Assembly: GCA_030549495.1 (NCBI GenBank)
Contig: JAUIRK010000106.1
Coordinates: forward strand, 1,537,461-1,601,460
DNA: 64,000 nt
Direction of reading: 5' to 3'
Source of the DNA: Nectonema munidae
Lineage: Eukaryota > Nematomorpha > Nectonematoida > Nectonematidae
Shown here: piece by piece, positions 1 through 64,000 of the stretch
Numbering within the stretch: the first letter of the stretch is position 1
Layout: every line of letters begins with the position of its first letter
Position numbers and translations under genes: made by a program
Notes under the pieces: model-generated
What the model saw: the letters and a program-made list of their open reading frames with translations, nothing else
The model's database searches: none
Told to the model about the DNA's origin: nothing

Positions 1-191
1 TCAAAACTTTCATTATAACTTATATCGTCTTCTTCAACATCGTAAAAAATAATTTGTGCTTTACTTTCAAGCATATTACGAGAAAAGTTTGAAACATTAT
101 TTTCCTGATCACTTTCATCATCTGCAGAGTCTTCATCGCTTTCAAATTTTTTTGATTCTTTAGCGGGAGGTGTTATATAAAAAGAAGCTTC
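1..191 (-). CDS. Partial acidic ORF at window edge, function unknown
   Basis: The minus strand is open from about 191 to the window edge, with an in-frame TAA just upstream at 192-194. The product is rich in Asp, Glu and Ser (motif DEDSADDESDQENN). An AG directly before position 189 could be a splice acceptor, so this may be an internal exon. Acidic, disordered stretches like this occur at the N-terminus of piggyBac-type transposases and in many nuclear proteins. Nothing here is diagnostic, and the identity is left open. Confidence 0.3.
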
Positions 192-1094
192 TTAATTATT
201 ATTATTATTAATAATCAAGAAAAGGGGCTCATTCAATTCAAGATTAAACCTTTTTTCCATTAACTTTTAATAATTTTTGCAAATTACAATCAAGAAACTG
301 TAAAATACTTATAAACGGTAAAAAGAATTTAAATTTCAAAAATATAAAATGAACTCATTGTGCAAAACACGCATTTATATACTCATGCTAAGCGACAAAC
401 GCGTCACTACGGAAACACTGCTGGTCTATGAGATCAAAACACTTTTTGGCGTGCTGATAAAATTCATCTAAAAGTAAATCACTACAAACATCCGCTATAT
501 GACGTATAAAACAATTATTATCTATGTATGTATATATTTATTATGAGAAAAATAGCTATCAAAAAACTTTTGACATATGACGTTTAAAAAGTACATTTAG
601 TTCATTTACACACATATATACTTTGATAGAAACACGTCACTTATGAAGATCCAAAGTATGACGTGCAAAACATTCACACGAAAACATTGAACAATAAGGT
701 TTAAAGTTGGTATTTTTTGAAAGTCAAGACTCAAATCAAAAAATAAAAATCGATTTGGAGATGAAAGATACTATTATCACTTTATTCTTAAAGAAAAAAA
801 TGCTCATCTTTTCAATGTTAGATATAAAGTATTTACCGTTAAAGTTTTCATATTGTTCAGAAAAAAATAATTGAAATAAAGTAGCACAGTTATCAGTTTT
901 ATTTTCAAAATATAAATTCTATGATAAAAAAAACTAGATAAAAGTATTTTTTAGTGAAAAAACAGATTAAAGAAGCATGTGCGTTCCGTTTTTGCAACAG
1001 TGGTATATTTCATAGACACTTTTTTACAACTATATGGTAACAACCATTCAAAAATTTATATTTTTTAATTTTTTTTGCTCAGCTATTTACAAAC

Positions 1095-2110
1095 ATGTCT
1101 GCGATATCGCATGATAAGAGAAGGAAAGTGGATTCCGAGCCTCCAATTTTCCCTGAAGGGGAATGTTATTTTTTTTATTCAGCGTTTTGGACCTGCCCAG
1201 TGCCTCATTAGCTTGAAGACCGTGGCTGTCATGAAAGAAAATAACGTGGGCCGCTACTGAGAAACAACATCTTCATAAAAATTTGCGTCAATGTCTGCCA
1301 CTGAGAGAAAGGTAGTCATTACTAAGCTATCAAGTAGTTTGCAAAAAACAACTTTGCTTTTTCAGAAGTAGACTTCCGAGGCTGACAAAGTCACACGAGC
1401 AAGTTATGTAGTTTCTCGAATTCGTGCTCCCAGGATGAAACATTTTGCGCATGGAGACTTCATCAAAGAGTGTCTCTTGTTGCTATAGCTGACTCCATCT
1501 GCTGAGAACACAGCTTAACTTTGGAGAGCATAAGTCTTTGGTTCTGCCCTGTTTGTCGTCGTATCGGAGAGATGTCAGACAACGTGCCCGGCTTTAAAGA
1601 TCCGGGTCGCTTTTTTTCGCTTTTGACAGAAGCATCGACACAAAATTCACGGCTCAATTTCCTGTTTTTATCCGTGGGGTTACTGCTGACCTCCAGGTTT
1701 GAGAGGAATTTCTCCAGCTTGTCTCCCTGCTTGACACCACTACAGGGCAAGGGACTGAGGCGTATAGAGATTTGCTTTTCTGAATCGGATTAGCTGGCTC
1801 ACTGGACTGGCCTTTCTCACAGACATTTTTACCCACCTGAAGGAACTTAAAGCAAGGCTGCAAGTCAAAGACTGAGAGATATGCATGCCCACAACAGCGC
1901 CTTTGAAGTGAAGCTTCGTTTGTGGAAGCGTGAGTTGGCAAATGGTCAGTTGGAGCATTTTCCTTCCTTACTACTTGTACCTTTGAAGATGCAGACCTAG
2001 AAACTTGCAATGACGTAGTCACTTTTCTGCAAGATGAATTTGCTTCTCCTTTCGCAGAACTAAAAGTGTTTGGTTGCTGACTTCAAACTTTATTACCCAA
2101 ATGAAAATTT
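1095..2110 (+). pseudogene. Degenerate hAT transposase (GTF2IRD2/ZBED5-like lineage)
   Basis: Conceptual translation on the + strand, moving between frames, gives recognisable blocks of a hAT transposase of the GTF2IRD2/ZBED5/SCAND3 type. It starts at the ATG at 1095 (MSAISHDKRRKVDSE). It continues with a CLISLKTVAVMKENN block (normally the BED-like zinc region), then KVTRASYVVSRI and HGDFIKECLL, a CRRIGEMSDNV block near 1550, and LKELKARLQVKD followed by LRLWKRELANGQLEHFPSL near 1840-1970. The block order matches the family, but there are many stops and frameshifts, so it is dead. The small ORFs in this stretch on either strand are fragments or shadows of it. No terminal inverted repeat was located. 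Confidence 0.7.
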
Positions 2111-2941
2111 GGGTGAAGCCTAAAGAACACCTTTTGAAAGTTCCATCTACAAAGATTTCATTTATGGTTGAGACCATTAAACAGTATCTAAGAGCATTTA
2201 ATTTAAAAATTAGTAATATATAAAAAATTAAGAATTACTTACCGTAATACAATTACAGAAAAATAAAGGAGTCTTTTATTAGGTCTCAGCATTACTTCTA
2301 ATCTTAAAAAATCTCCACAATATAATTTTCTAAATCTTGAAGTATATCAAAATCTACATCTTTGGGTTATTTTTTTCTTCCTCTTTTCATTCTTATCACT
2401 CTTTTGATGCTCTTTGGTTTCGCTAATTTATTTAAATTATCAATATTTACAGTATTGATATTATCACTATTCAAAAAATACTTTTATTATAAATATGGGG
2501 GTGCTTTAAAACTTCAAATTACCTATATATCTTATGTGTTGGTGTGAAAGATTTAAAGCTTGAATCTTCTTTGACTTTTTAATAAAAAATTTTCGCATTT
2601 CATTCGCTTCATGATTGTGTTCAATTTCCTTTTTAAAACTTAAAAATTTCCATTACTATCTTTCATATATACAATTTTAGTTATGAATACATTTCAAACA
2701 AAAAGACATATTGGGAAAATATATTTCATGTTTTTCAAACTTTTATACTTTTTAATTGTTTGTAGAGTACAATAAAATGCTTTTGTTGTTTTGCCTATAA
2801 CATTTTTCAAATTAAAAGAAATAATTCTTAAAATAAAAAAATACCTCCAATAATTTGAACCATTTCAGTAAAAATAGATGTAAAAAATATTGAAATCTAA
2901 AACAAAAACCTTAGTGATCGAGTAATATTGAAGAAATAAAA
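2111..2941. other. AT-rich stretch without a recognised gene
   Basis: Only short low-complexity open frames are present. A 61-codon hydrophobic frame near 2362 looks like AT-rich chance. No repeat or RNA signal was seen. Confidence 0.5.
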
Positions 2942-3110
2942 TAGAAAGAAAATAATCGTGGATTTCCTTAGCTTCTACAATTAAGAAATGATATTAAATG
3001 GAAGAAGGAAGCTAATCCCCAATTTTCTGAACTTCTACAATAAAGAAATAATATCAATTGAGAGAAAAAAGCTAATCCCGAAATTCCTAAGCTTTTACAT
3101 TCTACATGTG
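2942..3110 (+). repeat. Imperfect ~60-bp tandem repeat, about 2.7 units
   Basis: Three successive stretches carry the same order of motifs: a GAAAGAA-like purine run, then ctaatcccnaatt (or a variant), then agcttctacaa and aagaaatnatat. The spacing is about 60 bp. The copies are diverged, and the third is cut short at about 3110. Confidence 0.6.
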
Positions 3111-3931
3111 TGTAGTATAATTCAAGCCTTGAAGCATCACTTCACCTTTTCCATTGTCAAATCTCCTCTCCACTTATTTTATCACTCGAGCTTAATTGTA
3201 AAAACCTTGCCATTAACTTCAATTACACAAATCATGTTAATATATATCATACGCCCATTTTCTATCTGTTTATTCACCCTGTTGTCCTGTTCGCTGTTGC
3301 TTGTTTTCCCACTCCTGATGTTAGTAAGACATTTCACTTCTTTCTTTTGCACTTTTATACCAACTACATTTCAGGGTGTTAAATAAAGAGTTTATTTTGT
3401 ATCGCTTTTATCACAACACAACATTTGCATATGCTGCAACTACGAACAGGCAATGAAAGTAGAAGAAAGCTTAGTTTAAAAATTTTAAAATAAAGAGTTG
3501 CACGTTTGTAAATTACTTTGCACATAAACAATGAAAAAGTAGCAAAAAGAAGTTTTCAAAAAAAATGATGTTTAGCTACAGGGAATCAGAATGAATTATT
3601 AGTATAAAGAATTATATAGAAATCATCAGAAATGTTTTTTTTAAAAAAGTTTATTTACCAAAATTCATTCAAAAATAAGTTTTTTTGTATTTAAATATTA
3701 AGTTTATATATTTACAAGAGCAGAAAAATCTTTTCTCTATTTTGAATTTGAGTCTTGATAAAACCATCTCGCTTTTTTCCATGCACAAACTAATTCAGCT
3801 GCACATGAAACAAGTTTTACTGCTCGTTCACAACTCTGTGTGTGTAAACAATATGGAGAAATTTTAAATGGGAAAAAATCTTAATTTATAAAGCTCATGT
3901 AAAGACATTTTTGCTGTTAAAATGGGCTCTG
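3111..3931. other. Non-coding AT-rich stretch
   Basis: Nothing beyond short chance open frames was recognised. Confidence 0.5.
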
Positions 3932-5125
3932 TTAAAACTTCTTTATTCCACAGTCTATAAGCATTTTGTAATCATTAGCATTGAGATTCACTGTACTTGG
4001 AACCTCACAAAAACCATACTCTTTGCCATTTCTTAGTTTTATTAATACATCAATAGCAAAAGTTCTATCTTCTGCACTTTCAGAACAGAGTAAAGAAACA
4101 AGCATATTTTCTGGATGAGCCCACCATGACTCACTCAAAAGGTAAGGTTTTGAGATATTTTTGATTATTTCTTCTTGTTTTTGCCAAAGTCGAAATAATT
4201 TAGTTAAGTGATTTGGAGCATATTTAATATTATGTTTAATTTTAATTTCGAAAAACATTGGTAAATATTCTTGAATTACCCACGGCGCAAGTAATTTCAA
4301 GACTTTTGTTCTTTCACTATCAAGATTATGATTGCTCATGTACAAAAGTAAACATCTCATGCCACAAATCAACCATCTACTGTGAGATAAAAGACTACAT
4401 TTATAGGCTTCTGTTTTAGAATCAAGTTTGCCTTTAGTAACAGCTTGAAGATATTTCCAAGCTAAAATCTCATCTTTTCAAAACATTTTCATCAATTTCA
4501 ATAATTGGCTCCAAAAGTGGAATAGCTTCAAAACTATAATTTTTTTGAAGAACTTCAACTTTAGAAAAAAGTTTAGCAATTGGACCACTCCAGCCTTTAT
4601 CTGAAGATGTTGGTCCATCAAGTTTGGAAACAATATGAGGAAAAGTATGTTCATTAATATGAAGAAACCAATAAGAGCGAAATAGTCTTCTACCTAAAAG
4701 TTCTTCAACCAGTTATAAAATTCCATTTTTCCATCCAGACATAAGATTGGTTGTATCACTGCCGATAAACTCAAGACGTTCATCTATTTTATTTGCTTTT
4801 AACCAGTCGTATAACCCACGAGCATATTTCAAAGGGGATTTAGTTCCTAGATCAGCGTCTACAGTATAATGTGTTGGATATCTTCCTTCAGGTTCTTCAG
4901 TCACAATCATATGATTTTCTTTGATAAATACTTTTTTATAAATTGAAGTTTTAATAATTTCTTCACTAACGATGGAAAATTTTTTTATACATGTTTACAT
5001 TTAGATGTTGCATGGATATGAGGTTTTGTTGTATTGAAATACATCTTCTTAAAACATCTTTTAAAGTTGGGAATTCTGAAGAAAGAAAGTCCTTGGTACC
5101 TCCAGTATAAATGCTGAGATTAGTA
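3932..5125 (-). pseudogene. Broken gene of a multicopy invertebrate family, split by piggyBac
   Basis: On the minus strand a coding sequence can be followed from about 5125 to 3932. Blocks in order are LSIYTGGTKDFLSSEFPTL, the segment around 4910-4713 ending in FIGSDTTNLMSGWKNGIL, then LVEELLGRR and LDGPTSSDKGWSGPIAKLF near 4600, and SLLSHSRWLICGMRCL running into a 146-codon open C-terminus. Defects seen are an in-frame TAA directly after NGIL, a frameshift near 4480 and another near 4970. The same reading continues upstream of the piggyBac insertion at about 9149-9190 (block AFVPKKLVFLN), so the transposon landed inside this gene. I recall similar proteins (GGDSTN..GW, LDG.T) as large uncharacterised families in arthropods and cnidarians, but cannot verify this here. 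No function is assigned. Confidence 0.6.
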
Positions 5126-5793
5126 TTAACCCTCGCTTGGCGAACTTATTTGTTCTAACACCGTTGACGGACTCAATACATTATTATTAATTAAGTTGTT
5201 TTGTGACGTTCGCACCCATCCTTTCGGATATCGTGGCCCGCCCGGAATGCTGAGTCCAAGTCTAACTGGACTTTCCATCCCACTAAACACCAATCGGCCC
5301 TTGTTACAAAAGAATAGCTCTATTATATATAGTATTTTACAAGAATTTATGTGACAATATATAAATACAACTGAGAGAACGATACAATCCTAACGCGAAC
5401 GCTCCCAATTTGGGAATCAATACATTTTTTCCGCTATTCTTATAACGTTATGTGTCTTCATAAAAAGAAATTTAATAGTGATAACTATAAACGCGTGATG
5501 ACAAAATTTCATATATATATATATAAAAAAAACTTAATTGATAAAAATATTAAACAAATATAAAATAAAATTAATTATCAATTTATTTGATCTAATATTA
5601 AAAAAATTTATTTTTACATATATTTTTTAACGCCATCTAAATAAAATATAAATTAAAAATTTATATTATGAATTTATTAAAATTTTGTGAAATTTTTACT
5701 GATTTAGAAGAGTTATGAGTTATTTTATTCATTTCTCTGTATTTTGGAATCTACTTAGGAATTATCATTGTAGGAATTAAAATTGTGTAAAAC

Positions 5794-6366
5794 GCATGTC
5801 AAACTCGGAGTCCCATGAGGGCCAAAGGAGTGAGTTTGTGTTCTCATGAGGGCCGCACTCCTACAATTATATTTAAAGTTGTTCAATAAAAATTATTGCA
5901 GAATATTTTACTTTTAACTTAGAAACATGTAATGGTTTGATTATATTCAAAAATGCAAGTACAAAGTCATGTATAGTTAAACAAAATAATTTAATTAAAA
6001 AATTAGCAAGGATATAAATCTGTTCTTTATTTTAATATAAAAAAAGTTTATAAGGCAACATACATGGCCCACATGTATTTGAATGAACTACAAATGAAAT
6101 GCACATAAATCACAATAATTCAAAATAAACATTTATTGTTAATTATTCAAATACTTTACATGTTGTTGTCCCGAGGCTTGACACCTCTTGTTATTGACAA
6201 TCTTTGCTATGTCTGGCTGAAATTTCTGTGCAGTGCGAACTTTTATAAGAGATGATAAGTGAAAATCAGCGAACCTAGTTCTCTGAGAAATACTGTAATC
6301 TGTGGTGGCCGCAAATCTGCTTGTAATGGGCCGCATGCGGCCCGCGGGCCGCATGTTTGACATGGC
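5794..6366 (-). mobile_element. Nested hAT element with perfect 8-bp target duplication
   Basis: The 8-bp direct repeat TGTAAAAC stands at 5786-5793 and 6367-6374. Inside it the termini are inverted: GCATGTCAAAC at the left and GTTTGACATGGC at the right. The 573-bp insert keeps the GGGCC/GCGGCC-rich ends typical of hAT elements whose ends read ..TGTCAAAC. On the minus strand, 6300-6150 still encodes a block resembling the extreme C-terminus of GTF2IRD2/ZBED-like transposases (RFADFHLSSLIKV, then KRCQASGQQ). It is therefore an internally deleted, non-autonomous copy. Confidence 0.82.
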
Positions 6367-6772
6367 TGTAAAACAAGAGGAATTGGGCGACAGTACTGCT
6401 ACTAATTTTGTCCTTGCTAAAAATTTCTAGATCGATATTTTACTGATAAGCTGTGGCTTCTTGAGAAAAATCACACTGATTTTGTATGCTATTGAACGCA
6501 AAGATTTGTTGATAAAAATACTATTACGTAATAGATGTATAATATGGTTTTATCATGATGTCATTGGCATAAATATTTATATATAAATTCTGGCAATTCG
6601 CTTATGTTTACGTGCTACGCATATAATAAATTGCACCATCAACTCATAATGAAAACAAAGCACATATTTTTCTCAAAGTTTTGTGAACATCTGCTCAATA
6701 CTTTTTGTTGCGTATTCCTTTTCTTTATACACGTTGACTTGAAAGAATTTCTTTATCGTGTTCCTTTATAGC

Positions 6773-8750
6773 ATGTCTTCTTCCGATAACTCTTCTTCAA
6801 CTTTCAGTGATTCTGATAATAATGAGACATCTCAAATCTCGAACATGTCTTGTGAAATTGACTTTTTTGATCAAAATCTGATTGCTCCTGATTCTACTGA
6901 ATATTTTTCGGAGCCAAGAAGTAGTGGAGTAGGAAGAAGAGAAAGTTTGAATATTCGCGATTCGATCTCCAGACCTCCAGGTCCTAAAAGCTCTGCTAAA
7001 AATTTAAATGATATTTTTTCCATATTTAAACTTTTTTTCGATGTTGAACTTATTCAATAGTTGTACTCAATGACAATGCACAAAATGGAATCCAATTATA
7101 AGTAAGTTGTATTTTTAAAATCTGAAAAGTAAAAACAAATTTTATTTTTTAGATCGACTAATCCTAAGTACGTAAACTTGTACCACTGCTACACAAAGTT
7201 TAGTGTTTCCTATCTTCTCGCTTACTTTGGTTCTTTGATTTACATCGGTCAAAATGGTGATCAAAAAGTTAAAACTGCTGACTTATTTTCAAATGCTGGG
7301 AGTCCTTTTTTACGAAGTTGCTTGGGACGCGATATGTTTACTCTCATTCACGTATTTTTACGTTTTGACAAAAAAAAACGAGAGATGCTAATGACAATTA
7401 TTTTTGGCTGATGGGCACGTCCCAAGCACTTTATCCAAAAGAAATCATGAATCACTTGTCGCAGCTAGACGATGAATTTGACCGATACTTTCCTGACTTG
7501 AGCCCTAAAAATGCAGAACTAGCTAAAAATTCGTTTTTATGTCATGTTGATGATGTGTTAGAAGAGGCTCAAGAAGAGTTCATTGAGCTTATCCAACCTA
7601 CATTCTACAACTATAACAACATTTTAAAATATTATTTTTGTTATGTATTTTACTCTTAAATAAAAATGCTTTACGATTTCTCTGATTTCATATGAATAAG
7701 CATACGATTTAATCATATGACTATACAATCATTTTTTGCATAAAAATCTTTGATTAATTTTGTTATCTCAAACTATTCAGTTGTAGGGGTCCACAGGTAA
7801 AAAAAAGTGTCTGAAAAAGGGGGAACGGGATAAAAAAAAAGGTTGGGAACCACTGCCATAGATGAACAGCTTGTTACATTTAGGGGAGGATGTCCGGTCA
7901 AAATATATGACCCCAAAAAACCCGGACACTACGGTATAAAATTATATCACATAAACGACGCTAACTTTTATTATTGTATATCTCCCGAAATCTATGTGGG
8001 TGGTATTTCTGATAGAACTTACTTTTCTGGGCTAAATATTTGCAAAAGACTAATTGAAAATAGTAAAATACCTGAAGGGTGTGGCATTTACACGGATAAA
8101 TTTTTTACTAGTCATTCCTTAGCTGTTTAGTGTAGTACAAAAAATTTATCATTGTGCGGAACTGTTATGTCAAATAGGAGATTTGTCCCCTTAGTATTTA
8201 GACCCCCCCCCCCCCCCCCTATCTTAGAGAATTGCGACTTAGTGAATGCGAAAGTAGAATAATATATTCCTATGTTTCTCTGAGCGCGTATATACCTAGA
8301 CGTCATGCCGTACGTAATTTTAAAGTTGTATATATTATGTCGTCACAGCATAAAAACGTGCAAATCGCTAATGTTGCTTCGAAACCTGAAAGCTTGTTGG
8401 AATACAACAAGTTCAAAGGTGGAGTTGATGTGAATAAAATGCTAAGAGCTTACAAATCGTATAAACCCAATAGAAAGTGGACTTTTGCGCTATTTTCAAA
8501 TTATCTAGATATTAGTGTGCTGAACTCATGGGTTATAGCAAAGTTCAATAGCCCTAGGGATTTCCCCAACACAAAACAAGGGGGTAGAAAGATATTTATA
8601 AAAATGTTTGCCCTGCGAATGGCTGAAGAATCTATGAAAATAAGATCTCTAACTTCATCCCTTGATGTCAAGCATTTATTATCATACTATGGTTTTGAAA
8701 GTCGTAGTGAAGTAGAACCTACATCATCTATTTGCTCTAAATGCCTCTAA
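6773..8750 (+). pseudogene. piggyBac transposase, disrupted
   Basis: The start is at MSSSDNSSSTF (6773), with an acidic serine-rich N-terminus. After FDVELIQ there is an in-frame TAG (7058-7060), then a 51-bp GT-AG intron (7102-7152) whose removal keeps the frame. The next exon carries the DDE_Tnp_1_7 blocks YLLAYFGSLIYIG and LGRDMFTLIHVFLRF. A frameshift near 7395 is followed by a hAT insertion that replaces roughly 40 residues. The frame resumes at IDEQLVTFRGGCPVKIY (7859) and continues through IYTDKFFTS, an in-frame TAG at 8128 and CGTVMSNRRFVP. A 17-C run (8203-8219) marks another break. The last open part (8232-8750) has EYNKFKGGVDVNKML and FALFSNYLDISVLN, and ends SSICSKCL, perhaps a remnant of the cysteine-rich tail. 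The gene is dead. Confidence 0.85.
7414..7855 (+). mobile_element. hAT fragment inside piggyBac (C-terminal transposase plus right TIR)
   Basis: About 70 codons from 7420 match the hAT C-terminal segment of ZBED5/SCAND3-like transposases: EIMNHLSQLDDEFDRYFPDL, then NSFLCHVDDV and QEEFIEL. The right end GGTTGGGAACCACTG at 7841-7855 is a classic hAT terminal repeat, after which the piggyBac frame resumes. No left TIR was found and the host piggyBac lacks about 40 residues at this point. The fragment probably results from an insertion followed by a deletion across its left border. Confidence 0.72.
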
Positions 8751-9190
8751 GTTTATAGTTTTAAAATAAATTTTTAACACGTTATATATTTTTTTGACTT
8801 TTTTAGACTAAGTTTTTTTTGAAATAAAAACCGGTTATTCGTGTTATGAGAATAGCTTGAAAATATAAATATATGCGTTGTAAAGTTAAATCCATAAATT
8901 TTTTAAAATTATTATTATATATATAAATTAACGCCATCTATTAATTTTTTATGATAAATTTATTATTTTTAAGTTTTGGTAAAAAATATAGCCACAAAAT
9001 AATTTTTTTTACTAAAGATTAAACTTAACATTGTAAAGAACATTTACATGTTAGTGGTAATTGAGGTTTCTATAATAAAATTTTGTGTAAATAGCGTTTT
9101 AATGTTGAGAGCGGAAAAAATACATAGAGTCCGTCAAGCGAGGGTTTAGAAAGACGAGTTTTTTTGGAACAAAAGCAGGTATATTTAAAA

Positions 9191-10403
9191 ATTAAAAAAA
9201 AATTCTAGAAAAAAAAATTTAACAATAGTTTTATATTTGTAAAATTATGCAAAATATGTAAAACAAAATTGCATTTCCCGGTAGCTAAAATTTTTTTTCC
9301 AAAATTTTTTTTTCGTTACTATATTGCTAGCTAATATACATTAGAAAAGTTACATACCAAACCATAATTTAAAAGTGCATTACTATGACATACCTTAGAT
9401 AGCATGCTGCGATTGTAATGATCTTTTGCTGCAAAAAGATATGATGTAAAAAAGGCTTATTTTCCCATTACCGTAGTAAAGCTGTTCACATCCCAAGACT
9501 AATTATCCATTTCTGCAAGACGGTATGATGTAGTATTTTTCTTCCTTATACCAAATCAGAGTCTTTGTTGTATTTCAAATCATGTGTTAATAAGTTGAAT
9601 CAGAAGATCAGAAAAGAACCTTAAGATGTTGGTTATTGGTTGTATTCAGTAATCATCTCGACATAGATGCTCTCAACGCTTCTGCAATAGTGTTATGGAG
9701 TAGAACTCAATTGTCTATCACCTCTACTACTTTCTTTACTCCTTTCTGAAAATTCTTGGAAAATTTGCGCCTAAAGTTCGAATATCCCATGTGAAGTAAT
9801 GTCTTTGCTTCTAATTTATGGATATCAGAAAGGTTACCGTAGTGCATCCAACCTACCAGAGGCAATTGTATAAACTGCTATCCAACAAAAATCGGAAGAA
9901 TTTAAAAATTTTCAAGTTTAAAACAAACTTGGAAGGAAGTTACTTTTTTTTAGCAATTTTTTGGCTTTTAAAAAATGTAAAAGCATTTTCTTTAGGAACT
10001 ACATTACTTCTCCAATTTTTTCAAAAATTGAATTGGGGTTATCTCAATTTTATGAAAAAATGAAGCTTCTATGATCATTTTTTTCTTTTTTATTGTTGCT
10101 ATGATATATTCAAAATAATCATTCGTTTCTTTTTGATAAAAATTTTTAAATGTTGTAGAAAAACTAGATATTTTCAAGGCCTTAACCAATACGGTATAAC
10201 CTAGGGGTGGGGTACCTACGGCCTTTTGCATCATAAAGTATGGCCTTCTTGTGGTCTGTTGAGAAAAATGCTGAAAAATATAAGAAATTATATGAAATAC
10301 GAAAAATATACCTCCGAAATTACAAAGTTTAGAAAAATATATCGGAGCATGATATAGATAGACAGTACGTTTAGCGTAACAAATTGTGTTTTTATGTTGT
10401 AAG
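9191..10403. other. Intergenic AT-rich DNA with one solo hAT-like end
   Basis: No gene was recognised. The motif CTAGGGGTGGGGTACCTACG at 10201-10220 resembles a hAT terminus (CAGGGGTGGGCAAC-type), but no partner end was found. Confidence 0.4.
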
Positions 10404-10679
10404 TAGAGATGTATCGGATGTGGAATTTTTTGTATACGCGGATGCGGATATCAAATTGGTCATCCAATCGGATGCGAATAGGATAATTGTTATTCTAAAG
10501 AAACGCAAAGTTGTATACTTTTCAAAGATTTAGATAAAACATGTTAATGTATATGTGCTACCATAAAGAAATTCTTATGATAAAAATTTTGGATAAAGTA
10601 AAAATTAGAAAAAACTAAATGATCCGCGGATAGGATGTAAAATTTTTTGCGTGCGAAGATTATATCTGGCATCAAAGAG
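10404..10679. mobile_element. hAT-type MITE, same family as 21645-21973
   Basis: The left end TAGAGATGTATCGGATGTGG is followed by the family's TTTTTTGTAT.CGCGGATG block. Near 10621-10660 the mirror block GATCCGCGGATAGGATG and AAATTTTTTGCG appears. The right terminus is decayed. The large duplicated segment begins inside this MITE, at 10557. Confidence 0.6.
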
Positions 10680-10980
10680 CAACGAATACAGTAGTGCTGC
10701 CAGCGATCGGCATGTGTGTGTTTCTTTCTGTATGTTGTCTTTCAGTGTGTGTATTCTTTTTATTTCAGTTTTTATTCTTTATATTTGTATTTGTGTGTGT
10801 TTTGCGAGAAACGACCACGGGACCGGCTAGAGTTTTCATAATTATTTTGACTGTGCTGTCAGTTTAGAACAATATTTGTGTTTACATTTTACGATTCTTG
10901 TTTTTTTTAATCCGCCGATAATTCTATATTTTAATAATCTATCCGTGCATCTTGATTTGAGTAAAGTTTCGACCCCTGCC

Positions 10981-12055
10981 ATGTCGAACAAATTAAAAAG
11001 AACATTGAAGGAAGAAAATAGAGCCTTTTGATGAATGGGAATTACAATATTTTGTATCAAATAATGGTAAAATGTAATGCTTGCTATTTTAAACAGTAAT
11101 TTCAACAGTAAAGAAATACAATGCAAATCAGCATTATTATACTAATAAGGACAATAAATACGCGAAATTAGAAGGTGAGTCTCGAACTATTGCATTTAAA
11201 AAGTTAAAAGAGGGAAAACAAAAGCTATTTTTTTATAAAGTGATACATCCAGAAAAAGATAGGACTGAGGCCAATTTCAAAGTTACATTTTTGCTTGGAA
11301 AAAAGGTAAGCCTTTTAGCGATGCAGAGTTAATAAAGGGGATGCTTATATCCAGATAAGGTTAATAAATATAAAGATACACCTCTGTCAAAAAGAACTAT
11401 TACCGATCGTCAGCATGAATTTGCCCAAAACGTAACAGACTAGTTAACAAACATAATTCAAAAAGACACTACCTATTATTCTGTAGTTTTCGATGAATCA
11501 AGAGATGCAACTGATTTCTCACACGTATTGTATTTTGTTCGTGCTATAACTGCAGAATTTGATGTATATGAGAAATTGCTTGGTTTTTAGGGAGGACAAG
11601 GTGAATTGATGTTTTCAACGATTTCAAAGAGATTTCGTGAAAATGTCTAAATTTCGCATATAGTGAGCGTGTGCACAGATTCTCCTCTATGTATGACTGA
11701 AAAATGAAGGATTCGTTGCACATCTCAAATAAGAACTTGTAAATAATAATGCTCTTATTTCCTATTGCATTTTACATCAACTAAATCTCTGTGCAAAATT
11801 TGTCATTCTCGATGACGCTTTGAAAAAAGTTGTGGGTATTGTAAACTTTATCCAAATTTGTCATTCTCGATGACGTTTTGAAAAAAGTTGTGGGTATTGT
11901 AAACTTTATCCGAGCAAATTCTATGAGGCATCGCCAGTTTCGATACATGCTCTTGCTCATGTTGGATGATGAGATCATCAGTGTAGATTTGCCTTAGCAT
12001 TGAAAAGTGCGCTGGTTATCACAAGGGCAAATCTTAATTAAAATTTTTGAATAAT
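10981..12055 (+). pseudogene. Dead hAT transposase (GTF2IRD2/ZBED5-like), copy A
   Basis: Begins MSNKLKRTLKEENRAF at 10981. Family blocks follow in shifting frames: LEGESRTIAFKKLKEGKQK, then TITDRQHEFAQNV, SVVFDESRDATDFSHVLYFV (the region of the first catalytic Asp in the family), NALISYCILHQLNLCAKFV, VVGIVNFIRANSMRHRQFRY and LHCKVRWLSQGQIL. Stops and frameshifts are frequent, and a 58-bp internal tandem duplication (11796-11911) breaks the frame further. The C-terminal third is absent; a non-LTR element begins at about 12047. Confidence 0.75.
11796..11911 (+). repeat. 58-bp tandem duplication, two units
   Basis: The units 11796-11853 and 11854-11911 differ at one visible base (gacgCttt versus gacgTttt). 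They duplicate the hAT segment coding for KFVILDDALKKVVGIVNFI. The homologous site in copy B has three units. Confidence 0.95.
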
Positions 12056-12909
12056 ATTTATGAATCGCTTAAGGATGTGAACAATAGTTTTACAGAGTCG
12101 CTTAAAAAGACACCTTCCTACGCATCTATAACCTCACAAAATGTCTCAGGTGAAATAAGTCACCTTTTGACCCATTCAAATAAAGTGATAATAAACAGTA
12201 AAACTTTCCTATTATATAAACTAAAAATCAAGCATTACAAAAAAACTAAAGATAATTCACTCATTCGTGAAACTCTAACAACTGAGTGCCTTACTAATCT
12301 AAAGAATTATCTTAACCAACAAGGCTTGAAATTCGAACATTTTAGAAGAGTCTTATCTTTTGTCTTAAAGGTATTGACAAGGCTCTTTCCATTGATGAAA
12401 TCAAAAATATAATTTTGAGTCAAAATAATATTAATTCAAAAGACATTTCCAATATCTTTAAATTTTCAAATTATAACGAAAAGTATTGTAAGGTTGGCAT
12501 TGAATTTACTCAAAAAATAGTGAAATCTATATTTTTAAATAAACATATCTTCGTTCATTGTAAGACTCATGATATGGAATTATTACGTAGCTTCGTTAAA
12601 ACTTGTGCAAAATGTAATAAATACAATCACTATCATAAAGATTGTAAGTCATCTAATTATATTTATAAATTTTGTGGTCTTGACAATGAATCAAATAAGT
12701 GTAATAAAAATAAAAATTATACTTCATTTTGGAAAAATTGTGAAGATAAAAAGCTAGATTTTAATCACTCTTGTAACTCTAAGAATTGCTATACTTTACT
12801 TAAATTGAAAGAGCATCGAGATTACTTGAACAAAAGCTATCTCACTTCTATAGTCAATAACCACAATTTGTACCGGACCTTGATTTTATACATATCTCTA
12901 ATGATTTAA
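12047..12909 (+). pseudogene. Non-LTR retrotransposon ORF1-like protein with zinc knuckles, copy A
   Basis: Two overlapping open stretches (12047-12412 and 12415-12909) form one protein through a frameshift near 12372; the bridging block reads GIDKALSIDEIKNIIL. The N-terminal half is Lys/Asn-rich. The C-terminal half carries Cys/His clusters in the order CAKCNKYNHYHKDC, then CGLDNESNKC, then WKNC...HSC, and KEHRDYL. This arrangement is typical of ORF1 proteins of CR1/Jockey/RTE-like non-LTR elements, which bind RNA. A start codon upstream of 12047 may be missing. Confidence 0.62.
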
Positions 12910-12929
12910 TTAACAATGAACTTTTAAAT

Positions 12930-13345
12930 ATAAATTGGGAAGACAATCATGTTAGGTCAACTGAAATCATCACGGACTCAGACATTGACATACAAATGAT
13001 TTTGCACTACCTTCTAATTTGAAACTTTTTCTTTTAAACATTTAGTCTCTAAAGATGAAGTTCACCCACCTTGAATTTTTCCTATAGGTATACATTCAAC
13101 CGGCTTATCTTTTGATGTTTTTATCCTACCTGGAATATGGCAATGTATAAATCTGTCAAGCATTCATATTCCAGGATTCAATGGGAAAAATAATATCATC
13201 TGTGACAATTTCAATATGAATTTGTTTTCAATTGAAACGAATGCTTGATTTTATTTCTTTACTTTGGCAACAAGGCTTAATTATGTGAACAACTTCTCTT
13301 GGTCACTTTATACGAAATCCATCATTACTAAAGTATTTCGTTTTT
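12930..13345 (+). pseudogene. Remnant of an apurinic-type endonuclease region, copy A
   Basis: Downstream of the ORF1-like gene, weak blocks in shifting frames resemble the start of a non-LTR ORF2. They include IHSTGLSFDVF followed by an ExW-like position, and ICDNFNMNLF, which resembles the GDFN motif of EEP endonucleases. The region is heavily mutated. No RT domain could be followed beyond 13345, so the element is truncated. Confidence 0.38.
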
Positions 13346-14260
13346 CGGGAATTTTTTAAGTTTAAAAAACACCTATCTTTAGACTCTATAAAATTGCAAT
13401 ATTATGCTTACATTTTCCTTCTTATTAAGTATACAAACCTTATCTCGGGCTCTTCTAACATCTCACTTCTTGATAAATTATATAAAACTCTTTAAATTTC
13501 ACATGTTTTTTTGTTACAAATCTGAATTATACATTTGTGAACTTAACGCTCTAATACAGTGCATCTTTTTCTATTATTGTACAACAAAGTATTCTCAGTT
13601 TTCAAAAATCTGCATTACAAATGAGAAACATCATTCTTACATTTTTTAGAATTAAATCTGGATCTACACTTCAAGTCACATATTTACAGAACAATAAATT
13701 CAATCAACTTCTTGAACAATAGTTTCGCCCTTTGGTTGCTACTATTTGTTCAAAAAATCTGTTACTTAAAAAATAAACTGTACTTAACACTATTATATAA
13801 TTCATTAATACTTACATAATCTGATAGAATCTTTTTCTTCACTCTAAATACCTAAAGCTCGTTTTAATATACTACTGTGGTATTTTGCATTTATTACTTT
13901 TAAATTTTCTATCATACTTATAAACCTTTATACACAACTTATTCCATATGACAATTATCTATAATCCTTACTTTTTTTACATCTGTGTTTCACTTTTATT
14001 TATTTATTTATTTTTCTTTTTCATTTTTTATTTCATTGCTATTTGATTTTTTTCGATTAATTAATCAGTAAAACATTTTCTTAATTTTTTTTCTTCCTAA
14101 ATCTTTCCTCTTCTTCCAAACCTACAAATCTTCTTGAATAATGAAGATAATCTTCCTGTAGAGTCGGAAACTTCAGAAACTATTAATTTTCTATTCATAT
14201 CTTTTTTTCACTACTATATGTCATAAGTGCAAAAATTTTTAATGAAATATACTACTACTA
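13346..14260. other. AT-rich stretch between the two retroelements
   Basis: It holds only short chance open frames, such as an 81-codon frame at 13404 with no recognisable motif. It may be decayed non-LTR sequence. Confidence 0.4.
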
Positions 14261-17200
14261 CTGTGTCCTTTTTCAAGAGAATAGGAGTAAAACTAGATGA
14301 AGAAGTCGAAGTAAGAATGAATTCTGTTGTGAGCTGGTCAGAAGAGAACCTGTAATCTGCTTAGTCGATTAGAAGTGTGGCTGGGTTTAGATGTGATCGA
14401 AGGGGATTTGATGGAGGTAACGAGTATTAGTCTTCAAAACTAACCGGAAGGATCATTGATAAAGGTTGGTACTAATCTGATTAGGAAAATTTTTCACTGG
14501 AGAGAAATGAAAGGTGCAAAGTGTGTGTATATAATGAACACTAAAATAATAATATAGCGTATATATTTATGTGTATGTTAGTGTATAAAGCATGTATATA
14601 TGCAAGTGTGTGAATAAATGTACATTGATTCGCCTTTTACGAAGTTCAGTATAACAATATCCCTATTCTTTTGCCGGGGATATACGGCGTTGTACATATG
14701 TATGTGTTTACAAGAAAAGTAATGGTATGTACGTTGTTGGAAAACACTGTGACCTATTAATGCAATTTTTCTGTTTCGTTGAATAGAATGACTCTAAAAA
14801 AGGGAATAGCGTTGGATCATTTGATTTGCACAATATACTAGTACTATCAAAATCAAACGAAAGATATATCTTATATATGTGCAACTAAATGAGAAGGATG
14901 TGAAGAACTCGAAAAGTCTTTTAATATGTTTTGTCTGTGGTTATAAATGCGTAAAGAGAGGGGATCGGTTGTCATGCCTATGTAGATTGATGGACATTTA
15001 GTACAATTTATTTGATATATCACATTTTTAGCTTTGTATTTATCATAAACCTCATATTAATTCTGCTTGAACACAATCTTCAGTTGATTTTCAGGTTTAA
15101 AAATTATAGACACATCATATTTGTCAAAAACTTCTTTTCGCTTATTGTAAACTTTTATGTTTGTGTCTATAGTAATTATAGGTTTATAAGATTTATCTAG
15201 ACCAAATTTTTAAAATATTTCTCTGATTGGAAAGAATTATTAACTATATCTGAAGATATTTTCAAAGCTCTATTGATTGAACTTGCAGGGTAAGCATTTT
15301 GTTTTAATACATAAACTATTTTAGCGGTTTCAGCCCTACAAGTTTCATCGTCATTTGTGATTGCCAAATTTTGATTAAACAAACTAATAGGGGTAGACAT
15401 TTTCTGGTTGTAAATATGATTGCTTGTGAAATGTAAATATCTAAAAGTATGTGTAGGTTTACGAAAAACTTTGAACTTAAAAATGTCATTTACTCTAATA
15501 ATTTTACAATCTAAAAACGCCATCGAATTATCATTCTCTACTTCTAAAGTGAATTTCAATCGTTCGTGGAATGAATTAAATTGTTCTCTCAGAGTTTCTA
15601 CCGGGTGAAAAAGGCATCAATAATAGGCAGTCGTCAACATACCTTACATAAAAATCTGGTTGAATTGGGGAACTAAGGAAATTAGAATTTTCGCATTGTT
15701 CTAAAACAATATTGGCAATAGGTACACTGCAAGGATTTTCCATTGCAGTACCTTCTACTTGGTGATAAATTTCCTTCGTAAAAGTAAAATAATTATTCTT
15801 AAAGATTACTTAGATAAGTGACAAAATATCATTTTTAGTTAGCTTAGTGTGTTTTAACAAAGTGTCCTCATCATCCAAAAGATTATCTAACGAGGACATA
15901 GCGGGATCTAAAGGTATGCTAGTGAAAAAGGATTGTGCATCCAAACTTACCAAAACCTTGTTCATATCATGTCAAAATTTCTTAAACCGATTAATAAAAT
16001 CACGAGTGTTTTCAACAGCGTACCCTTTTTTGTTAACAATATATTTGATAAATACTTAGATATGTTATAAATTGGGCTATTACAATAGCTTAAAATAGGT
16101 CGGAGAGTGGTACCAAGTTTATGTATCTTAGCGAGGCCATATATGTGTGGATAATAAAAAAATTGGAATGAAAAGGTTCATATTCTTTTTATGAAATTTT
16201 ATTACTTTTGTGGAGCTTGAACACCAAGGCATTGAATTTCTTTTCTGTAGTGGATAAAGGGTTCGCATTTCTTCTACTAACCTTTCTATACGAAGTTTTG
16301 TCATTTAACAGATTGCCCATTTTTTCTATATAATCATCTTTATTCAAAACTACGATACAATTGCCTTTGTCAGCGAGTGTAACATGTAGAGATGGGTCAT
16401 TTTTCAACTTTTTTAAAGATTTTGCTTCATTCATGCTAATGTTTAAATAAAAGTAAGGGATGTCTTTCAGAATCCTCACTATTTCATAACTCATCACTTC
16501 TTTGTCCATTTCTTCATAATTATTAATATTTCCTTCAACTTGGGCCAAAAATTTCTTTTTATCGAAGTTCTTGTTACAAATATTGTATTTTAGACAATAC
16601 TTTAAAACATTTTCTTCATCTTTGGACAGTTTTTTTCTTGAGATCATTTGAACTTTTGTCATCAGCCTGGAGCGTTAACTTGAAAGTGTATAGAGTTTTT
16701 CTTATCTAAGAGATATTGTCTTTTATCATGTATTCTTGAGTTAAGTCGTTCAAGGATATTATGAGATAATGTAGAAGTAAGTGTATCTTTTGTAGAATGG
16801 AGCTTGGAAAAGGAATGCTGGAGTTGAGAATAAAGTCTTTCTAAACGTTTCCTCTTACATTTCCAGATAAAATTTATGTATAACTTGTGAAATTCAGGAT
16901 GGAAAAAGGTTTTATTCTTAATTTTGATCTCTTTAGGAAACAATTTTCTGTATAATGATATTATAAAATTTGATCAAGGACTTTAAACTAGAAATCTTTA
17001 AAATAGTTTTTTCGTATAACCTTGAAATTTTTAGCACATCCATGCCATACTCAAGATCGATAATAAAAAAATGTAAGTTGGGTGATTCATTTGTACTATA
17101 TAATTGTATATAAAACGGAAAAAGGAATCAAAATTTATTGAAAAAAAATTTTCAAATATTTTCGAACACAACTGTGTCCTTTTTCAAAAGAATAGGAATA

Positions 17201-17268
17201 AAACTAAATGAAGAAGTCGAAGTAAGAATGAAGTCTGTTCTGAGCTGGTCGGAAGAGAACCTGTAATC
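14261..17268 (-). mobile_element. Penelope-like element with flanking direct repeats, copy A
   Basis: A ~97-bp direct repeat lies at 14261-14358 and 17172-17268 (ctgtgtcctttttcaa...gaagagaacctgtaatc). Between them, on the minus strand, lie Penelope-type RT and GIY-YIG coding remnants. Penelope-like elements often carry such direct terminal repeats (pLTRs), so I take these repeats as the element limits. Copy B of the big repeat has the same arrangement at 60717-63724. Confidence 0.78.
14875..16943 (-). pseudogene. Penelope-like RT plus GIY-YIG polyprotein, copy A
   Basis: Minus-strand blocks in order: an N-terminal basic region (16943-16662); the 157-codon stretch 16662-16189 with LADKGNCIVVLNKDDYIEKM; then IYGLAKIHKLGT and LRPILSYCNSPIYNISKYL (16130-16040), SLDAQSFFTSIPLD, YVRYVDDCLLL (the RT catalytic YVDD) near 15640, and FRKPTHTFRYLHFTSNH near 15430. 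Downstream, past a frameshift at about 15200 and one stop, NVIYQINCTKCPSIYIGM near 15000 is the GIY-YIG endonuclease core. Several frameshifts (16189-15605, an extra G near 15605, 15200) make it non-coding. The order RT then GIY-YIG is diagnostic for the family. Confidence 0.85.
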
Positions 17269-17501
17269 GGAATGATAAATAATTATATCTTTATATTTAA
17301 AATATAAAGTTTTAAATTCTTTATAATTTAATTTGAAATTAATAATTTATTTTAGATTTATGCTGAGAATAATTGTTCTACGTACTTATCTCACCCGCAA
17401 AAACTATATGTAATGTTTTCCGATTGATCATGTAAGCGGCTCATAGCCTTTCATTTTTCTTTACATCAATTTAGAAATGATTCCTTTCTATATGTATTCA
17501 C

Positions 17502-17855
17502 CAGGGCCGCACATCCGGGGAGTGAGAGGGGCGACGACTGCCCCCTCCTCAATGTCTTTCCGGGAAGAAAGGGGGGGGGGATGGGTGAAAATCCTATTTG
17601 CACCACAATAAATTTGGGGTTTTTAAACTAGTTTATATGCGTTATGTAAATTTAATTAAAATATTTTAGCTAAAAGTATAATTTTAAAATTTCAATTTTG
17701 GAAAAAAATGTAGTCTTCTAAATTCACGTATGCGCTGTATACACTCTATTTTAAAAGATTGCTGAATATTTGGTCTCCCGCGGTATTTTCAGAAAAGTAA
17801 TTTTGAAAATTGAAAAAAAAATCGCACTTAATAATATTGAGGATGGGCGCCCCTG
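17502..17855. mobile_element. hAT MITE with perfect target duplication
   Basis: GTATTCAC is directly repeated at 17494-17501 and 17856-17863. The termini CAGGGCCGCACATCC and GGATGGGCGCCCCTG are inverted. The 354-bp element has no coding capacity. The same terminal motif occurs at 30046, 31196 and 31485, and the window's right end enters the copy-B version. Confidence 0.88.
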
Positions 17856-17869
17856 GTATTCACATATGA

Positions 17870-19840
17870 ATTTTACTTATATTCGCTTACTAAATAGTAT
17901 AATCTCACAATTGTCCTGTTTCTCTTTATTTGTGGAATAAATTTTTCTTCTTAAAAAATTAACGAAATAAATAAAAAATTTGAAAAAAAATCCTGAAACC
18001 ATAAAGTTTTGAACTTTCTACATTCATTTAAAACCATTTAATACTCTAATTTGGTATAGCTTTACGCAAAGACTATAAATCTATAGTTAAAATTAACATA
18101 ACATAACATGTATTTTTTGTGCAATCTATTTCAAAGTCTACGGACTCAGACTTTGGTTATCATAATCGCTGAATATGCTTTTATACGCAAATTATAATTG
18201 TTAATAAAATATATTTCTTCTTTTAGTATTATATAAAATTAAAAAATTAATCAGTAATGGGACATATTTAATTCTAAAAATTTTAAAGATAAGTTTAAAT
18301 TTAAAATTTCTTTTCTTAACACTTTTTTGTTCTATAAATATATGTCGTAAACTTTAATGATTTTCATTTATAATAAAAAATGATCTAAGTTAATATAAAA
18401 CCTGCAAATATACTTTGAGATTGTTTAATAGTAAGGGTTTTTTATTAAATTAATTTTGAAACTATTTTTTTTAAATATTGTGTTTACAAATAATTCAAGG
18501 GTATTATTAACGCGTTTTATCAACCTTGAGTTTGCCCTTGCTTTAGTTGGTTTGAAAAGTTTGTGATTAACTTCTCTAATTCTTCTATTTGATTTTGTAT
18601 TATGTTAAAGCAAGGGGTAGTTTGTAGTTATTTTTAACTGTTTAACGATTTTCCTTATGGCACTATTTTCAGTGATAAGATTTTTACTTATTTACTGAAT
18701 ATTTTTCACTTCTAATTATAAATTAATATCTAATTTTTATGTATTATATGTAGTCATATTGTATACCTTGTCATTAAAAACAGCGTAAATCTATATTATT
18801 ATTTTCAAAATTAGTTAGTTTTTTAGTTGATAAAATATTTTTTTAAAGCAATTTTAATTTCTCAGATAAGTGACAGTCAACTCTAGGCAGAAATTTGAAC
18901 TATAGGAGTACATGGTTCAAAAAAATTTATATATCATAAAACGATATAAATTGTTTTTTTTCTTAAGGGCGATGGGGGAACAGAAATTTTATTAGTTAGT
19001 AAATTGAGTTTCTCAAAGATAAAGATTTCAATAAAATTAGTGCTCTAGTATAGAATCATTTTTTTAATGGTTTGTACAAAATTTCACTTTTGAATTGAAG
19101 CATAACCTTGATTAAAGAAAATCTAATAGACTGCAAGGACTAACAGTTCCTTTCTTTTTAAAATTTTTCTAAGTGACAATCAGGGACGATCAAAAGATGA
19201 TCTAAAAAGGTATGTTAAATTGACTTTATATTTTTAACAATTACCTCTTTTTTATTCACTAACTTCTGATTTATAATAAAAAAACTATGTAGGACAAATT
19301 ATTAATCCTTAAAATTTAGTCCTTCGTGAGTAAACTTTTTGAATTTAATTAAAATTTTATATTCTTAAAATTTATTTGGAAAAGAAGTGCAGATAAATAA
19401 AATAACAGTTAATATTTTTTAAACTTACCTAAAACAGTGTCCTAAGAAATTAAAATAACCTGCTTTAAAATACAAAATTCCATTTAAGAAAAAAGAAGAT
19501 TAGTCTTTAAAATTCAGGTCCTCAAAGGCTTAATCTGACATAAGAATTTTAGATAGGACACCTTTTTAAGACTATATTACTATCCACCCCTGCCTTAAAG
19601 AATGTAGAATTGCTATGCAGAACGTTTACCATTTTGCCCTAGCGTTACCATGCTTAAACAAAGACTTTAGAGTTTATTTTTTCCTCATTACCTTAGTTTG
19701 CCCTTTTGGTAAACTGTCTATTCTCGTACTGAAACATTTCGTTCTCCATACTTCGCTATATGCCATTTCTTCGTGCAACAATTCGCTCAAATCAAAATTC
19801 AAAGGCTAATTTTGAAGACTCATCGTCCACTAAAAGAGGC
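17870..19840. other. AT-rich DNA, no gene recognised
   Basis: No coding or terminal-repeat signal could be supported. Short motifs of the type gtccttcgtgagtaaac recur (19320 and about 20630) around the mariner and could be part of its ends. Confidence 0.4.
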
Positions 19841-19844
19841 GACT

Positions 19845-20610
19845 TTAATTTCTTTTGACAACCTTGCCACACTTGTCCTCATAATTGGTATAAAATTTTA
19901 TTAGCCTATTTTTTAAATAAAAAATATTGGCTAATTTTTTACAATACAAGTAAAGTCTAGCGTTATCGTGTTTGAGAATGACTCCTTTTCTGTTCACTAA
20001 AGCAGGACATTTTTCACGCAACGATGCATTCAGACGTTCGAGTTGCTGACAAAGATAAGCAGTCACGGATTTCCCTGTTCCAATAATTCAAAGTGAACCA
20101 TGACTTTTTGATTCCACTAAACACACAACATTACCTTCTTTTGGTGCAGTTCAGATTTGGGGATTGTTATAGGAGTTTCTTTTTTTGAAAGCCATTGTTT
20201 CTTTCTTTTATTGGCGTTAAAAACAATCCATTTTTCATCTCCAGTGATAATACGATCAAGGAAAGGCGTTTTTTCATTCCTTAAGAGAAGATTATTGCTG
20301 ATTGTTGTCCTCATTGCTTTGTTGCCTAGAGAGAGTTCACGAGGAACCCAAAGACCTTCTCTATAAATTTTTCCAAGCTTTTTCAGATGCTCCCGAACAG
20401 TAGGCCAATGTGCATCGAGTCTCTGGGATAATGTCCTGATTATTTGCCGAGGATCCTCTTCCACTGCAACTTTCAAAAGTTCGCCATCCAAAAGACTGGG
20501 TCTCCTCTCTCTATCTAGGCTCACTAGTAAGGTCAAAATTGCCTCCTTTAAATTTTGAAAACCATCTACGGAATTTTCTAAGACACATCTTCTGGAATTA
20601 TGGCGTTAAT
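19845..20610 (-). pseudogene. mariner transposase (SETMAR-like), broken
   Basis: Minus-strand blocks: RKFRRWFSKFKGGNFDLTS (helix-turn-helix end, about 20600-20545), a frameshift, then RRPSLLDGELL, VEEDPRQIIRTLSQRL, GLWVPRELS and LDRIITGDEKWIVFNA (first catalytic Asp). Next come PKSELHQKKVMLCVWW, another frameshift near 20090, CPALVNRKGVILKHDNAR (second Asp) and a tail. The part that should hold the third Asp (PYSPDL..DY) is deleted directly after HDNAR. The closest relatives I recognise are Hsmar1/SETMAR-type mariners. Confidence 0.85.
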
Positions 20611-20910
20611 GATGGTTCACTTTGAAACCTTGGTCCTTCATGAGCAAAAGATGTTTTTAAACTAAAAAAAAGTAGATTTATCTAAATAGAAAGTTTACCT
20701 AAGGATCAGGTAATTGATTTGACCTTGAAAACTGCTATATGCACTTAGTCTGATATTTTAAAGTTTGGTTTAAAAAAGAGGACAGTATTTTTCGGTATCC
20801 CCAATAAGTTCCACTCATCCAACCTTATTATATATGTATTTTTTGAATTATTCTCTGTCTAATATCACGTTTATTATATCATAAATCTAATAAAAATTGC
20901 TGAATATAAT

Positions 20911-21092
20911 CAGTGCCAGATTAACATAGTAGCAGATGTAGCAGCTGCTACAGGCCCTGCGCTTTACAAGGGCCCGCGTTTAGTCGGAATTTTTTTTTTT
21001 TGACTTTTTGTAATATCAAACAAACTTCCTGACTATCATTTGTAAATTTAATTGATCTGCTACATGCCCCGCACTTGGTAGATCCGGCACTG
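20911..21092. mobile_element. 182-bp hAT MITE with perfect target duplication
   Basis: AATATAAT occurs at 20903-20910 and 21093-21100. The termini CAGTGCCAGAT and GATCCGGCACTG are inverted with one mismatch. A T-run and a GGGCCCGCG block lie inside; there is no ORF. Confidence 0.88.
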
Positions 21093-21264
21093 AATATAAT
21101 ATATATATATATGAGGTAAGTATATACTTAGAAATTTAATATACAGTATAAACCGGTTGTAATAATCACGGTTAATGGTATCAGTTGTTTTTTTATCTAA
21201 ATTTTGTATGAGTGAATTCCCTACTAAATGCTCAAATAAACATTCTGTTGTTATAATCATTTCT

Positions 21265-21294
21265 ATTATTATTATTATCATCATCATCATCATC
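21265..21294. repeat. (ATT)n(ATC)n microsatellite
   Basis: A run of ATT triplets passes directly into ATC triplets. It creates the Met/Ile-rich antisense open frame seen here, which is not a gene. Confidence 0.9.
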
Positions 21295-21644
21295 AAAAAG
21301 GTAAATATAAGAATATTAAAGATTTCTTAAATGTATAAATAAATCTGTTTTTTGTAATTTTATTTTGCATTTTTTACTACAAAATAAAAAAATATTTCTA
21401 TTCTATGCAATCTTAATTTTGAAATTGCTTTTTAGATTTATTTTAATAAGCCTGCAAATTCACGTTTTATCAAAACCCATAACATTAATGCAGAAGCAGT
21501 TAACCGTCCTTAATAACTCTTATTAATTATGGTACTAAAAAGTCAAATTATTTTAATATGTAATTTTTTCTATCTTTGTTTCCTCCTAAATTTTTTATCG
21601 CCCCTTCTAATAATAAAAGCTGACTACGCCTCTGCCGTTTTAGG

Positions 21645-21973
21645 TAGAGATATATCGCATATCCGCAAAAAATTTACATCCTCTTAATATCCTCTTAACA
21701 TCCTAATCATCCCAACATTTAATTTTCAACATCCATATCCACAATTTTCAAACATTTTTCTTTTTTTCTATATAAAGCAAAGTTTTTTTCGGAATTTTTG
21801 AATTTTTACTTTCTCCAAAATGTTTATAAGTATTTCTTTATGATAACACATATATACATTGATCTCTCTCTAAATTTTTAATAAGTATAATACTTGTGTT
21901 TAACAATTATAATATCCATATCTGCTAAAAGAATATCCGCGGATACAAAAAATTTCACATCCGATACTCTCTA
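21645..21973. mobile_element. 329-bp hAT MITE with perfect target duplication
   Basis: GTTTTAGG at 21637-21644 and 21974-21981 flanks inverted ends TAGAGATATATCGCATATCC and GGATAC...ATCCGATACTCTCTA. Subterminal blocks (TATCCGC, AAATTTTTTG) are palindromically arranged. It is the same family as 10404-10679. Confidence 0.87.
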
Positions 21974-21981
21974 GTTTTAGG

Positions 21982-22090
21982 CCCACAGTAATGAAGACCA
22001 TTCGTTTGGTATTTTTCAATTTATTTTTTTATATTTAAACGGGCGATTTACATTTCTTGAGACACTAGTATCACACTGGTCTCCAAAGGG
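21982..22090. mobile_element. TTAA-type (piggyBac-like) MITE, decayed copy
   Basis: Internal sequence ttcttgagacactagtatcac, tggtctccaaaggg and the initial CCC...gaagacc match the MITE family at 41344, 45201 and 42363. The flanks have lost a clean TTAA. Confidence 0.5.
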
Positions 22091-22399
22091 TCAAGAAGCG
22101 TAAAGATTTATCTCTTCCAAAATAAAAAAGAATTTTATGATAAGTTGTCGAAAATAAGCCCAATCAGTACTACATTTCAATAAAATTTATGAAGCTTCTA
22201 TTAATGGTATCGGTTATACAATCTCATAATTTAGTTCTTTTACTAGCCACCACGATAATTGAGCCCAAGACTATTGGGTCCGACTGTTTAAATCGATAAT
22301 CGGAGATCCTTCCCTGTGTGCCATTTTGTAGTGAGCTAAAATGATTTAATTCATTTTTTATATTTCTTCATACCAGAGATAAAATGGTACTTCAAAAAC

Positions 22400-22545
22400 C
22401 AAACTGTTTTTATCACAAATACACGTTTTACGGCAAAATTGTCTTGCTGCGATTTTTCCTATTAGGCGAAATTTCCCGAGGCGAGTTTTCCTACGGTAAA
22501 CTTGTTTACGGCGAATTTTCCGGTCACTATCCTTATTAAAGACTA
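22400..22545. repeat. Short repeats of a (g)gcgaattttcc motif
   Basis: Variants of acggcaaaattg, ggcgaaatttccc, ggcgagttttcc and ggcgaattttcc follow each other at roughly 20-25-bp spacing. They probably belong to a MITE end. The extent is uncertain. Confidence 0.45.
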
Positions 22546-22567
22546 ACGTGATGACATTCGCATGCAT

Positions 22568-22860
22568 AATGATACTAAAAGAATTGGAAACCAGTCATGA
22601 TAACTCAAAAAGTGCATCTTCCGTTGATTTATTCGATAAAAACCAAATTGTTTACCTGAAAAGAAACCAATTTTTGAAAGGTAGTCAAGTAATTTTTGGT
22701 GAAGAATTTTTTCAAATATTCTAGTAAAATTTGATAATATCGAAATAGGTCTATAAGATTGAATTAGAATGAATGGACTATTTGATTTTAAGACTGGAAT
22801 TTTTTTAGATGTTTTCAATTTTTCTGGAAAAACTTCTTTATCAACGACATTGTTATTAAT
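22568..22860 (-). pseudogene. Non-LTR retrotransposon RT fragment
   Basis: The minus strand reads IPVLKSN, then SYRPISILSNFTRIFEKILH and FFSGKQFGF. These are the first conserved blocks of CR1/Jockey-type reverse transcriptases (YRPISLL..., FEK, QFGF). Only about 80 codons remain. It is cut at 22567 by an unrelated sequence rich in ggcgaattttcc motifs. Confidence 0.75.
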
Positions 22861-23384
22861 ATGTGCCGTAATATGCTTCTAATAGCAACAAGGCTGTAAA
22901 TTATGAATTTTAGACTAATTTCATCTTCTCCATATGCCATTTAATTTTTTAGAGATGAGATTGATAAAACGATATAATCATATGGTATTTCATCAAAGTA
23001 AATGGACTAAACTACTGAGGGTAACATTTCATCAAAGAGGATTTGATTGCATCAAATAGAAGACAAATGCTATAGATAGAAACTGTTTGTGCAAACATAT
23101 TTGGCGTCTAACTAGAGAACTAACGAATTCATTAACTAGCTCACAATGTTAACCAAAGACTGCGGCCCCATATTGCGTTGCTTTTGTAATTTACTTAACC
23201 TGTATCATTTAAAATAATGTCTCTGTGTGGATTCAATGTCGTGTTCCAAAAGTCTTGAGCTTTAAGTTTTTCGATTTATCGTTTTCCTCTTTCCTTATTA
23301 TTTTGGTGTATTATATATTGGCTATTTAATGTTTTAGGTACTTGAACACATAATTTAAGATTAGTATTTATCTATGTTATTCCC

Positions 23385-23817
23385 ATGAATGAAGATAATC
23401 CTGATTCCCTGGTATGCTTATTTGTATTTGAAAAAAACATTCCTATGATTGTTATTTACATTTTAAGGTTGTTACATCAAAAAAGAATAATTCGAAGAAG
23501 CACAAACTCATTTCTGACTCCTTAACTAAGAAAAAGAAGTGCCTTCCCTATCTGTAAATTGAAACATTTAAGCTTTTGCCTGAGTGACTTTTTCCAATTC
23601 ATTTTTAGAAGGAAGTATAACTGTGATGGGGATGAAGTTTCCCAAAATTCAAAGTCTCACCATGAAATTTCAGCTCAAAATCCTCTAAGTCAAGTGTTCG
23701 GAAACTCCATCCTCAATAAGAACATCATTAATCTCGATTCTGAGATGATTTCATCTTTAGTTCAAATTAATTTGCAAAATCCACTCTCTCCACCATTTAG
23801 CGATTCCTTTGATTCAT
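23385..23817 (+). CDS. F-box/WD40 gene (FBXW7/archipelago-like), exons 1-3
   Basis: Three candidate exons with small introns: 23385-23411 (ATG start, MNEDNPDSL, donor GTATGC), 23468-23553 (acceptor ttttaag, Lys-rich KKKKCLPYL, donor GTAAAT) and 23609-23817 (acceptor atttttag). Splicing keeps one frame and gives a low-complexity, Ser/Asn-rich, basic-then-neutral protein start. I place the exon-3 donor at T|GTATTT (23818) because its phase (1 nt) matches the next exon at 33120; otherwise the frame would run to a TAA at 23838. The N-terminal half of FBXW7 proteins is disordered and poorly conserved, so the link to the downstream D domain and F-box rests on strand, order and phase. cDNA could show a different first exon. 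Confidence 0.55.
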
Positions 23818-24084
23818 GTATTTTTACTGACTATTCATAATTAATACTCTAATTATTTTAGAAATGGTTTTTGCCCACCTAGTCATAGAATTTTGCTATT
23901 TTTAAACTGAAAAGCAAGTAAATAACTGTATCTGTAGATATAAGAAGAACTAAATGCCTTAGTGAACATTATGCTTACTTAACCTAATGCCTTTTGCATA
24001 TTCAACATAATCGCATAATTTGTTGAACACCTTCTTAGAAAAAATTTGCGCTTTTTTAACGAAAAAGCTAAATGTTTTTCTTCG

Positions 24085-24118
24085 ATCATTAGTCATATGT
24101 TTGCAATCGTTAGTCATG
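24085..24118 (-). repeat. Left subterminal repeat of the IS630/Tc1-like element
   Basis: gatcattagtcatatgtttg followed by caatcgttagtcatg is the inverted counterpart of the 21-bp repeats at 25432-25494 on the other side of the transposase. Confidence 0.6.
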
Positions 24119-24256
24119 TTATGGTTTTTTATTGGTAATATATTTGTAATAAGTCAGACTTTCCATTACGCTAATTACTGTAACTCTAAGGTAAAATTAA
24201 TAATGTATAAATAAAAAATAATATAAAATTTATTAGAAAACACAAAAGTTTAAGCT

Positions 24257-25255
24257 TTATTTCATAATAACTTCACCACTTTCAGATCTGATAATATATC
24301 CAAGCATTTTTCTATACAAAGATTTGCAATCATCAGAAGAAATTTCATTGAAAATGTTGTTTATTAAATCTTTCAATTCTTTTTCATTGTTTGCTCCCCC
24401 TCTATTAACTTAACCTTTCCATACAGAAAAACGTTTTCAATTGGATTTAAAAAAAGAGAGTAAGGTGGAAGATAAAACAATTTCATGTCTTTGGTAACAT
24501 CAGACAACCCTTTATAGTAATGAATCTTTATCAAGTATGTATATTGGATCCATGTTTTTTCAGCGCATGACTTTTCAATCTCAAGTAAAGGAGCTTTAAA
24601 AACTTATCCATTAACCGCTGCATCGCAAGTTTTGTAATACACAATTCCATTTTTGTTCATGGCTCCAACAACAGAAATATTTCTGCTTCAAGCGTTAGAA
24701 ACAGCAACATAAGTTGAACAACCTTTTTTCGCGGCCTTTTTTGACCGTGATGAAACAGAAAAGCCTAATTCATGGATAAAAACAAAGTTTTCATGTCGTG
24801 TTTCGGCTTCTAAATTTTTAAATTTGGCAGCGTATTCTTTTCTCTTTACAATCGTACTTTCACAGTTTCTTCTTTCTGGTACCAAGACGATGTTTTTAAT
24901 TCTATAATGAAAGGTTTTCAAACATCTATCAATGGTTCTTGTGCTTACCTGTACTTTTAATTCATTCATTATTTTTTCTTGAAGCTTTGACAGAGTGAGT
25001 AATGGATACTCATCAACTCATGATTGAATGAATAATCATTTTTCCTTCTTTCAACTTTGATCTTCGTTCACCTCCACGTTTTTGATCATCAATTTGACCT
25101 GTTTTCTCCCATCGAGATACAATTTTTGACACAGTAGTTTGATGTAAATCCAAATTTTTAGAAATACTCGTGATAAATTCTCCATCTTTTACTCTTTTAA
25201 TCACGAGATTTTTAACTTCATTAGAAATTCGCTTACGAGATTTAGATGCACACTA
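24257..25255 (-). pseudogene. IS630/Tc1-like DDE transposase, broken
   Basis: Minus strand from ATGATGAAT at about 25266, with an early TAG. Then comes KSRKRISNEVKNLVIKRV, a helix-turn-helix TTVSKIVSRWEKTGQI, KVQVSTRTIDRCLKTFHYRI and FVFIHELGFSVSSRSKKA. Family members have Asp in the IDE/LDE position where this copy reads IHELGF, so the first catalytic Asp is probably lost. Further on are VVGAMNKNGIVYYKT, LPPYSLFLNPIENVF (third acidic residue region) and a C-terminus ending SGEVIMK at 24257. Several stops and shifts are present (25015, 24685, 24610, 24410). It sits inside intron 3 of the F-box gene, in the opposite orientation. Confidence 0.75.
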
Positions 25256-25431
25256 ATTCATCATGAAATTTTTTAGCAACGGCTTAGAGTTTGAAAAAAC
25301 AAAATGACTGACTAAAGATCAAGTATGATGAAGGCAAATAACAGTTGAAAAATAATGATTTAAATTTATTTTTGCATCTTTCATATCTGTGCGAATTGAT
25401 TCATCAAGCAACTTGTCATAACATGACTATT

Positions 25432-25497
25432 GATTGCAAGGATATGACTTACGATTGCAAAGATATGACATATGATCGCAAACATATGACATATGAT
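25432..25497 (+). repeat. 21-bp tandem repeats, three units
   Basis: Units start at 25432, 25453 and 25474. The consensus is gattgcaaagatatgacatat, with a fourth partial unit. Because the inverted motif lies on the far side of the transposase, these are probably subterminal transposase-binding sites of that element. Confidence 0.8.
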
Positions 25498-25865
25498 CGA
25501 TAAACCTTTATATAAAAAACAAGATGCTGGATATTTTTCAAGAAAAAAGGAAAATGTTTCACTTTTCATTAGAAATTGCTGGGTTTTCACAAGTTTTGCA
25601 GCCTTTTCAGTAGAAAGCAGTTTACATGTTTTTCGCCACATGATAATACTATTTGAAACGTTCGCTCCCAATCTGTAATCGCTGATCGATTAGACATCAA
25701 ACTGAATGCCAACTTGTAAAATCCTTTATTCATTATCTTCAACAGACAATGTTTTTGTCTGATTTGACGGTTTGGTTGTTATTTTTTAATTTTACAACTC
25801 CTCATTGGTTAATAACTCTCCTGTACAGTCAAGTCTTGGAAATTTTTATTTTGTTCAGCATTTAT

Positions 25866-26050
25866 ATCAAAAAAAAACTTTTATAGAGTCACGGGCTTGG
25901 CGAATTAACATCTGTTGATTTGTATAGCTAAAAATGATTGCATAATGTCAAACTTGTATCAAGAAAAAAACGTTTATCGAGTCACTCTGCTTGGCGAAAC
26001 ATCCGTTGATTTGTATAGCTAAAAATGATAAAATATATTATTGCATAATG
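25866..26050 (+). repeat. Imperfect 93-bp tandem duplication
   Basis: The block atcaaaaaaaaacttttatagagtcac...gcttggcgaa...gttgatttgtatagctaaaaatga is followed by a second, slightly diverged copy starting about 25957. Each copy is followed by ttgcataatg. Confidence 0.75.
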
Positions 26051-26358
26051 TATTATTTGGCCCATTACCTACTCGTCCATACGTGTACCTTGTTGCGGGT
26101 ATACTATACACCTATATTGTGACGTATTCAGAAAATTGTTTGGCGGGTGGGGGGGGGGCTTTTAAAAATATTCATAATTAGGTTGTTATTATTAATGAAG
26201 TTGGACTTTTAAAAGGCAATTCGTATTACGTTGAATTTGTAATTTACAAAAATAACTATTTTAAATAAACTAGAAGGCATTCAAATATAAAAGATGGATA
26301 CTTCATTTCAAGAAAATGGGGCTATGTCTTTTTTAATTTTTTTATATAATATTTTTAT

Positions 26359-28476
26359 TAGAGCTGTGGAATTTAAAGATTAATTGATCGATTAATCGTT
26401 AATTTATTTTAACGATTAAAGTTTTCTTTAACTATTAATCAGATTAAATTTTATTTTTTAGACTATCTAAATAAATAAAATGGCGACAAAAGAAAAACAA
26501 TTTAATAAATATAAACCAATTTTTGGCAAATTACATAATCATTTTGATTTCAAATTGTTGGATGATGGTAATATTAAAAATGCTGCCAATGTTTATTGCA
26601 TTCATTGTAACAAATCGTTTGCATATCATGGATCTAACACATCCCTTACTTATCACCTTCAAAACAAACACTCGCTACAATATTCGAAACTTCAACATGA
26701 AAAGTCACTTTCATTCAGTCAGAGTACAGCGGCGTCACCATCGACTTCCAAGCAAACTACTTTGAGTGCGTTTTGTCGTACACTCGATCAACCCGTGAGT
26801 GCTACGGTACAACGTGACATTACAATATCACTTGCAAAATAGATAGCAAGCAGTGGCAGACCAATATCGATGAAGATGAGGATGAAGGTCTTCAGCAAGT
26901 ATTACGCATATCGCTTCAAAATTCTGCTTATAAACTACCTTGTCGGCAAAAATTTGACTGAGATGTTCAACGCTAAAATGGAAAACATTAAGGAAGCAGT
27001 GAAAAATTCAAAAGCAATTGCACTAACGTCTGATTTTTGGACATCTTTAAGAAATGAAAGTTATTGTGGAATCATTGGCCATTGGATTAATGATGACTGG
27101 AGTTTAAAAAGTGTTGTTCTAAGATGCGTTAATGTAGTTGAACGTCACTACTCTGCCAATGTTGCTAAGTTATATAAACACTTTGCAAAAGACTGGAATA
27201 TAACAGAAAAGATCCAGGTTATAGTAACTGACAATGCACGGAATATGATTTCCGCTGTTATTCAAGCAGGTTTTTCACATATTCCTTGTTTAGCTCATAG
27301 CCTACAGTTAAGCATACTGAATGAATTTAAAGCTGCAGATACCGAAGTGTTGTTTGCAAAGTGTCGAAAAATTGTGGGACATTTTAAGCATAGCCCGATC
27401 AATACAACTGAATTGCAAAATTGTTTTGACTCACCATTTCGTAAGCTACAGCAAGATGTTCCAACAAGATGGAACAGAGTTCTTTATATGCTGCAAAGTT
27501 TGCTGCAGGCTAAAGAGGCATTAAATCTTTACATGTCAACCAAAGAAAAGTACTATGTCGGTTTGAAACTGTTCGATTCTGATTGGAAAAAAATGTCAAA
27601 ATACGTCAAAGTTTTAGACATGTTCCGCCAGGCTACAGTTCTGCTAGGCGGTGAAAAATATGTGATATGTAGCTGTGTATTGCCATTGTTATCTTTTTTA
27701 ACAAAGCATATGAGTGTGAATGATGATGATTTAGGTTATATAGCTAGATTCAAAGAAGCCTCAATTAATGACTTTAACAAACGTGTAGCTGATAGGAAAA
27801 ACATTGCCGTTTTAAAGATTGCGACAGCACTTGATCCACGATATAAAAACTTGAAGTGCTTATCAGATGATGCAAAAGAACAAACTTGGCCTACAATTAG
27901 CAAATAAAGATTGGCTGAAGACAAACACACAAGATAATTCTAATAGTGTCAATAACATTACATGCGAAACAAGTGAAAAGCATTTCAAGTTGATGGAGGG
28001 AGACTGACTCAGACTCACAAGAAGATGCCGAAAATGTTTTTGATGAAGTACAACTATATAAAATGGAGAAAAAAGTTGCGGAATCAGTTGATCCACTACA
28101 ATGGTGGAAACTTAATGAATATCGATATCCAAAATTGGCATTATTTGCTAAAACTGTACTTTGCATACACCTGCTACTTCAGTTCCGTGTGAACGATTAT
28201 TTAGCTCTGCTGGTTACATTGTTAAAACGCGTTCATCACTTGGACCAAATACTGTTAATATGCGTGTGTGTCTACGTAGCTGGTTATCTCACGATATTTG
28301 AAAGAGAAAACGCTTATTACACTTCCTAAATTTAAATTCAAATGAAAAATATGTTAAATAAATTTGTTAGCAAATGTTATAAACTGATGTTTTGATTTAA
28401 TCGAAATTAACTATTAATTAATCGTTAATATAAAAAAAGTTAACTATTTAAAATAAATTAATCGTTACCAGCCTTA
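26359..28476 (+). mobile_element. Nearly complete hAT element (BED-finger type) with perfect TSD
   Basis: ATTTTTAT is directly repeated at 26351-26358 and 28477-28484. The ends are TAGAGCTGTGG at the left and CCAGCCTTA at the right (inverted, imperfect). Subterminal regions are full of ATTAATCGTTAA-type motifs on both sides. The 2,118-bp length and one + strand transposase gene make it almost full length. Confidence 0.9.
26480..28372 (+). pseudogene. hAT transposase with BED zinc finger and hATC domain
   Basis: The 120-codon first part starts at ATG 26480 and has a BED finger: VYCIHCNKSF (C-x2-C) with SLTYHLQNKH (H...H). After a stop and frameshift (26840-26960; the bridging block reads SIDEDEGLQQVLRI), a 345-codon stretch from 26870 shows ALTSDFWTS (first Asp region), VIVTDNARNMISAVI (second Asp region), IPCLAHSLQLSI and DVPTRWNRVLYML. 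LKIATALDPRYKNL follows near its end. After another shift near 27905, DPLQWWKLNEYRYPKLA leads into the hATC dimerisation motif, in a second frame as SVPCERLFSSAGY. At least three lesions are visible, so the copy is inactive, though only lightly decayed. It lies in intron 3 of the F-box gene, same orientation. Confidence 0.87.
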
Positions 28477-28919
28477 ATTTTTATCATAATTAGATTGATA
28501 AATATTGTCTGATAAGGTATGAAATGGAACGTTTAAAATTGTTAGCATCTGAAACTATAATTCATATTAAATTTGAAAAACAAAATTATCAACATTTAAA
28601 TGCTCATATTTTTTCTACAATAAAAAAACGCAAAATTTTAATCCATTTCAAAAAAACTAAAAGACAATTTTGATCTTAAAAAAGACATTTTGAACTCAAA
28701 ATGGTTTATAACTGTCAAACCTCGATAGTCCGTACGATTCCATTACTTGAGTATTTTTCCGGTTTGCTAGTTTTCTGTTTCAATTGATTTTGTTTGTATA
28801 TGATTCGATATAATGCATATAAAAAAGTAGTCATAAATCGTAACTTTCAATTTCCGGTAATGCTATTTGTGTAGATCTTATAAAACATTTTTTAATTTAA
28901 AATAGAGTAATTTTCATAT

Positions 28920-29830
28920 ATACCATTTTCACGTTCCGTCGCACCTTTTTACAATTCAAACACACCCTTTTTCAATTCCGCTAACACCCTTTTGCAATTT
29001 TGTTATATCTTTATTAATTTTTTTTGAATATTTCAAGATTTACTTATTATTTGAAAGAAAGATTAGTTATTCAAAATTAAATTATATTTAAAAAAATTAG
29101 AAACAAAATTTCCGTAAAAATAAGTGTGTTTCAGTATAAATTTTCTTAGATATTGTCCAATTTTATTTGTCACTAATGAGGTAAACACTCTTACTAAATC
29201 AAAAAAACGGCCTAAATTTAATAAATATTCAAAAAGTACAATTTAGAATTAAAAAAAATTAGAACTGGAAACTATAAAATTATTATTAGTGTAAACATGC
29301 AAATACAAAAAATTAGATTAATTTTTGTTTAACTTGTAAAAAAGTTGATTATTTGGCTTGATTTTTGATGAACTAACTATAAAATTCATCAAAGAGTTAA
29401 CCTTTAAGATTTTGATTTCAATTTTAAAATGAAGTATTTATCGCCTTATTCTCATATGCTCAATTGCTCAATGCAATTGAATACGCGTTTTCCAAAATGA
29501 AGTAGAACTCTAAACACTTTTTAAGCAAAAGGAATGTGAAATAAATGACTTAGCTCAAGGTATTCAGCTATCAATATATACTAACGGCTGTCAGATATTT
29601 TCACCACGTATCAGCAAACCCATAAAAATGATTAATAGGCCATGAATTTATTCAAATGTTTTTTTTTAATTTTGTTCTTTAAAATATTTTGTCCTTGAAT
29701 AATTGAAATTTCTTCATATGCAAAAATAATGCTTAAATCTTAAAACCTACAAGAAAAATTGCAAAAATCCATTTTCTAAATTGCAAAAGGATGTAACGGA
29801 ATTGCAAAAAGGTGTATAAAAAATACTTCT
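28920..29830. mobile_element. Inverted-repeat element with internally repeated ends, copy 1
   Basis: The left end has three successive ~22-bp motifs of the form gcaccttttt acaattc / acacccttttt caattccgct / aacacccttttgcaatttt. The right end (29755-29822) has the inverse: attgcaaaaggatgtaacgg and aattgcaaaaaggtgtat. No coding sequence was recognised between them. The borders are approximate. Confidence 0.6.
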
Positions 29831-30045
29831 ATATTTAATGTTTTTACTCGAACTTTGAAATGAAGCCCTTAAATTTTTTAGTTTTAAAGTTTATTTTTTG
29901 TAGGCATTTTATGTAAAAAGTTAATTCTTCTAATTTTTATACCACTTCCCAATATTCAATTTCCGGTTATATGTGGATTCAGCAATAATTTTGTTCTCAA
30001 TGAATTCATCTGCTGAATGCGGTTTCTGTATTATCGACTTCTGAC

Positions 30046-31485
30046 CAGGGGCGCACATCATTTATCAATCGATACAATTTAATCAATGAAATTGTCAGAC
30101 TCGCGTTAAAAATTTTTTCAACAAAGATCACTTTTTATCTTTATCAGTACGTTTTTTACATTTTATAACATTTGAAAACTTTAATTTTTTCAAGTCAAGA
30201 AATTTTTTTTCAATAGCTATTTGGGAATGAATATTTTGACTAGCTATTCCGTTTAAAATCAAAAATACTCTATTTTTTAATATTTGAGCATAAATATTTT
30301 TTATGATGTTCGATTGTTAATATTTGTAAGTAACTGTAAGTAATTTGTAAGTTTGATTGATTTTCTTAAAAAATGAATATCACCACTGAATTCAGCATAT
30401 TTGAAAATGGGTATATATGTGTAAAAACTTTATATACTTATTTAGATAAAAAGTTCCTTTTTGACATGAGCTGTCACATTTAGATCAATTTTTTGACATG
30501 TTTGATTGATTTTCATAAAAAATGGAAATCACCACTGAAGTCAGCATCGTTGAAATATATATGTAACATTAAAAATATTTATAAAAACTTATTAATATCT
30601 GAGAAAAATAGGGGGCACTTTACGCCCCCAGCACTTGAGCGGACAAATTTTGCCAAGCACTAATAGGGTTAAGATATTAAAAGAATCACATTAACAACAT
30701 TTTTGTTTTTTAATTATTTTTTAAGACGATGACATCAACGGTTTCTTTCAAAGATGTCAAAAAATCAATTAATTTAATTAATTTGTTTGAAATTTTTTCT
30801 TGAGAAAAAATTAAGTAAAATATAAAATAAAATTTTAGATGGCCTAAAATCAAGATAAGTAAAATAAATTAAAAAAATATAAACCAAAAATTTTATGAAA
30901 TTTGAAGAAAAAGAATCAAGCAAAAAATTAAAATTTAAAAAAGTTGTGAATTAGCCTATTAATAATTCTAAAATTTAAAAAAATTTCTAGGCAAAAATTT
31001 TCAAGATATTTATGCTCACCCTAACCCACGAGGTTCCAACTTGAAAAAATAAACAATTTGCCAATTAATAATAATTATCGACTGATAGGTATTCGACTAA
31101 AGTTCTTATCGGTGCATCTCTAGTTCCAAACATATTTTTAAGTGTCCATTATTCCAAACAAACAACCTTTACCTTATATCAATGTTAATTTACATCAAGG
31201 GCGCACATCCGAGGGTGGGGGCGAAAAGCGTATCCCCCCCCCCCCCCAATAATTTTGGATTTTTTTACACTAGTGTATATGCGTTATGTAATTAAAATAT
31301 TTTCGCTGGAAGTATAGTTTTTAAATTTCATCAATTTTGTAAAAAAAAATATATAAGCAGTCTTATAAATTTACGTATGCGCTCTAAAAACACTATTTTA
31401 AAGGATTGCTTGAATATTTTGTCTCCTGTGGTATTTCCAGACCGGTAATTTTGAAAATCAATAATTTTGAGGATGTGCGCCCCTG
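30046..31485. mobile_element. Composite hAT insertion bounded by one 8-bp TSD
   Basis: CTTCTGAC stands at 30038-30045 and 31486-31493. The left end CAGGGGCGCACATC and right end GGATGTGCGCCCCTG are inverted repeats of the 17502 MITE family. A second left end of the same family (CAAGGGCGCACATCC) begins at 31196, and another hAT terminus (ATCGGTGCATCTCTAG) ends near 31123. A TTAA-type terminus (CTAATAGGG|TTAA) lies near 30662. The 1,440 bp therefore hold several nested non-autonomous elements, with no ORF. Confidence 0.75.
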
Positions 31486-32189
31486 CTTCTGACTAAGAAT
31501 GATTCTCTGTTGACCGAATCAAAATCTAGATCCATTGCACATTAAATATGAATGAATATTCACCATGCTATTCTTTTATAAGCTAGTATATTATCCACTC
31601 TGTTGAATATATTATAGCTATCGACTATATTTATGATGTTGATGTTTTTTAATGAGAAATAGATAGTTAAATTAGATACATCACAGCTAGAATAATCAAT
31701 GGGAAAGTTTTTGCTTCTTAATTTTTTTGTCCCTTTCATTTGTCCCTTTGATTAGAAGATTGTTTTTTTCGTATCCCGCATCAGCGTTTAGATGTTGCTA
31801 ATCATGAATGATTCATTGAAGTATCGTAGTCATCTTGAAACAAAAAGGATAGAAGTCTTTCTTTTTATCTTTTTGATAATTAGATCAAAGAAATTAAATT
31901 ATTCAGCCATCAGCACGAATATCTACTTCAGCAGTAACCAGAATACTACTTTTTTAATATTAAATACATGGCATGGAATTGTTTAGTGAAGTTAACAGTA
32001 TCGAAACACGAATTCTTATTCAATAGAGTCAGTAGTGAATTTAATGCTAATATAATTGTTCGAATCTACATTTCACGTATTCAATTGTCGCTCATGAAAA
32101 AGAGATATTTTATTACCAGCATATAGTTGGCTGATGTCCTGTTTTCCAGGAATTGTCCCAGTTTTGTCCGTCACTTCATAAAATAAGCC

Positions 32190-32650
32190 CCAGGAATATA
32201 TTCCATTTCTAACACTTTTGCAAGTGAAACACAACAGCCTTTTGCAGTATGTTTTTGCCTGATCTAAAAAAAATTTTCGAAAAATATTTCAACTGTTTAT
32301 ATAAAATGATAAATACTTTAAAATAAATAATTAATATCAACTTTGCTCTCATTTATTGCCTTAAGTTTTCGTGTTTTAACTTTGAGTTGATTGTAGTTGC
32401 AAAACGTAAATTTAAAACTAAAAAATAATACCTCTAATTAACTCATGAATCATGTCATGACTAAACGAGATTCTTTGAAGAAAATCTTTTTTAAGAAATA
32501 CTTTAGAAAAACGAATAAAGAATATATATATAATACATACCCGAAATTGCGACGAAATTGGAGGGCGCGATTATTTTGTAAAAAGGTTCGAGGAATTACA
32601 AAAGAGTGCCATGAAACTGCAAATGATGTAGAAGAGTTCCGGCAAGTTTT
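32190..32650. mobile_element. Inverted-repeat element with internally repeated ends, copy 2
   Basis: It begins with ccatttctaacacttttgca and cagccttttgcag, and ends with gtaaaaaggttcgaggaatt, acaaaagagtgcc and gcaaatgatgtagaagag. This is a diverged version of the motif set at 28920-29830. A 69-codon open frame at 32445-32654 lies on it and is probably not a gene. Confidence 0.5.
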
Positions 32651-33119
32651 ATAGTTTCAAAAAAGGAGATTTGAAAAATCTAACTTTAAATATCATTGAT
32701 TATTATTATTATCTTTTATTCTGTTTTTACTTTCATATATTGTTCACATATGAATTATTTTTGTAAGGACTATTTTGTTCTTAAGGTAAAATCCATGTTT
32801 GCCGCTGAATGTTTTATATTTCAAAAACTTCAAGTTAATTCGTATTTCTGATTGTTAGTCAATAACACCTATGAATAATTTTAAAACATTTTTCACTAGC
32901 CTCTCTCTAACATTCTCTTTTAAAATTGTCCTGCCCTGCTAATAGTTAGAATAATGTGAATGGCCCAAATATTTTGTTCTATGACCACATCTTCAAGCTC
33001 TTATCATCTTTTTGGATCATTACTTTATTTTGCATAGTAGCGAAGGAATAGTTAAAATAAAAACAGTAAAAAAAGAATAATTTCTTTCTTTCATCTCGGT
33101 TTTTCATTTTTTTCCATAG

Positions 33120-33331
33120 GGATAGCTTCTTATGACGAAATGCAGGATGACAACGCCCTAAATAACGAAATTAATTGTACGGAATTCAAATTTAACGACA
33201 TTTTTACGCCATCTTTCCCATACTCTGCATCTCCTGTTAATGCTTCCAAAAACCATTCCAATAATTCTACTTCAAATTTACTCTGCGAAAAGAATTTAAC
33301 AGAATTGCACAACTGGATCAAGACCTTTGAA
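33120..33331 (+). CDS. FBXW7-like gene, exon 4
   Basis: The acceptor is tttttttccatag (AG at 33118-33119) and the donor GAA|GTATAC at 33332. The 212-nt exon is open throughout in the phase set by exon 3. It encodes a Ser/Asn-rich segment and ends ELHNWIKTFE. FBXW7 proteins have a similar L..W(I/L)K.F segment directly before the dimerisation domain, and the next exon continues this alignment (SW...). The ATG at 33140 is internal and need not be a start. Confidence 0.7.
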
Positions 33332-35221
33332 GTATACTTTTCAGTCTTTTTCTTTGCATTTTTCCCTTAAGCCTTCTGATGTAAGTTCTAAAAATCATAA
33401 GACCTGTATCTGTATTCTCAACTTGATTTCCTGGAAATGGATATTTGATCTTTTTGAAGGGGAGAAAGTATGATTTCTATCTTTCTGTTCCTTTTATCAA
33501 TTTATAAGTGCGTAAAAATTTATATTTATTTCAAATGTACACATCATGTGCTACACGCTGTGCTACCAAAAGCCTCTGAGTGGGTGGCTCTCGTGGGGGC
33601 ACAAATTATATGTATTGATGTATAAGAGATAAAAATGGTTGCGTTGTTTTTATGTGTTAGTTGAACTATTAAGTGGCGGCCAATTAACAGCTAGCCCGAA
33701 TGGCATTTTTGCCTGAATGTACTTTTATTTTTCTGAATGTACTAAATTGGTTTCTATTTTTTAATGAGTTCAATAGATTCTAAGTATAAACCTTCATTTA
33801 TTTATATCTATTTTATATATTTAAAAGTTTAGTCTTTTTTTGTCACACAAGAGATATGCAAACTCTACGATATGATTGGATAAACAGTTTGCCAATCATT
33901 TAAAAGTTTTAACCAAGAAAATTAATTTTTAATTCTTTTTAATCTTTGGGCGAATATAGATACGAGAAAGATGAGTTACCGGGTATAGCTAGTAATTTAT
34001 TAATAATTTGCTATTCCTTGAAAACTTTGTGCTTCATAAATACAACCTAAGAAACTTACAACCAGGGTTCCAGACTCTGAGTCGGAGTCAGAATCTTGTG
34101 GAAGCCCCGAAAGAAATGTGCCCTGGACTCCTAAAATTAAAATATTACCGATTCCTAAATGAGGCTTAATGTATAACATCTTGAAAAGCTATTGTCGGCG
34201 TTAGGATTGTAGTTAGTGTTAGGGTTGAGCTTTGGTTTAGTGTTAGTGCAATCGTACATACATACATTTGCATATACATTTTTTTACATTCTTGAGACAA
34301 TCCTTCCTATTTATTTCTATTAATGCACGCCTGACACAAAAACATCTAGGCATACTACGAATACGCACATATTGACATTAGATACCCATACACTGAAATA
34401 CTTCAATCTCAAAAACACGTATTGCTAAAAAGAGAAAAAAGCTTTGAAATGCAAATGTTTCAAAGTCTGCCTAAACTGTCTATGAGTTTTGCATTTTTAT
34501 TACTCTTGATATAATTTTCTTTTTTTTTAGAACTAGATGCATATTTTCTTATTCCCTGTTGATGTATATCGTTTTGTACGAAATATATTCGAACACAAAA
34601 AAATTTCTTTTCCATTTTAGCCTTTTGAAATTTAGTCACGTGGTAGCCATCATCCAGAACTATTTTAGGCATGTTTTTTTTCAAAATTTGAAAAGATACA
34701 TAAATCATATCTTATATCATTGAATAGATTTTTTGTATGTTGTGGTTATAAGCTAAGAGTTGCTTTAAAACTTTATTTCAAAGGCGGTTTTTATTTTAAG
34801 ATAAATTAGGCAACTCATCATCCCTTTTTCCTTATATTGATTTAAACTCAAAATACATGGCCTATCCATTTTTCTGTTCCTCATTATCACATTAGTTCAA
34901 CTCATCAATTTTTTGAGAGATTAAATGCTTGTTCTAGGAAACTTTTTCCGATTAATCTAAAATTTGGTATCATCTCTAAGACATCCATTCTAATTTTCCG
35001 GTGTGGAATTTTCAGAATCTTACTTATCCGAGAACTATGCAATTTTAGGTTCAAATCGTCGATTTTTTTTCCTTCTAATTTCTTATCTGACTTGATATTT
35101 GGGTGTACGAAGTTATATTTTTATGGGAACCAAATTTTTCCTTGACTTTCATGAACGTAACTTTTGAGGAGTGGATGGAATTATATGATGTCTGGAGAGT
35201 ATAGACAGAGAGTGTATTTGC

Positions 35222-35856
35222 TAGTGATGTACCGATCTCAATTTTTTGATCGATGACGATTCCGACTGTGAACCGATGTCGTTACCGATACTCCAATAAA
35301 TTAGGAGTATTGAGTATGTTTGATTTTAAACTGGCAGGCATAAATTAAAAAAAGCTACTAAATGCTTCAGAAGAATATAGTGTGTGATTCCATGGACTTG
35401 CGTATGTTCGTGCCCAGTTTCATCTAAGTGATTATGTAAGAATATAAAGTAAAAAAGCTAGATAAAGAAGTATTGTAACAAAATTGATATCGTATCCAAT
35501 TCCAGTATTTATTTTTTTCATACGTAATTATGAAACGTAATGTATCGTATGCACCCAATGAAAGCGAGTGTTGGGAATACACTCGCGACTCTAATTAGTG
35601 TCGCGAACCTGGTGTTGATAACGTAAGTCTTAAACTAAGACGCATTTGTGCTCTTGTTTTCACAGCAAAAAGAAAACAGAATACGTTCTTCTCAGAATAT
35701 TTCCATATTTAAAATTTACAGAAATATTTGAACAAAATGAAAGTCTCATTTTACTCTACTTCTTCGGCTCAAGAAATGGGCGAATAATAAATAAATTTGT
35801 CTATTCCGAATGAACAAAAATAACGCGATTAAGCCGATCTAATCGGTACATCACAA
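35222..35856. mobile_element. 635-bp hAT MITE with perfect target duplication
   Basis: GTATTTGC flanks it at 35214-35221 and 35857-35864. The ends TAGTGATGTACCGATC and ATCGGTACATCACAA are inverted. No transposase sequence was found inside. Confidence 0.87.
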
Positions 35857-37982
35857 GTATTTGCGCACTTTTTATCGTCAAAGATTCTTCGTCTGCGAAA
35901 CCCCAATTTCTATAAAATTTGTGTAAATGTTATATGCATACTTGTGTTCCTCCTATCATGTAGATTTCGAATATATCAATTATATTGGACAAAAATATAA
36001 AGCTGAAAATTTTTCAAAGTTGGACTTCCAAATGACATTCTAAATGTCATGAAAATGAGTTATAAGTAATAAACATAAATGCACAAGATTCTTAGTTTAT
36101 AGCTTCTAAATAAAGAAAAAGGAAGTTTACATACATATATCGTAAGTTTGTTAACGTCCAGGGTAGGAAATTATTATAACATCTTATAATATTGTCCAAT
36201 CTGTCAGTTATCTCTTCAGAGGCCTTTACTGAGAACGACGCTTTGGACTTGTCTTTCGGGTTGCTCATCAGGGATTCTAAGATTGTTAATGCGAAGGACA
36301 AAATAACGTGAGATTTAAAAAAGGATCAAAAAGACTGTTACTAAGGGGCGTGCGCCGCCTTATATAGTCCTGTATGTATGTTGATAAAATAATTGATAAA
36401 ATTCCGACATAATTTGATAAAATTCAGACATAATATATAGACAATATTTTAAAGTGTCCAAAGGGAGATATTTACATTGTTTAGCGTCCACCGAAGAAAT
36501 TTACATTGCATACATTCTTGCCTTCAAATTTCGAGGAAGCCCATCATATTTTAAAAATTTGTAGTAATTTTTTTCCCTCAAAAATTCATAAATAGGCTGT
36601 TTTGTGATAATTTTAAGGGTCAAATATTGGCTCTTCTAGAACAAATATATTGCTGTGTGATAATAATAATTAAATGCATGGTTTATACTTCTAAAAAGCA
36701 TATTTCAATTTCATTATCCAAACGCGTTCTAAAATTGCTGACTTTCTTTTTAGACTTTGTTGATTGATTTTTAAATTCCATGAAATGAGCCTTGTGGCAG
36801 ATATCTTTGATATGAATAGAAATAGGCAAACAATAATAATTTGTATTTTGCGTACACGTGGTTAAGCATATGACCTTGCATTTTCTATATAAAGAATCTA
36901 TTTATTGTCATTAGCTTTTTACTCGGTTGATAACTCCTCACAATTCATGCACTCAAAACTTGATGTTTTGTATTCCTGTTTGATTTATCAAAGTAATTAA
37001 GTCAGCGAGAAATTTTGTAATTAAAATTTCTTAATTATGATCAAGTTAAATCTGTTTTGTCACCACTTTTTTGAGTTATGTTCGGTCAGCCCCAATTAAA
37101 ATTCAATTGGAATAAAATTCTACGAACATATCAATAAATTGCAAATGCACTTGTCTCATGCAATGAATGTACTTGGATAAAAATATCATTTTTTAATTTT
37201 CTCCATTTTTATGCTGCTTTTTACTAATTTTAAAAAAATGGACTTGAAGCTTACTCTGGCTTTAAATAGATACGAAAATGAGAAATTATTATCCAATAAA
37301 ACTTTCCATCCACATAAGTGCTTATTAGCCACAATGTTGGATGCCTGTTTGATGCGTAATACCATTTTTGCTGTACTTTGCACGAACACCATTCTATTCC
37401 TTTACAATTATTGTTATTATTGATTATATGTTGCATATATAATATAACACACCTAAACTAGCTGCTAACAATCTAAAGTTATGAGTTTGTTTGTTTTAAG
37501 CTGGCTACCATGTTTATTTACTTTTATTTCAAAATTTACTGCATCACCGTCCATACCTGCTTTTGATTAATGAGTCAGGTATAACGTTCCTATTTTTTCT
37601 GTTTTATCATTTTCGCAAAATTTTCATAAATCATACTCACTGTTTGCGTCGTTAAAGACACGTATTGTATACCCTAATTTTACATTGGTTGTAAGAATAG
37701 ACTGCTCACATATTCAAATGTGTTTACTCTGATTGTATCTATGTATATTTGCATAGCTATGATAAAAATGATATATTTTTTGCACTACCGAAATTTGTTT
37801 TAAATAATTTATAGTTGCTCCCATTTTCAATACTCACTAACTTTTCATATTCTTCGTGAGGGATGTTCTGCTTTTTTAAATTGAAATTTACGGGCGATTT
37901 TCTTTTACATTTTCTCTTCACACGTGGCTGCAGATAGGGTTTACAATATTATTAGTATTTTTTTGAAATACTTCTCTATTAA

Positions 37983-38112
37983 CCCATTAAGCCCCAATGT
38001 TCCCATTTGGGAACATAAGTAATTTCATCTTCGTCTGCTTTTTTCAATGACTTGGAATATAAATCGTCTGCGTTTTTTTAAATATCGTCTGATTTCTATG
38101 GTACTTAATGGG
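37983..38112. mobile_element. 130-bp TTAA-type (piggyBac-like) MITE
   Basis: TTAA at 37979-37982 and 38113-38116 flanks inverted ends CCCATTAAG and CTTAATGGG. The internal motifs cgtctgctttttt and atcgtctgcg are shared with the copies at 41183 and 41344. Confidence 0.8.
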
Positions 38113-38689
38113 TTAATCATATATCATTTCAAGAGTAATGATCATTAGTCGATACTTATCATTGCATCTGGATTTATCATTAGTGGGTATAAAGATGGAA
38201 TGCTTATGTATCAATTATATTGTATGGTTCATTCTACCGAACCACCACTAGCAGCTAATTTTTAAAAAGTTTAGTGGTATTTATTCATAAAAGTCTTTAT
38301 AAAGTTCCTTCTCCTTATTAATTCCCTTTTCGAATAGAAAAGTAAAGTTTATTCACGAAGGTCTCCACAAGATCCCCTTCTCTCTCCAAGATTTAAAAAG
38401 GCTCAACTCTCAGTGATTTGACTCGATTCATTAAAGTTAACTAACTATCTATTTGCTTGAATTAGCTAGAAAACTCGTTATTTTATTATTACCATTTGTC
38501 GTAGCTTCTTTTAAATATGGGAGTGTCTTACGCCGGGAGTGAAATTACCAGAGTTAAATTAGGCAAATAGTAATCCGAACAAATCCCATATAGGACTTCA
38601 CTATTAACATAAGAATGGGCGTTCGCTGGAACATTGCTAGGATGGGACAAACAATAAAAAATGAGTATATATGAAACAAAGGAATGAAC

Positions 38690-39439
38690 CAGAGCCCAGT
38701 GGGGAGTGAATTTTTAGGTCGGGTTGGGAGATGCTCTCCTCGCGGGGAAGGGACGGTCGGGGAACTATTCTCTCAATGATCAAATATAAAATATTTCATG
38801 AAACCAAAAGATGAAATGAACTTTTTTATTTAAGCTAATTTTTAAATGATTTATTATTTTGCCCAACAAAAATGAACTCTTCAACTTTTTCTGGATTCAA
38901 GCTACTTAGTTTACTGTTTACAATATTTGAACCGGAACTGAACAATTTTTCTGATTGAGAGTTGCTTGTCGGTATTATTTTATTAAGATATAATTTTGAA
39001 AATATATATTTTGATAGTATTTTGTAATTTTTTTAAAACCTATTTGGAAAGCCTTATAAGACTATTATAAGAATAATTAAAAAATTAGATCAGAGGAAAA
39101 GGGGAGGTCATTTTGAAGAAAGAGGAATCAGGAAAAGGAAAACAAGGTGAAACGATCCGCTATTTTTTTTCGACGACGCACTGAATAGTGAAAAAAATGG
39201 CGATTTCTATAGAAAAGTATAGGCACGCATCGAATAGTGAGAGCGTATTCTACGAAATAAATGTCAATTTCATATAAATAATGTATATATTTACAAAAAG
39301 ATAATGAAGATAATAAAGATTTTGTAAATAATGTATATATTTACAGAATATGGACAAGCAAATTTATCAATTCCCCGATAAAGGGGTCAAAACCTTCCCA
39401 GTGGGGAACGAGGAAGTTCGGGGTCCCCGATGAGCTCTG
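38690..39439 (-). mobile_element. 750-bp hAT element with hATC remnant
   Basis: The target duplication gaatgaac / gcatgaac (7 of 8) flanks 38690-39439. Ends are CAGAGCCCAGTGGGGA and ccccgaTGAGCTCTG. Subterminal GGGGAA/TTCCCC motifs recur at both sides. On the minus strand, 38985-38865 encodes the C-terminal hAT dimerisation segment (SEKLFSSGSNIVNSKLSSLN). It is an internally deleted derivative. Confidence 0.8.
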
Positions 39440-39447
39440 GCATGAAC

Positions 39448-40510
39448 GATAGCAAAGTTATAATATAGATAAATGACCAAGATAAACAATGGTATTTTTC
39501 ATTTCATTTAAAATTATGTCGTAAAATAATTATTTACAGCTTCCAAAAAAATACATATTTATAATCCAAGGGGGTCAAATGACCTGTTTGCAACTCCTGG
39601 TGGACGCCCATGAATATGAGGTATAATATTGCAGTTGGTATTAAATATCTCTCATCCCATTGAATCAGAATATACACACGAATGATATTTGCAGAGTATA
39701 TGACACGTATCCGATAATTCATTCTATGACGTGGATATATTGATGTACTAAGAGTAGTTGGTTATACACATTGTGAAATAAATTTTTACAGAAGAGAAAA
39801 TTCTTTAAGTCGGACATATTTTGAAAATTAAAAAATAGTTTAAAGTTTTAAAGCATAATTCGCTAAAGTAGAGAAAAAATTTTTTTTAGTTATTTATTAA
39901 ATTTGAATTTTCAAATTTGTCACTTTATAAACAAAGCTAAGAACATTTGCTTTGCGATCAATAAAAGTTTTGTGCAGTGTTAATTAAGTTGAATATTGTA
40001 AGTTTTCGATTTTAAAATTTATCACCTTAATAAAATATCAATCTGATCGTTTCAACATCTTTCAAATTACACATTTAACCAAAACCTGAAATTTAAACCC
40101 TTCACCAAATTTGAGTTCCAAAATGTCATTATTAATAATACCGGTGGATAGCCATTGAACTCTATTGTGTAATTGAACATTTTTCTTGTTGATTTATTTG
40201 TAAAACTCTACGAACATTTCTTGATTTTTTAAATCTCTATTTAGTACCTTATTTAAAGGGGGGCTAAGTTGTGATGCAACCAAATGTTCTCTTTATGTGA
40301 TGCATTAAAAAGATTTTTCTGAAATTTAAGGATACTTATGTATATTTCCATCATCAGCTCATTTTAAGATAAAACACTTGAAAATTTAAATTTATTATTC
40401 GGAATAATTTTGTAAATATCCCTTCTAGTTGTAGGTGGAATCAATTATTGATGGAACAACATTCTTCTCTAATTTCCAAGTTTTGGTGAAACTCTCCATA
40501 AATCAAACCT
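39448..40510. other. AT-rich intronic DNA
   Basis: No gene, repeat border or RNA feature was recognised. Confidence 0.45.
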
Positions 40511-40518
40511 AAGGGGGT

Positions 40519-40610
40519 TTTTTTTTCAAAATTTTTTTCTTTTTTTTTTTTTTTTTTTCCCCTCGATCTTTTCTTTTTTTTTGTTTTTTTTTTTTTTTTT
40601 CTTACAAAAA

Positions 40611-40654
<44 letters not shown>

Positions 40655-40961
40655 TTTTTTTTTTTGTTTCAAAAATTTTTTTTTTGGGGGGGGGGGGAAT
40701 TTTTTTTTTTTTATAAATTAATTTTATTTTAAATTAAAATGAAGGAAATTTTTTTTAATATTTTTATTTTTTTTTTTTTAAATTTTTAAAAAAAAAAAGT
40801 TTTTTTCTTTTTTTTTTTTTAATTTTTTTGGGGCCAGAAAAAAATTTTAATAGTTTGTAAAAAAAAATTTTTTTTTAAAAACCTTTAAAAAAAAAAAAAA
40901 ATAATTTTTTTTTTTTTTTTTTTTTTTTTTGGGGGGGGGTGGGTGGGGGGGGGGGGGGGGG

Positions 40962-41020
<59 letters not shown>

Positions 41021-41105
41021 GGGGGGGGGGGGGGGAGAAAAAAAAAAAAAACAAAAAAAAAAAAAAAAAAGGGGGGGGTTTTTTTTTTTAAATAAAAAAA
41101 ATTAT
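40519..41105. repeat. Homopolymer block (poly-T, poly-A, poly-G runs)
   Basis: Almost the entire 590 bp consists of runs of T, A and G up to several tens of bases, interrupted by single bases. Open frames here (such as the Lys/Pro/Phe-only frame at 41118-40885) are artefacts of the runs. The pattern is unlike the surrounding DNA and may reflect poor consensus. Confidence 0.85.
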
Positions 41106-41182
41106 ATCCCTTTTCCAAGCCTTTTTATAATATATTTCAAAATGAAATGGAAATACCCCTTTAAAATCAAAATTAAAGTTGA

Positions 41183-41311
41183 CCCGTTAACGAGCAGAGT
41201 CGACTATAGTCGACTTTACAAAAATAAAATCGTCTGCGTTTATCAAAGCTCTTTAATACAAATCTTCTGCCGTACACTAGATATCGTCTGATTATTCTGG
41301 TCGTTAACGGG
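41183..41311. mobile_element. TTAA-type MITE
   Basis: Ends are CCCGTTAACGA and TCGTTAACGGG, flanked by TTGA and TTAG, both one step from TTAA. Internal atcgtctgcgttt matches the copy at 37983. Confidence 0.72.
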
Positions 41312-41343
41312 TTAGATGTGAAAATTTATTTTTTCATTATATA

Positions 41344-41465
41344 CCCTTTGAAGACCAAAATTTTGAAGATGATTCGTCTGCTTTCTTTTTCAATGGAATT
41401 TTATATATTCAAAGCAGGCGATTTTCATTTCTTGGGACACTGGTGTCCCACTGGTCCTCAAAGGG
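41344..41465. mobile_element. TTAA-type MITE, CCCTTTGA subfamily
   Basis: Ends are CCCTTTGAAGACC and GGTCCTCAAAGGG, followed by TTAA at 41466. A perfect small palindrome gacactggtgtc lies near its right end. It is almost the same as 45201-45321. Confidence 0.78.
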
Positions 41466-42018
41466 TTAAATAACTTCCTCGTTTTTATATATTTTATCAA
41501 CAAGGACATAAAAAATATTTTTAGTTTTTTGTACATTAACATTGGTGTTGCAAATTTTCATTACAAATCAATAAAATCAAGACCGTGATATCTTCGATAG
41601 TAAAAGTAAACCTTTTGAGTGATATACGGATACAAAAATAGTTTATTTTCGCTTTTGATAGCGTTTGTTAATCCATATAAAAATTCTAGCCTGGCTTTGT
41701 TATTGCAGTAAAAAAAGTTATCAATTAAGCAAAACTTCAACTTATTTTACCTACTAAGCGAGATAAAATTCATACACGCTTGTTTATCTTGTTTCAGAAG
41801 AAAGAGGATAGCAATTCGATTTGAAGCAATTTGATTCTATTTTTACACATTCTTCAATAAAAGTTTTGAATCAATTATAACGAGCATTTTCTAACCGCTT
41901 TATTTTAACGATAAATTCACTGATATCCTTACTTAAAAGTTTAATTTAAAAGAAAAATTAATTGAAAAAGTGTATTGCTTCCTAGCATTGTGATGAAGAT
42001 GTAGAAAAAGATACATCG

Positions 42019-42048
42019 ATCTCTCTCCTTCTCTCTCTCACTCTCTCT
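42019..42048. repeat. (TC)n microsatellite
   Basis: A short interrupted run of TC dinucleotides. Confidence 0.85.
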
Positions 42049-42362
42049 GTATAGTAAAGTTAATAATGAAAGATTTTTTAATTACATTTTCTTTGTACAT
42101 CATTTTTTATATATAACTTTATTTTAAAAAAGTATAGTCTGCTCGTTTAGTCATTTCATTTAAATTTGATTTAGCTTGTATTGATTTTTTTAGTTTATCC
42201 AAAATTGAAACAATTAGGTGTGATATAATTCCTTTGATTGATTTTACTCACTTCTACATAAACAAAGGGTCTATGGGTACGCATGTGTTAGAGATGGCTT
42301 TTCAAGCGCCTGTACTTTATTTTTAAATTGAGTATTCAAAATGAATTCTTGTGCCTTTTGTT

Positions 42363-42440
42363 AACCCTTGGAAGACCAATATGACTCAAGTGTCCCAAGA
42401 AATTGCATTGATAAAAACAAAGTCGGTTTTAAAAAAATTG
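42363..42440. mobile_element. TTAA-type MITE, left end only
   Basis: TTAA is followed by CCCTTGGAAGACCAATATGA and gtgtcccaag, the terminus of the CCCTTTGA subfamily. No right end was seen. Confidence 0.5.
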
Positions 42441-43539
42441 GTCTGAAATAATCAAGCAAAAAAACGCCTTCGTCATTTCCAAATGATGGTGTCATGAAAC
42501 GAGGGAACTAATGATCTAAAAACTTGATTTATTCCTTATGCTCCATTTGGATCAAATAAAATCCTACACTAATTAATATGATTTTTGTCAGTATCCTTTT
42601 ACTGTGGTATATTTCTTACTTGCCGAACTGAATCTGCAGGTGAAAACAAATAATAATAATAATTAATCTTTGAAATATTAAAAAAATATTGAGATTGAAC
42701 TAGATTAAAAATATATCTATTATAATGAAATTTTCGTCGAAAGCTCGTTAAAATAACACTACGCAAACTTTTTTAACTCACAAATTGCGAAAATTTCTTG
42801 ATTTCCAGTATATATTGTGTAAAGTTAAATATTTTGCATCATATACCGACTTTTGTCGTAGAGGAGCGAACCTAAGATTTCACAAACATGCCGCCTATGA
42901 TGAGGTATAACTATTAAGCTTCATTTATGGTTGAAAGGACACACACTAAAATTGTATATACCATCTTTTAACTTTGCACCCTTTTTTGTCTTTACCACTT
43001 ATTTTTATGTTGATAATAAAATAACTAAATTTCGAGAGCGCTCTGTAAATAAAATTTTTAGTGTGTTTGTCCTCCTAACTATATATATATATATATATAC
43101 AAACTTTTTACAATAAAACCTATCAATGTTAATTCGGATACATAATGTGCAGCTGGTAAGGATTCAATAGCCAAAAATAGATCTTGTACAAAGTGTACTT
43201 CTATAGCGATGATGATGATGATACATTGCAGGAGAAATTATGTGTTGCATTATAGTATCATAAAAAATATAAAAGCTTACGCAATGTAGCATTTGTCTCA
43301 CTTCTACATGGTATATAATTCGTAAAATCATTATTTGATTTAGGGATTTCTCGTAATTATTGAAATGACCCTTTCGTTATTTCATGGAATGCCTAGGCAT
43401 TACATGACATCACTAAGGATATTAGTGAATTCGCGAAATCTGTGCTTTTTACAGCCTTACTAATACTGTCGCATCCATGTTGATATAGTGATGAATATTT
43501 GTTGTTTATTTTGTAAAATAACCTATTAAACTTATTTAG

Positions 43540-43674
43540 AGTTGGAACGCGACCCAACGTTCCTTTGCTTTGCAGAAGTTGATCGATGTGTGTTCTTCTT
43601 CTCAGATCAAGTTTCTTATGAGTCTCATTCGGCCGCTTTTCCAAAGAGATTTCATACAACTTTTGCCTAAAGAA
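43540..43674 (+). CDS. FBXW7-like gene, exon 5: dimerisation (D) domain
   Basis: The acceptor is aaacttatttag (43538-43539) and the donor GAA|GTAATG at 43675. The 45 codons are open and in phase with exons 4 and 6. The end of the exon, RPLFQRDFIQLLPKE, together with the preceding LQKLIDVC and QIKFLMSLI blocks, corresponds to the D domain that precedes the F-box in FBXW7/Cdc4 and mediates dimerisation of the SCF substrate receptor. This is the strongest single match in the gene together with exon 6. Confidence 0.85.
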
Positions 43675-43924
43675 GTAATGCTTTCCTTCAATAAATTGAT
43701 TGGTATTTTATTTACCCAAAATTTCATCTCAAATCGCTTTTATAGTTTTTGTTTTACACAATATTCATTTTTCAATCACCACCTTTTATTTGAAAATATG
43801 TCGGAGTTGGTACTTAATGAAATTTAGGAGCCGAAGTCCGTTTTTTAAGTATTAGAAAATGATTTTTCAAGTATTCTAAATTAAATAAAGAAAAAAATAG
43901 TATAATTTTTGTAAGCATATAGAG

Positions 43925-43960
43925 CAGGTGTGTCCAAAATATCGGGCCAACTGCGGCCTT
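43925..43960. repeat. Solo hAT-like terminus
   Basis: CAGGTGTGTCCAAAATATCG followed by GGCC...GCGGCC resembles the CAGGGGTGTCCAAAC ends of Charlie-like hAT elements. No partner end was located. Confidence 0.4.
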
Positions 43961-44119
43961 CAAGTCTATTTTGAGGGACATAAAACTTAGCCTTAAAGTA
44001 GTTTCTATCTTTGGCAATTTCCTTTGAAAAATAGAATTAAAGTAAATGTAAAGAAACACAGAAAATCTTGATATTCAGGTTCTGCTTTCTTCCCATCGTG
44101 TTCGCTTTTGTGCTTTGGG

Positions 44120-45195
44120 TAAACATAAGTTTAATAATGGAAAATTTACAAGTTGATTTTTTGAATAGAAATTTATCTTAATTCTTTTCGGAAAATACCG
44201 CTACTTCTATTTATTTGAAAGACACTTTAATAAATTTGCAAATTTTTTGTGTTTATCAATTTATATTAAATGGGAGATGACATCAAAAAATCTATTTTCA
44301 TTAGAAAATAATTATAAAAAAATTTTATATTCTTCAAAATCGGTGTTTTTAAAATTTAAAACCTCTTTTAAAATTAAATTAGTTTTTTTAGTTTTTTGAA
44401 TAAACATATCTTTTCACTACAAATAAAATGTTATAAAATGGTGTGTCATTGGCATGTTTTGAAAGGCAAAGTTGGCATATTTTTTATAAACAATTCGGAG
44501 ATTTGCTTATAACATTCATCAATGTGTTTTTATATATTTTTTTATTTGTAGAGTTAAAGTAAGACTTATTTTTTGTGAATGTATCTTTCAGTGACGAATC
44601 CAGAAATCGACTATGGATGCCTAATTTGAAATATTAATTTTGTTGGTTTTCTAAAGTTCAGACGTTGTCATCATCGTCTCCGTCAACATTTCTTAACAAA
44701 AACCATTTTTTAAGTCATAATCATCATCATCATCACCGAAGAAATACAGCAATCTAAGTGAAAACTTGCAGGACTATCGAAATATTATTTCACTCTTTCG
44801 TTACTGAAATTCTTTGTCGAAGACGGACGTTGCGATAGAATGTTAATACCATAAAAATCCTAATGAATGAAGAGTCCAGGAAAATTGAAAGAAGAATTTT
44901 TGAGTCCTCACTCCATAAGTGGCCGATATTTAGGTTAGATTTAGGTTAAAAATCTTAGTTTTTTTCATTTGTTGAGCACTGAATATCGAAATTACATTGA
45001 GTTTTCATTTTAAATGTTATAAAAAACTTGAAACTCTAGAAATGAAGTTTCGTGGATCCAATTTCTCCAAATTTTGTGTTTAAATTCCTCGCGAAAATTT
45101 CTTACTTTCGAGTATTATAAGATACACATTAAATTCTTTCCACGCTCTATTTTTCAAATGATCGGGTGTAAGAATTATGAATAAAGCTTATGAGT
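44120..45195. other. Intron 5 DNA, no feature recognised
   Basis: AT-rich with a short CATCAT run near 44722. Nothing else could be supported. Confidence 0.4.
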
Positions 45196-45200
45196 CTTAA

Positions 45201-45321
45201 CACTTTGAGGACGAGAATTTTAAAGACTTATTGTTTGCTTTCTTTTTCAATCCAATTTTTATATTTATAGCAGACAACTTTCATTTTTTGACACTCTGGT
45301 GTCCCACTGGTCCTCAAAGGG
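45201..45321. mobile_element. TTAA-type MITE in intron 5 of the F-box gene
   Basis: TTAA at 45197-45200, then CACTTTGAGGACG; the right end TGGTCCTCAAAGGG is followed by TTGA. The internal sequence is near-identical to 41344-41465. Confidence 0.78.
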
Positions 45322-45629
45322 TTGAGCCTAGCTGTCATGACCAAAAAGAAGACCATGAGAAAAAGAAACAGCTTTAAATGATTTATTATGCATCTTTGCC
45401 ACTTTCATTTTTTTACAAACGCTTTAAAATCTACCCTTTAGGTATTATTTTAGAGCTATTTTATACTTTTAATTTTTCTTACGTTGGTTTCTATTTAAAA
45501 AAAAAAGGTTCCTTTTTTGGCTCATTTTTAATCATTTGTTATCTCAATTTCAGTTTTTGTTATGAAAAAACGTGTAAATAAATGAAGAGTACCTAAAATA
45601 TAAAGAAGCGTAAATTCGTCGATATGATA

Positions 45630-45752
45630 TAGTGTGACACGGTAATGTTGCACTATCCGTGCATCGATAAACGTCTTTCCTATGCAATTGGCTTTTTATC
45701 GATGCACTGTTGTGACACTGCTTATGCTTTATCCGAGTGAACACTGGTCCTA
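45630..45752. repeat. Short inverted-repeat stretch
   Basis: gtgtgacacgg...gtgcatcgataaacg is mirrored by tttatcgatgcactgttgtg acactg. It ends near gaacactg. It may be a small MITE; no target duplication was found. Confidence 0.4.
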
Positions 45753-45836
45753 GAAGACTATGTTACTAAACCTATAAATCACTAAATGTTCATGTTATAG
45801 CCAGCAATATTTTATTTTCCCTTTTTATACTGCTAG

Positions 45837-46042
45837 ATTTCACTCAACGTTTTATCATACTTATCTCCGAATGATCTCTTAAAGTGTGCCTGTGTGTGTC
45901 AGAACTGGAAGTACATATCAAGCGATCCTTTGTTATGGAGGAAGAAGTGCGATGAGCAAAGTGTACAACAGGATGTGACGGATTTAACAGCTGAGTGCAT
46001 AGGCTTGCGCAACGATGAATGCATCAAGACGTGGAAGGCAGC
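45837..46042 (+). CDS. FBXW7-like gene, exon 6: F-box and linker
   Basis: The acceptor ctttttatactgctag (AG at 45835-45836) precedes ATT at phase 0, continuing directly from LPKE of exon 5. The translation contains ISLNVLSYLSPNDLLKCACV, then CQNWKYISSDPLLWRKKCDE, the F-box with the W..ISSD.LLWR.KC signature of FBXW7. It ends with a TWKAA(YI) block corresponding to the WKSAYI segment before the WD40 propeller. GC|GTATAT at 46042/46043 is a plausible donor; the retroelement array begins about 5 bp further on. The protein would be the substrate receptor of an SCF ubiquitin ligase, but the WD40 exons are not in this window, so completeness is unknown. Confidence 0.85.
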
Positions 46043-46047
46043 GTATA

Positions 46048-46429
46048 TTATGTTCATGCCAAACTTAAATTGTCCGGCAAACCTCTGTATGTCGACTTTC
46101 TCCGAGCTTTCCGGGAAGAAATCCTTGAAGATCTTAGAGTCTGCAACCTCCTGTATGTAGTCCAGAGAGGTCTTCTCAATCTTCTCAATCATTTTCATCA
46201 CAGCTTCAGACTGGCTAAACGTTAATTGGCCAAATATATCCAAGTCTTCTTTATCCTGGGATTGAGAGGCGTCTTTTGCTCTCTTCGAAGAAGGCTCTGG
46301 CCTCTCTGCATCCTGAACACTCTCTTCTGGGTTAGTCCACGTGAGGGTCTTATTGGAACTCTCATCCAATTCCTCTTCAGCATGAACGATGCTTTTTGAC
46401 TTCTTCTTGGAAGATCCAGAATCAGACAT
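46048..46429 (-). pseudogene. Antisense ORF of unit 1, truncated
   Basis: It keeps codons 1-127 of the 243-codon protein seen in units 2 and 3 (start MSDSGSSKKK at 46429). At 46048 the reading leaves the element and runs for about 50 more codons through the antisense of the F-box exon, which is meaningless. The C-terminal 116 residues are missing. Confidence 0.85.
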
Positions 46430-46553
46430 TGTTTGAATTTATGACGGCGTTATCTAAACAAACAGAGATTACTGAAAGATTTAAAGACTTTTTCAATAAT
46501 TTTATCAACTATAGTTTGACAGATTTAAGCGCTTTATTGTGTGTCGCACTTAA

Positions 46554-49115
46554 ATGCAGGTTATGGGAAGAACTCGTGCTCAATTGCAAATTCAAAATAA
46601 AGTCTACGATAATGTGGAGTTCTTGATTTTACCTAACTTGTGGAAAGAGGTCATCTTGGGAATTAGTTTTCTCAAAAGACATAAAGACATCACCATTGAA
46701 TTCCGTGGGAAAGAACCTTCTTTGGATTTCCAATATCACAGTGGAAACCTTGAAGCTCGTCATACATGTGCCACAAAGAACTCGAATGAAGTGAAACTTT
46801 TTAGATTCTTGTCTGCTAATTGTCGACCTCAGATAACAAGAACTAGAAAGTTCAGTGAAGATGATCAGCGATTTATACGAAGTGAAGTCCAGAGACTGCT
46901 GAAAGCTGGAGTTATTGAAGAATCCAATTCTCCATGGCGAGCTCAAGTTGTCCTTGTTCCCAAAACCGCCGGAGGGAAGAGAATGGTAGTTGACTTCTCA
47001 CGCACGATAAATAAGTTTACCTTAGCTGACGCCTATCCTTTGCCTGATGTAAATGAATTGGCACATAAAGTAGCCAAATTCAAATACTTCAGTTTAATTG
47101 ATCTTTCCGAAGCTTATTATCAAGTGGAACTGGGAAAAGACGAGCGAATGTACACTGGGTTTGAAGCTGACGGTAGACTTTATCAATTCACGAAAATTCC
47201 GATGGGAGTAACCAATGGGGCCTCTGCATTTCAGCGATACATCAATAACTTTATTTCGTTAAATAAACTTAGTGATACTTTTTCTTACATAGACGATGTA
47301 ATAATCTGTGGGAAGACTTTGGAGCAACACAATCGCAATCTAAAGTCTTTTCTTAACGCAGCCAATTCCTATCAACTAAACATCAATTGGAGCAAAAGTA
47401 AGCAAGGACTCGCATCTCTCAAGTTTCTTGGATATGAGATTGGTGATGGGGAGCTAAGGCCTGACAAGGATCGCATCAAACCTCTGACAGAAATGCCAAT
47501 ACCGCGAAGTTCTGCTGAATTGAAAAGAATGATGGGATTCTTCTCATATTACGCCAAATGGATTTCCAATTACTCCACGAAAGTTCAATCTCTAACAAAA
47601 GTGACCTCCTTTCCTCTAACCAACAGTCAAATAAAAGTAATTCACTCTCTCAAAGAAGAAATTGGTAGATCTGCTTTACACGCAACCAAGAGTGGTGTGC
47701 CATTCGTTGTGGAAACAGACGCTTCAGAGAAGACAATCGCCGCCTCACTCTTGCAAAATGGAAGGCCTGTAGCATTCTTTTCCAAAACTCTTAATCTAGC
47801 AGAAACCAAAGCACACATCGTGGAGAAAGAAGCTTACGCCATCATCGCATCGGTACGACACTGGAAGCACTTCCTAATTGGACAACACTTTACCGTAGTG
47901 ACGGACCAGAAAGCAGTTTCCTGCATTTTTAGCAATAATGGCAAGAACAAAATCAAAAACGACAAGATGCTTCGCTAGCGTTTGGAGTTAGCTTCATATT
48001 CCTTTGACATCAAGTATCGACCTGGAATCGACAATTTATCTGCAGATGCGTTATCACGTGCATGTTCAATTTCAAAAGACTCGACGAAGCTAAAAGAGCT
48101 GCATGACTCACTGATCCATCCTGGAGTGCGAAGAATGAGTCACTTTGTCAGAGAAAAGAACCTACCCTTTTCAATGGACGAAATAAAAGTGATGACAAAG
48201 AACTGCCAAGTCTGTTGTAAATGCAAACCAAGATTCTTCAAGTCTTACGGAGACCACATGGTAAAGTCTACAAAACCATTCGATAGACTATCTATCGACT
48301 TCAAAGGTCCTTTGCCATCAGAAACCAAGAACAAGTACATTCTCACTATCATTGACGAGTATTCTAGATTTCCATTTGCTTTTCCTTGCAAGGATACGAC
48401 GTCAACTACGGTAATAAAATGTTTGCAAGAAGTTTTTGCAATCTTTGGACTACCTAAATATGTACACTCAGATCGCGGGAGCTCATTTTTATCGAGTGAA
48501 CTTAAAACTTTTCTTTTAAGTAAAGGCGTAGCCTCGACTTTCACAACAGCTTATAATCCTCAAGGCAATTCTCAATGCGAAAGATACAACGGAATTATCT
48601 GGAAAACCGTCACTTTAGCAACAGAGACTCAAGGACTGCCCATCGAAAAATGGGAAGACGTTCTTCCAGATTGCTTGAATGCACTCCGAACACTTCTGAA
48701 CACATCAACTAATGAAACTCCGCATGAAAGATTATTTAAGTTTGAAAGAAACAGCGCCAACAATAAAGTTCCAGATTGGCTGTCTAATACAAAAACTGTT
48801 TGGATGAAGAAATTCCCTATCCCGTCGAAAGCAAAGCCTCAAGTGGAGTTAGTCGAACTTTTGGAAATTAATCCGCAATGCGCAAGGGTAAAATCGCAAA
48901 ATGGAAAGGAGAACACCGTGGCTCTCAAGCATCTTGCCCCCAACCAAACTGAAAAGGAATTAGAAGAAACCTCTTGCTCTGAATACACTAAGGATCCTTC
49001 TCCAAACGAAGAACCCAGCAACGGTGAAGAATCAAAAGTGGAAGCACCACACCTAAGAAGATCAACAAGGGAACGAAAGCCTGTCAAGAAATATGGCATA
49101 GACAATTCCCATTAG
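46554..49115 (+). pseudogene. Ty3-like pol of unit 1, TAG at codon 475
   Basis: The coding layout is identical to unit 3 (see 54060-56621) except for TAG at 47976-47978, where unit 3 has TGG, and Leu instead of Ile at codon 289. The stop separates the protease/RT/RNase H part (474 codons) from the end of RNase H and the integrase (377 codons from the next ATG-like start at 47982). Confidence 0.9.
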
Positions 49116-49125
49116 TGCGGAAGAT

Positions 49126-49429
49126 TGTATTATTCAAATAACCCTTCTTCATTATTATTATTATTACTATTATCATCATTTTTGTTTATAAACTTACACA
49201 TAATATCTTTTCATTTAACCATAATTATCTGTCATAGTTATATTTATTTTTGTCATTAATTATTTGTCATTAACACTTCTCTAAACATCACAATTCTTCT
49301 ATTCTATTAATATAGACTTTTCTTTTACTATGCAAATTCTTATATATATATATATATGTAGTTATGTCTTTTCACGCGCTATTTGTTGAATAAAAGCTCC
49401 AGCCTTTCAGATTCTTTCTATTCATCACA
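49126..49429 (+). repeat. Inferred LTR between units 1 and 2
   Basis: The LTR is taken from TGTATTATTC (49126, after a purine-rich GCGGAAGAT) to ...TTCATCACA (49429), giving TGT...ACA ends. It contains an (AT)n TATA-like stretch about 40 bp upstream of TGTTGAATAAAA, with the AATAAA signal within that motif. The left border is inferred; the right border is supported by the array end in unit 3. Confidence 0.65.
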
Positions 49430-49430
49430 A

Positions 49431-49442
49431 TTTTATTCAACA
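49431..49442 (+). promoter_or_regulatory. Putative self-primer binding site, unit 2
   Basis: TTTTATTCAACA, one base after the LTR, is the exact reverse complement of TGTTGAATAAAA inside the LTR (49384-49395), where the transcript is expected to begin. No tRNA-type TGG start is present. Tf1/sushi elements prime reverse transcription in this way with their own 5' end. On the minus strand the same bases give AATAAA, 14 nt past the antisense stop codon. Confidence 0.6.
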
Positions 49443-49450
49443 GCTTCAAT

Positions 49451-50182
49451 TTACTCTTCTTCGTCTTGGTAGTTTCTATAATCTTCCTTGAATCCCTTAG
49501 GATCGATTATAGATTTACACAAAGCAAATAAATACAATTCATTTGCAAACCACCTATCAGTTGAGAAGTAATGACAATAATTCTTCATACAATTTATGCC
49601 AATTCTTCCCACTGAGACAGCCGCCTTAGAGCCTTCAGCATTCATTTTATCAACAACAGTTCTAAGCATTTCTCTCTCCTCCTGATTCAAGCAGTGATAC
49701 AGAAGGACCAAGTAGAAGTTCTTCGCACTCCGATACAACTCTCCGCCCATACCCTTAACTGCATTTCTCAGATGTCTCGCCAAAGCCACACAGAACTCTG
49801 TTATGTTCATGCCAAACTTAAATTGTCCGGCAAACCTCTGTATGTCGACTTTCTCCGAGCTTTCCGGGAAGAAATCCTTGAAGATCTTAGAGTCTGCAAC
49901 CTCCTGTATGTAGTCCAGAGAGGTCTTCTCAATCTTCTCAATCATTTTCATCACAGCTTCAGACTGGCTAAACGTTAATTGGCCAAATATATCCAAGTCT
50001 TCTTTATCCTGGGATTGAGAGGCGTCTTTTGCTCTCTTCGAAGAAGGCTCTGGCCTCTCTGCATCCTGAACACTCTCTTCTGGGTTAGTCCACGTGAGGG
50101 TCTTATTGGAACTCTCATCCAATTCCTCTTCAGCATGAACGATGCTTTTTGACTTCTTCTTGGAAGATCCAGAATCATACAT
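49451..50182 (-). CDS. Antisense ORF of unit 2, 243 codons, unknown protein
   Basis: Identical to the unit 3 ORF apart from Ser2 changed to Tyr (MYDSGSS). See 53204-53935 for the description. The stop lies 8 bp from the putative primer-binding site, and the ORF is transcribed toward the LTR and away from pol. Confidence 0.7.
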   Translation of the reverse strand: MYDSGSSKKKSKSIVHAEEELDESSNKTLTWTNPEESVQDAERPEPSSKRAKDASQSQDKEDLDIFGQLTFSQSEAVMKMIEKIEKTSLDYIQEVADSKIFKDFFPESSEKVDIQRFAGQFKFGMNITEFCVALARHLRNAVKGMGGELYRSAKNFYLVLLYHCLNQEEREMLRTVVDKMNAEGSKAAVSVGRIGINCMKNYCHYFSTDRWFANELYLFALCKSIIDPKGFKEDYRNYQDEEE

Positions 50183-50306
50183 TGTTTGAATTTATGACGG
50201 CGTTATCTAAACAAACAGAGATTACTGAAAGATTTAAAGACTTTTTCAATAATTTTATCAACTATAGTTTGACAGATTTAAGCGCTTTATTGTGTGTCGC
50301 ACTTAA
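50183..50306. promoter_or_regulatory. Divergent spacer between antisense ORF and pol, unit 2
   Basis: The 124 bp separate the two divergent starts and would have to hold a promoter for the antisense ORF. The same sequence occurs in all three units. The + strand here also carries an ATG (50195) opening a short frame that overlaps pol in another phase. A cacttaaatgcag|G sequence just inside the pol ORF (acceptor AG at 50311-50312) could be a splice acceptor. Confidence 0.45.
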
Positions 50307-52868
50307 ATGCAGGTTATGGGAAGAACTCGTGCTCAATTGCAAATTCAAAATAAAGTCTACGATAATGTGGAGTTCTTGATTTTACCTAACTTGTGGAAAG
50401 AGGTCATCTTGGGAATTAGTTTTCTCAAAAGACATAAAGACATCACCATTGAATTCCGTGGGAAAGAACCTTCTTTGGATTTCCAATATCACAGTGGAAA
50501 CCTTGAAGCTCGTCATACATGTGCCACAAAGAACTCGAATGAAGTGAAACTTTTTAGATTCTTGTCTGCTAATTGTCGACCTCAGATAACAAGAACTAGA
50601 AAGTTCAGTGAAGATGATCAGCGATTTATACGAAGTGAAGTCCAGAGACTGCTGAAAGCTGGAGTTATTGAAGAATCCAATTCTCCATGGCGAGCTCAAG
50701 TTGTCCTTGTTCCCAAAACCGCCGGAGGGAAGAGAATGGTAGTTGACTTCTCACGCACGATAAATAAGTTTACCTTAGCTGACGCCTATCCTTTGCCTGA
50801 TGTAAATGAATTGGCACATAAAGTAGCCAAATTCAAATACTTCAGTTTAATTGATCTTTCCGAAGCTTATTATCAAGTGGAACTGGGAAAAGACGAGCGA
50901 ATGTACACTGGGTTTGAAGCTGACGGTAGACTTTATCAATTCACGAAAATTCCGATGGGAGTAACCAATGGGGCCTCTGCATTTCAGCGATACATCAATA
51001 ACTTTATTTCGTTAAATAAACTTAGTGATACTTTTTCTTACATAGACGATGTAATAATCTGTGGGAAGACTTTGGAGCAACACAATCGCAATCTAAAGTC
51101 TTTTCTTAACGCAGCCAATTCCTATCAACTAAACATCAATTGGAGCAAAAGTAAGCAAGGACTCGCATCTATCAAGTTTCTTGGATATGAGATTGGTGAT
51201 GGGGAGCTAAGGCCTGACAAGGATCGCATCAAACCTCTGACAGAAATGCCAATACCGCGAAGTTCTGCTGAATTGAAAAGAATGATGGGATTCTTCTCAT
51301 ATTACGCCAAATGGATTTCCAATTACTCCACGAAAGTTCAATCTCTAACAAAAGTGACCTCCTTTCCTCTAACCAACAGTCAAATAAAAGTAATTCACTC
51401 TCTCAAAGAAGAAATTGGTAGATCTGCTTTACACGCAACCAAGAGTGGTGTGCCATTCGTTGTGGAAACAGACGCTTCAGAGAAGACAATCGCCGCCTCA
51501 CTCTTGCAAAATGGAAGGCCTGTAGCATTCTTTTCCAAAACTCTTAATCTAGCAGAAACCAAAGCACACATCGTGGAGAAAGAAGCTTACGCCATCATCG
51601 CATCGGTACGACACTGGAAGCACTTCCTAATTGGACAACACTTTACCGTAGTGACGGACCAGAAAGCAGTTTCCTGCATTTTTAGCAATAATGGCAAGAA
51701 CAAAATCAAAAACGACAAGATGCTTCGCTAGCGTTTGGAGTTAGCTTCATATTCCTTTGACATCAAGTATCGACCTGGAATCGACAATTTATCTGCAGAT
51801 GCGTTATCACGTGCATGTTCAATTTCAAAAGACTCGACGAAGCTAAAAGAGCTGCATGACTCACTGATCCATCCTGGAGTGCGAAGAATGAGTCACTTTG
51901 TCAGAGAAAAGAACCTACCCTTTTCAATGGACGAAATAAAAGTGATGACAAAGAACTGCCAAGTCTGTTGTAAATGCAAACCAAGATTCTTCAAGTCTTA
52001 CGGAGACCACATGGTAAAGTCTACAAAACCATTCGATAGACTATCTATCGACTTCAAAGGTCCTTTGCCATCAGAAACCAAGAACAAGTACATTCTCACT
52101 ATCATTGACGAGTATTCTAGATTTCCATTTGCTTTTCCTTGCAAGGATACGACGTCAACTACGGTAATAAAATGTTTGCAAGAAGTTTTTGCAATCTTTG
52201 GACTACCTAAATATGTACACTCAGATCGCGGGAGCTCATTTTTATCGAGTGAACTTAAAACTTTTCTTTTAAGTAAAGGCGTAGCCTCGACTTTCACAAC
52301 AGCTTATAATCCTCAAGGCAATTCTCAATGCGAAAGATACAACGGAATTATCTGGAAAACCGTCACTTTAGCAACAGAGACTCAAGGACTGCCCATCGAA
52401 AAATGGGAAGACGTTCTTCCAGATTGCTTGAATGCACTCCGAACACTTCTGAACACATCAACTAATGAAACTCCGCATGAAAGATTATTTAAGTTTGAAA
52501 GAAACAGCGCCAACAATAAAGTTCCAGATTGGCTGTCTAATACAAAAACTGTTTGGATGAAGAAATTCCCTATCCCGTCGAAAGCAAAGCCTCAAGTGGA
52601 GTTAGTCGAACTTTTGGAAATTAATCCGCAATGCGCAAGGGTAAAATCGCAAAATGGAAAGGAGAACACCGTGGCTCTCAAGCATCTTGCCCCCAACCAA
52701 ACTGAAAAGGAATTAGAAGAAACCTCTTGCTCTGAATACACTAAGGATCCTTCTCCAAACGAAGAACCCAGCAACGGTGAAGAATCAAAAGTGGAAGCAC
52801 CACACCTAAGAAGATCAACAAGGGAACGAAAGCCTGTCAAGAAATATGGCATAGACAATTCCCATTAG
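50307..52868 (+). pseudogene. Ty3-like pol of unit 2, TAG at codon 475
   Basis: Same architecture as unit 3, with Ile at codon 289, but TAG at 51729-51731 in place of the Trp codon. It shares this stop with unit 1, so the two units derive from one another or from a common defective unit. Confidence 0.9.
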
Positions 52869-52878
52869 TGCGGAAGAT

Positions 52879-53182
52879 TGTATTATTCAAATAACCCTTC
52901 TTCATTATTATTATTATTACTATTATCATCATTTTTGTTTATAAACTTACACATAATATCTTTTCATTTAACCATAATTATCTGTCATAGTTATATTTAT
53001 TTTTGTCATTAATTATTTGTCATTAACACTTCTCTAAACATCACAATTCTTCTATTCTATTAATATAGACTTTTCTTTTACTATGCAAATTCTTATATAT
53101 ATATATATATGTAGTTATGTCTTTTCACGCGCTATTTGTTGAATAAAAGCTCCAGCCTTTCAGATTCTTTCTATTCATCACA
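52879..53182 (+). repeat. Inferred LTR between units 2 and 3
   Basis: Same sequence as 49126-49429. TATA-like run 53094-53110; TGTTGAATAAAA at 53137-53148. Confidence 0.65.
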
Positions 53183-53183
53183 A

Positions 53184-53195
53184 TTTTATTCAACA
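53184..53195 (+). promoter_or_regulatory. Putative self-primer binding site, unit 3
   Basis: TTTTATTCAACA, complementary to the LTR motif at 53137-53148, as in unit 2. It also supplies a minus-strand AATAAA (53185-53190) for the antisense ORF. Confidence 0.6.
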
Positions 53196-53203
53196 GCTTC
53201 AAT

Positions 53204-53935
53204 TTACTCTTCTTCGTCTTGGTAGTTTCTATAATCTTCCTTGAATCCCTTAGGATCGATTATAGATTTACACAAAGCAAATAAATACAATTCATTTGCA
53301 AACCACCTATCAGTTGAGAAGTAATGACAATAATTCTTCATACAATTTATGCCAATTCTTCCCACTGAGACAGCCGCCTTAGAGCCTTCAGCATTCATTT
53401 TATCAACAACAGTTCTAAGCATTTCTCTCTCCTCCTGATTCAAGCAGTGATACAGAAGGACCAAGTAGAAGTTCTTCGCACTCCGATACAACTCTCCGCC
53501 CATACCCTTAACTGCATTTCTCAGATGTCTCGCCAAAGCCACACAGAACTCTGTTATGTTCATGCCAAACTTAAATTGTCCGGCAAACCTCTGTATGTCG
53601 ACTTTCTCCGAGCTTTCCGGGAAGAAATCCTTGAAGATCTTAGAGTCTGCAACCTCCTGTATGTAGTCCAGAGAGGTCTTCTCAATCTTCTCAATCATTT
53701 TCATCACAGCTTCAGACTGGCTAAACGTTAATTGGCCAAATATATCCAAGTCTTCTTTATCCTGGGATTGAGAGGCGTCTTTTGCTCTCTTCGAAGAAGG
53801 CTCTGGCCTCTCTGCATCCTGAACACTCTCTTCTGGGTTAGTCCACGTGAGGGTCTTATTGGAACTCTCATCCAATTCCTCTTCAGCATGAACGATGCTT
53901 TTTGACTTCTTCTTGGAAGATCCAGAATCAGACAT
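53204..53935 (-). CDS. Antisense ORF of unit 3, 243 codons, unknown protein
   Basis: Starts MSDSGSSKKK at 53935 and ends DEEE at 53204. Residues 1-70 are Ser/Lys/Glu-rich, probably disordered, and include a basic SSKRAK patch. Residues 70-235 look folded and mostly helical, with aromatic and Cys-containing blocks such as FAGQFKFGMNITEF, ELYRSAKNFYLVLLYHCLN and RIGINCMKNYCHYFSTDRW. The tail is acidic. There is no zinc knuckle, signal peptide or clear membrane helix. It occupies the gag position but on the opposite strand. I do not recognise the family. A capsid- or nucleocapsid-like structural protein, a captured host gene, or an inverted gag are possibilities, none proven. The regular composition and the AATAAA just past its stop argue that it is a real gene. 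Confidence 0.7.
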   Translation of the reverse strand: MSDSGSSKKKSKSIVHAEEELDESSNKTLTWTNPEESVQDAERPEPSSKRAKDASQSQDKEDLDIFGQLTFSQSEAVMKMIEKIEKTSLDYIQEVADSKIFKDFFPESSEKVDIQRFAGQFKFGMNITEFCVALARHLRNAVKGMGGELYRSAKNFYLVLLYHCLNQEEREMLRTVVDKMNAEGSKAAVSVGRIGINCMKNYCHYFSTDRWFANELYLFALCKSIIDPKGFKEDYRNYQDEEE

Positions 53936-54059
53936 TGTTTGAATTTATGACGGCGTTATCTAAACAAACAGAGATTACTGAAAGATTTAAAGACTTTTTC
54001 AATAATTTTATCAACTATAGTTTGACAGATTTAAGCGCTTTATTGTGTGTCGCACTTAA
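53936..54059. promoter_or_regulatory. Divergent spacer between antisense ORF and pol, unit 3
   Basis: Counterpart of 50183-50306. The + strand ATG at 53948 opens a 61-codon frame (to 54132) that overlaps the pol ORF in a different phase (+1), which would allow a frameshift-type coupling. Alternatively, cgcacttaaatgcag|G just inside pol (AG at 54064-54065) may be a splice acceptor. Confidence 0.45.
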
Positions 54060-56621
54060 ATGCAGGTTATGGGAAGAACTCGTGCTCAATTGCAAATTCA
54101 AAATAAAGTCTACGATAATGTGGAGTTCTTGATTTTACCTAACTTGTGGAAAGAGGTCATCTTGGGAATTAGTTTTCTCAAAAGACATAAAGACATCACC
54201 ATTGAATTCCGTGGGAAAGAACCTTCTTTGGATTTCCAATATCACAGTGGAAACCTTGAAGCTCGTCATACATGTGCCACAAAGAACTCGAATGAAGTGA
54301 AACTTTTTAGATTCTTGTCTGCTAATTGTCGACCTCAGATAACAAGAACTAGAAAGTTCAGTGAAGATGATCAGCGATTTATACGAAGTGAAGTCCAGAG
54401 ACTGCTGAAAGCTGGAGTTATTGAAGAATCCAATTCTCCATGGCGAGCTCAAGTTGTCCTTGTTCCCAAAACCGCCGGAGGGAAGAGAATGGTAGTTGAC
54501 TTCTCACGCACGATAAATAAGTTTACCTTAGCTGACGCCTATCCTTTGCCTGATGTAAATGAATTGGCACATAAAGTAGCCAAATTCAAATACTTCAGTT
54601 TAATTGATCTTTCCGAAGCTTATTATCAAGTGGAACTGGGAAAAGACGAGCGAATGTACACTGGGTTTGAAGCTGACGGTAGACTTTATCAATTCACGAA
54701 AATTCCGATGGGAGTAACCAATGGGGCCTCTGCATTTCAGCGATACATCAATAACTTTATTTCGTTAAATAAACTTAGTGATACTTTTTCTTACATAGAC
54801 GATGTAATAATCTGTGGGAAGACTTTGGAGCAACACAATCGCAATCTAAAGTCTTTTCTTAACGCAGCCAATTCCTATCAACTAAACATCAATTGGAGCA
54901 AAAGTAAGCAAGGACTCGCATCTATCAAGTTTCTTGGATATGAGATTGGTGATGGGGAGCTAAGGCCTGACAAGGATCGCATCAAACCTCTGACAGAAAT
55001 GCCAATACCGCGAAGTTCTGCTGAATTGAAAAGAATGATGGGATTCTTCTCATATTACGCCAAATGGATTTCCAATTACTCCACGAAAGTTCAATCTCTA
55101 ACAAAAGTGACCTCCTTTCCTCTAACCAACAGTCAAATAAAAGTAATTCACTCTCTCAAAGAAGAAATTGGTAGATCTGCTTTACACGCAACCAAGAGTG
55201 GTGTGCCATTCGTTGTGGAAACAGACGCTTCAGAGAAGACAATCGCCGCCTCACTCTTGCAAAATGGAAGGCCTGTAGCATTCTTTTCCAAAACTCTTAA
55301 TCTAGCAGAAACCAAAGCACACATCGTGGAGAAAGAAGCTTACGCCATCATCGCATCGGTACGACACTGGAAGCACTTCCTAATTGGACAACACTTTACC
55401 GTAGTGACGGACCAGAAAGCAGTTTCCTGCATTTTTAGCAATAATGGCAAGAACAAAATCAAAAACGACAAGATGCTTCGCTGGCGTTTGGAGTTAGCTT
55501 CATATTCCTTTGACATCAAGTATCGACCTGGAATCGACAATTTATCTGCAGATGCGTTATCACGTGCATGTTCAATTTCAAAAGACTCGACGAAGCTAAA
55601 AGAGCTGCATGACTCACTGATCCATCCTGGAGTGCGAAGAATGAGTCACTTTGTCAGAGAAAAGAACCTACCCTTTTCAATGGACGAAATAAAAGTGATG
55701 ACAAAGAACTGCCAAGTCTGTTGTAAATGCAAACCAAGATTCTTCAAGTCTTACGGAGACCACATGGTAAAGTCTACAAAACCATTCGATAGACTATCTA
55801 TCGACTTCAAAGGTCCTTTGCCATCAGAAACCAAGAACAAGTACATTCTCACTATCATTGACGAGTATTCTAGATTTCCATTTGCTTTTCCTTGCAAGGA
55901 TACGACGTCAACTACGGTAATAAAATGTTTGCAAGAAGTTTTTGCAATCTTTGGACTACCTAAATATGTACACTCAGATCGCGGGAGCTCATTTTTATCG
56001 AGTGAACTTAAAACTTTTCTTTTAAGTAAAGGCGTAGCCTCGACTTTCACAACAGCTTATAATCCTCAAGGCAATTCTCAATGCGAAAGATACAACGGAA
56101 TTATCTGGAAAACCGTCACTTTAGCAACAGAGACTCAAGGACTGCCCATCGAAAAATGGGAAGACGTTCTTCCAGATTGCTTGAATGCACTCCGAACACT
56201 TCTGAACACATCAACTAATGAAACTCCGCATGAAAGATTATTTAAGTTTGAAAGAAACAGCGCCAACAATAAAGTTCCAGATTGGCTGTCTAATACAAAA
56301 ACTGTTTGGATGAAGAAATTCCCTATCCCGTCGAAAGCAAAGCCTCAAGTGGAGTTAGTCGAACTTTTGGAAATTAATCCGCAATGCGCAAGGGTAAAAT
56401 CGCAAAATGGAAAGGAGAACACCGTGGCTCTCAAGCATCTTGCCCCCAACCAAACTGAAAAGGAATTAGAAGAAACCTCTTGCTCTGAATACACTAAGGA
56501 TCCTTCTCCAAACGAAGAACCCAGCAACGGTGAAGAATCAAAAGTGGAAGCACCACACCTAAGAAGATCAACAAGGGAACGAAAGCCTGTCAAGAAATAT
56601 GGCATAGACAATTCCCATTAG
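54060..56621 (+). CDS. Ty3-like pol: half protease, RT, RNase H, integrase (intact frame)
   Basis: 853 codons. Residues 1-60 match only the C-terminal half of a retropepsin (ILPNLWKEVILGISFL); the DTG active-site half is absent and an in-frame TAA precedes the ATG. RT spans about 95-300, with LIDLSEAYYQ (Asp183) and SYIDDVII (Asp247/Asp248). RNase H spans about 380-475, with VVETDASEKT and DNLSADALSR just beyond. The integrase has a zinc motif (His517, His522, Cys551, Cys554) and DDE residues at IDFKG (Asp582), HSDRG (Asp640) and CERYNG (Glu676). The C-terminus ends RRSTRERKPVKKYG, a tail common in Ty3-type pols. All RT, RNase H and integrase catalytic positions I can see are kept. It would need gag and a complete protease from elsewhere. 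Confidence 0.92.
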   Translation: MQVMGRTRAQLQIQNKVYDNVEFLILPNLWKEVILGISFLKRHKDITIEFRGKEPSLDFQYHSGNLEARHTCATKNSNEVKLFRFLSANCRPQITRTRKFSEDDQRFIRSEVQRLLKAGVIEESNSPWRAQVVLVPKTAGGKRMVVDFSRTINKFTLADAYPLPDVNELAHKVAKFKYFSLIDLSEAYYQVELGKDERMYTGFEADGRLYQFTKIPMGVTNGASAFQRYINNFISLNKLSDTFSYIDDVIICGKTLEQHNRNLKSFLNAANSYQLNINWSKSKQGLASIKFLGYEIGDGELRPDKDRIKPLTEMPIPRSSAELKRMMGFFSYYAKWISNYSTKVQSLTKVTSFPLTNSQIKVIHSLKEEIGRSALHATKSGVPFVVETDASEKTIAASLLQNGRPVAFFSKTLNLAETKAHIVEKEAYAIIASVRHWKHFLIGQHFTVVTDQKAVSCIFSNNGKNKIKNDKMLRWRLELASYSFDIKYRPGIDNLSADALSRACSISKDSTKLKELHDSLIHPGVRRMSHFVREKNLPFSMDEIKVMTKNCQVCCKCKPRFFKSYGDHMVKSTKPFDRLSIDFKGPLPSETKNKYILTIIDEYSRFPFAFPCKDTTSTTVIKCLQEVFAIFGLPKYVHSDRGSSFLSSELKTFLLSKGVASTFTTAYNPQGNSQCERYNGIIWKTVTLATETQGLPIEKWEDVLPDCLNALRTLLNTSTNETPHERLFKFERNSANNKVPDWLSNTKTVWMKKFPIPSKAKPQVELVELLEINPQCARVKSQNGKENTVALKHLAPNQTEKELEETSCSEYTKDPSPNEEPSNGEESKVEAPHLRRSTRERKPVKKYGIDNSH

Positions 56622-56631
56622 TGCGGAAGAT
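56622..56631 (+). promoter_or_regulatory. Putative polypurine tract
   Basis: TGCGGAAGAT directly before the inferred LTR start. It is short and only partly purine, so the assignment depends on the inferred LTR border. Confidence 0.35.
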
Positions 56632-56935
56632 TGTATTATTCAAATAACCCTTCTTCATTATTATTATTATTACTATTATCATCATTTTTGTTTATAAACT
56701 TACACATAATATCTTTTCATTTAACCATAATTATCTGTCATAGTTATATTTATTTTTGTCATTAATTATTTGTCATTAACACTTCTCTAAACATCACAAT
56801 TCTTCTATTCTATTAATATAGACTTTTCTTTTACTATGCAAATTCTTATATATATATATATATGTAGTTATGTCTTTTCACGCGCTATTTGTTGAATAAA
56901 AGCTCCAGCCTTTCAGATTCTTTCTATTCATCACA
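56632..56935 (+). repeat. Inferred 3' LTR, right end of the array
   Basis: Same sequence as the two internal LTRs, with a TATA-like run at 56847-56863 and TGTTGAATAAAA at 56890-56901. It stops at TTCATCACA, after which the duplicated ~7-kb segment begins at 56936. This sharp stop at a CA dinucleotide is the best evidence for the LTR's right border. Confidence 0.72.
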
Positions 56936-57368
56936 GCTACCATAAAGAAATTCTTATGATAAAAATTTTGGATAAAGTAAAAATTAGAAAAAACTAAATG
57001 ATCCGCGGATAGGATGTAAAAATTTTTGCGTGCGAAGATTATATCTGGCATCAAAGAGCAACGAATACAGTAGTGCTGCCAGCGATCGGCATGTGTGTGT
57101 TTCTTTCTGTATGTTGTCTTTCAGTGTGTGTATTCTTTTTATTTCAGTTTTTATTCTTTATATTTGTCTTTGTGTATTTGTGTGTGTTTTGCGAGAAACG
57201 ACCACGGGACCGGCTAGAGTTTTCATAATTATTTTGACTGTGCTGTCAGTTTAGAACAATATTTGTGTTTTCATTTTACGATACTTTTTTTTTTTTAATC
57301 CGCCGATAATTCTATATTTTAATAATCTATCCGTGCATCTTGATTTGAGTAAAGTTTCGACCCCTGCC

Positions 57369-58510
57369 ATGTCGAACAAATTAAAAAGAACATTGAAGGA
57401 AGAAAATAGAGCCTTTTGATGAATGGGAATTACAATATTTTGTATCAAATAATGGTAAAATGCAATGCTTGCTATGTTAAACAGTAAAGAAATACAATGC
57501 AAATCAGCATTATTATACTAATAAGGACAATAAACACGCGAAATTAGAAGGTGAGTCTCGAACTATTGCATTTAAAAAGTTAAAAGAGGGAAAACAAAAG
57601 CTATTTTTTCATAAAGTGATACATCCAAAAAAAGATAGGACTGAGGCCAATTTCAAAGTTACATTTTTGCTTGGAAGAATGGTAAGCCTATTAGCGATGC
57701 GGAGTTAATAAAGGGGTGTGTTATGAGGTTGTAAGATGCTAAGATCCAGATTAAGGTTAATAAATATAAAGATACACCTCTTTCAAGAAGAACTATTACC
57801 GATCGTCAGCATGAATTTGCCCAAAACGTAACAGACTAGTTAACAAACATAATTCAAAAAGACACTACCTATTATTCTGTAGTTTTCGATGAATCAAGAG
57901 ATGCAACTGATTTCTCACACGTATTGTATTTTGTTCGTGCTATAACTGCAGAATTTGATGTATATGAGAAATTGCTTGGTTTTTAGGGAGGACAAGGTGA
58001 ATTGATGTTTTCAACGATTTCAAAGAGAGATTTCGTGAAAATGTCTAAATTTCGCATATAGTGAGCGTGTGCACAGATTCTCCTCTATGTATGACTGAAA
58101 AATGAAGGATTCGTTGCACATCTCAAATAAGAACTTGTAAATAATAATGCTCTTATTTCCTATTGCATTTTACATCAACTAAATCTCTGTGCAAAATTTG
58201 TCATTCTCGATGACGCTTTGAAAAAAGTTGTGGGTATTGTAAACTTTATCCAAATTTGTCATTCTCGATGACGTTTTGAAAAAAGTTGTGGGTATTGTAA
58301 ACTTTATCCAAATTTGTCATTCTCGATGACGTTTTGAAAAAAGTTGTGGGTATTGTAAACTTTATCCGAGCAAATTCTATGAGGCATCGCCAGTTTCGAT
58401 ACATGCTCTTGCTCATGTTGGATGATGAGATCATCAGTGTAGATTTGCCTTAGCATTGAAAAGTGCGCTGGTTATCACAAGGGCAAATCTTAATTAAAAT
58501 TTTTGAATAA
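57369..58510 (+). pseudogene. Dead hAT transposase (GTF2IRD2/ZBED5-like), copy B
   Basis: Same blocks as 10981-12055, starting MSNKLKRTLKEENRAF. The N-terminal zinc region is slightly better preserved (GKMQCLLCYVNSKE). It carries three copies of the 58-bp duplication. Confidence 0.75.
58194..58367 (+). repeat. 58-bp tandem repeat, three units
   Basis: Units start at 58194, 58252 and 58310. The first has gacgC and the others gacgT, as in copy A, so the extra unit is a duplicate of the second type. Confidence 0.95.
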
Positions 58511-59365
58511 TATTTATGAATCGCTTAAGGATGTGAACAATAGTTTTACAGAGTCGCTTAAAAAGACACCTTCCTACGCATCTATAACCTCACAAAATGT
58601 CTCAGGTGAAATAAGTCACCTTTTGACCCATTCAAATAAAGTGATAATAAACAGTAAAACTTTCCTATTATATAAACTAAAAATCAAGCATTACAAAAAA
58701 ACTAAAGATAATTCACTCATTCGTGAAACTCTAACAACTGAGTGCCTTACTAATCTAAAGAATTATCTTAACCAACAAGGCTTGAAATTCGAACATTTTA
58801 GAAGAGTCTTATCTTTTGTCTTAAAGGTATTGACAAGGCTCTTTCCATTGATGAAATCAAAAATATAATTTTGAGTCAAAATAATATTAATTCAAAAGAC
58901 ATTTCCAATATCTTTAAATTTTCAAATTATAACGAAAAGTATTGTAAGGTTGGCATTGAATTTACTCAAAAAATAGTGAAATCTATATTTTTAAATAAAC
59001 ATATCTTCGTTCATTGTAAGACTCATGATATGGAATTATTACGTAGCTTCGTTAAAACTTGTGCAAAATGTAATAAATACAATCACTATCATAAAGATTG
59101 TAAGTCATCTAATTATATTTATAAATTTTGTGGTCTTGACAATGAATCAAATAAGTGTAATAAAAATAAAAATTATACTTCATTTTGGAAAAATTGTGAA
59201 GATAACAAGCTTGCTTTTAATCACTCTTGTAACTCTAAGAATTGCTATACTTTACTTAAATTGAAAGAGCATCGAGATTACTTGAACAAAAGCTATCTCA
59301 CTTCTATAGTCAATAACCACAATTTGTACCGGACCTTGATTTTATACATATCTCTAATGATTTAA
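58503..59365 (+). pseudogene. Non-LTR ORF1-like protein with zinc knuckles, copy B
   Basis: As 12047-12909, with the same frameshift between its halves (58503-58868 and 58871-59365). It differs by a few residues (CEDNKLAF instead of CEDKKLDF). Confidence 0.62.
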
Positions 59366-59385
59366 TTAACAATGAACTTTTAAAT

Positions 59386-59800
59386 ATAAATTGGGAAGAC
59401 AATCATGTTAGGTCAACTGAAATCATCACGGACTCAGACATTGACACACAAATGATTTTGCACTACCTTCTAATTTGAAACTTTTTCTTTTAAACATTTA
59501 GTCTCTAAAGATGAAGTTCACCCACCTTGAATTTTTCCTATAGGTATACATTCAACCGGCTTATCTTTTGATGTTTTTATCCTACCTGGAATATGGCAAT
59601 GTATAAATCTGTCAAGCATTCATATTCCAGGATTCAATGGGAAAAATAATATCATCTGTGACAATTTCAATATGAATTTGTTTTCAATTGAAACGAATGC
59701 TTGATTTTATTTCTTTACTTTGGCAACAAGGCTTAATTATGTGAACAACTTCTCTTGGTCACTTTATACGAAATCCATCATTACTAAAGTATTTCGTTTT
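59386..59800 (+). pseudogene. Endonuclease-region remnant, copy B
   Basis: Same decayed blocks as 12930-13345 (ICDNFNMNLF). No RT domain follows. Confidence 0.38.
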
Positions 59801-60716
59801 TCGGGAATTTTTTTAAGTTTAAAAAACACCTATCTTTAGACTCTATAAAATTGCAATATTATGCTTACATTTTCCTTCTTATTAAGTATACAAACCTTAT
59901 CTCGGGCTCTTCTAACATCTCACTTCTTGATAAATTATATAAAACTCTTTAAATTTCACATGTTTTTTTGTTACAAATCTGAATTATACATTTGTGAACT
60001 TAACGCTCTAATACAGTGCATCTTTTTCTATTATTGTACAACAAAGTATTCTCAGTTTTCAAAAATCTGCATTACAAATGAGAAACATCATTCTTACATT
60101 TTTTAGAATTAAATTTGGATTTACACTTCAAGTCACATATTTAAAGAACAATAAATTCAATCAACTTCTTGAACAATAGTTTCGCCCTTTGGTTGCTACT
60201 ATTTGTTCAAAAAATCTGTTACTTAAAAAATAAACTGTACTTAACACTATTATATAATTCATTAATACTTACATAATCTGATAGAATCTTTTTCTTCACT
60301 CTAAATACCTAAAGCTCGTTTTAATATACTACTGTGGTATTTTGCATTTATTACTTTTAAATTTTCTATCATACTTATAAACCTTTATACACAACTAATT
60401 CCATATGACAATTATCTATAATCCTTACTTTTTTTACATCTGTGTTTCACTTTTATTTATTTATTTATTTTTCTTTTTCATTTTTTATTTCATTGCTATT
60501 TGATTTTTTTCGATTAATTAATCACTGAAAGATTTTCTTAATTTTTTTCTTCCTAAATCTTTCCTCTTCTTCCAAACCTAAAAATCTTCTTGAATAATGA
60601 AGATAATCTTCCTGTAGAGTCGGAAACTACAGAAACTATTAATTTTCTATTCATATCTTTTTTTCACTACTATATGTCATAAGTGCAAAAATTTTTAATG
60701 AAATATACTACTACTA

Positions 60717-63700
60717 CTGTGTCCTTTTTCAAGAGAATAGGAGTAAAACTAGATGAAGAAGTCGAAGTAAGAATGAATTCTGTTGTGAGCTGGCCAGAAG
60801 AGAACATGTAATCTGCTTAGTCGATTAGAAGTGTGGCTGGGTTTAGATGTGATCGAAGGGGATTTGATGGAGGTAACGAGTATTAGTCTTCAAAACTAAC
60901 CGGAAGGATCATTGATAAAGGTTGGTACTAATCTGATTAGGAAAATTTTTCACTGGAGAGAAATGAAAGGTGCAAAGTGTGTGTATATAATGAACACTAA
61001 AATAATAATATAGCGTATATATTTATGTGTATGTTAGTGTATAAAGCATGTATATATGCAAGTGTGTGAATAAATGTACATTGATTCGCCTTTTACGAAG
61101 TTCAGTATAACAATATCCCTATTCTTTTGCCGGGGATATACGGCGTTGTACATATGTATGTGTTTACAAGAAAAGTAATGGTATGTACGTTGTTGGAAAA
61201 CACTGTGACCTATTAATGCAATTTTTCTGTTTCGTTCAATAGAATGACTCTAAAAAAGGGAATAGCGTTGGATCATTTGATTTGCACAATATACTAGTAC
61301 TATCAAAATCAAACGAAAGATATATCTTATATATGTGCAACTAAATGAGAAGGATGTGAAGAACTCGAAAAGTCTTTTAATATGTTTTGTCTGTGGTTAT
61401 AAATGCGTAAAGAGAGGGGATCGGTTGTCATGCCTATGTAGATTGATGGACATTTAGTACAATTTATTTGATATATCACATTTTTAGCTTTGTATTTATC
61501 ATAAACCTCATATTAATTCTGCTTGAACACAATCTTCAGTTGATTTTCAGGTTTAAAAATTATAGACACATCATATTTGTCAAAAACTTTTTTTCGCTTA
61601 TTGTAAACTTTTATGTTTGTGTCTATAGTAATTATAGGTTTATAAGATTTATCTAGACCAAATTTTTAAAATATTTCTCTGATTGGAAAGAATTATTAAC
61701 TATATCTGAAGATATTTTCAAAGCTCTATTGATTGAACTTGCAGGGTAAGCATTTTGTTTTAATACATAAACTATTTTAGCGGTTTCAGCCCTACAAGTT
61801 TCATCGTCATTTGTGATTGCCAAATTTTGATTAAACAAACTAATAGGGGTAGACATTTTCTGGTTGTAAATATGATTGCTTGTGAAATGTAAATATCTAA
61901 AAGTATGTGTAGGTTTACGAAAAACTTTGAACTTAAAAATGTCATTTACTCTAATAATTTTACAATCTAAAAACGCCATCGAATTATCATTCTCTACTTC
62001 TAAAGTGAATTTCAATCGTTCGTGGAATGAATTAAATTGTTCTCTCAGAGTTTCTACCGGTGAAAAAGGCATCAATAATAGGCAGTCGTCAACATACCTT
62101 ACATAAAAATCTGGTTGAATTGGGGAACTAAGGAAATTAGAATTTTCGCATTGTTCTAAAACAATATTGGCAATAGGTACACTGCAAGGATTTTCCATTG
62201 CAGTACCTTCTACTTGGTGATAAATTTCCTTCGTAAAAGTAAAATAATTATTCTTAAAGATTACTTAGATAAGTTACAAAATATCATTTTTAGTTAGCTT
62301 AGTGTGTTTTAACAAAGTGTCCTCATCATCCAAAAGATTATCTAACGAGGACATAGCGGGATCTAAAGGTATGCTAGTGAAAAAGGATTGTGCATCCAAA
62401 CTTACCAAAACCTTGTTCATATCATGTCAAAATTTCTTAAACCGATTAATAAAATCACGAGTGTTTTCAACGGCGTACCCTTTTTTGTTAACAATATATT
62501 TGATAAATACTTAGATATGTTATAAATTGGGCTATTACAATAGCTTAAAATAGGTCGGAGAGGGGTACCAAGTTTATGTATCTTAGCGAGGCCATATATG
62601 TGTGGATAATAAAAAAAATTGGAATGAAAATGTTCATATTCTTTTTATGAAATTTTATTACTTTTGAGGAGCTTGAACACCAAGGCATTGAATTTCTTTT
62701 CTGTAGTGGATAAAGGGTTCGCATTTCTTCTACTAATCTTTCTATACGAAGTTTTGTCATTTAACAGATTGCCCATTTTTTCTATATAATCATCTTTATT
62801 CAAAACTACGATACAATTGCCTTTGTCAGCGAGTGTAACATGTAGAGATGGGTCATTTTTCAACTTTTTTAAAGATTTTGCTTGATTCATGCTAATGTTT
62901 GAATAAAAGTAAGGGATGTCTTTCAGAATCCTCACTATTTCATAACTCATCACTTCTTTGTCCATTTCTTCATAATTATTAATATTTCCCTCAACTTGGA
63001 CCAAAAATTTCTTTTTATCGAAGTTCTTGTTACAAATATTGTATTTTAGACAATACTTTAAAACATTTTCTTCATCTTTGGACAGTTTTTTTCTTGAGAT
63101 CATTTGAACTTTTGTCATCAGCCTGGAGCGTTAACTTGAAAGTGTATAGAGTTTTTCTTATCTAAGAGATATTGTCTTTTATCATGTATTCTTGAGTTAA
63201 GTCGTTCAAGGATATTATGAGATAATGTAGAAGTAAGTGTATCTTTTGTAGAATGGAGCTTGGAAAAGGAATGCTGGAGTTGAGAATAAAGTCTTTCTAA
63301 ACGTTTCCTCTTACATTTCCAGATAAAATTTATGTATAACTTGTGAAATTCAGGATGGAAAAAGGTTTTATTCTTAATTTTGATCTCTTTAGGAAACAAT
63401 TTTCTGTATAATGATATTATAAAATTTGATCAAGGACTTTAAACTAGAAATCTTTAAAATAGTTTTTTCGTATAACCTTGAAATTTTTAGCACATCCATG
63501 CCATACTCAAGATCGATAATAAAAAAATGTAAGTTGGGTGATTCATTTGTACTATATAATTGTATATAAAACGGAAAAAGGAATCAAAATTTATTGAAAA
63601 AAAATTTTCAAATATTTTCGAACACAACTGTGTCCTTTTTCAAAAGAATAGGAATAAAACTAAATGAAGAAGTCGAAGTAAGAATGAAGTCTGTTCTGAG

Positions 63701-63724
63701 CTGGTCGGAAGAGAACCTGTAATC
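60717..63724 (-). mobile_element. Penelope-like element with flanking direct repeats, copy B
   Basis: Direct repeats at 60717-60813 and 63628-63724 correspond to 14261-14358 and 17172-17268. Internal coding order is as in copy A. Confidence 0.78.
61330..63399 (-). pseudogene. Penelope-like RT plus GIY-YIG polyprotein, copy B
   Basis: Same blocks as copy A. It lacks the single inserted G found near 15605 in copy A. The RT core is therefore open over 181 codons (62198-61653), including ANIVLEQCENSNF, YVRYVDDCLLL and FRKPTHTFRYLHF. Upstream frames 63399-63118 and 63118-62645 are also open. The stretch between 62645 and 62200 is frameshifted, and the GIY-YIG part (NVIYQINCTKCPSIYIGM, about 61460) is separated by a frameshift at about 61655 and a stop. 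Confidence 0.85.
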
Positions 63725-64000
63725 GGAATGATAAATAATTATATCTTTATATTTAAAATATAAAGTTTTAAATTCTTTATAATTTAATTTGAAATTAATA
63801 ATTTATTTTAGATTTATGCTGAGAATAATTGTTCTACGTACTTATCTCACCCGCAAAAACTATATGTAATGTTTTCCGATTGATCATGTAAGCGGCTCAT
63901 AGCCTTTCATTTTTCTTTACATCAATTTAGAAATGATTCCTTTCTATATGTATTCACCAGGGCCGCACATCCGGGGAGTGAGAGGGGCGACGACTGCCCC

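Follow-up and report, generated by a model that had tools for sequence, protein, structure and literature searches.

An array of gag-less Ty3-like elements in Nectonema munidae that probably captured a foreign mRNA during reverse transcription

Introduction

What is an intact antisense gene doing beside the LTR of a Ty3-like retrotransposon, in the place where gag should be? We asked this of a tandem array in the genome of Nectonema munidae, which lies in a 64,000-nucleotide stretch of contig JAUIRK010000106.1 (assembly GCA_030549495.1, positions 1,537,461 to 1,601,460). This whole stretch is hereafter called the window, its contig C87, and the antisense gene asp. The first-pass annotation had proposed an ambisense element that may make its structural protein from an internal divergent promoter. 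Our analysis leads us to another reading, which we consider fairly probable: the array is a gag-less derivative of a self-primed Ty3-like element that captured a foreign mRNA, probably a viral one, during reverse transcription.

Results

The array occupies positions 46048..56935 on the plus strand. With a period of 3,753 bp, it consists of two full units (46048-49800 and 49801-53553) and a third (53554-56935) that closes at the 3' LTR, all arranged head to tail and differing among themselves at 3 positions. Each unit carries pol on the plus strand (46554..49115, 50307..52868, and 54060..56621 for units 1, 2, and 3). In unit 3, pol is an open frame of 853 codons with the C-terminal part of the protease, RT, RNase H, and integrase; units 1 and 2 each contain one in-frame TAG. 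A domain profile search recovered RT, RNase H, the integrase core, H2C2, and only the C-terminal part of the aspartic protease, whose active site is gone together with gag. The three LTRs (49126..49429, 52879..53182, and 56632..56935, plus strand) are identical, 304 bp long, and bounded by TG...CA; their true limits were set by the LTRs of two ordinary copies, C568 and C570, which they match. On the minus strand, asp forms an ORF of 243 codons between units 1 and 2 (49451..50182) and in unit 3 (53204..53935), divergent from pol with 125 bp between them. A further copy (46048..46429) keeps its 5' part only, cut by the left end of the array at 46048. The repeat, the Ty3-like pol, and the intact antisense ORF beside the LTR thus hold at the coordinates given by the first-pass annotation, and its description of a full pol stands for RT, RNase H, and integrase but not for the protease or for the two interrupted frames. 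A divergent regulatory structure in the 125-bp gap was also considered and dropped, since we read the leader there as a captured end.

The flank from position 56936 is paralogous to 10557-17544, a stretch without the element (95.7% identity over 1,386 columns plus 99.4% over 5,751 columns), and the similarity starts exactly at the end of the right LTR. The paralogue therefore represents the empty site, and on the right the array ends in a regular LTR joint. On the left the sequence has been rearranged: there is no LTR, and the array opens within asp and directly adjoins an exon-like stretch. With this end lost, neither a target-site duplication nor an intact chimeric copy can be read from the array. 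The exon-like stretch (45838-46047), which runs into the array's left edge, has the look of an F-box by eye. The near-identical stretches 10557-17544 and 56936-64000 lie 46 kb apart, the second reaching the contig end, and are either a tandem duplication or an assembly overlap. A broken Penelope-like RT, recognized by eye, lies on the minus strand at 61500-63200, near the contig end.

Is asp a real gene? A search of the same genome gave 23 matches, and the best copies outside the array are 63-74% identical at the protein level. We computed pN and pS for 17 of 45 asp pairs; the four comparisons that involve the window copy (with C138, two C66 copies, and C147) gave a pN of 0.15-0.23 against a pS of 0.87-0.97. 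Given these matches and a pN well below pS, asp is not a chance ORF, and the claim that a real antisense gene stands where gag should be is borne out. asp is under purifying selection between diverged copies, a pattern that fits equally well a gene that evolved in a virus. Searches of a protein collection that may hold few invertebrate RNA viruses, and of Pfam, NCBIfam, and PDB sequences, returned no relative of asp. AlphaFold2 models reached a pTM of 0.56 for the full protein and 0.71 for residues 60-243, with the first third poorly predicted and the remainder all-helical. Fold searches with these models, which are of moderate quality, found no relative. A search of the genome for a bunyavirus polymerase gave no match, although the control was silent too. 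An RNA-virus nucleoprotein or matrix protein would agree with the size of asp, its helices, and its abundance as mRNA.

How are related elements built? The window pol gave at least 58 matches in the whole genome; 53 of 1,471 first-look candidates were scored, so all of these counts are lower bounds. At least 24 loci outside the window (hand count, split matches joined) carry a pol that is 97-100% identical, and at least 6 have a frame of 1,198 codons, with no stop within the match in C568, C218, and C700. In C568, the extra 345 codons encode a sense Gag that starts at MEKAVRPKEF and has two CCHC knuckles, plus the protease with VDTGS; the protease active site is thus seen in this ordinary copy, and the Ty3/gypsy order protease-RT-RNase H-integrase is found in a single pol frame. 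C570 has LTRs on both sides and a 5-bp repeat, AATAC, at both ends. Two TG...CA LTRs and a target-site duplication in the 4- to 6-bp range are therefore found in C570, whereas the 5' side of the window array is lost. C570 also has a deletion of ∼540 bp in gag, so a copy with defective gag exists beside intact ones, and Gag may have been supplied in trans by a helper.

Sense gag stands upstream of pol in C568, whereas the array has antisense asp instead. The exchanged segment is a cassette of 862 bp (53196..54057, minus strand) with asp and its leader, which replaces gag and the protease active site. It begins after the LTR plus 13 nt and ends before AAATGCAG in the protease, where the ordinary sequence resumes; an ordinary copy has 997 bp from the end of the LTR to AAATGCAG. 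The asp leader and the Ty3 sequence are separated by 9 nt (54049..54057, minus strand). The array LTRs are 99.0-99.1% identical to the 5' LTR of C570 and 98.7% identical to its 3' LTR; over the ordinary copies, the figures are 98.7-99.7% for the LTRs and 97-100% for pol. The LTR identities indicate that the array is young. A DNA search of the assembly (which may be incomplete) with the cassette gave ten matches, three in the array and the others at 70-71%, and no second source. A tandem pair of a pol relative that is 68% identical, with a spacing of 3,854, is present in C43 (1280-7686), so LTR-sharing arrays are not peculiar to the chimera.

We then asked about the joint between the LTR and the cassette. 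The 13 bases that follow the LTR, ATTTTATTCAACA, are common to the array and to ordinary copies and form the primer-binding site (53183..53195, and 49430..49442 between units 1 and 2; plus strand). Its reverse complement, TGTTGAATAAAAT, matches the LTR over a 12-base stretch that lies downstream of a TATA-rich run, and none of 5000 shuffled LTRs reached this 12-nt match. For Tf1/Tj1, the primer-binding site is described as matching, in complement, the start of the mRNA that the element itself makes, which lies in the LTR (PMC4600332). Judged from its sequence, the window element would be self-primed in the same way, in another Ty3 lineage than Tf1/Tj1 and with a predicted mRNA start; under self-priming, the mRNA of the ordinary element would be expected to start at TGTTGAATAAAA. 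The cassette with asp begins exactly at the end of this primer-binding site. The AATAAA just past the asp stop, which had been taken for the gene's own signal, is part of the reverse complement of the primer-binding site and is shared with ordinary copies.

Does the same joint occur elsewhere? At C138 (L032), asp is 63% identical to that of the window, and the Ty3 pieces are 39-46% identical to the window's in the matched parts. The order there is the end of integrase, a purine-rich stretch, a 355-bp LTR, a 12-base primer site (ATTTATTGCACA) that is likewise complementary to its own LTR, antisense asp truncated close to its end, a piece of RT in antisense, and finally a zinc knuckle and protease in sense, an order expected from serial template jumps. 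This LTR was assigned by position, as it has no second copy in the 9.9 kb read. asp and the primer site join at TGTGCAA, which matches the end of the primer site; asp relatives have TGTGTAA or TATGTAA. At C78 (L043), an asp of another subfamily is cut after the KNFFLV codons at TGTGC, where its near relatives in C218 and C261 read TTGTGCTAATG, and runs into a primer site and LTR of the C138 type (98.3% identity over 172 bp, reaching part of U3). Only part of the LTR is present in C78, and no Ty3 pol turned up in its vicinity. The joints thus fall at the last base of the primer site in C87, C138, and C78, with different donors and breakpoints, which argues that the growing end was the 3' end of plus-strand strong-stop DNA.

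These joints bear on two other explanations. In the first, the least probable of those we weighed, no reverse-transcription chimera formed: truncation or insertion brought a Ty3 element next to an asp copy already present, and tandem duplication of the two followed. That the array is tandem, has its left edge cut inside asp, and has a right flank paralogous to a stretch 46 kb away would agree with such a history, yet it would require that in three cases (C87, C138, and C78) asp just happened to begin at the very end of the primer site, with the microhomologies TGTGCAA and TGTGC. In the second, antisense asp is a regular functional gene, structural or accessory, of an ambisense Ty3 lineage and has been conserved between C87 and C138. 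We regard this as very unlikely. The order is indeed the same in C87 and C138 (LTR, primer site, antisense asp, protease), and asp is under purifying selection, but the nearest relatives of the C87 pol carry a sense gag in one frame with pol and lack asp, the asp sequences are cut at different residues in the C138 and C78 joints, and C138 has an inverted RT piece and a deletion. Moreover, the assembly search placed the C87 chimera at one locus only, and asp was found in unrelated contexts. The first-pass annotation had itself named related elements with an ordinary sense gag and a lack of purifying selection as signs against its proposal: the former exist, whereas asp does show such selection. 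An ambisense family arrangement does not agree with these data, and the idea that asp is the element's structural protein, made from an internal divergent promoter, finds no support in them.

If capture of a foreign mRNA is the better reading, what was the source of that RNA? asp copies in six unrelated contexts start with ACACAATAA-G-GC. In the window, the conserved first bases, ACACAATAAAGCGC, lie at 54035..54048 on the minus strand, 113 nt before the ATG. The same start is found in C138, in C66 (three copies), and in C74, and the copies in C10, C78, and C218 start with ACACAATAACGAGC. Within the ACACAATAAAGCGC group, the distance from start to ATG is 113-119 nt where measured (window, C138, and C66). 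Upstream of the asp start, the sequence is unrelated in the six contexts, with C66 and C74 counted as one. The nine rows of this 5' alignment were picked for having the leader; asp copies in C147, C595, C65, C141, and C142 lack the common start, and those in C559 and C261 have a variant start. Of 14 occurrences of ACACAATAAMGMGC in 211.6 Mb, 11 lie at asp copies, against 2 occurrences of the reversed control, and the three other sites show no asp-like ORF by eye. In C218, an asp start follows directly on a truncated asp, as a jump from an RNA end to an internal position would give. The asp stop is followed by 7-8 A in C66 and C74 and by AATAAA and 9 A in C559, so the donor was probably polyadenylated.

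A donor absent from the assembly and independent insertions that share a common RNA end are marks of endogenous non-retroviral RNA viruses, and both are found here. Since diverged copies have the same abrupt 5' end and no donor locus is present in the assembly, an exogenous RNA virus is the most likely source of the asp mRNA. As far as sequence comparison can tell, exogenous RNA is the best fit for the source of the cassette, and we infer the viral nature and type of the donor from this fit. A more specific proposal is plausible but tentative: asp would be the major gene, nucleoprotein- or matrix-like, of an RNA virus lineage not yet described, with mRNAs that begin with ACACAATAA. It would have been endogenised six times or more, and three or more of these events (C87, C138, and C78) would have followed one repeatable route, in which plus-strand strong-stop DNA of self-primed Ty3 elements primed on viral mRNA through the end of the primer site.

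The same template switch could have taken up a transcript that was not viral, from a host gene or another retroelement, and we consider this origin rather unlikely. In its favor, several asp copies adjoin RT sequences, DIRS-like or other, that lie in sense orientation; a canonical AATAAA and an A-run are present in C559; and our searches found no viral homologue of asp. Against such a donor, the capture is recent (LTRs 98.7-99.7% and pol 97-100% identical to ordinary copies), yet the assembly contains no parent above 70% DNA identity, and the RT flanks vary from copy to copy whereas the 5' start of asp is constant. The neighbors of the other asp loci (DIRS-like, Helitron, or other RT sequences) lie in sense orientation, which suggests that capture routes differ.

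Discussion

How might a foreign mRNA have entered the element? We infer the order of the steps as follows. The LTR and the primer-binding site would first have been copied as plus-strand strong-stop DNA, ending at the last base of the site. Instead of being transferred, this DNA would have paired by a few bases with the asp mRNA and been extended on it, so that asp would come to lie in antisense orientation right behind that site. On reaching the 5' terminus of the mRNA (ACACAATAAAGCGC...), synthesis would have jumped to the protease region of Ty3, with the loss of gag. After integration, the 5' LTR and the left flank would have been lost and the product repeated in tandem through its LTR.

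A viral gene inside an LTR element is an already known kind of chimera. In the nematode Bursaphelenchus xylophilus, eBxnv-1 is described as a nodavirus RdRp between the LTRs of a BEL/Pao element with primer site, PPT, and pol and without gag, and its authors propose copy-choice during reverse transcription (PMC5177903). eBxnv-1 and the window array are thus alike in having a foreign gene in a gag-less LTR element. They differ in that eBxnv-1, as reported there, is a single BEL/Pao element with a recognizable RdRp and a degenerate pol, whereas the window array is Ty3-like and putatively self-primed, has an open pol and an orphan antisense gene, and is joined at the end of the primer site. That 2016 paper knew of one earlier natural virus-retrotransposon chimera (PMC5177903). 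In Aedes, sequences of non-retroviral RNA viruses are integrated among Ty3/gypsy elements, with template switching invoked, and the bunyavirus-like gene AeBunya1 is embedded in a full-length Pao-Bel element (PMC5497376). The Aedes cases, as presented in that paper, are mostly a neighborhood of virus and element, in contrast to the exact chimeric joints of the window. ORFs antisense to gag-pol are known inside LTR elements of the Retand type; these are described as plant elements in which pol is separated from the 3' LTR by a long stretch (PMC11963269), whereas in the window the antisense gene is of external origin and occupies the place of gag. A literature search on antisense or ambisense gag in LTR elements found no such case. 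What is new here is the orphan gene, its antisense placement, and the exact joint to a putative self-primer, repeated at three loci. Few natural chimeras of virus and retrotransposon have a readable joint, and the joints described here are clear-cut enough to say when capture likely took place. They also suggest that a retrotransposon can swap gag for a foreign gene in a single step, and the conserved 5' end together with an intact protein offers a handle for finding an unknown virus lineage.

We also considered asp as the gag of a hepadna-like (HEART) or DIRS relative, on the basis of asp homologues in C65, C141, and C142 that lie just upstream of sense RT/RNase H pieces, and dropped this idea because the neighbors differ between loci. 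Troyka, with termini described as CG...CG (PMC12440569), is not similar. The pieces themselves (C65, L041 3987-4940; C142, L044 5437-6231; C141, L045 3742-4671) have a hepadna- or DIRS-like look, and their family is represented in the genome by 125 matches, several of them arranged in tandem (C676, C35, and C715). In C147 (15500-25400; L036), a tandem of ∼4,296 bp alternates truncated asp with a DIRS-like RT on the same strand. A compound stretch present in four copies in C66 and C74 (L033-L035 and L037) combines asp with a DIRS-like pol and with ORFs that look Helitron-like by eye; this is an asp insertion multiplied together with its surroundings. Many of the asp loci in C10, C65, C66, C74, C78, C87, C138, C141, C142, C147, C218, C261, and C595 lie within ∼40 kb of a contig end, which could reflect a subtelomeric or repeat-rich habitat or mere breaks in the assembly.
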